From Aurantiochytrium sp. KH105 (Eukaryota; Sar; Bigyra; Thraustochytrida; Thraustochytriidae): DNA of 64,000 nucleotides. The notes under the pieces were generated by a model, which was given only the letters and a program-made list of their open reading frames with translations, ran no database searches and was not told the DNA's origin. Positions within the stretch are counted from its first letter, which is position 1. Every line of letters begins with the position of its first letter. Shown here in pieces: positions 1 to 64,000 of the stretch. The stretch covers positions 31,229 to 95,228 of the forward strand of contig BGKB01000207.1 in NCBI GenBank assembly GCA_003116975.1, read 5' to 3'. Made by a program: the position numbers and the translations under genes.

Positions 1-1554
1 AAAGTTCCAGTGCTTTGACTCGTCCTTGGTGTGCATGGCTACAGCATCCGCTGTCCTCTTGTAGAGCTGCTTCCAGGCCACTCCGCCTGCGATGGATTCA
101 TGGAGCTGCACCATGGACGCCTCGACATCGCCATCAAAAATTTCCGAAAGACGGATCTTGCCGCAGCAGCAGCGGATGATCTCATTGCTGACCTTGCGCA
201 AGAGCCCCGTAAGACGTTCTTCGGTGTTGTAAAATTTGGATGCTGTGCAGATGATGCGGATGCACGCAAGGATCTCCGGAAGGATTTTCGGGATATCAGA
301 AGGCTTGGCGCGCGAGAGAGAAAAACAAGGGTCAAAGAGCAGCGACAAAAAGTGAAGGTTATCCGTCGCCTCCTGTGACCCGCGCTGAATCATGTCGGCA
401 ATGCTTTGAAATGGTGCAAGGTACGAAGACTTGACGCACTCGAGAACTGCGACGATCTTCTGGATGCCAGGCTTTTCGAGCTGCTGGCTGATGCCGCTAA
501 GATCCTGGGTGCGCGAGCGCCAAAACTGGATCTCCTCGAGAGGACCAGAGGTCTCGGTGTTGGCAGCCATGTCTTGGTTGTTGACAACTTCCTTGATCTG
601 CCGCGTCCAGCGGATCATAGTTGACTCAAGACGTTGGACAAGGTCCTTGTCGCGTGCAGCCGCCTCTGGGTCGTCGACAGCTTCCAAAGGAATGTAAAGA
701 ATGGTCTTGCCCTTGGACTGATTGGTCGTCTCCGTGAGCGAGGCGACAAACTTGTGCAACTGACCGGCAAAATCCTTGCGCACACTCTCTGGCCACGAAG
801 CGTTGTCGCGAAACTGTCCGGCGAAAACAGTGTTCATGGCGCGCAGTAGGGAGCCCATTGCGTTTAATCCGTGGGCTTGACCACTGACTCTGCCATATTT
901 GATAAGCCGACGCATATTGTGCACGGTCAGCGGTTTGCCTTCGGGTCTCACAAAGTACATGAACTCCTTGGCGCCGCACGCGCCCATATCTTCGAGCAGG
1001 CTGGTTGCGGCGCGCGCAGCAGCACCGTCGTTGGCCACGGACTCGGAGAGCGTCGAAGCTACGGCCTCAAGTCCCTCAATGCTGGTAAAGTGGTGTTGCA
1101 CGTTGGCACCGGTGCGCAAATGAACGCCATCGTTGCCCACAAAGATGACAAGTCTGTACACGCTAGGGTTCGAGAGGAACTCGAGCACCGTTGCGTCAGC
1201 AGCACCGGTCCACATCCGCCGAGTGAGCTTGGCCAGGCTGATTCGGTTTTTAATCCACTCGAGCATTTCTTGTGCACCTTCAAACAAGGTGTCTACGCCA
1301 CCCAGTCCAAGTACTCCAACATCATCCTCGTCGTGATTGTCGCCTGCTGGGTCCTGGGGACTATCCCCGCTACTGTGGTGGTCGCTTGGTGGTCTTGCTG
1401 ATTTGTCGCTCGTTGTGTCGACCTCTTTTGACTGTTCGCGTTCGAGGGTGTCGGCATCGGTCGGGCCACCATCCTTGGCTTCGGTTTCTATTTCCTGGCG
1501 ACCTGAATTTGGATGGCCATCGACCTCATTCGCCGTGATCTTTTCGGGATCCAT
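1..1554 (-). CDS. Dynein heavy chain, N-terminal part (runs off the window)
   Basis: The minus strand is open from an ATG at 1554 (an in-frame TGA lies directly upstream, at 1558-1560) to base 1, giving the first 518 residues of a much larger protein. After an acidic, disordered N-terminus of about 85 residues, the frame reads through blocks typical of the dynein heavy chain N-terminal region 1 (DHC_N1): EWIKNRISLAKL, WPESVRKDF, a TILYIPLEAV strand, IQFWRSRTQDLSGI and KHWNF at the window edge. This region builds the tail that binds intermediate chains. The motor domain would lie beyond the window. Its relatives are mostly axonemal dyneins, implying a motile flagellum in some life stage, but I cannot say which arm. 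No intron is seen in the visible part. Confidence 0.88.
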   Translation of the reverse strand, partial: MDPEKITANEVDGHPNSGRQEIETEAKDGGPTDADTLEREQSKEVDTTSDKSARPPSDHHSSGDSPQDPAGDNHDEDDVGVLGLGGVDTLFEGAQEMLEWIKNRISLAKLTRRMWTGAADATVLEFLSNPSVYRLVIFVGNDGVHLRTGANVQHHFTSIEGLEAVASTLSESVANDGAAARAATSLLEDMGACGAKEFMYFVRPEGKPLTVHNMRRLIKYGRVSGQAHGLNAMGSLLRAMNTVFAGQFRDNASWPESVRKDFAGQLHKFVASLTETTNQSKGKTILYIPLEAVDDPEAAARDKDLVQRLESTMIRWTRQIKEVVNNQDMAANTETSGPLEEIQFWRSRTQDLSGISQQLEKPGIQKIVAVLECVKSSYLAPFQSIADMIQRGSQEATDNLHFLSLLFDPCFSLSRAKPSDIPKILPEILACIRIICTASKFYNTEERLTGLLRKVSNEIIRCCCGKIRLSEIFDGDVEASMVQLHESIAGGVAWKQLYKRTADAVAMHTKDESKHWNF

Positions 1555-1738
1555 GGCTCAAAGAGATTGTCAATGTCGACGGCTGTGTACTTGGGCAGGA
1601 AGCACGTGTGCTTCGGAAAGACTGTCACGTGCTTTTTTGCTGGCTGTCCTAAAGTTTGGGGCCACGACTCCTACTCACGCTCAAGCTCTAGCTTAAGCTC
1701 TCGAATTCGAGCCACCAAATCTACGCCAAGCGTACCTC

Positions 1739-1866
1739 TCTCCTCGCTCGCTCGCTCGTTCGTTTTATTTCGTTCCGTTTCGTTTCGTTTCGTTTGCGTG
1801 CTTGCTTGCTTGCTCGCTTGCTTGCTCTCTTGCTTGCACGCTCGCTTGCTCGCTCGCCTCTCCGCA
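1739..1866. repeat. Degenerate CGCT / CGTTT / TGCT microsatellite
   Basis: The stretch runs from CGCT units into CGTTT pentamers and then TTGC/TCGC tetramers. It is strongly pyrimidine-biased on the plus strand and lies about 190 bases upstream of the dynein start codon. Confidence 0.8.
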
Positions 1867-1983
1867 CGCAGACGGCTTGCTGTTGCGAAAAAAATGAGTC
1901 AAAGTCTCACCTCCTCCAACGCTGCGCGGCGCTGCTCAGCGCTGCGCAGCCAGGTGGTGACCACGGCGACGCCGCCCGACGTC

Positions 1984-1985
1984 GA

Positions 1986-2020
<35 letters not shown>
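1984..2020. repeat. GGC/GAC trinucleotide repeat
   Basis: Consecutive GGC units pass into GAC units, ending in an AACGTC-like edge. No supported gene overlaps it. Confidence 0.85.
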
Positions 2021-2108
2021 TCAAAGGAGAAGAAGAAGTTTTGCCTCGTCTCTTGCGAGGTGCGTGCTGTTCGGCGTGTATGCTCAACAATACTGGCAAC
2101 AAGTTGGA

Positions 2109-2143
2109 GAGTCCGAGTCCGAGTCCGAGTCCAAGTCGAGTCC
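2109..2143. repeat. GAGTCC hexanucleotide repeat
   Basis: About five tandem GAGTCC units, the last ones degenerate. Confidence 0.85.
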
Positions 2144-2559
2144 CAATGAATCGTAACGGTCAAACGGCCTTTTCCATGGCGCTCGCCGCCACTTACTTCT
2201 ACCACGATCTAACTATAACTAGTAGTGCGACTGGCGGGTCGTTGCCGAGTGAATGGTGTCTTTTTCCCAGCGCGGCAGACAATGGGGTGGACGAGAGTGA
2301 CGACGGAAAAATGGAATGCTTGACAATCAAAAGGTGAGGGTGAGCCAGCGGCAAGCATGGCTACGTATAGTAGGTATACAAGCAAGCAAGCAAGCAAGCA
2401 AGAGGTTGTTGATTGACAGCGTTGGACCATCTATCACTAACGGCAAGAAGTTGTGTGCCCCGCACGATGTAGTACTTTGCTTGTTGGCGGGTCCGATGCA
2501 AGGGAGGATGATGATGGTCCGGTATACGGGAACAAACAGCACTCGGCCATGCGTCTGCG

Positions 2560-3576
2560 ATGGGCCAAGACGAGAAGCAAGGCGACGTCACGAAGCCGCG
2601 GCCACGGCCGACGAGGCGCGTTGAGTGCTTGCGGCGAGCGTGCTGGGAGACTAGCACATGCCGGTGCAGAGTGCGCCAGCTCCAACGCGCAGCGGAGATT
2701 CTCAGTCGAAAGAGACATGCCTTGGCTTCGACTGTAACACCAGGCATGCAAGTGTCCGTCGAAGTCAAGCTGCCAACAACAATTTCCGAAAATGACTCAG
2801 ACTGCCATTCCGCGGGAACAAATGAAATTCACCTGGAGGACAACACCTTGTCTACCTTGTCTGTTCAATGTTCCTGCATCGAAGGCGTCACAACGGTTGC
2901 AGAAGTAATTGCAGTTAGCTTGTGCTCCAAACTTTCGAGCTCTTCATCATCCAGCGTCGCTTGTGTTCGAAAACAAGGACCTTGGGTGTCACACGAGTAC
3001 GCGGGCAAAGATCACCAAGTCGCACTCATCAAGATGCTGCGCGGACGCCTCGTTGCCTTGAAGCCAATCCATATTATATCTCAAGTGGCGGGGCCTCGAA
3101 GTACATTTTGCATAGTCTCGTTAGAACATGCCGCAGATCTCCCCATTGCATTGAGCACGACGCAAGCGCTTCCGAAACAAGCACCACGTAAGACACAAAA
3201 GGGCAAGTCCAAAAGTAAGATGAAACATAAGCCAGCGTCGGCAGGAATGATGAGCAGAGGGCGCGCTCGCAGCGCCGCCAGAGCCCTGCGGCTTGCAGCC
3301 CAGAGACCAGAAGGCAATTACGAGCCGCAGCCGCCTGCAGAACGCACAACTTGCGCTCCACGGCTTGCTCATTTGATACCAAGCCCACAAGAAAAAGGCG
3401 GCAAAGTCCAAAAGACTTTTGACCAACTGGATCCCACGCAACCTGTCCCAGTTGGTCGCTTTCCAGACTTTACCGTCCGGAATTTAAAGGGGTCGGCAGT
3501 TGAGACGGCGCGTAAGGTTCGGCAAAAGCGCGCCATGCGTGCCCAAAAACTGGCCAAGGGCTTGAGCCTTTCTTGA
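2560..3576 (+). CDS. Hypothetical basic protein
   Basis: A 338-residue frame from ATG 2560. I do not recognise the family. The first 60 residues are Arg/Cys-rich and may be untranslated, since an internal ATG at 2746 starts a more normal-looking sequence (MQVSVEVKLPTT). A poly-Ser run sits near residues 127-133. From about residue 205 the protein is strongly basic (KSKSKMKHK, RGRARSAARALRLAAQR) and ends in another basic tail (ARKVRQKRAMRAQKLAKG), which suggests a nuclear or nucleolar, nucleic-acid-associated protein. That is inference from composition only. It is followed 310 bases later by the thioesterase on the same strand. Start and exon structure are uncertain. Confidence 0.5.
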   Translation: MGQDEKQGDVTKPRPRPTRRVECLRRACWETSTCRCRVRQLQRAAEILSRKRHALASTVTPGMQVSVEVKLPTTISENDSDCHSAGTNEIHLEDNTLSTLSVQCSCIEGVTTVAEVIAVSLCSKLSSSSSSSVACVRKQGPWVSHEYAGKDHQVALIKMLRGRLVALKPIHIISQVAGPRSTFCIVSLEHAADLPIALSTTQALPKQAPRKTQKGKSKSKMKHKPASAGMMSRGRARSAARALRLAAQRPEGNYEPQPPAERTTCAPRLAHLIPSPQEKGGKVQKTFDQLDPTQPVPVGRFPDFTVRNLKGSAVETARKVRQKRAMRAQKLAKGLSLS

Positions 3577-3886
3577 GTCGTCAACGTCCAACGCAAGTTT
3601 GTCAGAAATGTCGCGTTCTCATGTTCCCACGCCTGGAACATGAAAGGTGTGCACTGCTTGCGCGACCTCGCGCATGCTCTTCTCCTTCTCCTTCTTCTTC
3701 TTCTTCTTCTTCTTCTTCTTCTTCATTGCGCACGACGAGGGATACCTTTCAGACGCGAAAGCGAGCAAGGACTCCGCGCAGGGCTCGCCTGCGAGACGCG
3801 GTGCAGCACATGCGAAGTGCTTCGCACTTGCTTGACTCGACCTCTCGAAGTCTGCTGCTGCGTGCGGGACTGGGACGCGCCACACC
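3577..3886. other. Spacer with a CTT repeat
   Basis: Region between the orphan and the thioesterase, both on the plus strand. It holds a long CTT tract (3678-3724), probably in the upstream region of the thioesterase. No gene is supported. Confidence 0.5.
3678..3724. repeat. CTT trinucleotide repeat
   Basis: An almost pure homopyrimidine tract of CTT units after a short TCTCCTTCTC lead-in. Such mirror-symmetric tracts can form triplex DNA. It lies about 160 bases upstream of the thioesterase ATG. Confidence 0.9.
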
Positions 3887-4552
3887 ATGGAGGAAACCAG
3901 CGTCAAGACCGGGAGCGCCCTTCTGAGCAGAGGCCAGGTGGCGTACGCTCGTGGAGCTCTCGCTGGCGCCGCACTCATGTGGTCGGTGCTGTACTTGGCC
4001 GGGTATGCTCCGCTCTGGTTTGGTCCTGAACGTCGCTTTTGGGCACGCCAACTCGAAGACAATCCCGCCGCGAACAAAAAGCTCAAGGAGCTCGAGAACG
4101 ATCCTAGTCTTTGGAAGCACAGAATGCGCGCAAGCTCGCGTAATTTTCTCGAGGTGCACGAGTCCACCGCAGAGCGACGCATTGCCAAGGTCCTTTTTCT
4201 GAACACTTCCATGACGCGGCTGACGGGTCTCGTCAAATTCGGAGCTGACGTAGAGGGTCCGCCGCGTTGCGTTCATGGCGGGTGCTCTGCGGCTGTTATC
4301 GACGGTGTTCTCGGGACTCTTGCCCAGCACGTTTCCATCGTGCCTTGCCTCACGGCGAACTTGGACATCAACTATCGTGAAAAGATTCCTCTTGGTAGCG
4401 TCGTGGGCATCGAGTGCTGGCATGATCGAACGGAGGGCCGCAAGGTTCATTTGCTTTTCAAGGTGTACAAGCTCGACGAGCCGGACGCTGCGCATGTCTA
4501 CATTGAAGGCAAGGCGCTTTTTCTTCGCGTTGCTACTTCGCTTTTGACCTGA
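3887..4552 (+). CDS. Hotdog-fold acyl-CoA thioesterase (PaaI/THEM-like)
   Basis: A 221-residue protein from ATG 3887. The core has the PaaI/THEM signature: PPRCVHGGCSAAVIDGVLGT around residues 125-144, with His130-Gly-Gly and Asp139 as the likely catalytic set. It is followed by a TANLDINYREKIPLG strand, where this family packs the acyl chain. The predicted reaction is hydrolysis of fatty acyl-CoA to free acid and CoA. A hydrophobic segment at about residues 22-45 could be a membrane anchor or part of an organelle-targeting sequence, which plain PaaI proteins lack. Catalytic specificity cannot be read from the sequence. Family assignment is firm; substrate and location are inference. Confidence 0.85.
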   Translation: MEETSVKTGSALLSRGQVAYARGALAGAALMWSVLYLAGYAPLWFGPERRFWARQLEDNPAANKKLKELENDPSLWKHRMRASSRNFLEVHESTAERRIAKVLFLNTSMTRLTGLVKFGADVEGPPRCVHGGCSAAVIDGVLGTLAQHVSIVPCLTANLDINYREKIPLGSVVGIECWHDRTEGRKVHLLFKVYKLDEPDAAHVYIEGKALFLRVATSLLT

Positions 4553-4785
4553 GCTGTACCAGCATCTTTTCAATTATTATTTGCATCAACTTCTTTTCTT
4601 TCCATTGTCATCCATCATCGTCATTATCATCATCATCATGCTGCCATGCGTAGGCCTGACTGAGCCGATGCATGAACGAGTGATAATCGGAGCCCAGAGC
4701 CCCAGAGGCGCTCACGTATAGTGTAGTAGTAAAAACACTCCTCTTTTGTTTTTCAGAGTTTTTTCTACGGCTCATATAACCCAAT

Positions 4786-6108
4786 ATGGCCGACGGCGAT
4801 GCCGTCGCTGTCGCGGCAAGGTCCTCCAGCGTGGAGAGACAAGCCGCTGCCACTCGAGACCGTGTACCAGCAGCAGAAGCTCCGTCATCACCGCCGCCAG
4901 CAGCTTCGAGGGGCACACACCTGGCCCAGGACCCTGAATCGCAAACGGTCATTGGCCATGCGAAGCGAAAAAGGCCACGACCCGGTGGGCACCTGGACGC
5001 GGCGGAGCCGTCGCAGGAAGAGCGGAGACAGCGGACGAAGCACGCCATGGTCGCACCGTGCAAAAGACGACCTAAATCCCGATCATTACACGCCTGGGAT
5101 TTTATCGAGCCCCTTGGTATGGGCGTCTTTGGCCACGTTTTTGCAGCGCGCGACAGGGTGTCGGGCACAATTTCGGCCCTGAAGCGCATAAGGAACGGGC
5201 CTGAGCACATTCGCAAAGTGCAGGCCGCCATGCTTCGAAGAGAGATGGAACTGCTTCTGGAATGTAATCACCAGAACATTGTCAGTCTCCAGGCCATCGC
5301 GATTGAGCCGACCGAGGAAAGGACTGATTGGGCCGCGCAGGATCCATTCGTGATGCAGCCATCGACTACTTTCTTGGTGCTTGAATGTCTCGAGACCGAC
5401 TTACGAGAGCTGAGTCGGTCCGAGGAAGATGGTTTGGATCTCAGATCAGCTCTTGGTGCGACCCGTCAGGTTGCCTCAGCGCTCGAGTATATTCACGCGC
5501 GACATATCATGCACCGTGATGTCAAGGCGGCCAATATTTTATATGACTGTAATGAACAGCGTGCCGTTTTATGCGACTTTGGTATGGCACGCAGGATTTA
5601 TACTGATGCTGAAGCTGAACATTTACGGACGTACACTCCAGACTGCACCACGCTACATTATCGCGCCCCAGAGATGCTCTTTGGCACGAGGCCAGGCAAC
5701 TACAATGCAACAGTCGATCTTTGGGGACTGGGTTGTGTTCTCGCTGAAATTTTGCTCGGTGAGACGTTCTTGTACGGCGACGATTGGACCACGCAAGTCC
5801 AAGCATTGCTGCGAGTTTTTGGCCGCCCAGAGCAGGCCGAGATAGATCACCTTATGAGATCTTCACGCATCAATGATGTTCTGATAGGCACAACCACGCA
5901 ATCGTCTAGCGCGAGAGCTGCGAATCTTGAGCGTACACTTACCGCGAGAGCGCAGAGGATTGGCAAGGTGCTGCCGCCGATTGCTGACGAGGTCTTTGAG
6001 CTTCTTGCTGGTTTATTGAACCCAAATCCACAACAGCGGTTTACGGCAGCCGTGGCATGCACTGCAGCTACTGCAAGCGAGCAAGGGCAGGCTCGCGCAG
6101 ATCAGTAG
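4786..6108 (+). CDS. CDK-like (CMGC) serine/threonine protein kinase
   Basis: A 440-residue protein from ATG 4786. A disordered, Ala/Pro/Arg-rich N-terminus of about 100 residues precedes a complete kinase domain (about 104-425). The glycine loop GMGVFGHV is at 111-118, the ATP lysine at 133 (SALKRIR), the helix-C Glu at 153 (RREMELL), the catalytic loop HRDVKAANIL at 243-252, DFG at 264-266 and the APE motif in YRAPEMLFG at 292-300. The activation-segment TTLHYRAPE and the DLWGLGCVLAEIL motif are those of cyclin-dependent-type kinases. The PSTAIRE helix is not conserved, so the cyclin partner, if any, is unknown. All catalytic residues are present, so it should be active. The gene is intronless and convergent with the Hsp70 gene downstream. 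Confidence 0.9.
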   Translation: MADGDAVAVAARSSSVERQAAATRDRVPAAEAPSSPPPAASRGTHLAQDPESQTVIGHAKRKRPRPGGHLDAAEPSQEERRQRTKHAMVAPCKRRPKSRSLHAWDFIEPLGMGVFGHVFAARDRVSGTISALKRIRNGPEHIRKVQAAMLRREMELLLECNHQNIVSLQAIAIEPTEERTDWAAQDPFVMQPSTTFLVLECLETDLRELSRSEEDGLDLRSALGATRQVASALEYIHARHIMHRDVKAANILYDCNEQRAVLCDFGMARRIYTDAEAEHLRTYTPDCTTLHYRAPEMLFGTRPGNYNATVDLWGLGCVLAEILLGETFLYGDDWTTQVQALLRVFGRPEQAEIDHLMRSSRINDVLIGTTTQSSSARAANLERTLTARAQRIGKVLPPIADEVFELLAGLLNPNPQQRFTAAVACTAATASEQGQARADQ

Positions 6109-6437
6109 ATCCATTGCCGGAGAGTTGACCCTTTTCATAGACGTATAAAGGAAACTGGGCTCTCAGGATCGCGAAATGGTAGATGGAAAACAAACAGACG
6201 GACCGACAGAAAAACGCCACAAAGAAGCTCTTGCTAAACTTTTTTGTATCTTTCGCGGCTGCTTCGCATTCACAGTGTTCAGCATGTAACTTATCGCAAA
6301 AAGCATCGTTTCGTTGACGAAAAAAAAAGAACCAGAAGAAAAGAGTAAATTACAGTCTCCCTGTAGGTACGACAGTCAATAAGTTTATAGGCCTAGGCCC
6401 CTAAAATCCCGATTTGTTCCACGATCCTGTCATCCCA
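6109..6437. other. Convergent 3' region between kinase and Hsp70
   Basis: AT-richer than its surroundings, as expected for two facing 3' untranslated regions. It contains short A-runs (about 6321-6329). No coding signal is seen. Confidence 0.5.
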
Positions 6438-8117
6438 TCAAAACCCGTTGGAGACGGGTGGCGGAAAGTAAATCTTTGCAGCTACGAAGATAGCCACGAG
6501 AAGCGCGAGTAGTGCTGTTAAAAGGGTCATATCTGGTCCCTGCGCTGGCTCGTCTTTTACGTCCGTCGAACCCTGAGTATCTGCGCCGACGAGCAAGGTG
6601 CCATCATCGGATATTTCAAAGGTGACATCAATTGATGCCTCACCGGCCCGCAGCTTGCTACCGCCATGAACAGGAAAGTTGCGGCAACCCACCCAATGAT
6701 TTTCGCGCGCCGTTGGAGCCTCGCCTTCGAAAAGGTCGATGGTGATGCCACGCTGATAGTCAGAGTGCGTTGTAAAAGTACGTGTCACTTTGCAAGGGAA
6801 CTTGGTGTTGCGTGCCAGCACAGAAAGCAAGTCGCCTGAACCGGTCTCCACACCAATGGTGAAGGGAAGAGCGTCAATCATGAGCACCTTGGCGAGCTTG
6901 TAGGAGTCCGTGCCCGAGAGAATTGCTGCTTGGATGGCGGCTCCCTGCGAGACCGCGCGGTCTGCCTTGACATTGACGCAGAGCTCAGTGACGCCCGTTG
7001 TCTTTAGCACCACGCGACGAACCCAAGGCATTTGCGTTGAAAGACCGACCATGACAACCTCATCGAGCTTGACGTCAGCCTCTCGTGCATCCTCAAGGGC
7101 GCCTGCCAAGACTGATTCGATCTTCGCTTGCAGGGGCAAAGTCAGTGCCTCAAAGGTCTCGCGAGTGATGTCGATATCGTCCGTGACCCACGCATGCTCT
7201 TCCGAGGAGAGAACGCACTTGGCTTGCTCGCACTCTGAACGCAAACGGGACTTTTCTGAGTCAGACATGTCTTTGAGTGCCACCCCCCGTCGCGCAGAGA
7301 CATGTTGCATGAGAAGCGCGTCAACGTCATCACCGCCTAGGTGATTATCGCCTCGAAGTGCAATGGCCTCAAACTTGCCGTTCGTGATACGAAGCAGAGA
7401 AACATCAAAGGTGCCCCCGCCCATATCAACGACCATGACGACCTTTGAGCCCGCTACAAATAGTCCATATGCCATGGCAGCCGCCATCGGTTCAGACAAG
7501 AGTCGAAGCACACGCAGACCGCGCGACTCGGCGACGCGCCTCGTTGCGACCCGTTGGCGATCCGTAAAGAAGGCCGGAACAGTAATGACAACGTGCGTGA
7601 TTTTGGCCTTGCGTTTTGCAACATAAGCTTGAGCAACCTCGCACAAGTGGTCAAGGATAGCCCCCGCTACCTGCTCGGGTTCGACGCCACCTTTACCCTT
7701 GGCCGCGCCCAAAACGATGCCGCCATCAGATTTCCTTTCGCGGACTGAAAATGCAAGAGACGCAAGTCCATCTTCCTGCGCGTCAATATCCTGAAAACGA
7801 CGGCCGAGAAAGCGCTTGGCGCCGCGGATAAGTACGCCCTCGCTGTTCTGGCTCCCCTCCTCCTCCTCCTTATTCTTCTTCTTGGCTTCCTCCTGCGCCG
7901 CAAGCGCGTCTTGGCCGACCGCTGTGATGGTATTGGACGCGTCGACCCACACAACCGAAGGCACGGTCTTGAGCCCTGTTTTCTGGCATTTGATGGTCTT
8001 GGCCCGCGCAAGATCCTCGACCCAGATCGACACGCAAGAGTTCGTGGTCCCCAGATCGATGCCAACCTGAGCGTCGAAATCGCCCGACCATTTATCCTCT
8101 TCTCTTGTCAGCATCAT
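6438..8117 (-). CDS. Divergent Hsp70 with C-terminal membrane anchor
   Basis: A 559-residue protein; ATG codons at 8117 and 8114 are adjacent. The actin-like ATPase domain is complete: GIDLGTTNS at 19-27, VITVPAFF near 177-184, VVDMGGGTFDVSLL at 229-242. A shortened beta-type substrate domain follows (FTIGVETGSGDLL, then ITIDLFEGE). The alpha-helical lid found in ordinary Hsp70s is missing. The protein instead ends in a hydrophobic helix (about 533-551, TLLTALLALLVAIFVAAKIYF) with only a few residues after it, the layout of a tail-anchored protein whose chaperone domains face the cytosol. There is no signal peptide or ER-retention tail. The usual GGSTRIP nucleotide-binding motif reads GLSTQMP. 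An acidic/Lys insert occurs at about 75-90. Confidence 0.88.
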   Translation of the reverse strand: MMLTREEDKWSGDFDAQVGIDLGTTNSCVSIWVEDLARAKTIKCQKTGLKTVPSVVWVDASNTITAVGQDALAAQEEAKKKNKEEEEGSQNSEGVLIRGAKRFLGRRFQDIDAQEDGLASLAFSVRERKSDGGIVLGAAKGKGGVEPEQVAGAILDHLCEVAQAYVAKRKAKITHVVITVPAFFTDRQRVATRRVAESRGLRVLRLLSEPMAAAMAYGLFVAGSKVVMVVDMGGGTFDVSLLRITNGKFEAIALRGDNHLGGDDVDALLMQHVSARRGVALKDMSDSEKSRLRSECEQAKCVLSSEEHAWVTDDIDITRETFEALTLPLQAKIESVLAGALEDAREADVKLDEVVMVGLSTQMPWVRRVVLKTTGVTELCVNVKADRAVSQGAAIQAAILSGTDSYKLAKVLMIDALPFTIGVETGSGDLLSVLARNTKFPCKVTRTFTTHSDYQRGITIDLFEGEAPTARENHWVGCRNFPVHGGSKLRAGEASIDVTFEISDDGTLLVGADTQGSTDVKDEPAQGPDMTLLTALLALLVAIFVAAKIYFPPPVSNGF

Positions 8118-8815
8118 TCGCTCAAATCAACACGTTCACATTCCCTCCCCTGCCCTTTCATCCACGCTTCCACCCTTCCCAACGACGCTCTTTCTCTCGC
8201 ACAATCCTCTTCTCCTCCGCAAGCACCTCCTTCACACCCATTCTCCGCCCACGTACCGCGACCTCGCCGGCCTGCAATTTCCGCGCCTCTCCGCCGCGGC
8301 CCGCCGGCGTCTCGCTCCACACGGCCTCCATCTCCGTCTCCGGGCGAGCGAGCGCAGCGCTCGCGCCGCCGCTCTCGAAGGGGTTCTGCCCGCTCCGCGT
8401 CTGCGTGTGGCCCACGCCGGCGGCGGCGGTCGACGGCGAACCCGCGGCGGGGCTCCACTCTGTCGCGTTTCGTCTAGGCACTAACTGTAAACCCTCAATC
8501 AATCAATACCTGCCGGTCGAGACAACGCGAGCCCGAGGCGCCAGCCTGGACGCACAGGCCGACGGCGACCCGCGCGGCGCAGACCCGCATCGCCGCGCCG
8601 CTGCATCGCGAGAGACGCGTGCCTGCCTGCCTGCCTGCGTGCCTGCCTGCCTGTCCGCTCGACAGCTCGGCGGCGTGCCAGCCACATCTAGTTTGCTCTG
8701 CCGGAGGCCGAACGTTGGAGCGGAGCAGAGCAGGAGCAGAGCAGAGCAGAGCCGGTGACGGCTGCAGCAGCACAGCGGCGAGGTCGTCCTGCGAACGTGC
8801 GAGCAGAACGTAGCG
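8118..8815. promoter_or_regulatory. Divergent promoter region, Hsp70 / MANF
   Basis: A 698-base GC-rich spacer between two genes read outwards, so both promoters lie here. I looked for an ER-stress element (CCAAT spaced from CCACG) and found no convincing copy. It contains GCCT (8619-8653) and GAGCA microsatellites close to the MANF start. Confidence 0.45.
8619..8653. repeat. GCCT tetranucleotide repeat
   Basis: Tandem GCCT units interrupted by one GCGT unit, upstream of the MANF gene. Confidence 0.85.
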
Positions 8816-9525
8816 ATGGCGGTCTTTCTTCGAAGGCTCGCGGTGCTTGTCGCCTTCTTCCTGGCTGTTCTTGCGGTCTGTGCCCCGTTGGCGAGTGCAG
8901 ACAAGCCCAAGGAGTGCGAGAGTAAGTGCAACAGAGGCAGGCAGACCCTGCTTTTTTCGGGAGAAAGGATGGTGGGTTGAGAGCGGATGGGGAAAAAAGC
9001 TCGTGGCGAAGGAATCATAAAGCGACTTGACAGAGAGTGTACTGACTTGTTCGATGCTGATTGATGATGCTTGCCCTCGCCACAGTTTGCGTGAATCTAT
9101 TGACCAAGGTGGAAGCGCAGGTCAAGGTGAAGAGGACGCAGGCCAAGGCCAACAAGGAAAAGTTTGATGCGCAGAGCGCAATTGAGACCTCCGTGGACCA
9201 GGTCTGCGAAGAGGATGCCAAAACTCAAGCCGAGAAGAAGGTCTGCTACTACCTGACACCCGTCAAGCGCAAGATCTCGCAGCCTATGAGCAACTACATG
9301 CCAGCAGACCGCATCTGCAAAAAGCTCAAGGCCGAGTCTCCCGAACTCTGTCAGGTTCGGGAAGCGGTTAAGATTGACAAGGGCAATACCGACTACACCA
9401 AGCTCCGTGTCAAAGACCTGAAGAAGATTCTGGCGGACCGCGGCGTGCAGTGCTCTGGATGCCTCGAAAAGGAAGAGTTTGTGAAGCGCTGCCTCGAGAC
9501 TGAGGATCTTCACACGGAGCTGTGA
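8816..9525 (+). CDS. MANF/CDNF (ARMET) family ER protein
   Basis: Two exons, 8816-8921 and 9086-9525, joined across a 164-base GT-AG intron (donor GTAAGT, acceptor CGCCACAG), give 181 residues. Splicing restores the CEIC motif at the junction, which supports the model. An N-terminal signal peptide (about 1-28, MAVFLRRLAVLVAFFLAVLA) is followed by the saposin-like domain with its conserved cysteines (CEIC, DQVC, VCYY, RICK, ELC). A C-terminal SAP-like domain (LRVKDLKKILADRG) carries the CSGC pair. The chain ends in HTEL, a KDEL-like ER retention signal. In animals MANF is an ER-stress-induced protein that works with the ER chaperone BiP. A non-animal copy is likely to act in ER proteostasis, not as a growth factor. 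Confidence 0.93.
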
Positions 9526-10221
9526 GCGTGGTTGCATTCTCTTTCCCTTTTTAGCACATTTCCTCCTTTGCTTTCTTTCATAATTTTATAGCGCTTTACC
9601 GCGACGAGGAGAGCGAGGTACGCAAATTCACAAATCAAATCACATCAAGTAATGTAATCATTCTCATGCGCGACGTTCGATGATACTGTGTTTATATCTC
9701 GGCCGGATTGGAATCGCGTGCCCCGCACCGTGGTCGGCGGACGGCGCGTGTGCGCAAGCGCGGGATTCTCTTGTTCCTCGGATCATCAATTTCAAATTAA
9801 AAAGGCACTCCTTCCGTTTTGCAGTTGCCACCTCGCTGGCGTTTTTCACTCACGAGTGAATTCGCCAGGGCAGACGGGGGGGGGGGGTTGCTTTCACGTT
9901 GATGTCAAACCCCCCAATCATGAACACGATCACAATCAATCAAAATGCACTTTTGTTTTGTTTTCCAGATAATACGGGTTTGTCACCTCGCGGACATTCT
10001 CAACATGCGAGAGCATCATCCTTGCGAGCGGATTTGTCAGGCAAACACGGACGAGCAGCTTCGCACATGCGGCGAGCATGCACACGAGACTTGGAGAAGG
10101 AATAAAACGAGAGCGAGGCAGGACTTCTTCTTCCTCTTGTTGTTTTTGGTTTTTCTTTTTTGCGTGATTTGAATGCCCAGCGTCCCGCCACGAGGAAACG
10201 CTGCGCCACGGACCAGCCAAA
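9526..10221. other. Convergent 3' region between MANF and C1D
   Basis: Holds both 3' untranslated regions and a 12-base G homopolymer (9876-9887). Short frames on both strands have no recognisable features. No gene is supported. Confidence 0.5.
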
Positions 10222-10978
10222 TTACCTCTTCTTTTTGGACTTCTTCTTCTTGGTGGAGCTCTTGTTGTTCTTGTTTCCATTGCTCTTCATGTTCTTTGCA
10301 GCGCTGCGTGGGGTCCCAGCCTCCTGCGTGCGTGCAGTGCTCGGCGTGGACGGACGGCTGCTCTGCTGCTCAGAGGGTTCAGGGGTCTTGCGCTTGTTGC
10401 TGCGTGCCTTGGCCGCACTTGGGGTCTCAGGCGCCTTTGCCTCGTCGCCCTTTGTCTCCTCCATGTCCTCGTCACCGTCACCGTTCTTTGCTTCTTGCTG
10501 TTCGCGCAACTTTTGCTCCTGCCTCTTGGCACGCTCTTCCATTTGCATCGTCTTGCCCATGTAGCGCTTGACCCGATCAATCTCGCGGCGCACAGGGTGT
10601 TCCTTTGGCGAAACGCCTTGCGTTTTCAGGTACATGTAAAAGAGCGAATTGAGCGAGTAGCTGTACACAAGGTTGAGCTTGGCATTCTCTGTGGCGCTCA
10701 GGGTGGGCGCCACGTCTTTGCGTGGCTTTTCCACATATGGCGCGACCTGAACGCAGTCAAGAGAAATGAACATATCGTTTTCGAAACATTATTGCGCAGG
10801 CATGGCGATGATAGCGTTTCAGCAATTCGTGTTAGTCTTCGTAGGTCCTCCAAGGCGCCTCAAGCAAAGTCGCGAGTGCATCATGCCGCGAACTCACCTT
10901 TTCCTCAATCCTCGTCAAGGCTTGGTCGAAGCGATCGAGCATGCCCTGAATTTCCGTGGGCAATGAACTGGTCGCCAT
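10222..10978 (-). CDS. C1D / Rrp47-like exosome cofactor (Sas10/C1D family)
   Basis: Exons on the minus strand are 10978-10898 and 10746-10222, with a 151-base intron (donor GTGAGT, acceptor TTCAG), giving 201 residues. Exon 1 encodes MATSSLPTEIQGMLDRFDQA, and exon 2 begins VAPYVEKPRKD. The spliced product matches the C1D/Rrp47 domain: AKLNLVYSYSLNSLFYMYLKTQG, then HPVRREIDRVKRYMGK. Homologues bind Rrp6 and help the nuclear exosome process rRNA and snoRNA precursors. The tail (about 100-201) is low complexity and ends in a run of lysines and arginines, fitting nuclear localisation and RNA binding. The family match is strong; the function here is inferred from it. Confidence 0.9.
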
Positions 10979-11737
10979 TGTCAATCCTTTCGACTTCTGC
11001 GGCTACAAGTCGAGCTCGCTAGCTTGGTGTAGAGTTCCTCTCGGCAGACTTCTCTCACTCTTGCTCTGTACTTGTTGCAGAGACAATGAGCAGGTTGAAG
11101 CCAGGCAGCCAGCCGCCTGAGGCCGCCAGGCAGCTAGCCTGCCGAAGGCGCGAGTAAATAGGCTTCTTTGGAGAGTGCCGCCCCGCTCGCTCGCGGCGAC
11201 AAGTCGCCCAAGTCTGCTGCGCACGGGCAAGCCCGGCCGACCTGCGCGACCCAAGTCCACACGTCGCTGGGTCCACCAGCGAGTCTTTGCGCGCGGCGCG
11301 GCCAGCCAAGCCGAAGCGGCCTAATTCTCGTTTTATAAGTGAAAAAAAAAAGGCTCAAGCAGCAGGCCGGGACGATGTTAAAGTGTCCCCGGCTGCACTT
11401 TGGTTGATTCACTGTCAGGAGGGGAGGTGTAAGCATTGATGGTCAGAAAGAAAAATTGATGATGATGATGTGCGATGATGATGATTCTTGGGTTACCGTA
11501 TCGCTCGTATTTGGGTTAAAAAAAAAAAAGGAGAGATAAAAGCGAAAACCTCAACGAGGAAGAAGTCCGACCAGCTTGTCATTGTAAATCGCCCCTTTTG
11601 TTTGCAACATGATAAAAAGGAAAGAAGAAGCGAAGAAGTCACGTAATACAAAGTCAAGAAGCATGAACCAGTAAGATGATTACGTTTCGCGAAAAAATAC
11701 CGAGAAAGAGGGGGAACGACGTGATCTCCTCGTCGTC
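10979..11737. other. Spacer upstream of C1D
   Basis: Lies between the C1D start and the 3' end of the deaminase gene, both minus strand. It should contain the C1D promoter. The 11440-11740 part is AT-richer with A-runs and GAT repeats (about 11456-11483). No gene is supported. Confidence 0.45.
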
Positions 11738-12999
11738 TCATACATTCGTGGACGATGCGCTCTTGAGCTCGCGATCCGTCTGCTGAAGGCCCTTAAAGTA
11801 CTTGACGGTCTTGACACGAAGCTCCATCGTGGCGTCCTCGTCGCAGACAATGCAGGCGCATGGATGCTGCTGGATAGCGCTCACGGTCCACATGTGACTG
11901 ATGCCCTCTTCAATGCACTTGGCAAGCGCAATGGACTTGGAAATGCCCAAAATGATAATGAGAACCTCGCGCGCAGCCATGACTGTACCGACACCCACCG
12001 TGAGAGCCATGCGCGGAACCTTTTCCAGATCGCCTCCAAAGAAGCGTGAGTTCGCCACGATGGTGTCGTACGCCAGCGTCTTGATGCGAGTCTTGGAGGC
12101 CAATGAGCTTCCAGGTTCATTGAACGCAATGTGGCCATCCGGGCCAATGCCGCCAAGGAAGAGCTCAATGCCGCCAAAAGACTCGATTTTCGCCTCGTAG
12201 TCTTCGCATTCCTTGGCGAGGTCCTTGGCGTTTCCATCGAGCAGATGCACATTCTCGCGTCTGAAAACCAACAAAAAATGATAGCGATTGGCAAGAACGT
12301 GTGAGCTTTCGTGCATGCAAGAAAGAGAGAGAGAGACAGAGCGAGAGACAGAAAGAGAGAGAGCTCTCGCGCCATGTGAGTTGTGCAAGGCGTGACTTAC
12401 TTGATGTCGATCTTGGAAAATAGATGCTTCCACATGAACGAGTGATAGCTCTCAGGATGATCTTCGGGGATGCCGACATACTCATCCATGTTGAAGGTCA
12501 CTACATTGGCAAAGCTGAGCTTTCCTGCTTCATGGAACTCCACCAGCTTTTTGTACGTCCCAAGAGGAGAGGATCCAGTCGGCAGTCCTGTCGCATGTCA
12601 ACGTTTGCTTTGTTAGTCTGAGATAAATTCCAGTCCACCTCGCCTCATCGCTGCAAAAGAGAGAGAGGGAAGAGATAAAGTCGGGCTTCTTGCAAGACTC
12701 GTCCGCGCGTTGTCTCGCCTTGCCTTGCCATGCTTTGCCTCGCCTTACCTTGCCGCACATGCAGCGAGGAGTTCTCGGCCCGAGGGTCTCGGCGTCACGG
12801 GTCCCAGCCAATCGAGACGCCCATCCATCTGCACGTTCGGCCAACTCGCCAGCCCAGCCAAGTCCAGCCCAGCTCGGACGAACGTACCCAGCACAAAAGG
12901 GCGCTCTGCCGTGGGCGCAAAGTCGGTGATGCGCTTGAGCACGTAGCCAGCGACCCAGGCTGCCACGCCATCGGAGTCGTCTTCGATGATGAGCCGCAT
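11738..12999 (-). CDS. nagB: Glucosamine-6-phosphate deaminase
   Basis: Three minus-strand exons, 12999-12888, 12587-12401 and 12260-11738, encode 273 residues. Introns are 300 and 140 bases with donors GTACGT and GTAAGT. Each junction restores a conserved family block: RPFVLG joined to [18 protein letters not shown], and SKIDIK joined to [11 protein letters not shown]. Other family motifs are [23 protein letters not shown] (catalytic Asp), [18 protein letters not shown] (Asp/His/Glu of the active site), [22 protein letters not shown] and [12 protein letters not shown]. The enzyme converts glucosamine-6-phosphate to fructose-6-phosphate plus ammonia in amino-sugar breakdown. Length matches the family (about 266-289). 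GNPDA is the animal name for the same enzyme. Intron 2 holds a long GA/CT microsatellite. Confidence 0.95.
12326..12362. repeat. GA-rich microsatellite inside deaminase intron 2
   Basis: A run of GAGA units with occasional C. On the gene's own (minus) strand it is a pyrimidine tract, about 65-100 bases before the acceptor. Confidence 0.85.
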
Positions 13000-13169
13000 C
13001 TTTCCTGTATTCTTGCTTTGGTCACCACTTGGTCACACCACGGTCAATAGATCGCAATAGAAGATTGATTCGATTCGATGACGAGGAAGAGGATGATGAT
13101 GACAAAACAAATCCGGGAAAACTAAAGAAAAGAAAAAAGCATAGGGCACGGTGGCTACATACAAGATGA

Positions 13170-14504
13170 TTACCTTTCAAACCACTCGAAAAATTCACAG
13201 GTCTGCGTGCTATTGGGGTTGCACTTGAAGAAATAACGCGAAGCTTTGACAGAGTACTTTAACGCGGCGGAACGGCCGCACGTGCACTTGGGTGCCTGTG
13301 AGGCAATCATGGGTCTTCGCATGCGAAACGTAAGACTGATTCGGGCAAGTTGGGTGAGCGGATGCGCCCCAATCGATTCGTGACTCTGCGTTGGAACACC
13401 ATGCTTCCACGACTCCTGCGCGCCAGGCCACATGATGATGGCATGGTTGTGAGGGACCCTAGCCGTGTAGACCTCTGAAATCTGCTTTGTATCGCTTTCG
13501 ATCTTGTGCCACCGAAAATAGCGCGTACTTCCGAGCGAAAGTGCCGCGACGATGGCACGGGGTCCCAAGGTTGTTAAATAATCGCTATGAAAGGCAATTC
13601 CATCTGTGCCGTCTCGGTAATAGTTACAAAGCGCAAATGAAGGTTTCCATGCTGCTACATAGGCATCATCACCTTTGTGCGAGCGTGCGAGGCCCCTTTC
13701 ACAGCGAGCCGCAAAGCGTTCCCGCACGAGATTTTGCATAGCCTCGGAGGACTCCTCAAGGCGCCGAAGCGTTGACTCAGGCGTGACGTGTGTTGGGTCC
13801 GCGTCTTTGTTGGCATCTTCATCGACGGCATCGCGACGTTCGCGCTCGCGCGTGACTGTGCCCTTGTCAAAGCGGTATGTAGCGCTCAGTCGGTTGGTTC
13901 CTCCTGTATTGTTAAAGACTGTCCACACGGAGGGTTTCCACGAGGCTTTCGCCTCGCGCATGAGCATTTTCGCGAGATCGGCTGCGAGGTCTGCTGCAAC
14001 AGCACCAGGTACAATCTCAAAGGGGCAAGCGAGGCGCTCAAGGTCCTGATTGGTGAGGGCGCGCTCCTCACGAGACCCTTTGGCACGAACAGTGATAAGT
14101 TCGGGTCCCCTTGCGCGATGAAATTGACCAAGAAATGCAACCTGGCTTGCGTTTTCTGCGGCACCACACTTGCTTTGCGAGTCTTGCTCGCTTCGTGCGA
14201 GACAGTGGCGAGCGAGGTGTTCGTCTACTTTGAGCAGCGGCATACTCACTCCGCAAGCTGGACAAGCGACGCGTCTTTGTGCGTGAGAGCGCTCGTCATC
14301 CACAAATGCATCTGGGGATGGTCGATCCTCGCGTTGGCGTTTTCTCCAAAAGCTATGCAATGAAGCCTTGTCTTTGCCGTTCCCTTTGCCTTTGCCTTTC
14401 GAGTTATCAGCACTGATGCGTTTGATGGAGGAGGTGGAGGAAGAGGATGATAACGATGACGAGGAGGTAGTAGAGGAGGCGAGTGAGTTTTTGTTTAGGT
14501 TCAT
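13170..14504 (-). CDS. AlkB-family dioxygenase with UBZ-like and GRF zinc fingers
   Basis: A 444-residue protein from ATG 14504. Order: a Ser-rich N-terminus; a KASLHSFWRK segment (about 46-55) resembling a PCNA-interaction motif; a Rad18/UBZ4-like finger at 81-101 (CPACGVSMPLL...HLARHC); the 2-oxoglutarate/Fe(II) dioxygenase core (about 160-400); and a C-terminal GRF zinc finger at 407-443 (CTCGRSAALKY...FFKC...CEFFEWF). Iron ligands are His306 and Asp308 (AFHSDYL) and His368 (WKHGVP). RISLTFRMRR at 388-397 supplies the 2-oxoglutarate arginine. AlkB enzymes of the ALKBH2/3 type remove alkyl groups from DNA or RNA. The added ubiquitin-binding and nucleic-acid-binding fingers suggest recruitment to stalled forks; this role is inference. 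A minus-strand, intronless gene. Confidence 0.9.
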   Translation of the reverse strand: MNLNKNSLASSTTSSSSLSSSSSTSSIKRISADNSKGKGKGNGKDKASLHSFWRKRQREDRPSPDAFVDDERSHAQRRVACPACGVSMPLLKVDEHLARHCLARSEQDSQSKCGAAENASQVAFLGQFHRARGPELITVRAKGSREERALTNQDLERLACPFEIVPGAVAADLAADLAKMLMREAKASWKPSVWTVFNNTGGTNRLSATYRFDKGTVTRERERRDAVDEDANKDADPTHVTPESTLRRLEESSEAMQNLVRERFAARCERGLARSHKGDDAYVAAWKPSFALCNYYRDGTDGIAFHSDYLTTLGPRAIVAALSLGSTRYFRWHKIESDTKQISEVYTARVPHNHAIIMWPGAQESWKHGVPTQSHESIGAHPLTQLARISLTFRMRRPMIASQAPKCTCGRSAALKYSVKASRYFFKCNPNSTQTCEFFEWFER

Positions 14505-15098
14505 GGTCGATGGTTTGTCACGCGAGCACCTCGGGCCCTTTCTTTCTTCAGACCTTTGATGACAATTCAGGCCTCTTTGCTCGAGTCACCGGCCCGGCCT
14601 GCCGATGTACTGCAGGGCAGGGTCACACGGCCAACCTATGGCAAGGCTTCCACGCGCGATTGTTGCATCACTCATTCACTCTCCCTCCCTGTCTCCCTCC
14701 TTCCTTTCACCACTGGCATCATCTTTTGGGCTACCCAGTCGACGGCGAACCCTGGAGCCAACGGATCATTTCAAGAAAAACAAGAACTAGACTTTTCGCT
14801 TGCTCGCTTGCTTGCTCGCTGCCCGGCACGAACGTTGGTCGATCTCAGAATTTCTTTAGACCACAAACGCGCGCGCGTGGCGTCGCTCGCGATCTTTTGC
14901 TTTTGCTTTTGCCTTTGAGACGAGTTGAACTGAGCTGAGCTGAGCTGAGCTGGCGTTGAGCTGGTGTTGATCGTCTCGTTTTCTTGGTTCATTCGAAGAA
15001 AACGTGAATAGCCACGGGAGTTCTTGGTTGATTCTCTTATTTGCGTGAGCAAGGGGACGTGCTTTGGTCAAACCTTGACGTTGCGCTCACCAACCAGC
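14505..15098. promoter_or_regulatory. Divergent promoter region, AlkB / orphan
   Basis: Both flanking genes read outwards from here. It includes a TTGC/TCGC tract (about 14797-14820) and a GAGCT pentamer run (14927-14951). No core promoter motif is clear. Confidence 0.4.
14927..14951. repeat. GAGCT pentanucleotide repeat
   Basis: Five tandem GAGCT-like units upstream of the plus-strand orphan. Confidence 0.85.
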
Positions 15099-16103
15099 AT
15101 GAAGTCTCTGCTCAAGCGACGCGGCAAGAATGAGGACGCCAACCGACTCGCCAAGTACGCCACGGAGAAAGGAGATGAGAGCAATAGCTTTGCTGCTCTC
15201 TCGGATCGTCTTATGCAAGACCTACGCAGCAAGATTACCGAAATCTCCTCGGAGGAGGTATACTCGGAGTCATGGATCCAGCTGACGCAGGTAGTAGATC
15301 GTATCGCCGTGGTTGTTCGGACCGAGAGTGGTTTGAGTGAGCTAAGCGCCGATGATGAAGGCACACGTGAAGAAAAGGGCGCTGGTGATGGCGAAGGCAA
15401 GGAGACAACGCTCTGGGACGGTGACGAAGCTGCCATTCGCTTCTTGCTCGAGCATGGTAAGACCAATGTCATGCTCCGAATGCTTGAGACTTTCAAGAGT
15501 GCCCAGCGCGATGCCCTTCAAAGTGACTGTCACCCGGTTACGATCGAACCACGCCTCCAAGATGCCTCGCGACGATTTGAGAGTGGTCTCTGCACGATTT
15601 TGCACCATGCGCTTGCGCATGCAGAAGTTGCAGAGACGATTGATTTGAAAGTGCTACTTGGGACGATTCGCGACGCCTTTTACTTTGCTGTAAGTAGGCC
15701 CGAGCTCGTTGCCGACACCGAAGTCTCTCTTGAAGGGGCGGGATTTACGCTGCTTGCGGCCGTTGTGGGCCACTTTGAGCGCAACGACGACGAGCACCGC
15801 GTCATGCCCATCATTCTCGAGCTGGAGGTGCTGGCCCTTACCATTCGGCACTTGCGTGTCAATGCAGATCGCCTTTCCTCAGCGGATCGCGCCATGGCGC
15901 TTGTCGCCATCTCTCTCATGGTGGGTGTCGAGGATTTCGGCATTCATGAGGACAAATACCTTCCCACGTCGGGAGATCTCGAAGGATTCTTGGAACTTCA
16001 GTCTATTGTTGACGAGGTCCTTGAAGAAAGTCCAGATCTGCGACGGTCGCTTCGTGCTCTCACGGATGAAGTTGCGCGCAAGACTCGGGCGGTAAAAAAG
16101 TGA
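15099..16103 (+). CDS. Hypothetical alpha-helical protein
   Basis: A 334-residue reading from ATG 15099 (MKSLLKRRGKNEDAN). The frame extends upstream to an ATG at 15024, but those 25 residues look untranslated. I do not recognise the family. The protein is soluble, almost entirely helical by composition, with an acidic Gly/Glu-rich insert near residues 85-105. Paired-helix segments (AAIRFLLEHGKTNVMLRML, VMPIILELEVLALTIRHLR) are reminiscent of armadillo/HEAT solenoids, and the tail is basic (VARKTRAVKK). No catalytic motif, signal peptide or membrane segment is seen. Coding status is well supported by its length and non-repetitive composition. The function is unknown. Confidence 0.75.
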   Translation: MKSLLKRRGKNEDANRLAKYATEKGDESNSFAALSDRLMQDLRSKITEISSEEVYSESWIQLTQVVDRIAVVVRTESGLSELSADDEGTREEKGAGDGEGKETTLWDGDEAAIRFLLEHGKTNVMLRMLETFKSAQRDALQSDCHPVTIEPRLQDASRRFESGLCTILHHALAHAEVAETIDLKVLLGTIRDAFYFAVSRPELVADTEVSLEGAGFTLLAAVVGHFERNDDEHRVMPIILELEVLALTIRHLRVNADRLSSADRAMALVAISLMVGVEDFGIHEDKYLPTSGDLEGFLELQSIVDEVLEESPDLRRSLRALTDEVARKTRAVKK

Positions 16104-17768
16104 AAAATCGTGCAAGGCAGAAGTCAGCAGTAGCAAGGGTACAGATCGATCTCCTAAAAACTCAGAAAAGTCCTATTCTTATTCTTTCATTACTGACCTG
16201 GTCTAGCCGCCCGGAACGCAGGCCCGATCCGCTGCGGTCCACTATGGAAACCCTCAACGTAACGTAACTTAATCACTGGTGGCTGACTGTCTGACTGACC
16301 AACTCACAGACAATCGCAGGTTCTGCCAACAACAACAGCAGCAGCAGTATGACACATTCTTCAAGCATTCTACTTTTATACTACTAAAAAGGAAGCACAC
16401 AGCCATCCAGTCCTGCAGTCCCCTCCTGCCGGCAACGCGTGTGACCACGCTTTGTATTTCGCCCCGCTATGCTTATGTTAACATCTGAGGCCGCTAGACT
16501 CGCCGCTCTCAACGGCACAACGGACGAGACGAGCTTTTTTCCAGCTTTTTTTTTTCGCTTCGAAGAATTTTCCCCGCCTCCCGCAGCAGCGCTTCTCGTC
16601 CATTCTCTCCTGCTTCGACACGACCCCAGGCCTCAAAACCGTCTGTGCTCTTGCGTGATTTGGACGATTTGTGCTCGCGGAAAGCCCACGTGGGTCGAGG
16701 AGGAGGCGTCGTCGACGCTCGCGTGGCGTCCACGCGTGCATTTCTCTGTAGCTTCCAGAGCGCCGAATGCTCAGACGGGACCGGGGAATTTGGGGGCGCC
16801 AGAGTTTCGCCGGCGAGGCGCAGAGTCTCATCGAGGCGCGTCTCGGCGAGGCGCCCGAGAGCAGACGAAGAAACAAACAAGCCAAGGTGGCGACGCAAGG
16901 CGCCAGGCCCGGGCCGCAGACTTCGTCCGGCCGTGCTGACCCCGCCTGCCGTCTGCGAGCTCGCGCACGGCCGTCTCTGCCGGCCTCGCTCGCTCCCTCG
17001 CTCGCCGCCAGCCTCCGTCGCGAGAGAGGACAGCCACAAAGTTTGCGCCATTGTTGCTTCTCGCTTGCTGTTCGGCGTGTCGCTGCAGCGTCCGCTTCGG
17101 CAGGCGAGCGGGCAGCGGGCCAGTTTCCCAACCCAGCCAAAGACGCCCCGCGGCGCGATCTCCTGCTCCGGGACGCTCGCCTCTCGCAGGCGCTCGCTGC
17201 CCGAGACGCTCGAGCCGGCAGCAACGGCGCGGCGCCGCCGTCTCGGCCGCCATCCACAACCATCCATCCATCCGGCCCTCCATCCAGCAAGCAACCTTCA
17301 GCCCTCCCGACCCTCCATCCTCTTGCGGCCTCGCGACGCCGCCCAGCGCGACCGGCAGCCCCTGCGCGCCTGCCCGCGGGTCGACGACGGCGCGGACGAG
17401 GAAAAGTCCTCGGGCCTCGACGAGACGCGGCGTAACGTGACACAACCGTGCGCGATCTCAGGGCGGTCGATCTCGCGCGGGCGGCCAGAGGAGAGCTCTG
17501 CCGTGCCGTCTCGTGTCGTGTCGTGTCGTGTCGTCTCGTGCCGTGCCGTGCCGTGCCGAGCTGGCCGAGCGAGACGCGCTCGACAGCAGCAGCAGCGGGA
17601 AGCTGCAGCGAGAGCAGCTTGCAGAAGCTGCCTGGGCAGGAAGCGCTGGGCCTTCACAGGTGTTGAACAAACGAGGCTCTGGCGTGAACGAGCAGAGCGC
17701 GAATTACCTGCGACGACAAACTGACAAGCACCTACGTACGCGCGAACGTACGCACGAGTAAGGTGAAG
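16104..17768. other. Long GC-rich spacer without a supported gene
   Basis: Between two plus-strand genes. From 16500 to 17760 the sequence is very GC-rich, and frames on both strands are open at once, translating to Arg/Ala/Ser-rich peptides. This is the behaviour of stop-poor composition, not of coding sequence. A GTGTC/GTGCC pentamer run occupies 17509-17563. The part nearest 17769 should be the promoter and 5' leader of the next gene. Confidence 0.5.
17509..17563. repeat. GTGTC / GTGCC pentanucleotide repeat
   Basis: About ten degenerate GTGTC, GTCTC and GTGCC units in tandem. Confidence 0.85.
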
Positions 17769-18248
17769 ATGGACATTCTCGCCTGCGTGGGCGGACGTGA
17801 TAAGTGCCTTGGCGCGAGCGAAGTAAGACCCGTAGTCGTCAAGCCCATTTTAGATGGGTGCGCCTCCGGACCCGGCGAGTCAACGTCCGACGCGCCACAG
17901 CACCGTGTCAAAACGATTGCAGCCACGGACGTGATGCAGCACTTTGTCCGCAAGAAAAGGTGCTGCAACCATTGTAAAACACCTTTGGAAGCAGACATGG
18001 ATGTGCTCAAGGTTGCCAAGGTGGGATCGGCTTACTTTTGCTTTTGCGACGAAGACTGCTGGCTCAACTGGTTGCCGGCATTCGCAGGGAAACGGCATGC
18101 CTCTTCGCAGGGAGAAGAGGAGCCCGGAACCTCCCGGCAAGAGTCACGCGAGCGGTCGCAGTCCACCTCGACTGTGCGCTCGGCAGCAGTTCCCGTTTAT
18201 CTATCCAAGTCGCACTCATATCGTGCGCCTCGCATCCACCTCCTGTAG
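17769..18248 (+). CDS. Small protein with FCS-like zinc finger
   Basis: A 159-residue protein from ATG 17769. A single treble-clef-like cysteine pattern spans about 56-101: CNHC at 66-69, then, 23 residues on, CDEDCW at 93-98. This gives C-x2-C...C-x3-C, with a hydrophobic VGSAYFCF strand before the second pair. The spacing resembles FCS-like/MYM-type fingers, usually protein-interaction modules. The flanks are disordered, and the C-terminal third is Ser/Arg-rich. The family call is tentative. The first exon could lie further upstream, because the frame is open back to 17688. Confidence 0.6.
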   Translation: MDILACVGGRDKCLGASEVRPVVVKPILDGCASGPGESTSDAPQHRVKTIAATDVMQHFVRKKRCCNHCKTPLEADMDVLKVAKVGSAYFCFCDEDCWLNWLPAFAGKRHASSQGEEEPGTSRQESRERSQSTSTVRSAAVPVYLSKSHSYRAPRIHLL

Positions 18249-18608
18249 TGAAATGGGCCCAGATGAGAGATAGAGACCCGCATGCGTGCAAGCTAGCGCT
18301 TGGTGTATGTACACATTGTAGACAATCTGATAGCCAACGTTTTCAAACGATAAACTCAAGTATAGATGCTCAATTGCTATACCTTCTCGAATGATAGGCC
18401 TGAACGTGAACAGGTAAGAAAACACCAAGAAAAAGTACGTGGGCCATGTTTGAGAAGAAAAAAAAAGAAGAAGAAAAGGAAAGAAACGAAACGTTGTCGA
18501 TACATGGGTGGAAGAAAAAGAGAAGAGAAGCAATGAACGGCTTCGCCATGCTATAAAACCCAAGAGAAACGGAAAAGCCCGACCGCATGTCAAAATAATA
18601 AAACACGC
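18249..18608. other. Convergent 3' region
   Basis: Lies between the FCS-finger gene and the RanBP2-finger gene. AT-richer than its surroundings, with A-rich runs (18455-18490), consistent with 3' untranslated regions. No gene is supported. Confidence 0.5.
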
Positions 18609-19880
18609 TTAGACTCCCTCGGGACGCGGCGCCTGGCACTTGTAGCAGCGATCACGCGATCCAAAGACCATTGCACCGCAGGCACAGTTCCAGTCTCCGG
18701 GGCGCGAGGGCGGTTGCGGACGCATCGGCGCGCCATAGCCGGGGCCAGGGGGCATACCCATGCCCATTCCCATGCCCATGGGGCCTGGCTGCATCGGTGC
18801 TCCGTAGGGGCCGGGCGCCATGGGCTGCTGGGGCTGCTGCATGGGCATACCGCCATACATCATCGGGTGGCCACCGGGCGGCCCACCACCGCCTGCGGGG
18901 CGAGGCATCTTGCAACGCTGGCAGGAGTCACGCGAAGCAAAGTTATGGTTTCTGCACGCCGGGTTCTCGCACATCCAATCTCCAGGGCGAAAACTCTGGG
19001 CACCGCCGGGAGGACCACCAGGCATGGGCATTCCGTACGGAGCGCCAGGCATCGTCTGCTGCGGGCGCGGGCTCCGGCACTTGAAGCATGCCATCCGGCT
19101 CGCAAAGTTCATGCCGCCGCACTCAATGCAGTTCCAGTCACCGGGACGGGCAGGCGGGCCGCCACCCGGAGCGCCCGGCGGGGCGCCGTATCCGCCACCG
19201 CCGGCACCACCGTAGGGCATGCTTCCGGGACGAGGAACGCGGCAGCGAAAGCAAAACGCGCGCGACGCGAAGTTGTGGTGGCCATTGGGGCAGTCCCAGT
19301 CACCATCACGACGTTCACGGCCCATGCCCGGCGGAATACCCCCAGGGCGTGGCGTGCGGCACTTGAAGCACGTACCGCGCGAGGCAAAGCACATCGAGTG
19401 GCAATTCGGGCAATCCCAGTCTCCCTCGCGACGGGTTTGCTGATCCGCGCCACCTCGGCCGTGGTCCGAATCGTTGCGGTCCGAACGCGAACGCGGGGAC
19501 CGCGAGCGGGAACGGGACCGAGGCGACCGAGACCGGGACCGCGAGCGGTACCGTCTGTCGCGACGGTAGCCATTTTCGTCATCGTGATCATCATCGTCGC
19601 GGTTCTCCGGCGAGCGGCGCTCTTCCGAGGTTTGCGCAGCAGGATTCTCTGCGAGAACGGTCGAGGCCGCCGCACTCTCGTCGCCTTTGTTCGCTGCACT
19701 CTCGGGTTCTACGTTTGCGGGCGCTGCAGTCTCTGGCGCGGCATCGCCGCCGCTCTTGGCCGCATCACCGGCAACGCCTTGAGGCGCGGTCGCCTCCTGG
19801 GGGGCGGCCGCAACTTCAGGCGCAGCCTCGGTTTGCTGCTCGGGCGCGGGGGGCGCCGCTGTCTCCTGCTCCCCACTCAT
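18609..19880 (-). CDS. Five-finger RanBP2-type zinc finger RNA-binding protein
   Basis: A 423-residue protein from ATG 19880 (MSGEQETAAPPAPEQQ). Frame upstream of this ATG is open but lacks a credible start. An acidic/Ala-rich N-terminus and an Arg-Ser region (about 100-140, RSRSRSRSPRSRS) precede five RanBP2-type fingers near residues 150, 192, 246, 297 and 393. Each starts with GDW and contains a (N)FASR-type core. Linkers 3-5 are Gly/Pro/Met-rich. Family members such as ZRANB2 bind single-stranded GGU-type RNA and affect splicing. The fingers are not uniform: finger 2 reads CPNGHH, lacking the second cysteine, finger 4 has C-x4-C, and finger 5 has C-x-C. The expected location is the nucleus. 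Confidence 0.9.
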   Translation of the reverse strand: MSGEQETAAPPAPEQQTEAAPEVAAAPQEATAPQGVAGDAAKSGGDAAPETAAPANVEPESAANKGDESAAASTVLAENPAAQTSEERRSPENRDDDDHDDENGYRRDRRYRSRSRSRSPRSRSRSRSPRSRSDRNDSDHGRGGADQQTRREGDWDCPNCHSMCFASRGTCFKCRTPRPGGIPPGMGRERRDGDWDCPNGHHNFASRAFCFRCRVPRPGSMPYGGAGGGGYGAPPGAPGGGPPARPGDWNCIECGGMNFASRMACFKCRSPRPQQTMPGAPYGMPMPGGPPGGAQSFRPGDWMCENPACRNHNFASRDSCQRCKMPRPAGGGGPPGGHPMMYGGMPMQQPQQPMAPGPYGAPMQPGPMGMGMGMGMPPGPGYGAPMRPQPPSRPGDWNCACGAMVFGSRDRCYKCQAPRPEGV

Positions 19881-20832
19881 TTCCCTCAAAAATCCAAGCA
19901 AGAATACCTGCGCTAAAAATATCACAATCACATGCACCAGCGACAACGGTGGCGGCGACGACAAATTAACGACGACGACAACACCAACAACGCCAACCGC
20001 GTCCGGTCCAGACAAGAATTGACATCACACGTCCGAAAGCGCCACATTAGCCATCCCTGCTCACCCATCACATCACCACGTATCACCGCGGATCGTACGC
20101 GAAGAACCAGACAAAGGCGAGTGAAAGTAGAAGAGCAAAAGAAAGAAGTAGAAGAAGACAAGGAAGAAGTGGACGATGAACGTGACCTGCCACTTTCCAC
20201 GTGCATCAGCATCGTCTGCAGTCGACCCTCAAGCTCAACGACCTCGCGAGCCCATGCCTCCTCCTCCTCCTCGCTCCTTCTTCTTCTTGTTGTTCTCCTT
20301 GTTCGCCCTGCTACTTCACTCGCCTCCGTGGCCGGACTTCGTCATCATCCCGCCGCCATCGCCGAGACCCGGCCGGCCCCGACGGATCTACGCGCCGCTC
20401 CGCGCCTTCGCACTCACCCTTCCACGCAGCTTCTCGCTCGCTCCACTGCTCGCTCAGCCTCTCGCTCCGCGCGCACGTCCTCGCCGCCAGTCGCCGTCGC
20501 CGTCGCCTTCGGTTGCCGCTCTGCTCTGCTCTGCTCTGCTCCGCGTCAGGCGTCGCTTCACCTGGCTGCGCTATTTATTAGCAGGGGAAGCAGAGGCGTC
20601 CGCCTTCTTTTGAGGACCATAGAGGGCGCAAAGCGGCCGCACCAGTCGCTCCGTCGGTGGCCCAGGCGGGTCTTGCGCGCCGAGGAGGCGCCATTCGTGA
20701 ACTCCGTCGCCGGCACTGCAGACGGCGAGACGGAGCTCGAGCGGCTGGGAAGGACCGGCGTCTTGCAGAGGAGAGGCGCCGTCGCTTGGTGTTGTTGCCT
20801 CTGGTGCCTTGCGGGTGCTTCTGGCGAGGAAG
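19881..20832. promoter_or_regulatory. Divergent promoter region, RanBP2-finger / U1-like finger genes
   Basis: Both neighbours read outwards from this 952-base region. A TATTTATTA segment at about 20572-20580 is the only TATA-like sequence, about 255 bases before the plus-strand start. Several overlapping frames are composition-driven and not called. Confidence 0.4.
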
Positions 20833-21624
20833 ATGGCCAAGGACAAGGACTCCAAAAAGCCCAAGAGGGTTCGTGCCGAGGACAAGGACGAGCAAGGTCG
20901 CTCGAAACGCGGGAAGAGCGCTCGGCGCGATCAAGAGGATGAAGATGAAGATGATGTAAAGGGTCTGAACGCCACGTACGCAGCAGAAGCTGACGAAAAG
21001 GAGCATGATGACGTGAGCGAAGACGAGGACGAGGATGAGGATGAGGATGGAGATAGCGACCAGGACGCAGACAGCGACAGCGACATTGAGAGCATGTTCA
21101 ACTCGAGGTTGAGGTTCCGTCTCCAGAAAATGGCGGCTGACGACGCCGACCCCGATGTCGTCGAGGAAGAGGACAGTGCAGAAGAGGGCGAAAGCGGGGA
21201 CGAAGAAGTGGAGCTCAAGGGCCCTTTGAGCGACCTGGTTCCTATCAAGGGCGACCCCGAGGGCAAGTATGGATTCCGCTGCCAGCACTGCGTGGGCAAG
21301 CTCCTCATCTCCGAGACTGACGTCACGCAACATTTGGCCTCCAAAGCCCACAAGAAGAAGGTCTTCAAGAACCGAATCAACAATTTGACCAAGAGCCAGC
21401 TGGAGGAAATGCTTGCGAAGCGTCGGGAAAAGAGTCTTCGAAAGCAGGCTGCTCGCGCCGAGCGCAACAAGGACAAGCGTGCCGCGCGAAAGGCAGAGTT
21501 GCAAAAGAAACGGGAGGCCAAAATGACCGAGGAGCAGATCGAAGCGCGCAAAGCCCGGTTCCAGCGGAAAAAGGCCCGTCGTATGGAAAAGAAAAAGACG
21601 CAGGAAGAAGCTTCCTCTGCGTGA
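20833..21624 (+). CDS. Nuclear protein with a single U1-like C2H2 zinc finger
   Basis: A 263-residue protein from ATG 20833 (MAKDKDSKKPKR). It has a basic leader, a strongly acidic region (about 34-128, with repeated DEDEDED), one C2H2 finger at about 148-173 (C150, C153, H167, H173; RCQHC...VTQHLASKAHKK) of the matrin/U1 type, and a Lys/Arg-rich helical tail (RREKSLRKQAARAERNKDKR) with coiled-coil character. U1-like fingers usually bind double-stranded or structured RNA, and the charge pattern is common among nucleolar rRNA-processing factors. I cannot assign an orthologue. It is convergent with TSR2, so the neighbours do not reveal its role. Confidence 0.8.
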   Translation: MAKDKDSKKPKRVRAEDKDEQGRSKRGKSARRDQEDEDEDDVKGLNATYAAEADEKEHDDVSEDEDEDEDEDGDSDQDADSDSDIESMFNSRLRFRLQKMAADDADPDVVEEEDSAEEGESGDEEVELKGPLSDLVPIKGDPEGKYGFRCQHCVGKLLISETDVTQHLASKAHKKKVFKNRINNLTKSQLEEMLAKRREKSLRKQAARAERNKDKRAARKAELQKKREAKMTEEQIEARKARFQRKKARRMEKKKTQEEASSA

Positions 21625-21881
21625 TTACCCAGCTTGCTCTGTGAACAAGGCGTGTCGTCGCGCACGGGGCGGCGCGGCTTTCTGTTTATCCAAGATTTTT
21701 GTACATGTGGGAAACGCTTGCAAAGCAAGCAAGGCGCACAAATGCAAGAGCCTACGTCTATTAGAAACAAAGAAAGAAAGAAACAAACAAATTCGAAAAA
21801 CCTTCTCTCTAATCTCTTTCCTTTCTACTCTATACCATGATTCTTTCGACCGCTGACGTTTTTTGGGGAAAAAAAAAAATA

Positions 21882-22781
21882 TCAATCCTCTTGCATGGAA
21901 GTGTCTTCATTGCTTGTTGCTTGCACCGTGTACGTGTTGCGTACGCGATTGGAGCGACGCTTCGTAGGAATTGTCGTCCATCCGTCGTCTTCTTGTTGTT
22001 GTTGCTGTGCTCCGGTTTCAGCCTCATTATCTGCTTCGGCCTGCATCTTGTCTTCAGAAGCTCCAGCTGCTGGCGCAGGGGTAGCCGAAGATGAGGCAGA
22101 GGCTGCAGCGCTCTGTTCGTTCGTCTGCGACGAATCCGCGCCTGCGTCTGCTGATGATGCCACGACTTGCTGATCTACAGTAATGGGGACAGAGATGAGA
22201 GCGAGCGGCTGCTTTTCGTTCGCAGCGGCTTCGAAGCCGGCGTCACCGAGAACGTGGCGCAAACCTGTCGTGGTGCCTGTCCTGGACTCCTCGAAAATAC
22301 GCACCACAACCTGGGAAAGGGGCGCGCACATGGGCGCATCTATTTCCGCGTTGAAGCGATCCTCCATGGTGTCCACGAGAAAGTCTGCGAGCTCCTGAGG
22401 ATCGACGCCGCCAGCTTGAGCGCGCAGCGCAAAGTTGGCAAGGGCGTCGTCCACAACCTTGGTACGCTCAAAGTACGGGTCGCCGTCGCTCCAGCCGCCA
22501 TCGACGGCCATTTTCATGACCTGTGTCGCATGCGCCACGATCGACAAGCGTTGTCAGTTTCATTCATCCCCACTCTTATTGCTGGGGCGCGCTCGCGAGG
22601 TGGCGGCGTGCTCGCAGCCAACCCCTTCGCGCGCTCCTGCCCGCATTTGCCATCCGCATCGACTTACATCCCACTCGACAAGGAGCTTGTACACGGCCGC
22701 CTCGAAGCAGAACCAGAGCGGCGAGGCAGGCGCGGTCCAGTCGCGCTCCTGCGCCACCCTGACGCGGACGGGACGATCCAT
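21882..22781 (-). CDS. TSR2: TSR2-like pre-rRNA processing factor
   Basis: Exons on the minus strand are 22781-22668 and 22520-21882, split by a 147-base intron (donor GTAAGT, acceptor ACACAG), giving 250 residues. Exon 1 (MDRPVRVRVAQERDWTAPAS) ends VEWD, and exon 2 begins VMKMAVDGGWSDG. The joined core, with PLWFCFEAAVYKLLVEWD and LADFLVDTMEDRFNAEI, matches the WGG/TSR2 domain. The acidic Gln-rich tail contains DDGWTTIPTKRRSNR, which corresponds to the DGWT(V/T)V motif of TSR2. TSR2 in yeast and humans chaperones ribosomal protein eS26 into pre-40S particles. The assignment is based on family blocks. A start at 22781 is the only ATG giving both exons in frame. Confidence 0.88.
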
Positions 22782-23089
22782 GGTCGCGAGCGTCAAAGTC
22801 GTGAGTTCTTTGGCTCTGCCTCTCTCACCCACTATTCACCTCTCAGCAAGGCCTAGCCTATTCTTGGGCGTCACTGTCAGTCATCTCAGATGGCAGCGTG
22901 CATATGAAAGAACTTGTCGCGGCACGCACGCATGGCATCGGCTTACGCGTGCATGGCATAGGCTTACGCACGCAAGCAGACAGAAGCATGGTTCGAGAGG
23001 TCGGCCTAGACCCTAGTTCATGTCTCCAAAAGAAGAGGGAAAATCGTTATGATGTGTGGAAAGTGAAAAAAAAAGAAGTCAAAGGCTGG
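22782..23089. other. Spacer between TSR2 and LOV-GCHII (both minus strand)
   Basis: Should contain the TSR2 promoter and the 3' untranslated region of LOV-GCHII. A two-copy tandem repeat of about 22 bases (GCATGGCATxGGCTTACGC) is at 22928-22973. Confidence 0.5.
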
Positions 23090-24631
23090 TCATCGCTGCT
23101 GCTTGGAAAAGTTGCTCGAAAGCGAGTTGATGTCTACAAAATGGCCCATGCGACGCGCCTTCGCCTGCACGTAGTTCATGGAATAGTCCGAGTTCGGAAC
23201 GACGATGCACTCGAGGCGCTCCGTAATGGTAATGCCAAGCGCCTCCAGGCACTCAATCTTGCGCGGGTTGTTGGTGAGAAGGCGAACGCTGTCAATTTTC
23301 AAGTCACGAAGAATGTCACGGACCGAGTCGTACTCGCGAGCATCGTCGGGCAAGCCAAGATGGCGGTTGGCGTCCACAGTATCAAGTCCCGTTTCCTGCA
23401 TGGCGTAAGCGGCAATCTTGTTGGCCAAACCGATGCCACGACCCTCTTGCGGAAGGTAGAGTACGATTCCCCCGGCCGGTGCAGGCGTGGCCTTGTTCAC
23501 ATCCTCCGGGTGCGGTTCTTGCTTGAGCCCATGATCAGGGACGGCGGACTCGCCCTTGATGAAGTTGAGCGCAAAGTCGAGCTGCTGTTTGCAGTCACAC
23601 TTGAGGCTGCCAAAGATTTCGCTCGTCAGACACTGATCGTGAACACGCACAACGACATTGCTCTGACCCTCGACATTGCCATGAATGATGGCAAGAGGCT
23701 CGGCGCCCGTCTCCGGGTTGCGGTACGCGCGCACGCGATAGCGACCATTGTGCGTGGGCAGAGTTGTCTCGGCGACAAATTGATACCGGGTCTCCTCCGC
23801 GGGTTTTTCAGCTGCATCCGAATTAAGAAACCGCGTGGCGTAGTTTTGGTGTCGATAGAGAGACTTGTTATCGGTCTGCTCGCTGTCTCCGCCGCGCTGG
23901 GTGGGCTCGCCCTCGATGTCCGCCTCGCCTTCGCTGGCGTCATTCGGGGCCTTGTCTTTGAGGGCGTCAACTGTGACGAGGCCCTTGGCGCTGCCGTATC
24001 CAATATACACGTTGTCCAGAAGCGCAGGTCCGCGTGGGATGGACGAGTACACGGAAATGAGCGCCAAGGCGTCGTCCAGGCACAACCGCGGGTAGCTCTG
24101 CATGTGCGGCGGGATGGGGATGCCGATGACCTCACCGTGGTACACGGAGAGCGCCTTTTTGTTGTTGTCGAACTCCGGTTTGATCGTGAGAATGTTCCAG
24201 AACGGCTGGCCGTCTTTCCTGTAGTTGAGGATGACCACGCTCGTCTGACTCGTGTCCTTCATGGCGGACCGAAGCTCCTCGACGTCGTTCGGGTCGGTCT
24301 GTTCTCCCTGCAGAAAGTTGCACTTGCGCCCGACCATCTCCTTCTCCTCGTACCCCGTGAACGTGAGGAAGGCGGGCGTCACGCTGAGCACAATTCCGCT
24401 CTCGTCCGTGAGAATCTCGTTCGACGGCAGCGAGGCGAAGTTGCTTGCGCTGCGCGCGCGTCTGCGGATGCTCCCCTTGATCACCGTTGTACTTCTAAAG
24501 TCCATCGGCATGTTCTCAGGCGGCTGCCCGCTCTCCGCGGCAGATTCCGACGCTGCGGCGGCTCTCGTCGGCGCCATCTCCCCGGGTGCCCCCAAGCCAG
24601 GCGTCGTCTCTCGGTCCACGCTCTCGCCCAT
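23090..24631 (-). CDS. LOV domain - GTP cyclohydrolase II fusion
   Basis: The frame is open to 24844, but the first ATG is at 24631 (MGESVDRETTPG), giving 513 residues. A LOV-type PAS domain lies at about 68-172: ILTDESGIVLSVTPAFL, VGRKCNFLQGEQTDP with the candidate photoactive Cys104, and VVILNYRKDGQPFWNILT. A roughly 110-residue linker follows. The C-terminal half (about 283-511) is GTP cyclohydrolase II. The zinc cysteines are 334, 345 and 347 (HDQCLTSEIFGSLKCDC). QEGRGIGLANKIAAYAMQ supplies the catalytic Arg398 region, and LLTNNPRKIECL is also conserved. An insert of about 25 residues (SAVPDHGLKQEPHPEDVNKA) splits it. GCHII converts GTP to the first riboflavin intermediate, formate and pyrophosphate. 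Light control is inferred. The DHBP-synthase half found in plant/bacterial fusions is absent. Confidence 0.93.
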   Translation of the reverse strand: MGESVDRETTPGLGAPGEMAPTRAAAASESAAESGQPPENMPMDFRSTTVIKGSIRRRARSASNFASLPSNEILTDESGIVLSVTPAFLTFTGYEEKEMVGRKCNFLQGEQTDPNDVEELRSAMKDTSQTSVVILNYRKDGQPFWNILTIKPEFDNNKKALSVYHGEVIGIPIPPHMQSYPRLCLDDALALISVYSSIPRGPALLDNVYIGYGSAKGLVTVDALKDKAPNDASEGEADIEGEPTQRGGDSEQTDNKSLYRHQNYATRFLNSDAAEKPAEETRYQFVAETTLPTHNGRYRVRAYRNPETGAEPLAIIHGNVEGQSNVVVRVHDQCLTSEIFGSLKCDCKQQLDFALNFIKGESAVPDHGLKQEPHPEDVNKATPAPAGGIVLYLPQEGRGIGLANKIAAYAMQETGLDTVDANRHLGLPDDAREYDSVRDILRDLKIDSVRLLTNNPRKIECLEALGITITERLECIVVPNSDYSMNYVQAKARRMGHFVDINSLSSNFSKQQR

Positions 24632-25335
24632 GTTCCCCTTCGCGTTCTCGATCCCGCAAGCCCGCACGCGACGCGCGCCCGCCTTCCCGCCCAAACGCCA
24701 CGCCCAAACGCACGCACGCACGCCCGCCCAAACGCACGCCCGCCCGGACAGCCCCAGAAGGCCCTGCGCCGCCCTCGCCCTGCTCCGCGCGCGCGATGCC
24801 GCCCTCGATGCCGCTCTGCTCGCCCTCGGCCTCGGCGTCGCCAATGCCGACCTCCCGCACCGCCGGGTTTGACTGCACGCTTTCCGCGGCGCACACCCCG
24901 GGACGCGCGCGCTCTGTCCCCGTGCGCGGAATGCCGCTTTTCCCGCGCCGGGGACCCCCCCCCCTTTCTGAAGCCCGCCCGCACCCTCGAGGCCGTCGTC
25001 CGTCTGGTGACCTTGGCCTGGCTTGGCCTGGCCTGGCGCCCGTGGCTCACGTCGGCCCTCGGCCGCCGGAGACTACTCTCGGGCTCCGCGGCGCGAGTCC
25101 AGGGGAGGACTGGGTCCAGTTCGCGCAGCCGCACGATGCTGATGCGCGCAAAAGTGTAATAATAGTGACTGAAGTGAAGTGAAAGATGTGACGGAGAGGG
25201 AGGAGGAGACGAAGCTGGAGCTGGAGCTGGGGCTGAGCGTTACCGCCGCGGACCGCGCAGAGCAAAAGTGAACGAACCGCGGCGACGTCACGGGGCCAGC
25301 GGCGAGGCGGCGACGGGGAGGAGGGACGCGGGGAG
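24632..25335. promoter_or_regulatory. Divergent promoter region, LOV-GCHII / VKOR
   Basis: A 704-base, very GC-rich spacer with outward-facing neighbours. The LOV-GCHII frame remains open through about 210 bases of it, but the encoded Arg/Ala-rich peptide lacks an ATG. ACGC/GCCC tetramer runs occur around 24712-24750. No core element is recognisable. Confidence 0.4.
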
Positions 25336-25866
25336 ATGGCGCGCGCGAGGAGGACGCCGACCTGGCGCGTGCGCGCGGTGCAGGCGGACGCGCTCCTCGG
25401 CGTCGTCGTGAGCGCGTACGCGCTGTACGTGGAGACGCAGCTGCGCGAGTCGCCGCTGTACGAACCGGCGTGCAACTCGTTCGGAGGCTCGTGCGCCACG
25501 GTGCTTACCTCGTCGCACGCCCATATTCTGTCGCATTGGGGCATCGTGCCGCGCGGCCACGTGCTCGACCTCAGTCTCGCAACGGCGGGCATTTTGCTCT
25601 ATTCGACGTACCTGCTGGCGATCTCCATCCCCTTTAGCTTTCCGCTCCGCGAGCATCTCTTTCTCGCCGCAGCCGTCTCAGGCGCCTGCTTCTCCGTGTA
25701 CCTTTTGTACGTCATCAAGTACATTTTGCACGACTTTTGCATTGTCTGCACGAGCTTTCACGTTTGCAACTTTTTCATGTTGGTCTTGGCGATCTTGGAG
25801 TTTCGCCAACCCAGCGTCCCGTGGCCCAGGAAGGCGCCGGTGGGCTCCGTCAAGAAGCAAGACTGA
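25336..25866 (+). CDS. Vitamin K epoxide reductase-like protein (VKOR)
   Basis: A 176-residue membrane protein from ATG 25336. The four hydrophobic helices of VKORC1 are present (about 18-32, 78-99, 105-130, 138-155). The active site CIVC (Cys135, Cys138) is in the last helix and is followed by the conserved TSFH. The loop cysteines 46 and 53 (PACNSFGGSCATVL) are in the place of VKORC1 Cys43/Cys51, and SHWGI follows. The enzyme passes electrons between quinones and thiols, either reducing vitamin K or helping oxidise protein disulfides in the ER. No thioredoxin-like domain is fused, unlike many bacterial and plant VKORs. Intronless; convergent with the nucleoside hydrolase gene. Confidence 0.93.
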   Translation: MARARRTPTWRVRAVQADALLGVVVSAYALYVETQLRESPLYEPACNSFGGSCATVLTSSHAHILSHWGIVPRGHVLDLSLATAGILLYSTYLLAISIPFSFPLREHLFLAAAVSGACFSVYLLYVIKYILHDFCIVCTSFHVCNFFMLVLAILEFRQPSVPWPRKAPVGSVKKQD

Positions 25867-26203
25867 AGCGAGCATCGCTTTGTGTGTCCTCACACGATTC
25901 TATGCGACATAGTTTGTCTGTCTGTATCATTCATAATCCATGACTCATGTGAGGACTTTAATTTACCAAAACCTACGTCAAAAAGCCCCCCCCCCCCCTT
26001 CCTTGAACTATCTCTTTCCACTTTGATCTGAAAGCTTTTCTTTGCCATACTGATACTTTAAGAGCAAACGGCAAACCGCCAAAACAAACGAAACATCTGT
26101 TTCACGCGCTACCTCTTGCAGAAATTATAACATATTGTACCAGCAAGTACGTCGAACGATGACAAAGAAGCCAAAACGTGAATACGGGTTCAATCTATTT
26201 TTG
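25867..26203. other. Convergent 3' region
   Basis: AT-richer spacer between VKOR and the nucleoside hydrolase, with a C homopolymer of about 13 bases at 25986-25998. No gene is supported. Confidence 0.5.
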
Positions 26204-27205
26204 CTACTCCTTCTTGGGCATCTCCGAAAAGACTGCGTCCTGAAAAACGCGCTTGAGACGAGGAATGTCCGCGCTCATGACCACATCTACATTTGCAGCA
26301 CCTTGAGGGAGATCCGGAGGGTCCACAAACTGACGCAGGTCAACGACCGTCATTCCGCGCGTGTGTTGCCCTGTGAGCTCCACGCGCACATTATGAGCCT
26401 TGGTTACAAAAGCGTCCGGGTCGATCACGCCGGCCACCGTGCCCGCGTCGCCCAGCACGGCCGTATCTTTCTCCCATTGTCGCATTTCCCGAAACATGAG
26501 ACGCGCAGCAACTTCAGGCCCAGAATGCTTGCACTCATTCGCGCTGGCAGGATTTACAATACCCAGCGCAGCGAGCTCGCTTGCAGAAAACTCGACATTC
26601 ATGAAAAGATCCCAGGGATACATGGTGATGGGAATGCCGCTACCGAGCACGATCGAAGCTGCCTCCGGATCGTATGCAGCATTGGCCTCAGACCACGCCA
26701 TGTAGTTACCACCGCTGCTCACGGCCCCACCCATCCAAAAGATTCGTTTGATGCCCTTTTTGCAGGCTTCCTCATCGATGCGAAGTGCCATGGCAATATT
26801 CGTGAGCGGGGCCAAAGCGATGAGTGTCACTGGGTCCTCTGCACGAGCCCGCTCGCGGAAGATATCAACGAGCATGGGCACGGCGTGTTTCTCGTGCAGG
26901 GAGCGGTCTGTGGTTCGAGGCACAGGAGGATCAAGATCACCAAGGCAATCGACACCGTGGATGAAGGGCGCGGCGTGCAAATCTTCAATAAGCGGCCTTG
27001 CGCAACCTTTGGCGACAGGCAAATCTTCCGGCGCGCCTGCAGCGTCCAAGACACGTAATGTGGCGTCGGTGACGGTGTCGACATCACCGTTTCCCGCGAC
27101 GCAGCTCACCGCAATGACATTGAGCGCTGGAGATCTCACGGCAAGAATCAATGCCAGTGCGTCGTCAACGCCAGTGTCCACGTCCATGACCACATCTTGC
27201 GGCAT
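26204..27205 (-). CDS. Inosine-uridine-type nucleoside hydrolase
   Basis: A 333-residue reading from ATG 27205 (MPQDVVMDVDTGVDD). The frame is open further upstream to an ATG at 27370, but the extension looks untranslated. The calcium/ribose signature DVDTGVDDALAL has Asp8, Asp10, Asp14 and Asp15 at the same numbers as in classical family members. IALAPLTNIAMALR, FWMGGAV, GNYMAWSEANAAYDPEAASIV (Glu and Asn ribose ligands) and IDPDAFV are also typical. Such enzymes hydrolyse nucleosides to base and ribose for salvage. The second catalytic motif, commonly HD, reads GDAGTVAGVIDP here: Asp is kept and His is replaced by Gly. Nucleobase preference is unknown. The gene is head-to-head with EMC3. 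Confidence 0.9.
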   Translation of the reverse strand: MPQDVVMDVDTGVDDALALILAVRSPALNVIAVSCVAGNGDVDTVTDATLRVLDAAGAPEDLPVAKGCARPLIEDLHAAPFIHGVDCLGDLDPPVPRTTDRSLHEKHAVPMLVDIFRERARAEDPVTLIALAPLTNIAMALRIDEEACKKGIKRIFWMGGAVSSGGNYMAWSEANAAYDPEAASIVLGSGIPITMYPWDLFMNVEFSASELAALGIVNPASANECKHSGPEVAARLMFREMRQWEKDTAVLGDAGTVAGVIDPDAFVTKAHNVRVELTGQHTRGMTVVDLRQFVDPPDLPQGAANVDVVMSADIPRLKRVFQDAVFSEMPKKE

Positions 27206-27593
27206 CTTGTGCTTGCTGCTGTGCAAGCCCGCTCCCAAGCGCACGTGTGCAAGTGGTTCACCTAAGCTCACGCGTGCAAGTGGTCTACCCGTTGGTCGAC
27301 TGCAGTGCCACCAAATTGCGTGTTGCCTCAACACGAGTCGTTGCCAGCCGCTTCTCAAGCCAACGTGCATGCATGCAGACAAGCAGACAGGCAAGCAGAC
27401 AGAAAAGCGGGGTTTGGTTTCCCGTGCGCTTTGCTTCGATGCACGCGCGCTGCAGCCCTTTGCTCCACTGCCGCTCGAGCTTTCCGCACCAAAGTCTAGC
27501 GGCTAAACAATCAACGCAAACCTCGGCAAACCCTTTTTATTCTTCTGGATAAGACAGGCAGAAGCAGACGCGGCGCCACCTCAGCTCGCCACC
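27206..27593. promoter_or_regulatory. Bidirectional promoter region, nucleoside hydrolase / EMC3
   Basis: A 388-base spacer between divergent start codons. A CTTTTTATTC segment lies at about 27531-27540, roughly 55-60 bases upstream of the EMC3 ATG. CAGA/AGGC-type repeats lie around 27376-27405. Confidence 0.45.
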
Positions 27594-29014
27594 ATGGACG
27601 CGGACCTTATGCTCGACCCGAAGATCAGGAACTGGGTGCTGATCCCGATCCTCATCATCATGCTCCTCGTGCAGATGTCGAGGTCTTGGGTACGTTTCTC
27701 GCGCGCGCGCGCACGCAAGCCACCTGGACGGGAAACATGGTCGCAGCGCTCGCTCGCTGCCAGCACGGCAGCACAGGCTTCTTTCTTGCTCCGCGGGCGT
27801 GTCTGCCGCGCTGTCCCGTTCGCGGTGCTGCGCGCGCTCTTCCTCGCCCTCGCGTCTTCATACCCGCCCGCCTGCCCCGCCCGCCCGCCCGCCCGCGCCA
27901 CGTGCGAACACGCGCGCGCCGCGTGCATACAAGAAGCAAGCACGCACAAAATAAACAAGCAGAGAGAGCAGGATAGATCGAAAGGTGCAAAAAGGAGAGC
28001 AAAGGCGACCGCGACAATAAAGACGGCGACGATGACGATGGCAATAAGAGCTTGCGTTGCGCTGCGTTGGGCGGATGAGAAAAGCAAGATGCTTGGATGT
28101 TGATGATGACAAATATTGACTGACTGACTGACTGACTGATTGACGGACTGACATGATGACATTGCGATGCGCAGGCCCAGGTCCTGCTCAAGGGATCGAC
28201 GCCCCCGGAGCCAGAACAGTTCAAACAGATGCAGCTGCTTCAGCGCGCGACACGTCTGAGAGCCAACAACCGCCTTTTGAGCAGCCGCGGCTTTCACATG
28301 CGCCGTCACTTTCTCGTGGAACTCAAAGGTATTGGGCTCCGGCAAAAGTTCGAGGGCAGCGCCCCGAACCCGATGCAGAATCCGGACGGCATGATGAACA
28401 TGATGAAGGGAAATATGACCATGATGGTCCCTAACATCGTAAGTAAACACGCGAAGGGAGGGGAGGGGAGAGGAGGGCAAAGGGGGTGGCGGTCAGACAT
28501 GGTGACGGGGCTAACCTTTCTTTATCTGCCGTAATCGTGTCCATGTCGCTGTTGCCGATTTCGTCATCGTCATGGACAATTGCTTGACATTGTGCACGCT
28601 ACCTTGCTTTGAATTTTGCAGGCCATGATGACTTTCATTTCATTCTTTTTCCAAGGCTTTGTCATGGTCAAGGTGCCCTTTATGCTCACGGAGGGTTTCA
28701 AGCAAATGCTCCAGCGTGACATTTCTCTGCAGACGCTGGACACGAGCTATGTGAGCTCGCTCTCATGGTACTTTCTTGCGCTCTTTGGTCTGCGCGGCTT
28801 CTTTTCGCTCGTCCTTGGCGACCAGGCGGTGACCGACGATGCCAAAATTATGCAGCAGCAGATGGGGATGGGCGGCGGCAATCCGATGCAGTTCGACGCC
28901 AACAAGAGCTACAAGCAAATGCGCGAGGGCGTCAAGCACATTCAGCACCAATTCTTTCTCGGCGAGCTCGAGGAAGAGTTCATGATGCTTCCCGCCAAAA
29001 AGAAGACCGCATAG
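27594..29014 (+). CDS. EMC3: ER membrane complex subunit 3
   Basis: Three exons, 27594-27689, 28175-28438 and 28622-29014, give 250 residues. Introns are 485 and 183 bases with donors GTACGT and GTAAGT. The start has a near-ideal context (GCCACCATGG). The protein matches EMC3/TMEM111: MLDPKIRNWVLIPILIIMLL as first membrane helix, MNMMKGNMTMMVPNI, FFFQGFVMVKVPFMLTEGFKQM, LDTSYVSSLSWYFLALFGLRG, and a soluble tail with DANKSYKQMREGVKHIQHQF and ELEEEFM. EMC3 is the Oxa1/YidC-related insertase core of the EMC, which puts tail-anchored and multipass proteins into the ER membrane. The exon joins restore conserved positions in frame. Intron 1 contains a TGAC microsatellite. Confidence 0.95.
28116..28150. 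repeat. TGAC tetranucleotide repeat in EMC3 intron 1
   Basis: Tandem TGAC units run into GACGGACTGACAT, 23-60 bases before the 3' splice site. Confidence 0.9.
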
Positions 29015-30544
29015 GCTAGAGAGATTGAGAGAGATGCAGGCGAGCTAGCTAGCCCGCTGGCAAGCCCGCTTGCTTGACTGTCAGTGAATGTGTGGTTTTC
29101 TCTTTGCGGACCTGGACTTGGTTGGCGGGTTCATTATTACCCGCGTATGCTACTTGGCCCGGCCACCTTCCTCCGCGCAAAACGTCACCCGTGGGCATCA
29201 TCATTTTACTGTAAGATTGGAATAGTGCCTCTTTGCCGGGAACCAACGACGTTGCCAATCGGCGAGCCAGTCACCAAGCTAGCCAGCCAGCTGCAGCTGA
29301 CCATTCGTGCAGTTCACACTACCGGGCAGTCATTGTGGTAGTGGTGGCGGCATCAAACAAGCACATATGTCTGTCACTGGATGGCCAGGGTGCATCTGGC
29401 GCTGCGAGAGTAGCAGGGCCCTAGACCTAAACAAAGTGAAGCTTCTTTCTAACTAGAGACTTTTTTTTTACTGGAGTGCATGTTTAGCCAAGCCTAGCTT
29501 TGGTCGTCGTATGCACCTCTTGGTGGGAACCCCTCTGTTTCCTACAACCCCTCCATCAGGCAGCAACATGTGCAGGTGGTTGCTGGAGTTGCTCGGGGAT
29601 CGGATGCGCAATCTGTCATTGCTACTTCCTTGTTCTTCCTTGTTAGTTGTTGCAACCTACCGGCCCTGTCAGCCACTCCACCAGCTGCAGCTGCAGCTGC
29701 TGCTGCGGCGGCGACCAATTTCTCCGGCGGGGGCGCGACTCAGATCGCCCTCATCGACGTTGGCCGCATCCGCTCGCAGTCGTTGCCGTCCGTCAACCAA
29801 CGATCCAGCCAACTTCCGGAATCAGACCAGACCCTCTACTCAAGTTCCTCGAGCCCACGAAGATTCGCACGGAGACGGAGTGTCCTTGGCAGGGCCAACT
29901 GCCAGCCATTCCAGGCTTGCCGTGATGTGAACTTCATGGTCCGCGCTCGAACCGCCGACAACGACCATGGCGAAGCTGTCGTCGCGATCGCCTGCGTGCG
30001 TGAATTGGCATGGTCGATGGATGATAGATGGCCGAGAAGTCGCGATCGCCAGCTCCGACAAGACTTAACGCAGCGTCATGCCCGGTGCCGAAGGAAATCG
30101 CTGCGACGAGATGTCCGCATCCGTCTGTCCATTATGCTGGTGGTAGAGATGATGATGCGGATAGTAGCTGGCTGACTCGGAGGGCCAATATGTCAAGCCC
30201 TCCAGCCATCAAAGCTCACGTGCCATTGTCCGAGTTTTTGGCCCTACCACCGACTGAGTTGCGCAAGTCAGGCCGTGCGCAGTCGCAGTTGCAGCCGCTT
30301 GCTCGCCCGTTCGTTGTGTCCACAGAACAGAAGAGATTGTTAGGCGAGGCCGCAACCTGTACAACCAAGTCGGGTAACCAAGGAACCTCGTCTATCGGTC
30401 CGAGGAGCAGCCCTAACTTATACCAACTCAACTCACCTGGCACCGTGACCAGATTAACACCTGCAATTTATAAGAGGACTCCGCGAACCGTGGTATGCGC
30501 GCACAGCAGACATGGCTGGCCATGAGGGTTTCGCTTTGCGTGGT

Positions 30545-30576
30545 GTGGCGTGGCGTGGCGTGGCGTGGCGTGGCGT
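30545..30576. repeat. TGGCG pentanucleotide repeat
   Basis: About six tandem GTGGC units. Confidence 0.88.
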
Positions 30577-31845
30577 CCGAGTAGCGTTGCGTCGCCTGGC
30601 TTTGACTGCCGGCTGGCGGCGGCGCGAAGCCTACCTTCATCAAGCTTCTTCATGCTGTGCATCTGGATACGATCTCGGCAAGCTCAAGCTGAGCAATCAA
30701 ACATGTTGAAACGACATCGCAAGTGCAGCTGCAGGCCGTTGCCGCGCGCCCTGGCTGGATTTGATGGGGTCAAGCTGCCGACGTCATCCAACTTCCTCTC
30801 TCGCCGCGTTCGCCATCGCGATCCTGTCAGAGAAGAAGGAGGCTCTGTCGGTTGGCGCTTCGCTTCAATGGACCGCACGTGTGACATCGAAACTGAAGTT
30901 CTCGGCATGCGGGAGGCTCGCGGTTGCGTACGCCGAGGTCTGCCTCAGGTCAATTTCAGGTCAATTTCTGTTTCTGCAGGTTTCTGCTGCAGATTTCTGC
31001 AACGACACGCTCGAGAAGAGGATGTCGCGCGCCGCTGCCTGTCCATGCACACGCTGCTACACCACCCGTTCATCCGTTCAACATCCGCTTCACTGCGCTG
31101 CGGATTCGTTCATGGCTCACACGTTCGTCCCCGGCCACCGGCTTGTCGCACTTGATCGCGTTGTTGCTTTGGCTTGCTCCCTTTCTGTGCCCTCGCTCGT
31201 TCGCTCGTACGCTCGCAGTCGCGCCCGCGCCGACTGTGAGACAGAGAACGGACGAAGGCAAGGCCAGGCGAGGCGAGGCATCGCTCGCTCAACGGAGCGC
31301 GTCTTCTTGGCTGTTGCTGCAGAGATGCTCGATCCCACCGACGGAATCCGATGGATGCGAGCACGGAATACAGCACACACCCAACGCGTCTTATCTTCCC
31401 ACGCACCATGAACGTGACATTGATGGAGCCTCAGCTCGACGTGAGCGAGAATCTGTTTGTCCACGGTGCCATGGAAGGATGGATGCTGGCGGCGCCACCA
31501 CCACCAGCTGCAGCTGCAGCTGCAGCTCCAGCAGCAGCACAAGCGAGCTCTCTCTCCGTGGTCGTGCCACAGCGTCGACAGCGGCGCGACAGGGCTGCGG
31601 CAGCATCATGCATGCATGCATCCATGCATGCGTGCCGAGCGTGCGCGCGTACGATGCTCGCGTCGAAAAGCTTGGCCTAGCTGCTGGCTGCTGTACTATA
31701 TGTAAGTTCAAGCAAGACCTTCAACTTGCTGCTGGTTCATCGCGAGCTCGAGCGAGCGAGCGAGCATCGTTGCGTCCATCCATTCGTCCATTCATTCCTT
31801 CCCGACACCATTATCCAAGTCGTCCTCGTCCTCGCTCGGACGCGC

Positions 31846-31903
31846 GAGCAAGAGCAAGAGCAAGAGCAAGAGCAAGAGCAAGAGCAAGAGCAAGAGCAAG
31901 AGC
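31846..31903. repeat. GAGCAA hexanucleotide repeat
   Basis: About nine near-perfect GAGCAA units, continuing directly into a GGCA tetramer run (to about 31932). Confidence 0.92.
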
Positions 31904-32543
31904 AGCGCAGGCAGGCAGGCAGGCAGGCAGCGAGCTCCAGCCAGCGAGCGAGCGAGCGATGCGCGCGGGCTCGTGGCTTGCGAATGCCGGCGAGGCAGCC
32001 CCACGAGGCCTCGTTCTCGGCAGAATCCCGGCAAAGACAAGGACAGGAAGCGGAGCGTCCCGCGGAGGCGAGTGACCCAGGTCCAGGCGCGCCTCTTCGA
32101 GCCAGACAGACTCGGGTCGAGACGAAACGAGGCGAGGCTGGACGCGCGGCGCGGACCCGGCCAGAAGGCTCGCGCTCGCGCCCGCGTCGCTGCGCCCCCC
32201 GGCGCTCGCGCGGTCGCCAGGGCCAGCGCATCCCGCCCGGCCTCGAGGCCCTCAGTCAATCTCCCACGGCGGCCACAAACCGCGGCGCCGGCGCCAACAT
32301 CCGCACCGACAGGAAGGCCGCGGCCGCCTCCTGCGCCCCGCGCCGCGAGCGCGCACGAGCGGCGCCGCGTCGCGCCGCGCAGCATTCGCGACCGGCGCGG
32401 GTCTGCGCGAGGCCGCGCGTCCCGGTCGCAGTGCTTGCGCTCCGCCGCTTGGTATTTTATTTTCCCTTCGCGGGGAGGAGGAGGAGAGGGAGGAGGAGAG
32501 GAGAGGAGGAGGGCTGTCTACGGTTAGGCGGGCAGCGCGGCTG

Positions 32544-32612
32544 GCTGGCGCGGCGCATAGCGCACTTGCGCGCAGCGCATAGCGCACTTGCGGCGGCCGG
32601 ATAGCCCACTTG
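32544..32612. repeat. Three-fold imperfect repeat with CATAGCGCACTTGCG core
   Basis: Three copies at a spacing of about 26-30 bases. The third copy reads GATAGCCCACTTGCGC. It is not a simple microsatellite. Confidence 0.7.
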
Positions 32613-32700
32613 CGCGCGGCCCTTGCGCCGCGGGGCGGGCGCGGCGCGGTCAGACCCCTTTCCTTGCTCGCGGGGCCTGCGCGGCCCGAGCGCGCGGGGC

Positions 32701-32729
32701 GGCCAGCCAGCCAGCCAGCCAGCCAGCCA
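32701..32729. repeat. CAGC tetranucleotide repeat
   Basis: Seven tandem CAGC units. Confidence 0.9.
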
Positions 32730-33052
32730 CTCGGGCGGCAGGGCGGGAGGCGGCGCCGGCGGAGGGCAGGCAGGCCAGCTGCGCGGGCTGGCTGGGAAGA
32801 GTTGCCCATAACTGCGAATCAAGCCTGCTTGCGTGCTACCTTGCTTGCCAGGACAGGCGACTTGGTTGCAAGAGAGAGACCCTCGCCTCGGGCTGGAACG
32901 GAGGCTGTCTTCCTTCGTCGACGAACCGAACCAAGAAGAGACAAACGAATAAACGCGCAAAGACACAAACACACGAACGATCAAACAAACCCTTCGAACG
33001 AAGAATTCCTTCAATCTCGCAAACGCAACACCTCAACTGCAGAGTTTCCGCA

Positions 33053-33122
33053 TTGACATTCTCATTCACATTGGCATTCAAATCGACATTCACATTGGCA
33101 TCGACATCGGCATTGGCATTCA
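33053..33122. repeat. Degenerate CATTSR hexamer repeat in leader of the orphan gene
   Basis: Repeats of CATTCA, CATTGG, CATCGA and CATCGG, with longer units CATTCACATTGGCAT recurring. It lies about 100 bases before the start codon at 33216. Confidence 0.75.
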
Positions 33123-33215
33123 CAGACCTCTGCAGTTTTCCCCATCTCTCGTGGAGAAAATAAAAATACGCGATAAACAGAGTTTCCGCGCAAACAAAGG
33201 AAAACTGACCCGATT

Positions 33216-36200
33216 ATGGACAGCGCGGGCCCGTCCCGGCAGCGAGACGAATACCCTTCGCAACGAGAGCCACCGCCGCAGCCGCAGCCCCCGCCTCCTC
33301 CGGCACCGCCTTCGCTGGTACGCACCATGAACCATAACGTGGGAGGAGGAACCAAACGCAAGGGTTCCTCCGGCGTTGGACTGGCAACCCTGAGCTCCGT
33401 AGCCAGTATTGCCGAAGACGACAGCAACGATCCAGCCCAGGGCAATGCCGCTGCGGGGAGCAGCGGCGGCATGATAGGAGGCAATAGCAATAATGCCAGT
33501 CCCAGCGATGTCGATGCCTCCGAGAATAGCGACTCGTCCCGCAAGAGACAACGTCGCCAGGCCCAGACGGAGAGTAAAGGCATGTCGCTGAACCAGCATA
33601 TTGAGTTCTTTGATCTTATCGCCCGGAATCTCAGCATGAACCGTCGCGCAGAACGCGACTGGGGCAACCTGTACGTCGAAGGAGGCCGCAAGTACGCCTC
33701 GTGGTGGTACGAGGCCTTTCCCAGCGTCAGTCTCTACAAGCAAAAGGGAAAGCTGCTCTTTTGTGAGCGTCGAGGCCGCGTCCAGCTTGGATTCTGGAAA
33801 CAGCTCGTCAAACGCAAGGAACAGCTCCGCCCCTCAGAAAACCTGATCGATATGGTCGCAGGCGAGCTCGAAAAAAGGGCAAACGCCTACCCTATACCCA
33901 TTGTCGATCCCAACGCCCGCGCCGAGCTTGGTGTCAACCCATGGTCCTTTCGCGCCGAAGCCATGGTGCTCTGCGACAAGATTGCGCGAGGAGAAAAGGG
34001 ACCAGGATCGATCCTCGACTGGCCTGAAACGGGGCGCCGAGCCGTCTTGGCCAAGGTCCTCGATCTCCACCGCGCATATGGGGATGGTTTTGAGGGTGTT
34101 TCCAGGCACTTTAATCATCTCATTGTCCAGGCCGAGGTTGAGCTTGCCGTGCTCAGCGCCTGTGACTGCCATCACTGCAAGGCATGGGACGTTGGACCCG
34201 CACGGGGCCGCGGCCCGGAGCTTCGCTTGCTTTGGAGCCGCCGTCGCGCGGCGCTTGTTCGCTCCGTTCTCGAGCTTCACGGGGAGTATCCCGATGACGA
34301 GCTCAAGGTCGCACAGCTTGCGCGGGCTAAACACGTTGAGCTCGAGTGCTGGCGGGACGATGCCATTATCGCCCTCCTTAAGGCCTCGCACAACCACACA
34401 ACTTGTAATGTTTGTCTTGCCTCGAACGCGACGGGTTTTGCCTCGCATTTTTCTCCGGTCGCAGGCGCAGGGGGGCATTTGCCTCCCCACCCCTCTGCTG
34501 CCAATGTCGCTGCCGTGCATGGCACCGAGCACACCTCTCGCGCTGTGGTGCAAGACATGCACCCCGAAATGGTCCGAAACCAAGAACGGCGACCTCACCC
34601 CGGGTCGCATGCAGATCACCCCGGTGCTTCAGGTGCGCAATCCGTTCTTGGTCACCCAGATGCACAAACAAACAGGAACCGCCCGCACTCGCAGCACCAT
34701 CATGCCACACATCAAAATGATCATGTGCCAAGAGACCACCGCCGAGGAGGAGGGGAAGGAGGAGACCACAGGAGCGTGGAAGGCAATCGGCCGCAGCAGC
34801 GAAATCCCGCGCACGATCTCAACAGCGTAGAGGCGCAGGGACAACGCTCGCAACATCACGAACCGAGGAGTCATTTGCATTCAATGCAACATCATCACGA
34901 ACACGAACACGAACACTTTCACCAGCAGCACGGTCCTTCGGAGGACCTATCTCGCCATGCGCCGACCATCGAGCACGTTTCAATGCATCATCCTCGTGAT
35001 GATTCTTCTGCACACCAGCACGCCCAGCAGCAAAACCATCACATCACTCCCGAACAACAACACGCGCACATGCAGCAAATGCATCCGGATCACCACCACC
35101 ACCGGCAGGGTTCGGCGGCGCATCACCAGTACCGACATCATCTCCCAGAGCAGCACTCGCAATCGCACGACATCCACACACACCGCCAGCCCACAAGCCC
35201 GTCTTCGCATCCCCATCGCGATATTGGCCAGGACCCGCAAACAAACATGGAGTCGCTGCACGAGTCTGCCCGCGCCCCCAGCTCGCAAACACGTAGTCCT
35301 TCGTATGTCATTCTAGTCACCGACAGCGCTGAACACCGCTTTCGCGTTGTCATTTCGAGCGAGCAGCCCATGAGCAACAGCGCGCCTGGCCCGAGACTGT
35401 ATCCTGGCGCCCGCGTGACAATTGCATACAACAACAAATTCGTCGAGCATCATTGGACAGGTGGTCCTATCGACGCTCTTTTCAACGCAAGCACCGTCTA
35501 TCCGCTTTGGGAGTGCGTGACCATTCAGATCGACAACGAACCCCGCGAACACCTCTATTTTGAGAGCCTGAAAACGCCGGTCCTGACGCCGTCATATGAC
35601 CATGCATCCTTTGTTGGGATCTTTGGGTACCCACAGAGTCCCCTGAAGGAGCTGCGCGCCGTCTTGTACTCCATACACGACGCCCGGCGCGCGCTCGACG
35701 CCCAGCGGGCGCAAGGCCGTGCGCTGTTGACGCGGAGTGGCCCGTTGCACCTGGGCCAAGGCGCGAGCGTCCACCTGCGCTGGACTTCAATCATTGAGAA
35801 TCTCCAGCCTTCGAGGCGAGAAGAGGTCCTCGTCGCAGAGCGCGACGAGACTTCATTTGCCTTTACGGGATCTGTCCCGCCTGTGCATGGATCGAATCGG
35901 ATCTCATTGCGTGTATATGGTCGAAACTTCAACCTGCAGGACCTCGAGCTCCTGATCGACCGCCACACGGGCGCCCCTTATGGATCTATCTCTCGTCGCG
36001 CAACGCTTTTGCCGCCGCGATCCCCGCACGTTGTCATCGGTTTTCTTCCCGAGCATGAAATTTGGGCCAAAACTGTGCAGTATGAGCTGCAGAATGTCTT
36101 TGGCTACAACGTTCTCATCCGTGACGTGAGCCATCCGCCCCACGTGGACGTTCCGCCGGAGGTGCGCTGCGCCACAATCTTTATTTGCTTGGCACCGACT

Positions 36201-36494
36201 CCTGGATCCTCTTTACACCTCTTTGGCTTCAACGAGTCGGAGGCAAACTATATTAATGGCGCTTGCGAAATGGGACGCGCCATCGCTCTTTTGCTCCATG
36301 GCAACTTGGATCTTGGCCAAGAGCTTTCACATCCTGCCTTTCACTTTCCCGCGCTGCGCAAGATGCCCGCCTTTTCGTGTCAATCGGATGCTATTCCTGC
36401 CGCTGTAGCAGAGGTGCACGCCTTTATCCAGCAAGCCATGCTCGACGCCTACGAGACTACGTCGCCCAACGAGCTTACCTTTCGCCACACATAA
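33216..36494 (+). CDS. Large orphan protein with His/Gln-rich centre
   Basis: A 1092-residue single-exon protein from ATG 33216. I do not recognise it. Layout: a disordered Pro/Ser-rich N-terminus (1-125); a conserved-looking globular part (about 126-430) rich in Trp (ERDWGNLYVEGGRKYASWWY) with two Cys clusters (SACDCHHCKAW and TTCNVCLAS) that could bind metal; a low-complexity region (about 445-690) very rich in His, Gln and Asn; and a long folded C-terminal half (about 695-1080). The last part (from about 938, HVVIGFLPEHEIWAKTVQYE, then TIFICLAP, then SEANYINGACEMGRAIALLL) alternates strands and helices as a Rossmann-like or TIR-like domain would. This fold is inference. No signal peptide or membrane segment is seen. 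Confidence 0.82.
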   Translation: MDSAGPSRQRDEYPSQREPPPQPQPPPPPAPPSLVRTMNHNVGGGTKRKGSSGVGLATLSSVASIAEDDSNDPAQGNAAAGSSGGMIGGNSNNASPSDVDASENSDSSRKRQRRQAQTESKGMSLNQHIEFFDLIARNLSMNRRAERDWGNLYVEGGRKYASWWYEAFPSVSLYKQKGKLLFCERRGRVQLGFWKQLVKRKEQLRPSENLIDMVAGELEKRANAYPIPIVDPNARAELGVNPWSFRAEAMVLCDKIARGEKGPGSILDWPETGRRAVLAKVLDLHRAYGDGFEGVSRHFNHLIVQAEVELAVLSACDCHHCKAWDVGPARGRGPELRLLWSRRRAALVRSVLELHGEYPDDELKVAQLARAKHVELECWRDDAIIALLKASHNHTTCNVCLASNATGFASHFSPVAGAGGHLPPHPSAANVAAVHGTEHTSRAVVQDMHPEMVRNQERRPHPGSHADHPGASGAQSVLGHPDAQTNRNRPHSQHHHATHQNDHVPRDHRRGGGEGGDHRSVEGNRPQQRNPAHDLNSVEAQGQRSQHHEPRSHLHSMQHHHEHEHEHFHQQHGPSEDLSRHAPTIEHVSMHHPRDDSSAHQHAQQQNHHITPEQQHAHMQQMHPDHHHHRQGSAAHHQYRHHLPEQHSQSHDIHTHRQPTSPSSHPHRDIGQDPQTNMESLHESARAPSSQTRSPSYVILVTDSAEHRFRVVISSEQPMSNSAPGPRLYPGARVTIAYNNKFVEHHWTGGPIDALFNASTVYPLWECVTIQIDNEPREHLYFESLKTPVLTPSYDHASFVGIFGYPQSPLKELRAVLYSIHDARRALDAQRAQGRALLTRSGPLHLGQGASVHLRWTSIIENLQPSRREEVLVAERDETSFAFTGSVPPVHGSNRISLRVYGRNFNLQDLELLIDRHTGAPYGSISRRATLLPPRSPHVVIGFLPEHEIWAKTVQYELQNVFGYNVLIRDVSHPPHVDVPPEVRCATIFICLAPTPGSSLHLFGFNESEANYINGACEMGRAIALLLHGNLDLGQELSHPAFHFPALRKMPAFSCQSDAIPAAVAEVHAFIQQAMLDAYETTSPNELTFRHT

Positions 36495-37130
36495 GCGCCA
36501 GAAATCCTACCTGAAAATTGCTTTGATCCCTTGCGTTTCGACTTTTTCCCAAAGCGAAAGTTTGCGCGTGCACTGGTTCTCGTGCCTGTCGCCGTCGACG
36601 TCGATCTAGAATCCTCTTTCGAGGCCTACTTGCTCGCTCGCTCGCTCGCTCGCTCGCTTGCTTGTTATCGTTCGCATCATGATAGGCCTGCTAGTCAACG
36701 TGTGAGCGAGCAGCTGGCAAAAACCAATTCATTCACCTCGCGCCCCGCAAGAAGCGAGAGTCGCGCGCGCCCGTGCGCACGTGCGGAGGAGCACCCGTGC
36801 GGCGGCGGAGGCAGCTCCGGGCGCGCGCGCGAGCGAGCGAGCGAGCAGCCCTTCGCAGAAGGCCGCGAGCGCTGGCACGTCCTGGGCCAGACGCGCAGCC
36901 ATCCATCCATCTATCTGCCGCGGCCGGGAGTGGCGTGGGTGGCCGCGCCTCGCCGCGCGGAGACGTCCTGCCCTGGCGCGCGCGCGCGCGAGCGAGCACG
37001 AGCGGGAGAGGGGACGAGGGCCCGGGCACGCGACGCGGGCACGAGTCAGCGAGCCAGCTGTCGAGGCGAGGCGAAGCGAGCTCGCGAAGCGAAGCGAGGT
37101 GTCGAGCAGATCAAGCACGCAGCGAGCGCC
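36495..37130. other. Spacer upstream of SmD3
   Basis: Should contain the SmD3 promoter and leader. It has a CGCT tetramer tract (36630-36664) and a very GC-rich purine-biased stretch (about 36750-37100) where frames open on both strands without a recognisable product. Confidence 0.45.
36630..36664. repeat. CGCT tetranucleotide repeat
   Basis: Tandem CTCG units ending in TTGC variants. Confidence 0.9.
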
Positions 37131-37484
37131 ATGTCGGCCGATGAGAAGCTCTCGGTGCCAATTCGGCTCCTGCTCGAGGGCATCGGGCACCCGGTGACGG
37201 TGGAGATGAAGAATGGCGAGTCGTACAGGGGTCAGCTCGTAGAAGCAGAAACGACCATGAACTTGCAGCTCTCCGGTGCCACACACACGGCGCGCAATGG
37301 CCAGCGCAGGAAACTTGAGCACGCTTATTTGCGGGGAACAAGCGTCAAGTTCATTGTCTTGCCGGACTTTCTTCGAGAAGCCACCATCTTCAAGTCAGTA
37401 GGCACCATGAAGGCTAAACATGACCGTGACCAAGCCATCAAGGAGAAACGCAAGCAACAATCCAGACCCAAGAATCGCAGTTAG
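37131..37484 (+). CDS. SNRPD3: Spliceosomal small nuclear ribonucleoprotein Sm D3
   Basis: A 117-residue protein from ATG 37131 (MSADEKLSVPIRLLLE). The upstream open frame is repeat-driven and excluded. Sm1 (GHPVTVEMKNGESYRGQLVEAE and the MNLQLS strand) and Sm2 (LEHAYLRGTSVKFIVLPD) are both complete. The LRG(T/S)xVKF(I/L)VLPD form followed by FLREATIFK points to SmD3 and not D1 or LSm4. SmD3 is part of the heptameric ring on U1, U2, U4 and U5 snRNAs. The C-terminal tail (about 93-117) is Lys/Arg/Gln-rich but lacks the RG repeats usual in SmD3, which are normally arginine-methylated. The gene is intronless. Confidence 0.92.
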   Translation: MSADEKLSVPIRLLLEGIGHPVTVEMKNGESYRGQLVEAETTMNLQLSGATHTARNGQRRKLEHAYLRGTSVKFIVLPDFLREATIFKSVGTMKAKHDRDQAIKEKRKQQSRPKNRS

Positions 37485-38194
37485 CCGCGCAGATCAGCTG
37501 CGTGCGTTGTACAATTTCATCTTTCCGCATGGGCGATTTTTGTTTTGTTTTCCTTCTTTTTCTTTGCTTTCTTCGCTTTTATCTCTCTTTTTCTTCGCCT
37601 ATGGCAATGGACATTTGCGAACGTCGTTGCTTAGAGCTGTGACACACTTGCTATTCGTCTTCACCGCTCGTAATTTCAATGAAAAAGAAACGATTCATTG
37701 TTCTCTTGGCTACGCCGACGATGATTCTTTGCGTTTGACTGGCCAAGCATCCATCCTCTGGTTGATTTCTGAAGGAAGAAAAGAAGACCACGGAAGACAA
37801 GGTTGATTATTTCCCCGGTACCGGGAAAACCTTCCTTCCACCTTATTTTTAGCCTTCTCTCCCATCTATTCCCTTATCTCCGTAAGGTGTCGCTCCTGAC
37901 CGGAGAAACCCCTTCCGGTCGGACAAGCTCGCCATTCCAAAACCGAGGCTTTCCTCTCCTCATCGTCGCTTCTCCTCTCGTCTCGCCCCCTTTCTCCTCG
38001 GACGCAAAGAAAACCAAGACCCGCCTGCACAGCTGGCAACGCGCCTTCTCAAGACCTCGCTCTGCGCTTACCTCTTCCTGCCTGCCAACCTCAAGGCATC
38101 GCGAAGCTCACTGAGTACTAAACTACACACGAATACGTAACGTAATGCAATGCATGCATGCATGCAAGAAAGGCGCTGCGCTGCGCACGCCAAG

Positions 38195-38219
38195 AGCTAG
38201 CTAGCTAGCTAGCTAGCTC
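38195..38219. repeat. AGCT tetranucleotide repeat
   Basis: Six tandem CTAG/AGCT units, fully self-complementary. Confidence 0.92.
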
Positions 38220-38774
38220 CCTGCCTCGCACCCAAACCGAGCTCCAGTCCCGCCCAAGCTCAGCTGCGCAGCCAAGCGTCCGCAGTGCCCTGAAGCGCCG
38301 CAGCGCGAAAACCAGAAACACGCGCGAAGAGCGCACTGATGTTATGCGCATTCTCCTGCTTCGCAATGGTCAAGAGAAAGCGGCGGAGAAGCGAGAGCGC
38401 GAGGCAGAAATCGCCAAAACCCAAACCCGCAACTCGAGAAAGGTACGCGCGACGAGCGGCGCGGGCGCGGGCGGGCGCGGCGCGGCGGAGGGCGGCGCGG
38501 CGCGGCGGCGCGCGAGGGCGGCGGCGCGTGCAAGGCGGCGCGCGCACGCGCGCGAGCAGAGCGGCGCGAGCAGGGACGCGCGAGGATCGACGATGAGGCA
38601 AGGACCGGAGCGAGAAAGGGTGGCAAGGCGTCGCAGATAGACCGACCGCCTCGAGGCGCGAGACGGACAGGCGCCCGAGGAGACGGAAGGGGAAGGCAGG
38701 GGGGAGGGAGACGAGCCCCGCGGACGGCGGCGCCGAGGCCGGCTCGATGAGTGACTGACGACGTGGGAACTCGT

Positions 38775-38800
38775 ACGCACGCACGCACGCACGCACGCAG
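38775..38800. repeat. ACGC tetranucleotide repeat
   Basis: Six tandem ACGC units about 50 bases before the cytochrome b5 start codon. Confidence 0.9.
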
Positions 38801-38847
38801 ACAAAGAAAAGTACAGCCGCAGTTCTCAGCACTCCACTTTAGTCAAG

Positions 38848-39253
38848 ATGGGCAACGTTTCCAAGGACGAGCTGGCCAAGCACAACAAGGCCGACGACTG
38901 CTGGATCGCCATCAGCGACCACGTCTACGATGTAAGTGCATGCACAAGCAGAACCTCCTCGAGCGAGTGAGCGAGCAAGCAAGCAAGACAAGCCAGCACG
39001 CTTGCGAGTGAAAGCGCAAACATGGCGTAGGACCCACCCACCCACCCACCCACCCGACGAACTATGACGGACTGACATCGCATCGCATCGCATCGCATCG
39101 CAGGTGACCAACTTCCTCAACGACCACCCCGGTGGCAAGAAGGCCATCCTCATGTACGCCGGCAAGGACGCCACCGCCGAGTTTGAGATGCTCCACAAGC
39201 CTGAGGTCCTCACCAAGTACGCCAAGGACCTCAAGGTTGGCCCTCTCGCGTAA
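38848..39253 (+). CDS. Small soluble cytochrome b5
   Basis: Exons 38848-38931 and 39104-39253 with a 172-base intron (donor GTAAGT) give 77 residues. Exon 1 encodes MGNVSKDELAKHNKADDCWI to HVYD, and exon 2 begins VTNFLNDHPGGKKAILMYAG. The heme histidines are those of HPGG (about 36) and of the LHKPEVL segment (about 60). The splice join restores HVYDVTNFLNDHPGG exactly as in the family. There is no membrane tail or other domain, so this is a minimal soluble electron carrier. At 77 residues it is slightly short but covers the heme-binding fold. Partners (desaturases, reductases) are not nearby. The intron carries CCCA (39030-39056) and CGCAT (39078-39103) repeats up to the acceptor. Confidence 0.9.
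39078..39103. repeat. CATCG repeat forming the 3' end of the cytochrome b5 intron
   Basis: Five CATCG units directly abut the CAG acceptor, so the usual pyrimidine tract is absent. Confidence 0.9.
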
Positions 39254-39478
39254 GCGCGCCCCATGTTAAACCACGTGAGCGCAGCAGCTAGCTCTAGCTA
39301 GCTTGCTAGTCAGCTCGCTGGCACGCTGACCACCTCATGTGGCTCTCTCGAGCCGCCTCGTCAGCCAACAGCAGCGTCATGTCGAGCCTCCCCAAATAAT
39401 AATAACAATGGCTCTCTTTCAATTTTATACTCGTTACATATGAACAAGCGCCTCCGCGACGTCACACGCTCACTCGCG

Positions 39479-42400
39479 TCAATGCGAAGAGCGTTTGCCG
39501 GCTGGCGGAGACAATGATGCAATTTCGGCCATGTGTGCGCGCGTGCAGATCCGCACCTCTGGTGAACGTGCTGCACACTCGAGCAAAAGTTTGCTTCCGT
39601 GAAACACCACTAGCTCCCAGCGCGCGAGCTGCTTGGTCTGGGCCGTAACCAGCTGCTCTACAAGCTTCTCGACCACGTACGAGGCACGAATGCGCATTGC
39701 AAACGGTCTCCATTCCGCACACGGAAGTAAAAGCTGCTTGAGCAGGCGAAAGAGAACCAATACCTGCGGATGCACCGTCAGGGTGGGTCCTCGTTGAAGA
39801 ATGGATGTCACCAAAAATGAAGCGAGTCCCATCGCCATTCGTTCTGATGACCGGCTCAGGTCCTCCATCATTTGCACGGCGCAGGCCTCATCGAGCATGA
39901 TCAGACGTCGCCACAAACCTGCATTCACGGCAAGGTTCACAAGGCCGTCCTTGTCGTCAGAGAGAGCTTCGTCCTTATCGCCCAGAACGCCGTTACCAGC
40001 ACCAGCACTTGCAACGCCAATACTTGCGCCACCGGTTTCATCAGGACTAGCGCCAGCACTAACGCCGGCGTCGTTGCCCTCTGAGCCCCCATCCGCGGTA
40101 CTTTCACCGTCTTGTTGCACTGTTACATCGCCGTTCACGTGCGGTGGTATCGTTGAAACGCTAGAGACATTGGCGCTGGTAGATGTGGCCGCTGTCTCGT
40201 GAGGATCAGTAGCACCATCATAAGCAACCTTGACGCCAGCATCTTGAGCATCTTGAAGCTTTTGCTCGGTGTTAATACTCATGTCGACATTGCCATTGAT
40301 GACTTTCTCCACTACCTCCTCTTCATCCTCCTCCTCTTCATCGTCCGTGGTATCATGGTGCGAATCGTCGACGACAATCAGGTCGTCCAGAATGCTATAG
40401 TGCCGCCGCGAGCGCTTGCGTTGTAAACGACGCTGGGCCGCACTTGCGACGAGAACACGCAAAAGACTCGCCGCCGCCTTTGTTCCCGGCGTCGGGACTG
40501 AACCTTCGTACGATGTATAAGCTTTTGTGACGGGCCGTAGCAAACCAAAGTCAAGCAGCATGCCACTCTCCACAGCCCCAAGAGACGCAAAAGCCTCCAT
40601 TATTACAAAGTACTGCACACACGCGTCCGGAGTGGTCATCTGCTTGGAGAGCCAAGAGTGAAATGCGCGGACAAATCGCGAAACTGCCTCTGCATTGGCA
40701 AGCGCCTGGCCCTCCATCGAGGCAACCACAAGGCGCGCCACGGCCTGCCGGACGGTCGGTTTAGGGCACAATAGAAATACTTGTTCCACCCGGTCCTTGT
40801 CTTCCAGGTACGAGAGGAGCCACCGCTGCGCGCTGTCGCTCCCGCTGATAAGTTCCACCAAGCGCACCTCCCATTCCGGGAAAAGGCCTTCCACCAACGT
40901 TCCCCAGCCATGGGCGGGAACATCGAGAAGGAACTGGATGCTTAGCCGGGCAATCGCCGCTCGGGATTCTTCCGTGCCAGCGTCAAGCCCAATGCGCATT
41001 AAATTCCAGGCGAACTTGTACGTGCTCGCATCAAACACATAGTTGTGACGAATAAACGTAAGATTGTCCTTGAGCAAGGCATCCACCACGTGCGATGGCA
41101 ACTTAAGCATGGACACACGCTGAGTTCCGTCTCTTGGCTGGCGCAAGTCGCGCGCTCGACTTGCATAGGCGAGGACTCTTGCATCCAAACGAGCCGAACT
41201 GCGTCGCCTTCGTCTGTGCATAAAATGCTGCAGCATCTCGATACCGCGCTCGTCTACACCACGGTCCTGCGCGACTTGCTCCCAGGACCGTCCATGCCGC
41301 TGCGTACGCATACCTTCGCGTCGACTTGACCGCGCCAACGGCGATAGAGAAAGTCGAAACGCACTTGAATCCGCAGCGCCGTACGCAGGGTCAAACTTGT
41401 TTTCCAAGTCGCCACTCCCGCGACGGTTTTTGCTTTCCCGCGCACTACCCGCTCCGCACTCGCTCCCACTGTCCGAGCCGGCCGCTGCGTCAAGCACAGC
41501 AAGAATGTCCTGAGGACTTGAGATATTGAAGCGTCCCAGAAGCCCTGCTTGCTCCATCGTGATCAACGGAGGTGCTGGCAGGTCCTCATCATCGTCCTCC
41601 TCCTCTTCGTCATCCTCCTCGGCTGTTTCGGCACCTTCTTCGTCAACCTCAAGACCAGCTGTCTCTGCTTTCATTGCCTGGGTCTGTTCTTCAGCTGAGA
41701 CATGATTCTCGGAGACAGACGGCGCGTCCTCCTGCTCCTCCTCATCGTTTGCACCATCACTTTCGACAAGGAGCGCCGCGTGCTCACCAGCTTCGTCGAC
41801 TGAAGCAAGACCTGCAAGGTGATCCAAGTTTGCGTCAAAGCCCCGTCCCGAATCAAGACCTAGCGAATCGTCAGTGTTTTCAACGCTACTCTTGATGTGA
41901 TTGCCATCGTCGTTGACGTCGTTGACGTCGTTGGCGGCGTTATCGTCCACTTCAACACCTGGGGCATACTCCTCGACCACGTCGCTATTATCGCTGTCGC
42001 CCTCGTCATCGTCGTCGTCGTCGTCTTCGTCGCTCGATATGGCCGAATCTTGCTTGGTGTCCTCGAGATCCTCGAGATCGCTCCACAAACCCGGCGAGTT
42101 GCCGAGCTTTGTCTCTGGAGAAGCGTCGCTCGCCCAGTTCCCTTGCGATTGCTGGGTCATCTTGCGGTCATAGACTAGCATGTAAGCACTGCGCGACTTG
42201 ATCACCTCTGCGACTGATCCGTCACTACGCATGATACGCTCCTTGCCGCCAAAGCAGTCGCCCGGAATGCAGTCAATTGGGTATGGCCACACAAACTTAT
42301 CATTGAACTCGATCCATTGACCTCCAACCTTGGGAAATCGAGGTCGGCGCTCGCGAACAAACGAATAGTAGTGTCCCGAATCCATCGTGCCGGTATGCGC

Positions 42401-45400
42401 AATGACGCCGACCAGCTCATATTGATAGAACCCTGAGCCCATGCGACCTTGAGGATCCTCTGCACCGGCGTTGAGTCTTGAAGACGAGCCTGTCTCTTCA
42501 GGCCCACCTTCGAGAGATTCTGTGCTTGAGACAGGTACAGACCCGCCCGAGATGGACTCACGCGATACCGAGTCCTCATCAGGGATATCGTCCTTGCTCC
42601 CACCCGGCGTACGCACGCTGCTGTTCTGTGAAATGTAGTCGTACGTAAAGGGTTCAAGGTCGAGCGAAAGTGGAAACTCAAAGCGGTCATTCAGCTTGCG
42701 CCGCGTAAGTGTCTGCAAGTCAAATTCAAAGCGCTTCAAGTTGATAATGAGATGGTCCGGAAGCTCCTTGATACACGTCCGCTTGATGGCGTCGACGCGT
42801 TCGCCAGATTCGAGCTTGTACTGGTTGTCGCCCGTCAAAAGCTCGCTTTGCACCATGGCTTCGAGCGCTTCAGACAACGTCGAACAACCCTTGATGTCGA
42901 GCGGCAACGAGTGGAACGGGTCCGGTCGCTCCGAGACATACGGGTTGTTCGGATCCTTGCTGATGATTTGGTTCACAAGCAAACCTCGAAAGTGAGACTG
43001 GACAATTTCACGCGCGTGCTCTGACTCGGACTCGACATGATCGAAAAGCTCCGCGGCGAATTCATTCACGTCACGCTGCTCAGAGAGATCGATTGACGCC
43101 CCGTTTGCCTCAGCAAGAGCTTTGCAAAACGGAAAAGGATCGTAGTAGTGCTTTGTGCTCACACGCAAAGATCCAAAGGTGACCTGCAACTGGTGCAAGA
43201 ATGTCCCACTGCGCACAGATCGGATCGACAAAATCGCCTCGCTAAAACTCGGAATGTGAAAGAGCTGCTGGATGAATGAGTTCATGTAGCACGTGGCGCC
43301 AAGATTCTGAAGTCCAGTAAATTGCTGCGGATGCTTGACGAGCGCCAAGGGGTTATAGTGCCACTCTTTGGCGAAGCGTGCGCGAAATCCAACCTTGGCG
43401 GAACCCCCAATGCCATCCTCCTCGAGGAGCTCGCACAGAAGCGCCAAGTTAGCCGGACAGTCTTCAAGAAGCTCGACGAGCAACGCGAAAGCTGCATCGC
43501 GGCTCGCCTCGCTCTTGCACAGCGCACTGCGGTCATGAAGGATCAGCGACTGACCGCTGAATGATCGACGTAGCATACCGCGCGCGCGGCGACCGTGCGA
43601 GTAGGATGCGCCACTGTATCGGCGGTCGCTCGACGTCGGTGTCGGCACGGAGCCGTGCGGGGTCCCAGGGGACTGTTGTTGCGCGCTTTGCTTCTGTCGC
43701 GCTTCTGAGCGAATCATCTCCAAGCGTGCGCGGTCTCCCTCAAAAGTGTAGCTATTTGCAAAGAGCAGGTCGTGATACAAGTACTTGAGCAGATTGTGTT
43801 CTGCTGCGAGGGTCTTTAGCGACGGATCTTTGGCCACCACCGTTCGCAAGAGACGAAGTAGGCCGATCATGAGCTGATCTTCTCGATCTGTGTGGAAGCT
43901 CTCAAGGCTTTCGTGCATGAGAAGTGCGTCCAAGCTGCGAAGAAAGATTTCGCGCGTCAACGACGATATTGCCTCAGGTTGGTGGTCATGCCATAAAAAC
44001 TCTTCGTTGGGCTTGCTCGCTGCTGCACTTGCCTTTGGCGTAAAATTCGGTGCATTGATCAGATTCTCATCGACCATGTCAATCAGACCAAGCATGAGCA
44101 TGTGAAACTCGCGACACGAAGACGAAAGATTCCGGTGGGCGCGGCGCACAAGCATGCCGTCACGTTGCTCGGATCGCAGAGGCGCATGCATTGCCTTGTC
44201 GATGGGCAAAAGGAGGATGAGGTAGTCGCGCGAAAAAGCTTTGCGCTCAACAAAGAGAGAGTCGTCACGCACGCCCTCGCACGAATTTACCAGTGAGCAC
44301 AGCGTCAGGAGTGCGCCGCACGCACGTGCGCGGGTGACCTGGTCTTCGCAGTAAATGACGAGCTGCTCTGTCAGCTCGCGAATGTGCTCGAATCGAATGA
44401 AAGACCGCATGGTCTCCACGTCACCGACGGTGATGCAACTCATCACAAGATACATGGCCCTGTCGACGACTTCGCGCATCATATCCACAGAAATAAAGGC
44501 ATCGGCAGTACACAAGAGCATTGCTTCCAGCGAGGACTCAACGATGCGCGGGAAATCCTCCGGGCGACACGCGTGGACATCTGCCAGCGGGGGTGGCGCA
44601 AAAAGTGATCCTTTGGAGACAGAGGGGCGCAGTGGCTTGGTCGGCACCGCGTGCTTTGCCTGTTCTGCTTCGTTGTCTTGGTCATGTTCACTGGCGCGAA
44701 TCTCGTCGGCTTTGGAATTCTGCTTATTCTGGTGGTCCTCTGCGGGCGTCAGAGCATCTGTGCCAGTGATTTTAGAGTTGCTGCTGCTGCTGCTGCTGCT
44801 ATTGCTGCTGCTGCTTTTGCTGCTGCTGATGATGCTGTTTGCCGCATGCTGCTCGCTCGTTTCCAGCGGCGGCACATCTTCTATTGGCAAATCGATCGAA
44901 TCTGCAGGTACAGAGCGGTTTGGCGCGGGGGTCGCTGTGTTGCGTCTTGCTCGACGCACGGCTCTTCGACTCTTAATGTTGATCATTGTCGCAAGACGCC
45001 AAAAGGCATTCTCATCACCTGGCGCCGGGCTACTGCCCCCCGCAACATCTTGCGACGGCGAAGAGTGAGGCAGCAAATCCTGCTGTCCGCCTATCGCAGA
45101 TTGGATTGCGCCATCCTCCCCTTGAAGAGGGCTGTTCACGGGCGAGCTCGGTCGCAAGGGCGAGCCCAAGCCCTGCTGAGAGCCGGAAAGTGGAGAGATC
45201 GCAGTGTATGGCGATGCTGGCGAGTTCAGAGACGACGCGAAACTTGATCGAGATCCCGAAACTTGGAGGAAGTAAGCGAGGCGCCGTCGAAATCCTTTAT
45301 CCGCGTAGAGAAGTGCGGCAATGATTTGGACAAGCACAGAAATGCACTCGATGCGCCGAGGTCCAGAGAGCGAGCGATGATTGAGCAAAATTCGCAAGAG

Positions 45401-48400
45401 ATGCTCTGTTCCTGCGCCTGACACAAAGCGCTTGAGCCAGGCGGACTGCTCCCCCAACGGATGAAGGGTGCGAGAATCGAAGCGCAGGTCGAACTTGGGC
45501 ATGTCAAATGCACGTTCGGCTTCCATCTTGCGTCTTACGATCCGAAGTGCATACAAGAGTCGATGCGTGGAGTGAAGAGGCAAAAGACGGTTCCAGTCCT
45601 GGTCGAGAGACTCGATCGCCTTGACCATGGCTTCATCCTTTTGAAGAAGCAGCAGACAATCCCAGACGTTCTGCATAGCGCCTGGATCTGATGATACAAC
45701 GGACTCCTCGCTCTCTCGAGCTGGATCCAGTACCTGGAACATGTCTCCGCAGATGGAGTTGATGAAATCTCCTGAAAATGCGAGCGACGACACTCGGGCG
45801 TCGGGATCAGAAACACCATCTGTGCCAGCAGACGATGCAGCTGACATTGTCTTTGCGTCCGTACCCTCTGCGACAAGAGCTGCAAGGGGAGACGCATATC
45901 CAGACTCGAGTGCCTTTTGAACGAGAGGTGTTGCAAGTGCCACGAGTTGGTCCTGACGTCGTTCGTCTCCGCCAACGGGCTGAAGGCGTTCCTTTTTAGC
46001 TCCATTTGGTCCAACAGCTCCGGGCACCGTTGCGCGCTCAAGTTTGACGTCCAGGACTTTGATGGAGTCCCAGTCACGAATGCCGAGATCTTTAAGGGTA
46101 CGTTTGAGATCTGTATCTGCGAAAGGCTTGGGCGGCCCTTGCAGCTCGAGCTTTTCCGCCTGTAGCGAGTTTCCTTCCGCGGCGCGATAACCGTGAGACG
46201 AGCCAGGTCCCGGGGGGTGATGATTTGCAAGGCCGCCCTTGCCGCCCTTGCCGCTCTCTTCAGCGGATACTTCCTTCGATGCCGTCGTTGTCTCCACAGT
46301 AATGGGTCGGGTGGTCTTGTCTTCGCCCGTTTCCGCCGCCTGTTGCTGCTGCTGCTGGTGCAAGTCCGAACCAATATCGCCAAATTTCTCCTCGTCGTCC
46401 GTAAACCAGTCGTCAAAGCCTGTTGCCGGGTCAGGGGCGCGGCACGGATTATTCACGAGCCGCAGCGATAAACTTGCTGCTGGGACCTTGATCTTCTCCG
46501 CAATCATCGCTTGAAGGTCCCCGAGAGTAGCTTCTTCACCAAGACGCAATGAAAAGGAAGTCCCAGGTCCAATGGGGATGTACTCGCGGCGCGTGAGCGA
46601 GCCCGGAAAACCAACCGCGGGCGGAATCACGACGATGCTAAGCTCCGACAGGGAAGCATGCTCGCTGTATTGGCTGAGGAAGAGCTTGAGGGTCGCCGAG
46701 GCTCGTCTCGCCTGCCGGAGCATCTTAAGCGAGTCCATGCCAGCTTTGTTGATTTTGTGCGCCTCGATGATTTTGCGCACGCACAATTCCACAAACTCCA
46801 TTTGCATTTTCCCTTTGCGACCTTTGAGGCGCGGAGCCACGTGCGTATGCAAGTACACCAAGTGGGCGACGGCTGCAAGGCCAACCTCGTGGCGACGCGC
46901 TTCGAGAGCTACGCGCCACAAAAAGTCGCCACCTTCCAAGGAGGATCCGTGGCGTTCGATGAGGCGAAAGAGAAATGCAGAATTTGGAGCATTCAGCATT
47001 GCGCGCGAAAGAGCGCGAGCCTCTTGGTCGCGGCGTGTCCTCCGCGCCAAAAAGGTGCCATTGTGCTCGGGTCGCGCCCGACGCAGATTCCGTGCCCTGT
47101 AATTAATGGCCATAAAGAAGCTTTGATAGACTCGAAAGGCAGTTGGCGTAAGCGACTCCGTCCCGAGAAGCTGCATATGTTCGCGAAACAAGTTTGCCGC
47201 AACGTCTTCGGAAAAGACCGAATTCTTGGATACGAGATCTCCCGGCTGCCCTTTACCATTGCCCGAGGACTTGTTGTTGCTGCCACTGGTGGTGCTGCTG
47301 TTGTTGGCACTGCTGTTCTTGGTTCCGTTTGCTTCGAGCGAAGCCGCATTGGTTGCAGTGCCCGCCTGCGCGGGTGTCGAGGCAGCCTGCGTGTCCCCCG
47401 CAGGCGTGGCGGCGGGCGTTTGTGCTCCTCCAGCGGTGGAGCCAACTTCTGTTAGATCTTCTTGCAACTGGGAAACACGACGGATCCCGCTTGCTTGCGA
47501 TCGTGCAAACCAGAGAAGAGCGATATCCTGCGAACGCTCCGTCGGCGCTGCGGCAACCATGGCCATCCATAGCTCTTTTGCCGGAGTCTTTTTCAGATGC
47601 AGGTATGAATTTGTCAACACAAAGAGGAGAAAATCGAAGCGTTCCGCGAGCTGGTCCAAGTGTGTGTACACGCTCCCCGGAAGACAGAATCCATCAACGT
47701 CTTCAGGACTGAGACGGGTGCCTGCGATCCCAGATGCGACGAGGCGGATGCGGCTCTGGTAGTGCGTGAGACCCGCGCACACGAGTCGGACGAGTTTGTG
47801 CTGTTTGTCGAGACGTTCAATCATGAGTTCTGTTGGCGTACGACGATTTTCTGAGATCGAAAACCAAGAAGCTTTGGCCTGCGGCGAGACCGTGATGATC
47901 CGTCGAAGAACTTCGAGCGCTTGTGGAACAGACTTGTCTTTTCGAAGGAGCTCGATGCAATCCTGCAAAATTCGGCCTCGCTGCGAGGCGCAGCGAGACG
48001 AGCCTGACAAAAGCTTGATCAAGAGACTGATGGCCTCGCGCCGCTGGGCAAGGGACCTTGAATTTCTCGAAAAGGAGGACTGCCGCGAAATTGAAAGTGC
48101 CTGGTTTTCCTTTCCGTGCTTGGTGGACAGCTCTTCGCCCCGACGAGGTGGCGGTGAAGCCCTTTGGCCAGTGGCATCAGGACCCATCTTTGTAGAATTC
48201 TTATCTGCCTCCTCCTCTTCTTCATCTTCTTCTTCTTCGTTGTCTTCCTCCTCATCTCCCTCCTCCTCCTCCGCCACGTCCTCCTGGTCCTCATCCTCTG
48301 CTGCGACATTCCCATTTACGTCTTTGCCCATCTTTTCACGTTCAAGGGAAACTATTCTTGGCCCATTACGTTCGTCATTGGCGTTGCGCTCGTTCGATAT

Positions 48401-51400
48401 GGTGGAGGGCTCATCACCAGACCTTTGATTCTTCCGGAGCTCCCAGAGCTTGCTTTCTTCGCTGGAACCCTTGTTCACACCATCCACAAAAGAATCGTCT
48501 TCATCGCCGGTCACTTTGTCGCTGGAGCCGAGCGTTTTGATCTGCTTGCTACTGTTGCTATTTTCCGCTGCAAGAGAGGAAGTCGCCGCATGAAGCGCTG
48601 CATCGTCAGCTCGTCTCGATTTTGCTTCCACGTCGTGACGGTGCTGGTGTGACGGTGTCGTGCTCATTTCGCTGCTGTCACTGCTGCTTGACAAATCCTT
48701 GCTATCCTCACGCTCGATCGTGTCGTCGTCAGATGTCTGCGAATCATCAAGGATGAAGCGCCAGAGAAGTCGCAAGCCGTACCAGTAGTCGTCGGGCGCG
48801 TACTCGAGCATGTGTGCTTCCTCGCGTCCAAAGGCATCCCCATAGCGCGCCGACGTAGTTCCAAGGGGCGCGCTCTTCGGTCCGCTTCCGCTCGCTCCTA
48901 CTGCAGCGCTTTCCACGGCAGCAATGGAGAGCGAGCCTGACGAAGGCACGCGTGGGGCTGGTGAGTTTGATCTGCGGCTTGAGGGCCCATTATCGGGCGA
49001 GCTCATTCTCGCTGTACTGGGTGACCGTGAGAGTTTGCCATGCGACTGAGGGGCCCCGTCCGCTTCGAGTGCAACAACGGTGACCTCGGAAATGAAGCGC
49101 AAGATCTCTCCTCCCTCGTCATATTCATGAAAGGGGATGGCTGCCACGCAGTCCTTAAAAAAACGCATTCTCTCTTCATGTGAAAGCCGAGGGATGAGAG
49201 ACACGAGCAAATTGTGAATGACGCGCATTGTTGCGTGGTCTCTCCCGAGGCTGGCAGACCACACACGCTGCAAGAGTCGATCGTCCAAAATGCGTTCGCG
49301 ACTCATGAACAGGATGACAGCCGTGCTGCGACTGAGCATCTCAAAGTGCAGATTCTTATTGGCGTAGAGCTCCGAGACGACGTTTGCGCGTTTGAGCCAG
49401 TTCTTGAACCAATCCTTCCCGATCAAGGTGAATGCGCATAAAGCTGCTTGACTTGTACTTCCGCTTGCGCGTTGAAGCCCCGCGGAAACACCGCTGAAAG
49501 CAGCTTGTCGTTGCTGTCCGTCTTGCTGTCCTTTGCCTCCCTGAGGCGTAGAGGATCCTTTGGACGTTGCTGACGCCGAGCCGGAGGACGACTGGCGCGT
49601 AAAAGCAGCTGACTGCGAGTTCGCGCGCACGCCCTCGAGAATGTTGTGCAGACCAAAGAGGCGCGCCTCGATGGAGCTAAGCCGCAAGAAATCAACCATG
49701 GTTTCCATGATCAGACGCTCCTGAGTGCACTGTGCGCTCCGCGTCTTGGCAACGTCGCTTTCCGAGCTGGATGACGCAAGAACCCGAGCGGCAGCATTTG
49801 CGATGTGAATTAGATCAGAGGGATGTTGCTGGACGTTTTTGAGTTCCGCGTCCGACATGATGCTGAGGCGTTGGCGAACGGCATTGTACAGGGTTTGGGC
49901 CAAGTGGACCCATGCGCTCATCTCTTGCCGGGTGAAGAGTGAATGAATGGCGAGCAGAGCACGAAGAAAGGCCATGACAAATGGCAGTTCCAGAGGGCGT
50001 TGCTCCTCACGAATGCGCGCGCAAATGGCTTCAAATCCACCGCAAGCAGCAAAAGTATTCACATTGGCCACGAGGTACTCTGAGAGCTCGAAGGAGGCGG
50101 TAGGCTCCGGTAAGCGCAGCAGAGGGTTTTGTCGAGGAGCTTCAGTTGCGACGCCTTCTTCCTCATCAAACGCGAGATCATCATCATCATTGTCGACTTC
50201 GTCCGTGCCGTCTTCAGGAGATGATTTGGAGGATTGTCCATGTTGATGTTTCAATCCGCTGGTATCCGGCTCGAAACGGAACGGCTTTTCCAAAAGATTG
50301 ACGCGCAGACAGCCCTGGCCGTCGGTGCCCTGCATTTCGCCTTGGCGAAGACGATGACGCTCTTCGTCGTCAAGGCCAGGGTCACCACCGTCTGGGCCAT
50401 CTTCTTTGATGCCAGATTGTTGTGATGCAACTGCCGGAGGAGTTGCAACATCGAGCATGAACTCAAAACCCTCGCGCTGTAAGACGCGGCCAACGAGCAC
50501 CTTACGTGGGTCGATCTCGACATGAACGATGTCACCGACGAGAGGAAATGCTCGGCCGGCTCCTGGATTTTTCAGTGTCTTCACTTCATCATAATTGCTC
50601 CATCGAACACGAAATCGTGACGCAGGTGCGTCTGACCCAGGTTGACTCGTATCAGAGTCTCCCCGCGCAACTTGGTCCTCGACAAGGTACGTGTCCGATT
50701 TGAGATCGTAGGAGAGCAGAGTGACGATGCGGGATCCCCCGTTGGCGATACCAGCTGCTGCTTCCCGGAGCGGTTTTGCTTCGTTGGATGCATGTGAAAT
50801 AAGTTCGACAGTCTGACCGATGCGAGCCTGCATTTTCTGCATAATATCTCGAGATTGTGCTGGCCAGAAGAAAAGCTTGCGCTTGTCGCTACTGACGACG
50901 TACTTTGGCTGCCCGCGGTAGCTGTAAAAGCTTCTGCGGCCAGACACGGAGTGCACGGCGGCAGCGACGTTGGCGACAGTTCGCACACTTTTGGGGGATG
51001 CCGCCGCGTTGGCGGCTGCAGACGCGCTCTGTGGAATTGTGCGCGGTTGATGCACCGGCCCATCGAGAAGCATGAGGACAATTCGGCAGAGTGCAAAGTA
51101 GTCGAGAGGCATGGCGGCTTTGCCAAGCCTGAGCACGGACTGAAAGAATACATTTGTTTGGTCTGCGTGTGCGGGTGCAATGGAGCACGTGAAGAAGAGC
51201 GCGTGCACGACCTCGAGAAGATCTTCGTCCAAGAGTTGGTTTTCCGCGTCGGATAATACGTTTCGGTTGACACTAGCATTTGCCTCGATGGTTCTGCGTA
51301 TGCGATCGGTGACTCGTTGCAAGCGTGCCAGCGCGGTTGCCCACTCTGCATCATTCGACTCTGTAGTCTCTTTGAGAACTTTGAGTTCTTTTCCTAGCGC

Positions 51401-51562
51401 GACCATGTCACGTTCACTGCTGGCAGGCTCTGGGTAGTTCTTCGCGCGGTTCCCTTCACGGTCGTCGTCGTTGGGTTTGGGGTCTGGGTCCACGGTCATC
51501 ATTTGCGCCATCGTTTGCGCCCCGCTCGACGCGCCTTGCACATCTGACGTTGCGGACTCCAT
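39479..51562 (-). CDS. Giant ubiquitin-specific protease (USP9X/USP34-like)
   Basis: A single uninterrupted frame of 4027 residues from ATG 51562. The USP catalytic domain lies at about 2748-3135. The Cys box is GLQNLGATCYMNSFIQQL (catalytic Cys2758) and the His box TGTMDSGHYYSFVRE (His3064), with LIINLKRFEFD and RDVNEFAAELFDHV between. A ubiquitin-like segment (about 1650-1715, from YIPIGPGTSFSLRL to KVPAASLSLRLV) and long helical solenoid regions on both sides match the USP9X/USP24/USP34 class, which removes ubiquitin from trafficking and signalling proteins. Low-complexity inserts include poly-Ser/Asn coded by a TGC-strand repeat (44778-44835) and several Asp/Glu runs. A poorly conserved insert of about 80 residues separates the two catalytic boxes. 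All catalytic residues are present. Confidence 0.93.
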   Translation of the reverse strand: MESATSDVQGASSGAQTMAQMMTVDPDPKPNDDDREGNRAKNYPEPASSERDMVALGKELKVLKETTESNDAEWATALARLQRVTDRIRRTIEANASVNRNVLSDAENQLLDEDLLEVVHALFFTCSIAPAHADQTNVFFQSVLRLGKAAMPLDYFALCRIVLMLLDGPVHQPRTIPQSASAAANAAASPKSVRTVANVAAAVHSVSGRRSFYSYRGQPKYVVSSDKRKLFFWPAQSRDIMQKMQARIGQTVELISHASNEAKPLREAAAGIANGGSRIVTLLSYDLKSDTYLVEDQVARGDSDTSQPGSDAPASRFRVRWSNYDEVKTLKNPGAGRAFPLVGDIVHVEIDPRKVLVGRVLQREGFEFMLDVATPPAVASQQSGIKEDGPDGGDPGLDDEERHRLRQGEMQGTDGQGCLRVNLLEKPFRFEPDTSGLKHQHGQSSKSSPEDGTDEVDNDDDDLAFDEEEGVATEAPRQNPLLRLPEPTASFELSEYLVANVNTFAACGGFEAICARIREEQRPLELPFVMAFLRALLAIHSLFTRQEMSAWVHLAQTLYNAVRQRLSIMSDAELKNVQQHPSDLIHIANAAARVLASSSSESDVAKTRSAQCTQERLIMETMVDFLRLSSIEARLFGLHNILEGVRANSQSAAFTRQSSSGSASATSKGSSTPQGGKGQQDGQQRQAAFSGVSAGLQRASGSTSQAALCAFTLIGKDWFKNWLKRANVVSELYANKNLHFEMLSRSTAVILFMSRERILDDRLLQRVWSASLGRDHATMRVIHNLLVSLIPRLSHEERMRFFKDCVAAIPFHEYDEGGEILRFISEVTVVALEADGAPQSHGKLSRSPSTARMSSPDNGPSSRRSNSPAPRVPSSGSLSIAAVESAAVGASGSGPKSAPLGTTSARYGDAFGREEAHMLEYAPDDYWYGLRLLWRFILDDSQTSDDDTIEREDSKDLSSSSDSSEMSTTPSHQHRHDVEAKSRRADDAALHAATSSLAAENSNSSKQIKTLGSSDKVTGDEDDSFVDGVNKGSSEESKLWELRKNQRSGDEPSTISNERNANDERNGPRIVSLEREKMGKDVNGNVAAEDEDQEDVAEEEEGDEEEDNEEEEDEEEEEADKNSTKMGPDATGQRASPPPRRGEELSTKHGKENQALSISRQSSFSRNSRSLAQRREAISLLIKLLSGSSRCASQRGRILQDCIELLRKDKSVPQALEVLRRIITVSPQAKASWFSISENRRTPTELMIERLDKQHKLVRLVCAGLTHYQSRIRLVASGIAGTRLSPEDVDGFCLPGSVYTHLDQLAERFDFLLFVLTNSYLHLKKTPAKELWMAMVAAAPTERSQDIALLWFARSQASGIRRVSQLQEDLTEVGSTAGGAQTPAATPAGDTQAASTPAQAGTATNAASLEANGTKNSSANNSSTTSGSNNKSSGNGKGQPGDLVSKNSVFSEDVAANLFREHMQLLGTESLTPTAFRVYQSFFMAINYRARNLRRARPEHNGTFLARRTRRDQEARALSRAMLNAPNSAFLFRLIERHGSSLEGGDFLWRVALEARRHEVGLAAVAHLVYLHTHVAPRLKGRKGKMQMEFVELCVRKIIEAHKINKAGMDSLKMLRQARRASATLKLFLSQYSEHASLSELSIVVIPPAVGFPGSLTRREYIPIGPGTSFSLRLGEEATLGDLQAMIAEKIKVPAASLSLRLVNNPCRAPDPATGFDDWFTDDEEKFGDIGSDLHQQQQQQAAETGEDKTTRPITVETTTASKEVSAEESGKGGKGGLANHHPPGPGSSHGYRAAEGNSLQAEKLELQGPPKPFADTDLKRTLKDLGIRDWDSIKVLDVKLERATVPGAVGPNGAKKERLQPVGGDERRQDQLVALATPLVQKALESGYASPLAALVAEGTDAKTMSAASSAGTDGVSDPDARVSSLAFSGDFINSICGDMFQVLDPARESEESVVSSDPGAMQNVWDCLLLLQKDEAMVKAIESLDQDWNRLLPLHSTHRLLYALRIVRRKMEAERAFDMPKFDLRFDSRTLHPLGEQSAWLKRFVSGAGTEHLLRILLNHRSLSGPRRIECISVLVQIIAALLYADKGFRRRLAYFLQVSGSRSSFASSLNSPASPYTAISPLSGSQQGLGSPLRPSSPVNSPLQGEDGAIQSAIGGQQDLLPHSSPSQDVAGGSSPAPGDENAFWRLATMINIKSRRAVRRARRNTATPAPNRSVPADSIDLPIEDVPPLETSEQHAANSIISSSKSSSSNSSSSSSSNSKITGTDALTPAEDHQNKQNSKADEIRASEHDQDNEAEQAKHAVPTKPLRPSVSKGSLFAPPPLADVHACRPEDFPRIVESSLEAMLLCTADAFISVDMMREVVDRAMYLVMSCITVGDVETMRSFIRFEHIRELTEQLVIYCEDQVTRARACGALLTLCSLVNSCEGVRDDSLFVERKAFSRDYLILLLPIDKAMHAPLRSEQRDGMLVRRAHRNLSSSCREFHMLMLGLIDMVDENLINAPNFTPKASAAASKPNEEFLWHDHQPEAISSLTREIFLRSLDALLMHESLESFHTDREDQLMIGLLRLLRTVVAKDPSLKTLAAEHNLLKYLYHDLLFANSYTFEGDRARLEMIRSEARQKQSAQQQSPGTPHGSVPTPTSSDRRYSGASYSHGRRARGMLRRSFSGQSLILHDRSALCKSEASRDAAFALLVELLEDCPANLALLCELLEEDGIGGSAKVGFRARFAKEWHYNPLALVKHPQQFTGLQNLGATCYMNSFIQQLFHIPSFSEAILSIRSVRSGTFLHQLQVTFGSLRVSTKHYYDPFPFCKALAEANGASIDLSEQRDVNEFAAELFDHVESESEHAREIVQSHFRGLLVNQIISKDPNNPYVSERPDPFHSLPLDIKGCSTLSEALEAMVQSELLTGDNQYKLESGERVDAIKRTCIKELPDHLIINLKRFEFDLQTLTRRKLNDRFEFPLSLDLEPFTYDYISQNSSVRTPGGSKDDIPDEDSVSRESISGGSVPVSSTESLEGGPEETGSSSRLNAGAEDPQGRMGSGFYQYELVGVIAHTGTMDSGHYYSFVRERRPRFPKVGGQWIEFNDKFVWPYPIDCIPGDCFGGKERIMRSDGSVAEVIKSRSAYMLVYDRKMTQQSQGNWASDASPETKLGNSPGLWSDLEDLEDTKQDSAISSDEDDDDDDDEGDSDNSDVVEEYAPGVEVDDNAANDVNDVNDDGNHIKSSVENTDDSLGLDSGRGFDANLDHLAGLASVDEAGEHAALLVESDGANDEEEQEDAPSVSENHVSAEEQTQAMKAETAGLEVDEEGAETAEEDDEEEEDDDEDLPAPPLITMEQAGLLGRFNISSPQDILAVLDAAAGSDSGSECGAGSARESKNRRGSGDLENKFDPAYGAADSSAFRLSLSPLARSSRREGMRTQRHGRSWEQVAQDRGVDERGIEMLQHFMHRRRRRSSARLDARVLAYASRARDLRQPRDGTQRVSMLKLPSHVVDALLKDNLTFIRHNYVFDASTYKFAWNLMRIGLDAGTEESRAAIARLSIQFLLDVPAHGWGTLVEGLFPEWEVRLVELISGSDSAQRWLLSYLEDKDRVEQVFLLCPKPTVRQAVARLVVASMEGQALANAEAVSRFVRAFHSWLSKQMTTPDACVQYFVIMEAFASLGAVESGMLLDFGLLRPVTKAYTSYEGSVPTPGTKAAASLLRVLVASAAQRRLQRKRSRRHYSILDDLIVVDDSHHDTTDDEEEEDEEEVVEKVINGNVDMSINTEQKLQDAQDAGVKVAYDGATDPHETAATSTSANVSSVSTIPPHVNGDVTVQQDGESTADGGSEGNDAGVSAGASPDETGGASIGVASAGAGNGVLGDKDEALSDDKDGLVNLAVNAGLWRRLIMLDEACAVQMMEDLSRSSERMAMGLASFLVTSILQRGPTLTVHPQVLVLFRLLKQLLLPCAEWRPFAMRIRASYVVEKLVEQLVTAQTKQLARWELVVFHGSKLLLECAARSPEVRICTRAHMAEIASLSPPAGKRSSH
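44778..44835. repeat. GCT/TGC trinucleotide repeat inside the USP coding sequence
   Basis: In the coding (minus) direction it specifies a serine/asparagine run. It is interrupted by TAT and TTT units. Confidence 0.9.
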
Positions 51563-52752
51563 CGCGGCCGTGGCTGCTCACCGCTCAGAGCGCCAGCCCT
51601 CTTCCTGCGTCTGTCCTGCCTGCCCGCGTGCCTGCCTGCCTGCCTGCCTGCCCGGCCGGGTTACCCAAGTTGGGCTCGCTCGCAAGCAGGTCTCCGCGAT
51701 GAAACGCGATAGACAGATAAGCCGAGATCTCGCGACGTCCTCGCGCCCGGGCGGGGCCGGCGCCGGGCTCTCGCCGCCTCGGGCGCCCCTCCCCCTCCCT
51801 CGCTCGCTCGCTCGCTCGCTCGCGCCCCGCGTCGCGCGGGCTGGGCGCGGGTCGGCTTGGCTTGGCCCTGCTCTGCTCTGCTCTGCTCTGCTTTGCTCTC
51901 CGCTCTCCGCTCTCCGATCTCGCGCGGCCCAGGCCCCAGCGCGGGCGCGCCGCGTCTCGCGCCTCGCGCGCGCCCGCCCGCCCTCGCTCGCTCGCTCGCT
52001 CGCGCGGCGCGGTCCGCCGCCTTTGCCCGCTCTGCCGCGGCGTGCCTCGCGCGGGCAGACGGCGCGTGCGGCAGGCGGACGAGGAAGGATGGATATCGCT
52101 CCGGGTCGAAGAGCTGCTGCAGCCCCGGAAGAGAAGAGGGAGGAGAGGGGGAAGAGACGAGAAGAGAGCTCGCGCGCGAGGAGGGGTTCTGCGCGAAGAT
52201 TGGGGGTCTGGTTTAACTTGATTTGCTGGCTGTTCGGGTTTTGTAGAGCTGGTTCGGCTGGCCGAGAGCTTTGGGATGGTGCAGTATACTGCGTAATGGG
52301 GTGAATGAATCTAGGGGATGTGCAGAGCATTTCGATTTATATGAACACGAGGGTCGCAGTTCGAGGATGTGGAAGGCTGTTCTGGGATGCATACGTCGTA
52401 CGCGGAGGCGTACAAGGCCGGCCTCGTGTGATATGATGATGAACCTTTGGGCCATCCTCCCTCTCTGCTTTTCTCCCCCAGAAGGTGACCTTTCTTTGCA
52501 TGAGCCGTGAATGCAAGATCGATGACATGGATGCCATTTGGAGAGAAAATACTTTGCTGCAAGCTTCTCTCGTGGTCTCGCCTCTCTTGTGGTCTCAGCT
52601 CTTGTGTGGTCTCAGCTCTCGTTTTGGTCTCGCCTCCAGATGCCTGGTACTACAAAATAAAAAAAAGGCCGGAAGATTTCCGTTGAGTTTTAGTTCCCTG
52701 ACCCAGCCAGCGGCGACCTTTCAAGACTCTTTCCGCAATACAGAGTCACATC
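51563..52752. promoter_or_regulatory. Divergent region between the USP gene and a small acidic protein gene
   Basis: A 1190-base GC-rich region with outward-facing neighbours. It holds GCCT (51625-51655), CGCT (51798-51825) and CTCTG (51870-51900) microsatellites and a four-copy GGTCTC-containing repeat (52567-52637). Long frames on both strands (Arg/Ala-rich) are composition artefacts. Confidence 0.4.
52567..52637. repeat. Four-copy TGGTCTC(G/A)-(C/G)CTCT repeat
   Basis: Copies of 15-20 bases start at about 52572, 52589, 52607 and 52625. The unit is longer and more complex than the surrounding microsatellites. Confidence 0.75.
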
Positions 52753-53004
52753 ATGTGGGACGAAGCACCGCTCGAGGACGACCGTCAACTTGCACACGAG
52801 CAGGATGACGTGCAAGGCGCGGAAGATGACCAAGTAGAGGAGATTGATGATGTACCCCTGGTGATGGAAGAGACGAGTCGCCAGCTACAGCGACGAGCGT
52901 GGCTTCCCGAGAGGCGACCGACAGAGCCTTTGAGCCCAGAGGCGTTTCTGCGTCTCTATGAGGCTGAGCGACTTCGGCGTGCGCTTGACTCGTTGCTCTC
53001 GTGA
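52753..53004 (+). CDS. Small acidic hypothetical protein
   Basis: An 83-residue frame from ATG 52753, in an AT-neutral neighbourhood where chance frames are less likely. The first half is acidic (EDDRQLAHEQDDVQGAEDD, then VEEIDDVPLVMEE); the second half is a basic amphipathic helix (RRAWLPERRP, then AFLRLYEAERLRRALDSLL). I do not recognise it. Small adaptor subunits often look like this, but nothing more can be said. It may also be one exon of a longer gene. Confidence 0.45.
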   Translation: MWDEAPLEDDRQLAHEQDDVQGAEDDQVEEIDDVPLVMEETSRQLQRRAWLPERRPTEPLSPEAFLRLYEAERLRRALDSLLS

Positions 53005-53188
53005 GTAGTCGTGAGATAGAATTCTGTGAACTGAACTGAACTGAAATGATATGATATAATTTGTTTTGGTCTGGTCTGCAAAGAATGGCACCGCGCGCTG
53101 GCAAAAGGCCAAAACATTGATCTACAGTGAGCGCAGGCATGCCTCGCGTTGCATGCAATGTAAGTGTGCCGTTGCAGTCTAGCTATTT

Positions 53189-54349
53189 TCACTGCGTGCC
53201 CGTTGTCTTGGGACTGCGACGGAAGGGGCGCAGATACCACTTGTCGTTCGTGGCGGATGGCGGCGATGCAGGTGCCGCAAAACTCGAGCTTTTGGCAGTC
53301 TCTACCTCTTCAATGTTGGAATCCTGGTCAACCTCAACTTCTTCTGTCATGAACTGGTCTTCGAAGTCCCCATCGTCATCATCGTCATTAACGTTGTCGT
53401 CGTCGTCATCATTATCTTCGTCATCGTCGTCGTCGTCGATGAAGTCGTTAGCATCTGTGTTCTCGTCGTCGTCGTCCTCTTCAAAAACTGTCTCGACGTC
53501 AACAACATCAGCACCAGCCCAAGCCTCGTCATCCACAGCGTGATGGTCATCATGTTGCGCGCCATCTTCGTCATTATTGTAAGTAGAGATGTTTGGAAGG
53601 GATGCACCGTGGCGGTGATTTCTCCAGCGAGGCCTGGTGTCCTCATGAGGGCTCGAACTTGGACTTGGGACATCGGCTTGGCTGACGACGGTCCATGTCG
53701 CAAAGCCCGGGAGTCGGCTGTAGAAACGGTGAAAAGGGGACGGCGTCCTGCGGCTGAGTAACTCCTCGCCATCGTCGCTTATGTCACAGGGGTCGACAAG
53801 GTTGTGGTTCGGGTCATTTTCTTGCAGGGTGTCTGGAACAGGTGGCACGGAGGATGAGGGCTTTGCAGTTCCGATAGGAGCGCCGTCGTGGCTTTCGGCG
53901 GGGAGCGCGGACGATGGGGGCGGAGCATGCATGGCAGCATCGGGACTGGGCGTGCGGCAATCGGGTGGCATTTCAGGTCGAGAAAAGATTTCGAGCAACT
54001 TTGCACGTATAAATTTGCGCCAGCGTTCCAAGATCTCTTGACCATGCACAAGGAGTTCGCTGCTTAGCGGAAACTTGTATCGTTTCCGCACGCGTAGATA
54101 CCCAAGCATGCCAGCAGCAATGATGACAAAAGACACTATGCCACTATCCATTGCAGGTAGGGCTGAGGCGCTAAGGATGGCTTCAAAGGCATAGCGGCCC
54201 TCAATATCTTTAATGAGTGGAATGGCGAGCCAATCTCGCTTGGCGCCGCGCTGCTGTTCGCTGGGCCCATTCGTCGACGATACGGGTCCGCAGACCACGC
54301 TCGCGGCCATGACTCCGCCGCCTCCCATGGGTACGTGCACCTGGCACAT
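53189..54349 (-). CDS. Hypothetical single-pass membrane protein with acidic region
   Basis: A 386-residue protein from ATG 54349. The N-terminus (1-65) has no signal peptide. One membrane helix is predicted at about 68-86 (SGIVSFVIIAAGMLGYL), followed by basic RVRKRYK (so the C-terminal part probably faces the cytosol) and an amphipathic LERWRKFIRAKLLEIF helix. The rest is disordered: Pro/Ser-rich (120-260), then a very Asp-rich stretch (about 288-345) coded by a GTC/ATC-strand repeat. I do not recognise the family. Confidence 0.7.
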   Translation of the reverse strand: MCQVHVPMGGGGVMAASVVCGPVSSTNGPSEQQRGAKRDWLAIPLIKDIEGRYAFEAILSASALPAMDSGIVSFVIIAAGMLGYLRVRKRYKFPLSSELLVHGQEILERWRKFIRAKLLEIFSRPEMPPDCRTPSPDAAMHAPPPSSALPAESHDGAPIGTAKPSSSVPPVPDTLQENDPNHNLVDPCDISDDGEELLSRRTPSPFHRFYSRLPGFATWTVVSQADVPSPSSSPHEDTRPRWRNHRHGASLPNISTYNNDEDGAQHDDHHAVDDEAWAGADVVDVETVFEEDDDDENTDANDFIDDDDDDEDNDDDDDNVNDDDDDGDFEDQFMTEEVEVDQDSNIEEVETAKSSSFAAPASPPSATNDKWYLRPFRRSPKTTGTQ

Positions 54350-55399
54350 GGTCTCTTGTCCTCGCGCGCGCGCAGGTCCCTTGTTGCCCGCCGGACTGGG
54401 ATCTATCTCTCTGGCCCTTCGCCTCTTTCAGGCTCTCTCCCTCGCCTCTGTCTCCCTCTCTCTCTCCTCTCTCTCCGTGTCTCTCTCTCGCGTTCAACTC
54501 GGTTCTGCTCGCTCGCTTGCTGTTGCTAGGCCTAGCTGCTGTTTGTTTTCCAAAACGTCACGATCGCCGCTCGAGCGTGGAACCCTTTTACGTATTCGCC
54601 CCCCACTCACTCTTCGGGTTCGCGTGTCGGTTTGCTTGCTTGCTTGCTTTGCCTGCAATCCTTGCTTGCAATCCTTTGCTGTCCACGTCGAGATGCGCAA
54701 CGGTGGGGCCACGAAAATGTCGTGTGGAAAGCGAACAGCAGAATGAGGAAGAGGTCGCCGCTGCAGTGCGTCTGGCGACGACGTCCACGTCTGGGCCGCT
54801 GCAGCTCGAGTTCGCCAACAACCGGGCGAGGGCTTGAGTGAGTCTGTTCGGTCGGTCGCGGCGTGTGCAAGTAGGTCGTGTGTAGCTAAGCCGGAGCGGT
54901 AGTAGCCAGCTAACGAGCGAGCTGCTGCTGCTGCTGCTGCTGCGTGCGTTGCGTTGCGTTGCGTGGCGTGGCGCCGCGGTCTCGCACGAAGTTTGCCTCG
55001 GGCTAGCTATAGCTAGCTAGCTAGCTCGCGACAGCCGCGCTGGTCTCCTCGCTGGTAATAATATACGTCTTGGCTTTCCTTTCCCTCTTTTCCTACCTAT
55101 CTCGCTCGCGCGAGCTGAGCGGGTCGACGGGCGGGAGCGAGCGCGCGGCTCTCCTCTGCTCTACTCTGCCGGCTGCGCGCAGGAGCGAGCGCGAGCGAGG
55201 CAGGTCTCCCTCCGAGGGAGGTGGAGCGAGAGTTGGTCGCCTCGCTTCGTCTCGGTTCGAGCCCTGCCGATCTGGTCTCTGGTCGAGTTCTCGCGCCCTC
55301 CCGCGCGGCCTCGGAGACCTGCAGGCGGGGGCGACGGGGCGCGAGGAAGGCGCGCTGCGCTGCCCGCTCGCGAGCACGGGCGCGGCGGCCGGCAGGTCT

Positions 55400-55441
55400 T
55401 CGGCGTCGGCGTCGAGGTCGAGGTCGAGGTCGAGGTCGAGG
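55400..55441. repeat. GAGGTC hexanucleotide repeat
   Basis: About five perfect GAGGTC units after GGCGTC variants. Confidence 0.9.
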
Positions 55442-55794
55442 ACGTTGCTTGCCCGGTTTTGAATCCCAATTCGCGGAATGGATTGGATTGGAATGGAATG
55501 GCGAACGTGACGATGCTAACGACAACGACAAAGACCACCGCGGAGAAGGAGACCACGGAGAAGCCAAGCTCGCGCGCGCCGGGCGGAGGCTGCGCGCCTC
55601 GGCACCCGGGCTGCGCCGGGCGCCTGTCGCGTTCTCGATATACGCGGCGAGGTCGCGGCCTCGGCGCGCGCTCTTGAGGCCGAGCGAGGGGACGAACCGG
55701 AACCGCCGCTGCGCAAGAGAGAGAGCGAGCGTACGTACTACGTAGAGCCCGCTGCTGATGTGCGCCAGGCCTTGCTTGCTTGCCGCTCGCCTGC

Positions 55795-55853
55795 CGCTGC
55801 CTTGCCTCGCCTTGCCTTGCCTCGCCTCGCCTCGCCTCGCCTTGCTCTCCTCG
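55795..55853. repeat. CTTGC / CTCGC pentanucleotide repeat
   Basis: About ten tandem CCTTG or CCTCG units. Confidence 0.88.
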
Positions 55854-56239
55854 CGTGCGCCAGGCAGGTCGTTCGCGCGCGCGCACGTGCTGCTTTTGGC
55901 GATCTGCTGCTTGGACTCGTCTCGCATTACATTAAGCAGGGCGCGCTTTCCCGCTCTTCTCCTCCTCCTCCTCCTCCTCGGCCTTTGCGCGACGCTGGGC
56001 CAGACCGCGCCGCGCCGCTCCGCTCAGCGTCGCGCCTGCCGCGGCCCCGCGCCCGCGCCCGCGCGCCGGCGAGGCTGCCCTTCGCGCGGCGGCGGCACGG
56101 CCGGCGCGGGCGGCGGCAGCTCGAGATATTTCCTCGGCGCGAAGGGACAGAGACCGCGCGTCCCGCGCGTCTCCCTTCGGCGTGCTTGCAGTTGTGATGA
56201 GCAGGGCACGGGACCCGACTCGGAACGGTCGAAACCCTG

Positions 56240-56276
56240 AAGGAGGAGGAGGAGGAGGAGGAGAACGAGGAGGAGA
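56240..56276. repeat. GGA trinucleotide tract
   Basis: Homopurine GGA tract interrupted once (AACG). Confidence 0.88.
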
Positions 56277-56738
56277 TTGAAGCGAGTTCTTGGGCCCAGG
56301 CCTAGGTCTAGGTGTACGTACGAGTACCTTTCTGCCGGGGTGTGCGCAGAGATTTCTTTGCAGGAGGAATTGCGACTGGGAGGGGTGGCGTGACACAAGG
56401 ACGGACGACGGCCGTGTTCGTTCGCCTCGCTAGTGGCAGATCGACGGCTTGGTTGTGCGAGAGCAAGCTGCGACAGCGAGCGAGAGGAAGCGAGCAAAGG
56501 AGGGCAAAGTTCAGGGGTGTTGATAACGAGTTAGGCTGGTTCAGTTGGGTCAGTCAGGGTTGGCTCATAGCTTTTTCTAGCCTTTTCGGCTTTAAGCTTC
56601 TTGTGCGTTGGACTTGGGGCTTGGGCGTCGAGCTCGGGCTCGGGCGTGTGGCAGTACATGATGGGCCGCCGCTCCCAGCAAGAGCCCATCCTTGCAAGGT
56701 GCTTCGCTCTCGCCCGCGCCACACAAAATGTCATCCAT

Positions 56739-58463
56739 TCAGAAGAACGTAGTGGCACTTGCCGACGGGGTGGCGGAAATGTTAAGGTTGCGTGACTTGC
56801 GTACCAAATCCGCCGTCTTGGGCGAGAGGGTGCGGTCGCTCGGGCTGTCGGGCTTTGCTGGAGGCTGGCCCGCAGAGGCCGCAAATTTGTTATAAGCATG
56901 AACAGCCTCGGTCTCCGAGTCGAAGAAGCCAACGCAAGAGTGCATGCCGTTGACGTTGACGTCGCAACGGTAGCGACCCGAGTTTTTGCAATACGATACC
57001 CCCGGGCAGCTCGTTGACGAACGTGAGTGATCCTTGGTATCTGATGTTGCTGCTGCTGCTGGTGCTGCTGCTGACCCTGCTGCACTGGTGTCTGCGCCCG
57101 TGGCCGTGGGGCGCTGCTTCTTGCGAGGCGAGCCATAGTCGTCAGCGCTCTCCTGATTTGCGTCAGGGATCTGAAGCTCGAGATTTGGTCGGCGTTTGGT
57201 CGGCGAGGTGTTCGACTTCTTCAGGCGACCCATCGACGAAGCATCGCCGCTTGCACCGGCGTGGAGCTTGCTGAAAACATTCTTGACGCCTTCATAGCTG
57301 TTGTTGTTATTGTTGTTGGTGTGCCTTGGGGAGTTCATTGGTGATGAAAAGGGCGAGATGAGGGGGGAGAAGGAGCTCGAAGGGAACACCGGCGCAAAGG
57401 TGTCCATGCCGCCCGTGACTTCGGTGCCATAGCTGTTTCCAAGCATGCCAAGGTCTTCGTGAGACAGAGACGGGCCAAAGTCGTATGGGTGCCTTGGAAC
57501 AATCTTGGTTGTCGACTTGGAGGACGTCTTGAAGCTCGGAGAATGCCCGTTTTGCTGGCGCATCTGCAAGTGCTGCTGCAGCTGCTGCGGGTGCATGAGA
57601 AACTGCTGCTGACTCGATTGTGACGGCTGGAGGCCCTGCTGCTGCTGCAGCTGTGGCGAGGATTGCTGGCCCTGCGGCTGACGCGAGCGGTTGCCATGAG
57701 GGACGGCCTTGCTGACAGTGTGTCGCGCTGGGGGCTTACTCGGGATCTGGTGCGCAGGAGGCACGATGCCATCAGGAAAGTTGAGGCGACCCGTGTTGCC
57801 GCGCCACTTCTTGCTCGCCTCATCGTACTTCTTCGCAGCCGCGACCTCGGTGTCAAAGTAGCCGAGAAACTTTTGCACCTTGTTTACAGTAATGACGCTC
57901 TTCCACTTTTGAGACTTGTAGTTGAAGGAGACGCCGCGGAACTCGGAGCTCTTGCGACGACCGGCTTTGCTGATGCTGCCCGATCCAGAGGTGGTGCTGC
58001 TTCGTCGGCTGCTCGAGGTCTGCTGACGCGGCGCCATGAAACCCGTGTTGCTCGTGGGCAGGGAAAAGTGGCTGCCAGTCGTCTTGGGCACAGGCGGGAC
58101 GCCACCGTCAAGAAGGGAGCTGCTCATGGGCACAATCTGCTTGCGGGAGCTGATCTTAAGCTTGGTGTCGGTGGTCGGGCTTGCCGCGTGAGTGGACGCA
58201 GAAGAAGGCGACGCGCCGAGGCTGGCGGGAATGGGCGGGCCCGAGCTTCCTTGTGCGGCGGCGCGAAGGCTCGCGAGCTGATCGTCAGCGTTGCCGCTGT
58301 ATGAGCCGGCGAGCGCGGGTACGGGCGGCTTCGGCACGTCTCCAAAGGGGCTGAGCTCGTCGAGAAAGGCGAGGTCCTTGGTGGTGACATCGATCATGAG
58401 ACCGTCGTGGTCACCGAGCGCGAAGCACGCGTCAAAAAACTCGTCATGCGTACCCAGATCCAT
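56739..58463 (-). CDS. Protein with two AP2/ERF-type DNA-binding domains
   Basis: A 574-residue protein from ATG 58463. AP2 domain 1 lies at about 174-230 (SEFRGVSFNYKSQKWKSVIT; KFLGYFDTEVAAAKKYDEAS; LNFPDG) and AP2 domain 2 at about 484-528 (GVSYCKNSGRYRCDVNV; GFFDSETEAVHAYNKFA). They are separated by about 250 disordered residues with Gln-rich runs and an Asn run. AP2 domains bind GC-rich DNA through a three-stranded sheet, so this is probably a transcription factor. AP2 proteins are classic in plants and apicomplexans but also occur in other protists. Domain 2 lacks the NFP end seen in domain 1. The acidic N-terminus could act as an activation region (inference). A minus-strand, intronless gene. 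Confidence 0.88.
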   Translation of the reverse strand: MDLGTHDEFFDACFALGDHDGLMIDVTTKDLAFLDELSPFGDVPKPPVPALAGSYSGNADDQLASLRAAAQGSSGPPIPASLGASPSSASTHAASPTTDTKLKISSRKQIVPMSSSLLDGGVPPVPKTTGSHFSLPTSNTGFMAPRQQTSSSRRSSTTSGSGSISKAGRRKSSEFRGVSFNYKSQKWKSVITVNKVQKFLGYFDTEVAAAKKYDEASKKWRGNTGRLNFPDGIVPPAHQIPSKPPARHTVSKAVPHGNRSRQPQGQQSSPQLQQQQGLQPSQSSQQQFLMHPQQLQQHLQMRQQNGHSPSFKTSSKSTTKIVPRHPYDFGPSLSHEDLGMLGNSYGTEVTGGMDTFAPVFPSSSFSPLISPFSSPMNSPRHTNNNNNNSYEGVKNVFSKLHAGASGDASSMGRLKKSNTSPTKRRPNLELQIPDANQESADDYGSPRKKQRPTATGADTSAAGSAAAPAAAATSDTKDHSRSSTSCPGVSYCKNSGRYRCDVNVNGMHSCVGFFDSETEAVHAYNKFAASAGQPPAKPDSPSDRTLSPKTADLVRKSRNLNISATPSASATTFF

Positions 58464-58832
58464 GGTTCTTTACGAATCTGTAGGTGGTTCTGCGCGCGCG
58501 CACCGTGCGTGCGCGTCTCTTGCTATCTGCTGCTGAGCTGAGGCAGACCTCTTGTCTAGTCTATCTTGTCTTCGAGAAGAAGGTACGCCCGCGCGTGCAG
58601 CGAGGCTTGCTCGATGTATGTCTGAACAGCCGCGCGGTTCTCGCCTCACCTGGCTTTCGTTTCTTTGTGCGGTGGCACGGGGTCGCGGCCGGCTCCGGTG
58701 ATCGGATTCGATGCGCGAGGCGCGGTTTCCTCTCCCTCTTTCACGGAGAGCCTTGCTGCGAAGCGTTTCTTCTCCCCTGCTGCGAGCCGAAGGAAGCGGC
58801 GTCTGTCTGTCTGCGCGTGCGTGCGCGTGCGC

Positions 58833-58863
<31 letters not shown>

Positions 58864-61800
58864 AGTCTGCTGTCTGCCGATCTCTGTCGGGCGCTCTTGG
58901 CCTTGCTTGGCTCTGCGACGCCTCGTTTGCAGACTGCCTGTCTCTCCCTCGCAGTTTTTCCTAACCACTCTCACTGTCTGGCTGTCTTTCAAAGAAAGAA
59001 TGAAAATGAATGAAAAGGAAGGAAGCGAAGACTGAAAGAAAGACTGAAAGAAGGCACCACAAGGCAGGCCGTATCACTCGCTCGCGCGCGTCGGTCGCTT
59101 GCTTGAGCTGTGCAATTCGAGGCGAGAGCAAGCGAGAAAGGAAAGCACCGCCCTTGGGCAGCCAAGCCAGCCGAGCTGCGCCGCGCCTGATTGAGGATTG
59201 CCGCCCAGCCTGGCTGCTGCCGCGCCGCCGGGCCGGCTGCTGCCGCCCGCCCTGCTCCGCGGCGGCCCGCGCTACCAAGACCGAGGCCCGCGCGCGACCC
59301 GCCGCGCCGCGGGGTCCGCGCTGCGGGGCTCCCGAGGGTGTGCGCCGCTAGGGCGATCCTAGGCGCCGCCTATGCGGCCCTCTCCCGCGGCACCGCCGGC
59401 GCGGACCCAGGAGCGCTGCGGCCTCGCCTCGAACTGCGGCCGCGTCGAAGCCGCGCGCGCGGGGGCCGTCGGCCACGGGGGCCGGGGCGGCTCTGCGTGC
59501 TGCGCTGGGTCTTTCGCGCTGGGCTCCGCCTCGACTCGCGCCGCGCGGCCGGCAAGCTGCAGCGAGCAAGGGCAGACGAACTAGCGAGAGGCGCCTCGCC
59601 TCGCAGTATAGTATGTCGATCGATCGATCGCAGAGCGGCGTACCGGATTTGCGGCAAGGGGCAGCGCCGTGGCTGGGGGCGCTGCGGGGCCACTGTGGAG
59701 GGGGAATCGGAGGAGGCAGCACGCAGAAACGAGGAAAAGAGACCCCAAGTGCCCCCGGCTCGGCCTCAGCGCCGCGGAGGTCTGTAAAATCATGATCCTG
59801 GGAGAACGATGCGGAACGAGAGGGCGGGGGGGCTAGAGCGCGCAGGATCGCCGCAGAAGCCGTGCGGCCCAGCTCCGACAAGCCGGAGAAGACGGAACCG
59901 GGAGTGGCGGCTGCGGCGCTTTGCAAGCAAGCCACATCTGCAGCGGAGCGGAGCGGTGTGGCGCGCGCGCGCGAGAGAGAGAGGTCCTGCGGATAAGCGA
60001 TCGATAGCGAACGAACGAACGACGCGGAGCGCCAAGACGGCGCGCCGAAGGGAGCGCAGGCTAATGGAGAGTGGTATGTAGGTAAGCGCGAAGAAGGAAC
60101 GCCGTCCGTATGAGAGAGAGAGAGAGAGAGAGATTTAGAGAGTTTTCGAGAGAGAGATACAGAGTGAGGGAGGAGGCTGGTGGAGCACGGACGAGATTGG
60201 CGAGTGACCGACTACTACCAAGGCAGGCTATGGCTGTAGTTGATTGATGAAAGCTTCCTGCCATGCTCTTCTTCACTGTAAGGGAAGCATGGCGTCCCTC
60301 TCCAGGCTCTTGAGCTAGAAGACTGGTCGATCTTCAGCTATAGCTATAGCTAGAGCTTGCTGTTTACTAGCTAGATGCTAATGCTAGTTGCAAGTCACGT
60401 GACTACATAGGCATGACGACAGGATGATTAGCTAACTAGCAAGCTGAGTGCCGGGGCGCCAGGGTGCCAGAATGCCTGGCTGACGCGAAAAAAAACAAAA
60501 CGAAGCCTTCGCTATCGAGGCGGAGAAGCATGCAAGATCTACGCGCCGAGTGAAGCCCCTCGGTTCGGCACAAAGCGATCCGCTTCGCGAAATTTAACTC
60601 CGCGGGCTGCCCTGAGTGGCCTCATTCATTTTCCTGACAATCAAGCATAAAATGGGAGGAAAAATGATTATGTTTGCGGACGGCGCGTCCGTCGTTGTTA
60701 GCTTCCTTACTTGCTTGCTTGAAGGTAGATGTGTCGTTCTTGCTGGCCATGGGACGCCTTCTTCCTTGTACTACGCCTAGGTAGTAGTAGCAGTCCTAGT
60801 CCTAGTAGTGACTCAAGGCCACGAAGCGTGATGAGCCAACAGCGGAGACGGCGGTTGGAGTCCGGTATAGATCCTGACGTTGGCCATGCTTCTCTGACAC
60901 CTGGCTTCGCGCTGGCAAGAAGGAGCTGCACCAGCCAGGTCCCTGGCGTCGATCAACCAATCTTTTGACCCGTTCAAGGTATAAGTTTTCTTTCCCCTCC
61001 TTTTCCATCTAATGGAGTAATTGTACGCGGAGCCTGGAAATTGACGTCATCACTCACGCACAGAGACCGCCATACACGTTGCCGTCGTTCGCAGCAATGC
61101 AACCATACTAGTTCCAGCAGCCACGTTAAAGACTTTGAAGACTGAAAAAATGGCAGGCCAGCCAGCCAACCCGCCCGCCACCTGCCTCGAGCCGCCTGAA
61201 AACCTCGCGAACCGACAACAACAGAGGCCGAGGGAGGATCGTCGGTCTGCCGACCATCGGCCACCGTCGACGAACCATGTCCACGGCGCAGGGTCCCGGA
61301 GGCGACCGACGTCTCCGTGACCACGACGAATCAAGTCCCGAGGCCGCGTGCAGAGGCCGATTTCTGCAGCCAGAACCAGTTGCTTTGCTGCTGCCACCGT
61401 AGCTATCCCTGGCTCCGGGGACTTTGTCCCATCGGTGCCGGCACCAGCACCAGCATCAGCATCAGCATCGGCAATGGCGCTGATTCCGGGACGGGCCCAC
61501 CCGGACAGGCGGCGTCGGTCGAGGCGCAAAGCGGTGCAGGCGAGGCGAGGCGGGCGAGCGCGGAGGGAGACGAGGCCCGGCCGCGGTCGTCGCACGCGCA
61601 GCAGACCGCCAACGACGCGCGAGAAGAAGCGCGCGCCTGTAGCCTCGAAGCCCGCGCCGCGGTCGGTCGACCGACCCGAGCAGCGAGACAGAACGCGGTG
61701 ATCGCCGGCAAGGAAATCCTGAACCCGGGCACAGCTCGCAGGGAGGGGCGCAAAGGCGCGAAGGCGCACGCACGTTGGCAGGCACGCCGCAGGCACGCGG

Positions 61801-61879
61801 GCACGCGAGCGAGCGAGACAGCAAAGCGCCAAGGAAGGAAGGAAGCAAGGAAGCAAAGAGAAAGAAAGCCTGCTCGCTC
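58464..61879. other. 3.4 kb spacer without a supported gene
   Basis: Between the AP2 gene and the beta-rich orphan, which face away from each other, so promoters of both lie here. GC-rich 58464-60060 and 61300-61880 contain multi-frame artefacts. The middle (60060-61100) is less GC-rich with a GA run (60112-60133) and several TAGC-rich palindromic stretches (about 60338-60375 and 60428-60445). A GCGT run is at 58821-58865. Confidence 0.45.
58821..58865. repeat. GCGT tetranucleotide repeat
   Basis: Ten or so GTGC/GCGT units. Confidence 0.9.
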
Positions 61880-62488
61880 ATGCAGGCCGAGCCTCCTCGA
61901 CGGCCGGCCCCGCGGCGCGGCGCCTCGCGGCGCGAGAGGCCGCTGCTGAAGAAACTCAGGTCCAGAGGCCACGGCACGCTCAACGAGTCCGACGTCGCCG
62001 ACGCTCGCAACGTAGACACTACGGAGATCGACCTGCAAACCGAGGACTTCCGCGAGGAATTTGGAAATTGCGGCCAGCTGCCCGCGCGGTACGAGGTCGT
62101 GCGCTACACCAAGGTCGCATTGGCTCCACGAGCAAAGCACCAGGTATCCTTCAGTGTCTCGCAGGGCGCTTACGTGTTGCAGGTTCATTTGCTCTCGCAG
62201 CTGGCAAAGAGACTCCTTGTGCGAAGAAGCTGCCTCGTCAAGGTCTGGTTGCAGGACGTCAAGGGCCGCTACTCGTTGCAGACGGCACGCGGCAGACTCA
62301 CCAATGGATCGAACGTCTTTTCCTATAGCTTTGACGTCCCGGTGGATCGCAAGTCCGAGGTCATTGTGCATGTTCTCTCGCCCTGCCGCGTCAACACGCT
62401 GCAAATCGGAACTTTATTGCAAAAGCTCTCTGACAACGAGCACAGTTTTTCGAGCGAAGCGTCGACGTTGACGATGGCAAGCACCTAG
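61880..62488 (+). CDS. Hypothetical beta-strand-rich protein
   Basis: A 202-residue reading from ATG 61880 (MQAEPPRRPAPRRG). The frame is open upstream but has no ATG, so a spliced 5' part is possible. After a basic leader (1-30) and an acidic stretch, residues about 70-195 alternate hydrophobic strands (HQVSFSVSQGAYVLQVHLL, SCLVKVWLQDVKGRYSLQTA, SYSFDVPVDRKSEVIVHVLS), typical of a beta-sandwich such as a C2-like or jelly-roll fold. No residue pattern identifies a family, and no signal peptide or membrane segment is seen. Confidence 0.65.
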   Translation: MQAEPPRRPAPRRGASRRERPLLKKLRSRGHGTLNESDVADARNVDTTEIDLQTEDFREEFGNCGQLPARYEVVRYTKVALAPRAKHQVSFSVSQGAYVLQVHLLSQLAKRLLVRRSCLVKVWLQDVKGRYSLQTARGRLTNGSNVFSYSFDVPVDRKSEVIVHVLSPCRVNTLQIGTLLQKLSDNEHSFSSEASTLTMAST

Positions 62489-62886
62489 GCGTCCATGCAT
62501 CGGGCGCTTTTCTGGGGGCGTCGCGATACTTGTGTGTGTGTGTGTGTGTCATAGTAGATTGGATATTTTATGTTATTATTATGTAATTGGCTTTATTTTT
62601 CTTGCGCGAGTGCTCGCACATGGCGTGTGTCCATCACCTTCGGATCACACAAAGTAGGTAGGCTATGTTGTACAAAAAAAAGAGATGACAATGATAAATT
62701 GTGAATGGAGGGTTGTAAAAAATAGCTCACTGTTCCCTTCCTAGAGAGGAATGGCTAATTGAATATGGGACAGACAGACGTGACGTACCAAAGGAAAGAG
62801 AGCTTGCTTGTTGGCTGGATGCGTACGAATTTATTATTCTTGTTCTTGTTCTTGTTCTCGTTCATCTGAGACGTGCCCGATGGCAA
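62489..62886. other. Convergent 3' region
   Basis: AT-rich 3' region of two facing genes with a GT dinucleotide run (62531-62549) and a TTCTTG run (62835-62860). No gene is supported. Confidence 0.55.
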
Positions 62887-63381
62887 TCAGACATTGAAGC
62901 TCTCTCCACATCCACAGTTGCCCTTGGAGTTCGGGTTCTCGAAGCGAAACTCCGCGGCGAGCTCGTCCTCGACATAGTCCATCTCACATCCGACAAGGTA
63001 GATGAGCGACTTAGGGTCGATACCCACGGTGACGCCGTCCTTGGAGACGGTGTCCTCGAAAGTGAACTTGTCGGCATAGTCTAGCGTGTACGACAGGCCA
63101 TTGCAGCCCTTGCGCTTGACGCCTAGCCGGACGCCGGCGGCCTCGGGCCTCCGCGCCAAAAGTTTCTTGATGCGCGCGACCGCCGCGTCTGTGAGCGTGA
63201 TCGCGTCGGGCAACTTGCGCATGCGCGAGCGCTTCTTGGGCGCCTCTGCTGCCGCTGCTGCCGTCGCCAGCGTCCGCGCGCCCAGGTCGCCGCTGCCGCT
63301 GCCGCTCGCCGCCGCCGCCGCCGCCGCTCTCAGCGCCGCAGGCGCTCTCCACGCGCCGGCCGCTCGTGCTGCAGCAAGCAT
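62887..63381 (-). CDS. ISCA1: Mitochondrial iron-sulfur cluster assembly protein ISCA1
   Basis: A 164-residue protein from ATG 63381. The A-type carrier domain (about 58-164) has the three conserved cysteines: Cys93 (GCNGLSYTLDYA) and Cys156/Cys158 (GNCGCGESFNV), with ITLTDAAVARIKKLL and GIDPKSLIYLVG. The first 50 residues are rich in Ala and Arg without acids at the very start, a typical mitochondrial presequence. ISCA1 works with ISCA2 and IBA57 to make 4Fe-4S clusters. The last residues match the family C-terminus, so the gene is complete. Confidence 0.93.
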   Translation of the reverse strand: MLAAARAAGAWRAPAALRAAAAAAASGSGSGDLGARTLATAAAAAEAPKKRSRMRKLPDAITLTDAAVARIKKLLARRPEAAGVRLGVKRKGCNGLSYTLDYADKFTFEDTVSKDGVTVGIDPKSLIYLVGCEMDYVEDELAAEFRFENPNSKGNCGCGESFNV

Positions 63382-64000
63382 CTTCGCTCCTCCTGGCGCG
63401 CCTGCCTCGCCCGCGCTTCTTCTGCCTCGCCCGCCTTGCCTCGCCCGCGCGCCCTCGCGCGCTGCAGCGGCTCGCTAGCTCGGAGCTTTGCTCTCGAAAA
63501 AGGCGCCGCGCCTTCTCACGCTCCACGTGCACGCCGCGCCGCCCGCGTCTCTCGCGCCGGGCCTCTCGCGTCGCGCCTCGCGCGTCTCCCGCGTGTCCCG
63601 CGTCGGGCGTCTCGCGCGTCTCGCGCCGCGTGTCTCGCGCGGTCTCTCGCGTCGCTCGCGTTCGGGGTCTGCGAAGTCGCCATCGCAAGCACGCGGAGCA
63701 TCGACCAGCATGCTCCGCGACGACGACGGGAGGGAGAGCGCGCTCGCTCGCTCGTTCTGCGCCGGCAGACGCGGCAGACGCCGGCCAGGGCCAGGCCCGG
63801 GGCGCGGGCGGGCGCGAGCGCGGCCGCGGGCGGGCGCGGGCTCGGCGCTGGCGCAGACCGAGGCGCGGCCGCCGCAGAACAGGCGAGCAAGCGGCGAGCA
63901 AGCGAGCAGCGGCGGCGCCGTTCTCACTCACTCAGACTCACTCACTCACTGACGCGCAAAATTCGCGACAATAATTGTCATTTTTATTTTTATTTTTTTT
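63382..64000. other. Upstream region of ISCA1 to window end
   Basis: Should contain the ISCA1 promoter. From 63540 to 63665 there is a degenerate CTCGCG(C/T) repeat. The last 30 bases are T-rich. Long frames on both strands are Arg/Ala/Ser-rich and not called. Confidence 0.45.

Follow-up and report, generated by a model that had tools for sequence, protein, structure and literature searches.

Results

Gene structure and coding signal

The gene described here occupies positions 23090-24631 on the minus strand of the window, which is the whole 64,000-nucleotide stretch of Aurantiochytrium sp. KH105 DNA that was analysed. It consists of a single open frame of 513 amino acids plus a stop codon, and translation of the minus strand across this interval gives zero internal stops. 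A LOV/PAS domain is encoded in the N-terminal part and a GTP cyclohydrolase II (GCHII) in the C-terminal part. The start ATG at 24631, which has the context GAACATGG, is the sole ATG in any frame across the 600 bases upstream.

Coding potential was evaluated with a score for codon usage, whose training set was 6077 codons from five other open reading frames of the window; two of these five frames have no Pfam match. For the LOV-GCHII frame, sampled every 100 bases, the score stays above zero from 24600 to 23200, across the linker as well; it is -0.08 at 24700 and -0.19 at 23100. Of the seven upstream steps, one is slightly positive (+0.05 at 25000). Over the steps 24600-23200, the other two minus-strand frames score negative or near zero (maximum 0.08), and the plus-strand frames are chiefly negative with scattered positives of up to 0.37. 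The LOV part (0.16-0.33) scores in a similar range to the GCHII part (0.18-0.41). Because the signal is positive over all steps from 24600 to 23200, including the linker, both domains are assigned to one exon; on the basis of the open frame and the coding statistics, the gene is read as producing a single transcript. LOV-GCHII is thereby confirmed as a real gene with both domains in one frame. Two separate genes were considered and rejected on the unbroken coding signal across the junction (24200-23700).

Genomic context

The neighbouring genes of the window are eukaryotic and include a dynein heavy chain N-terminus, an Hsp70, a UBP24/USP9X-type deubiquitinase, a VKOR-family gene and an LSM protein. 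A bacterial contaminant was rejected on the evidence of such genes as those for dynein, the deubiquitinase and LSM. The frames in the window are long and uninterrupted, which suggests that the genome is intron-poor. One example, at 39479-51562 on the minus strand, is an apparently intronless single frame of 4027 amino acids with UCH and UBP24/USP9X ARM-type domains. Scans for tRNA genes and Rfam families in the window returned zero matches each.

Several other features of the window are recorded here. The VKOR-family gene (25336-25863, plus strand, E 4.3e-19) is divergent from the LOV-GCHII gene, and the intergenic region of roughly 700 bases may be common to both. An inosine-uridine nucleoside hydrolase (26204-27394, minus strand, E 2.4e-75) lies about 1.6 kb from the GCHII gene and is probably unrelated to it. 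A 574-residue frame at 56739-58463 (minus strand) has a weak AP2 match, at 32 bits against a Pfam cut-off of 33.3, and a TSR2-like frame narrowly misses its own Pfam threshold (25.8 against 26.8). A 2OG-Fe(II) oxygenase, presumably AlkB-like, is encoded at 13170-14504 (minus strand); its C-terminal match to a GRF zinc finger does not reach the cut-off.

The GTP cyclohydrolase II domain

GCHII catalyses the committed step at the start of vitamin B2 (flavin) synthesis. In the predicted protein, this domain spans residues 284-500 (23132-23782, minus strand), as supported by Pfam and by a fold match to 2bz0_B. The Pfam family GTP_cyclohydro2 (PF00925) matches residues 286-473 with an E-value of 9.6e-54 and 181.8 bits, against a cut-off of 23.3, and a phmmer search of the PDB matches the enzyme part to E. 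coli GCHII with an E-value of 1e-40. Among NCBIfam models, the score for NF001591 (RibA subfamily) is above cut-off (205.7 against 148), and that for the ribA equivalog domain TIGR00505 is narrowly below it (200.4 against 205.85). Foldseek comparison of the first structure model gave a TM-score, normalized on the target, of 0.91 for GCHII against 2bz0_B and 0.87 against 4rl4.

The residues expected of a functional enzyme are retained. By alignment to E. coli GCHII, the putative zinc ligands are Cys334 (codon 23630-23632, minus strand; E. coli Cys54) and the two cysteines of Cys345-Asp-Cys347 (23591-23599, minus strand; Cys65 and Cys67). Tyr409 (23405-23407, minus strand) and Arg432 (23336-23338, minus strand) align to Tyr105 and Arg128. 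We take the E. coli cysteines to bind zinc and its tyrosine and arginine to be catalytic, and have matched these roles to the residues here. All five positions are invariant in the nine aligned GCHIIs, this protein included. One loop carries an insert of about 26 residues (361-386; 23474-23551, minus strand) that, in alignments with three and with eight relatives, is not present in the bacterial and viral sequences compared. From its sequence, the GCHII part looks like a working enzyme, and the protein is presumably cytosolic.

These results bear out two parts of the original prediction, which had been made from the letters of the DNA and a list of open reading frames. One continuous LOV and GCHII frame is supported by the Pfam and PDB matches, the codon statistics and the structure model. 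Likewise, the claim of a complete GCHII with zinc cysteines and active-site motifs agrees with the residues kept in the E. coli alignment.

The LOV domain and its flavin site

The sensor part comprises about residues 74-172 (24116-24412, minus strand) and is identified as a LOV/PAS domain by Pfam, PDB and Foldseek matches. Pfam PAS_9 matches residues 74-162 (E 6.6e-14, 52.5 bits against a cut-off of 27). Among the best NCBIfam matches are the models for the blue-light LOV histidine kinase and for the YtvA family, with scores far under the full-length cut-offs of both. In the PDB, the sensor part matches the phototropin-2 LOV domain with an E-value of 4.8e-19, and its best sequence matches are mostly domains of phototropins, aureochromes and bacterial blue-light receptors. 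The corresponding part of the first model is closest to LOV structures, for example 6ph2_A (rmsd 1.5 over 117 columns).

For analysis of the flavin site, the domain was aligned with 94 other LOVs, most of them collected by patterns that require LOV motifs. The putative adduct-forming cysteine is Cys104 (codon 24320-24322, minus strand), in a column that is cysteine in all 94 sequences. Most of the remaining pocket is conserved as well: the columns of Asn136 and Gln108 are invariant in the set, that of Asn146 is asparagine in 93 of 94 and that of Arg121 arginine in 88 of 94, and Phe106 and Leu107 are also kept. Three positions depart from this pattern. The motif GRKCNFLQG (residues 101-109; 24305-24331, minus strand) differs from GRNCRFLQG at 103 and 105, so that two flavin-contact positions around Cys104 read K-C-N in place of the usual N-C-R. 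Position 103 is asparagine in 91 of the 94 aligned LOVs and position 105 arginine in 92, though these counts are biased towards N and R because the LOVs were picked largely by motif patterns. The third departure is the active-site glutamine of the last strand, which is present in 89 of the 94 sequences and absent here.

The last beta strand was placed at residues 160-172 (24116-24154, minus strand) with moderate confidence in the first model. Residues 155-175 contain no glutamine, so the active-site residue is missing in any register. Whether its place is taken by Val168 or Glu167 rests on sequence scores: over nine profile columns, and with gap cost excluded, Val168 scores -7.2 bits and Glu167 -20.5. 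The favoured Val168 register implies a hairpin longer by one residue; the Glu167 register is ungapped and is the choice of MAFFT. Because the local alignment to the LOV profile stops at residue 161, ahead of the strand that carries the signal, this strand is divergent in either register. On the plasmid side of our searches, a Methylobacterium LOV (L004:892-1323) also has a last strand that is apparently without glutamine (Leu or Ser by alignment).

The effect of such changes can be gauged from characterized receptors. About 350 natural glutamine-deficient LOV receptors have been catalogued, which mostly carry Leu, Ile or another hydrophobic residue at this site and in which charged residues are largely absent; glutamine-less receptors retain productive signalling, though it is often attenuated (available text of PMC9098866). 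In the engineered receptor YF1, according to the same text, most replacements of the glutamine (Glu and Leu included) are largely harmless, and Pro, His, Trp, Tyr or Arg abolish the response; valine is not named among the replacements in the parts of that paper available to us. Since LOVs without the glutamine can signal, its loss does not refute light sensing. The filter of Dietler et al. asks for at least eight of nine other residues, and the LOV here has seven (PMC9098866, in the portion seen). In YtvA, residues N61, R63, Q66 and R79 coordinate the ribityl chain and phosphate, and the first two correspond to Lys103 and Asn105 here. In the YtvA LOV domain, the binding constants for riboflavin, FMN and FAD are all submicromolar, and the phosphate contributes no binding energy (both from the available text of PMC3836802). 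Flavin binding by the predicted LOV domain is plausible, and its flavin preference may differ.

The original prediction had also placed the adduct cysteine at Cys104, which is correct, and had recognized the domain by its LOV motifs. Its assignment to the LOV class of PAS domains stands on the Pfam and PDB matches; the motif itself is not the standard one, with changes at 103 and 105, and the last strand is without glutamine. The prediction had remarked on neither departure, and it had left the strand of the gene (minus) unstated.

Structure models and linker

Two AlphaFold2 models were considered. The first has a mean pLDDT of 68.0 and a pTM of 0.54, and its alignment contained 47 LOV rows from 61 and nine GCHII rows. 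In this alignment the last strand of the LOV rows sat in the wrong columns, and as a result strand 160-172 and the linker are without correct alignment support. The second model (mean pLDDT 60.6) derives from an alignment that places GCHII rows wrongly on the LOV region; because of this fault, only its LOV core and its helix at 185-196 were used. Its last LOV strand is confined to residues 170-172, compared with 160-172 in the first model.

A J-alpha-like helix is predicted past the LOV core at residues 185-197 (24041-24079, minus strand; block pLDDT 57-67 in the first model), and it recurs at 185-196 in the second model. It is followed by a linker, residues 199-271 (23819-24037, minus strand), in which the coding signal continues and pLDDT is below 50 in the first model. 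This segment is possibly flexible or disordered. The low pLDDT is weak evidence of disorder because the alignment contained no related sequence for this stretch.

Search for related fusions

No LOV-GCHII fusion was detected in the DNA examined, which covered plasmids, phages, viral sequences and a sample of prokaryotes. In plasmids, a tblastn search with the full protein matched 431 records, none of which reached 80% query coverage. The best 15 of the 431, ranked by coverage multiplied by identity, are all single-piece matches, none of which starts before residue 232; any fusion should have outranked them. A search with the LOV domain by itself matched 272 plasmid records, and among the best 25 none is annotated as a cyclohydrolase. 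One of the plasmid matches, from Rhodococcus (L001:236-1980), is a RibBA that adjoins a flavin reductase and an LLM flavin-dependent oxidoreductase; this cluster is perhaps a plasmid-borne flavin supply unit.

All nine matching phage records are single-domain, five with GCHII and four with LOV. When viral_contigs was searched with the whole protein, one stretch fitted a pattern and no relative was confirmed. Searched by domain, this collection yielded 15 GCHII loci and 14 LOV loci, and a further GCHII scan yielded 16 loci, 15 of them on contigs already found. A fold search of predicted viral structures gave 14 matches with E-values up to 0.001, among them cyclohydrolases, histidine kinases and PAS domains; judged by names alone, none combines LOV and GCHII.

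In genome_contigs, a LOV-pattern scan found at least 586 relatives, the best 80 of which were kept. Across 99 LOV loci, inspected with at most 3 kb of DNA on each side, none had a GCHII match beside the LOV domain. In the six genomes reached through LOV loci, no match spans both domains, and LOV and GCHII never occur on one contig. The same was found in 39 genomes of the phylum to which the genome of locus L046 belongs, one of which is among the six. The latter search used an E-value limit of 1e-16, which drops weaker LOVs, and 32 of the 39 genomes gave any match.

The literature searched gave a concordant picture, in line with the earlier remark that this pairing had not been seen described. 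No LOV-GCHII protein was found among the matches listed, and a search for fusions of a PAS domain with GTP cyclohydrolase II found nothing. A large catalogue of LOV effectors, reportedly that of Glantz (2016, PNAS), lies outside this search and may include the pairing. The thraustochytrid light-sensing literature did not yield it among the matches listed. In the available text of PMC7017516, the LOV phrase is confined to a reference title. The word cyclohydrolase is absent from a 2025 review of algal photoreceptors (PMC12558739), as is LOV from a 2026 review of riboflavin synthesis (PMC13028884). Within the DNA and literature covered, LOV-GCHII is a new sensor-effector pairing of the known modular kind of LOV-effector proteins; its unpublished status is only indicated.

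Discussion

Comparison with known systems

For the most part, the outputs of LOV photoreceptors are kinases, second-messenger enzymes, transcription and protein degradation. LOV-GCHII shares the LOV fold, the adduct cysteine and most pocket residues with YtvA, LOV histidine kinases, phototropins and aureochromes, and is distinguished from them by its K-C-N motif, its last strand without glutamine and its biosynthetic effector. With monofunctional RibA proteins (E. coli 2bz0, H. pylori 4rl4), it has the catalytic domain, zinc cysteines, Tyr/Arg pair and fold in common; the RibA proteins lack both the sensor domain and the 26-residue loop insert. Bifunctional RibBA proteins (Mtb RibA2 4i14, Rhodococcus L001) resemble it in having an extra domain N-terminal to GCHII, but in RibBA this domain is DHBP synthase (DHBPS) and here it is LOV/PAS. 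A RibBA with a decayed DHBP synthase was considered and rejected, as no DHBPS match was found up to an E-value of 0.1 and the N-terminal domain matches PAS/LOV. Ochrophytes have their own, different GCHII fusion, DHBPS-GCHII (available text of PMC5462543).

The LOV-activated diguanylate cyclases (LadC) also place LOV N-terminal to a GTP-using enzyme, and regulation through the linker is shared with them as a working model. In contrast to LOV-GCHII, with its biosynthetic enzyme and long low-confidence linker, LadC is a signalling enzyme with a coiled-coil linker. In this natural LOV-enzyme the dark state is caged, and members with long linkers show more than 10,000-fold activation (these points from the available text of PMC10396304). 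The LOV-deltaQ receptors lack the active-site glutamine, as does LOV-GCHII, but that set was required to have eight of nine other residues, compared with seven here (PMC9098866, available portion). A transcriptional parallel is found in Pseudomonas mendocina, in which a short-LOV gene lies in the region of folE, light-induced 1.6 to 3.3 times; folE encodes GTP cyclohydrolase I, a different cyclohydrolase from the GCHII here (available text of PMC9758184).

Proposed function and alternatives

We propose that the LOV domain is an intrinsic N-terminal regulator of GCHII that places the enzyme under blue-light control, a reading to which we give a little short of an even chance. The LOV domain would bind FMN, riboflavin or FAD, which are products of the pathway or derived from them, and blue light would form an adduct between Cys104 and the flavin. 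The resulting change in the surface of the beta-sheet and J-alpha helix would alter how LOV packs on the GCHII dimer, such that LOV would hold or release the enzyme, probably with blue light. Because the linker is long and possibly disordered, a tethered clamp is expected rather than a rigid continuous helix; it would work by docking and release or by rearrangement of the dimer, much as LOV diguanylate cyclases are caged in the dark. Light would then set the flux into flavin synthesis, provided that the LOV domain is loaded with flavin. This proposal is partly supported by the single frame, the domain and fold matches, the intact GCHII residues and the retention of Cys104 and most pocket residues. 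It is made less certain by Lys103 and Asn105 at flavin-coordinating positions, the missing strand glutamine, the seven of nine filter residues and the end of the LOV profile alignment at residue 161. If Glu167 occupies the glutamine site, it would be of a charged type that is largely absent from natural glutamine-less LOVs (available text of PMC9098866).

The same departures at the flavin site would matter less if the LOV domain read the level of FMN or riboflavin and not light, with loaded LOV inhibiting GCHII and apo-LOV freeing it as a form of end-product feedback. We consider such an arrangement unlikely, though it has precedents in part: the YtvA LOV domain binds riboflavin, FMN and FAD at submicromolar levels and can be refolded without flavin (available text of PMC3836802), and a short LOV protein has been crystallised in the apo state with its E-alpha and F-alpha elements rearranged (available text of PMC5314338). 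In the text available, no LOV domain is established as a sensor of flavin level. In addition, the adduct cysteine is kept despite being unneeded for flavin sensing, although a single sequence cannot show selection. The three changes at conserved flavin-site positions could also mark a degraded photosensor, or an inherited fusion in which LOV is structural, targeting or vestigial and has no effect on GCHII. The long low-confidence linker fits this as well, and constraint is judged here from one sequence with no orthologue beside it. Such a silent domain is nevertheless also unlikely: the cysteine and the rest of the pocket are intact, the core (82-161) reaches 106 bits when matched to a profile built from 94 LOVs, and the LOV and GCHII parts have comparable coding scores. 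The single-frame reading was made from genomic sequence, and two genes or a misassembly could in principle be read as one frame; with one in-frame ATG, one stop, and no stop, frame shift or loss of coding score through the junction, this is very improbable.

Returning to light control, its fullest form is put forward tentatively, as a possibility well short of even. LOV-GCHII would in that case be a natural light-gated enzyme of primary metabolism: its LOV domain would gate the committed step in making flavins while using as chromophore a product of that very pathway. Light and flavin status would serve as a joint input, through glutamine-independent signalling and a tethered clamp.

Implications

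LOV-GCHII permits a clear test of whether a natural LOV domain without the glutamine, and with altered N-C-R residues, can gate an enzyme. If the proposed regulation is true, the protein would also lend itself directly to optogenetic control of vitamin B2 synthesis. A LOV domain placed on the committed step in the synthesis of its own chromophore would constitute a self-referential control loop. As judged from the sequence of this gene, either blue light or flavin itself may control how much flavin is made.
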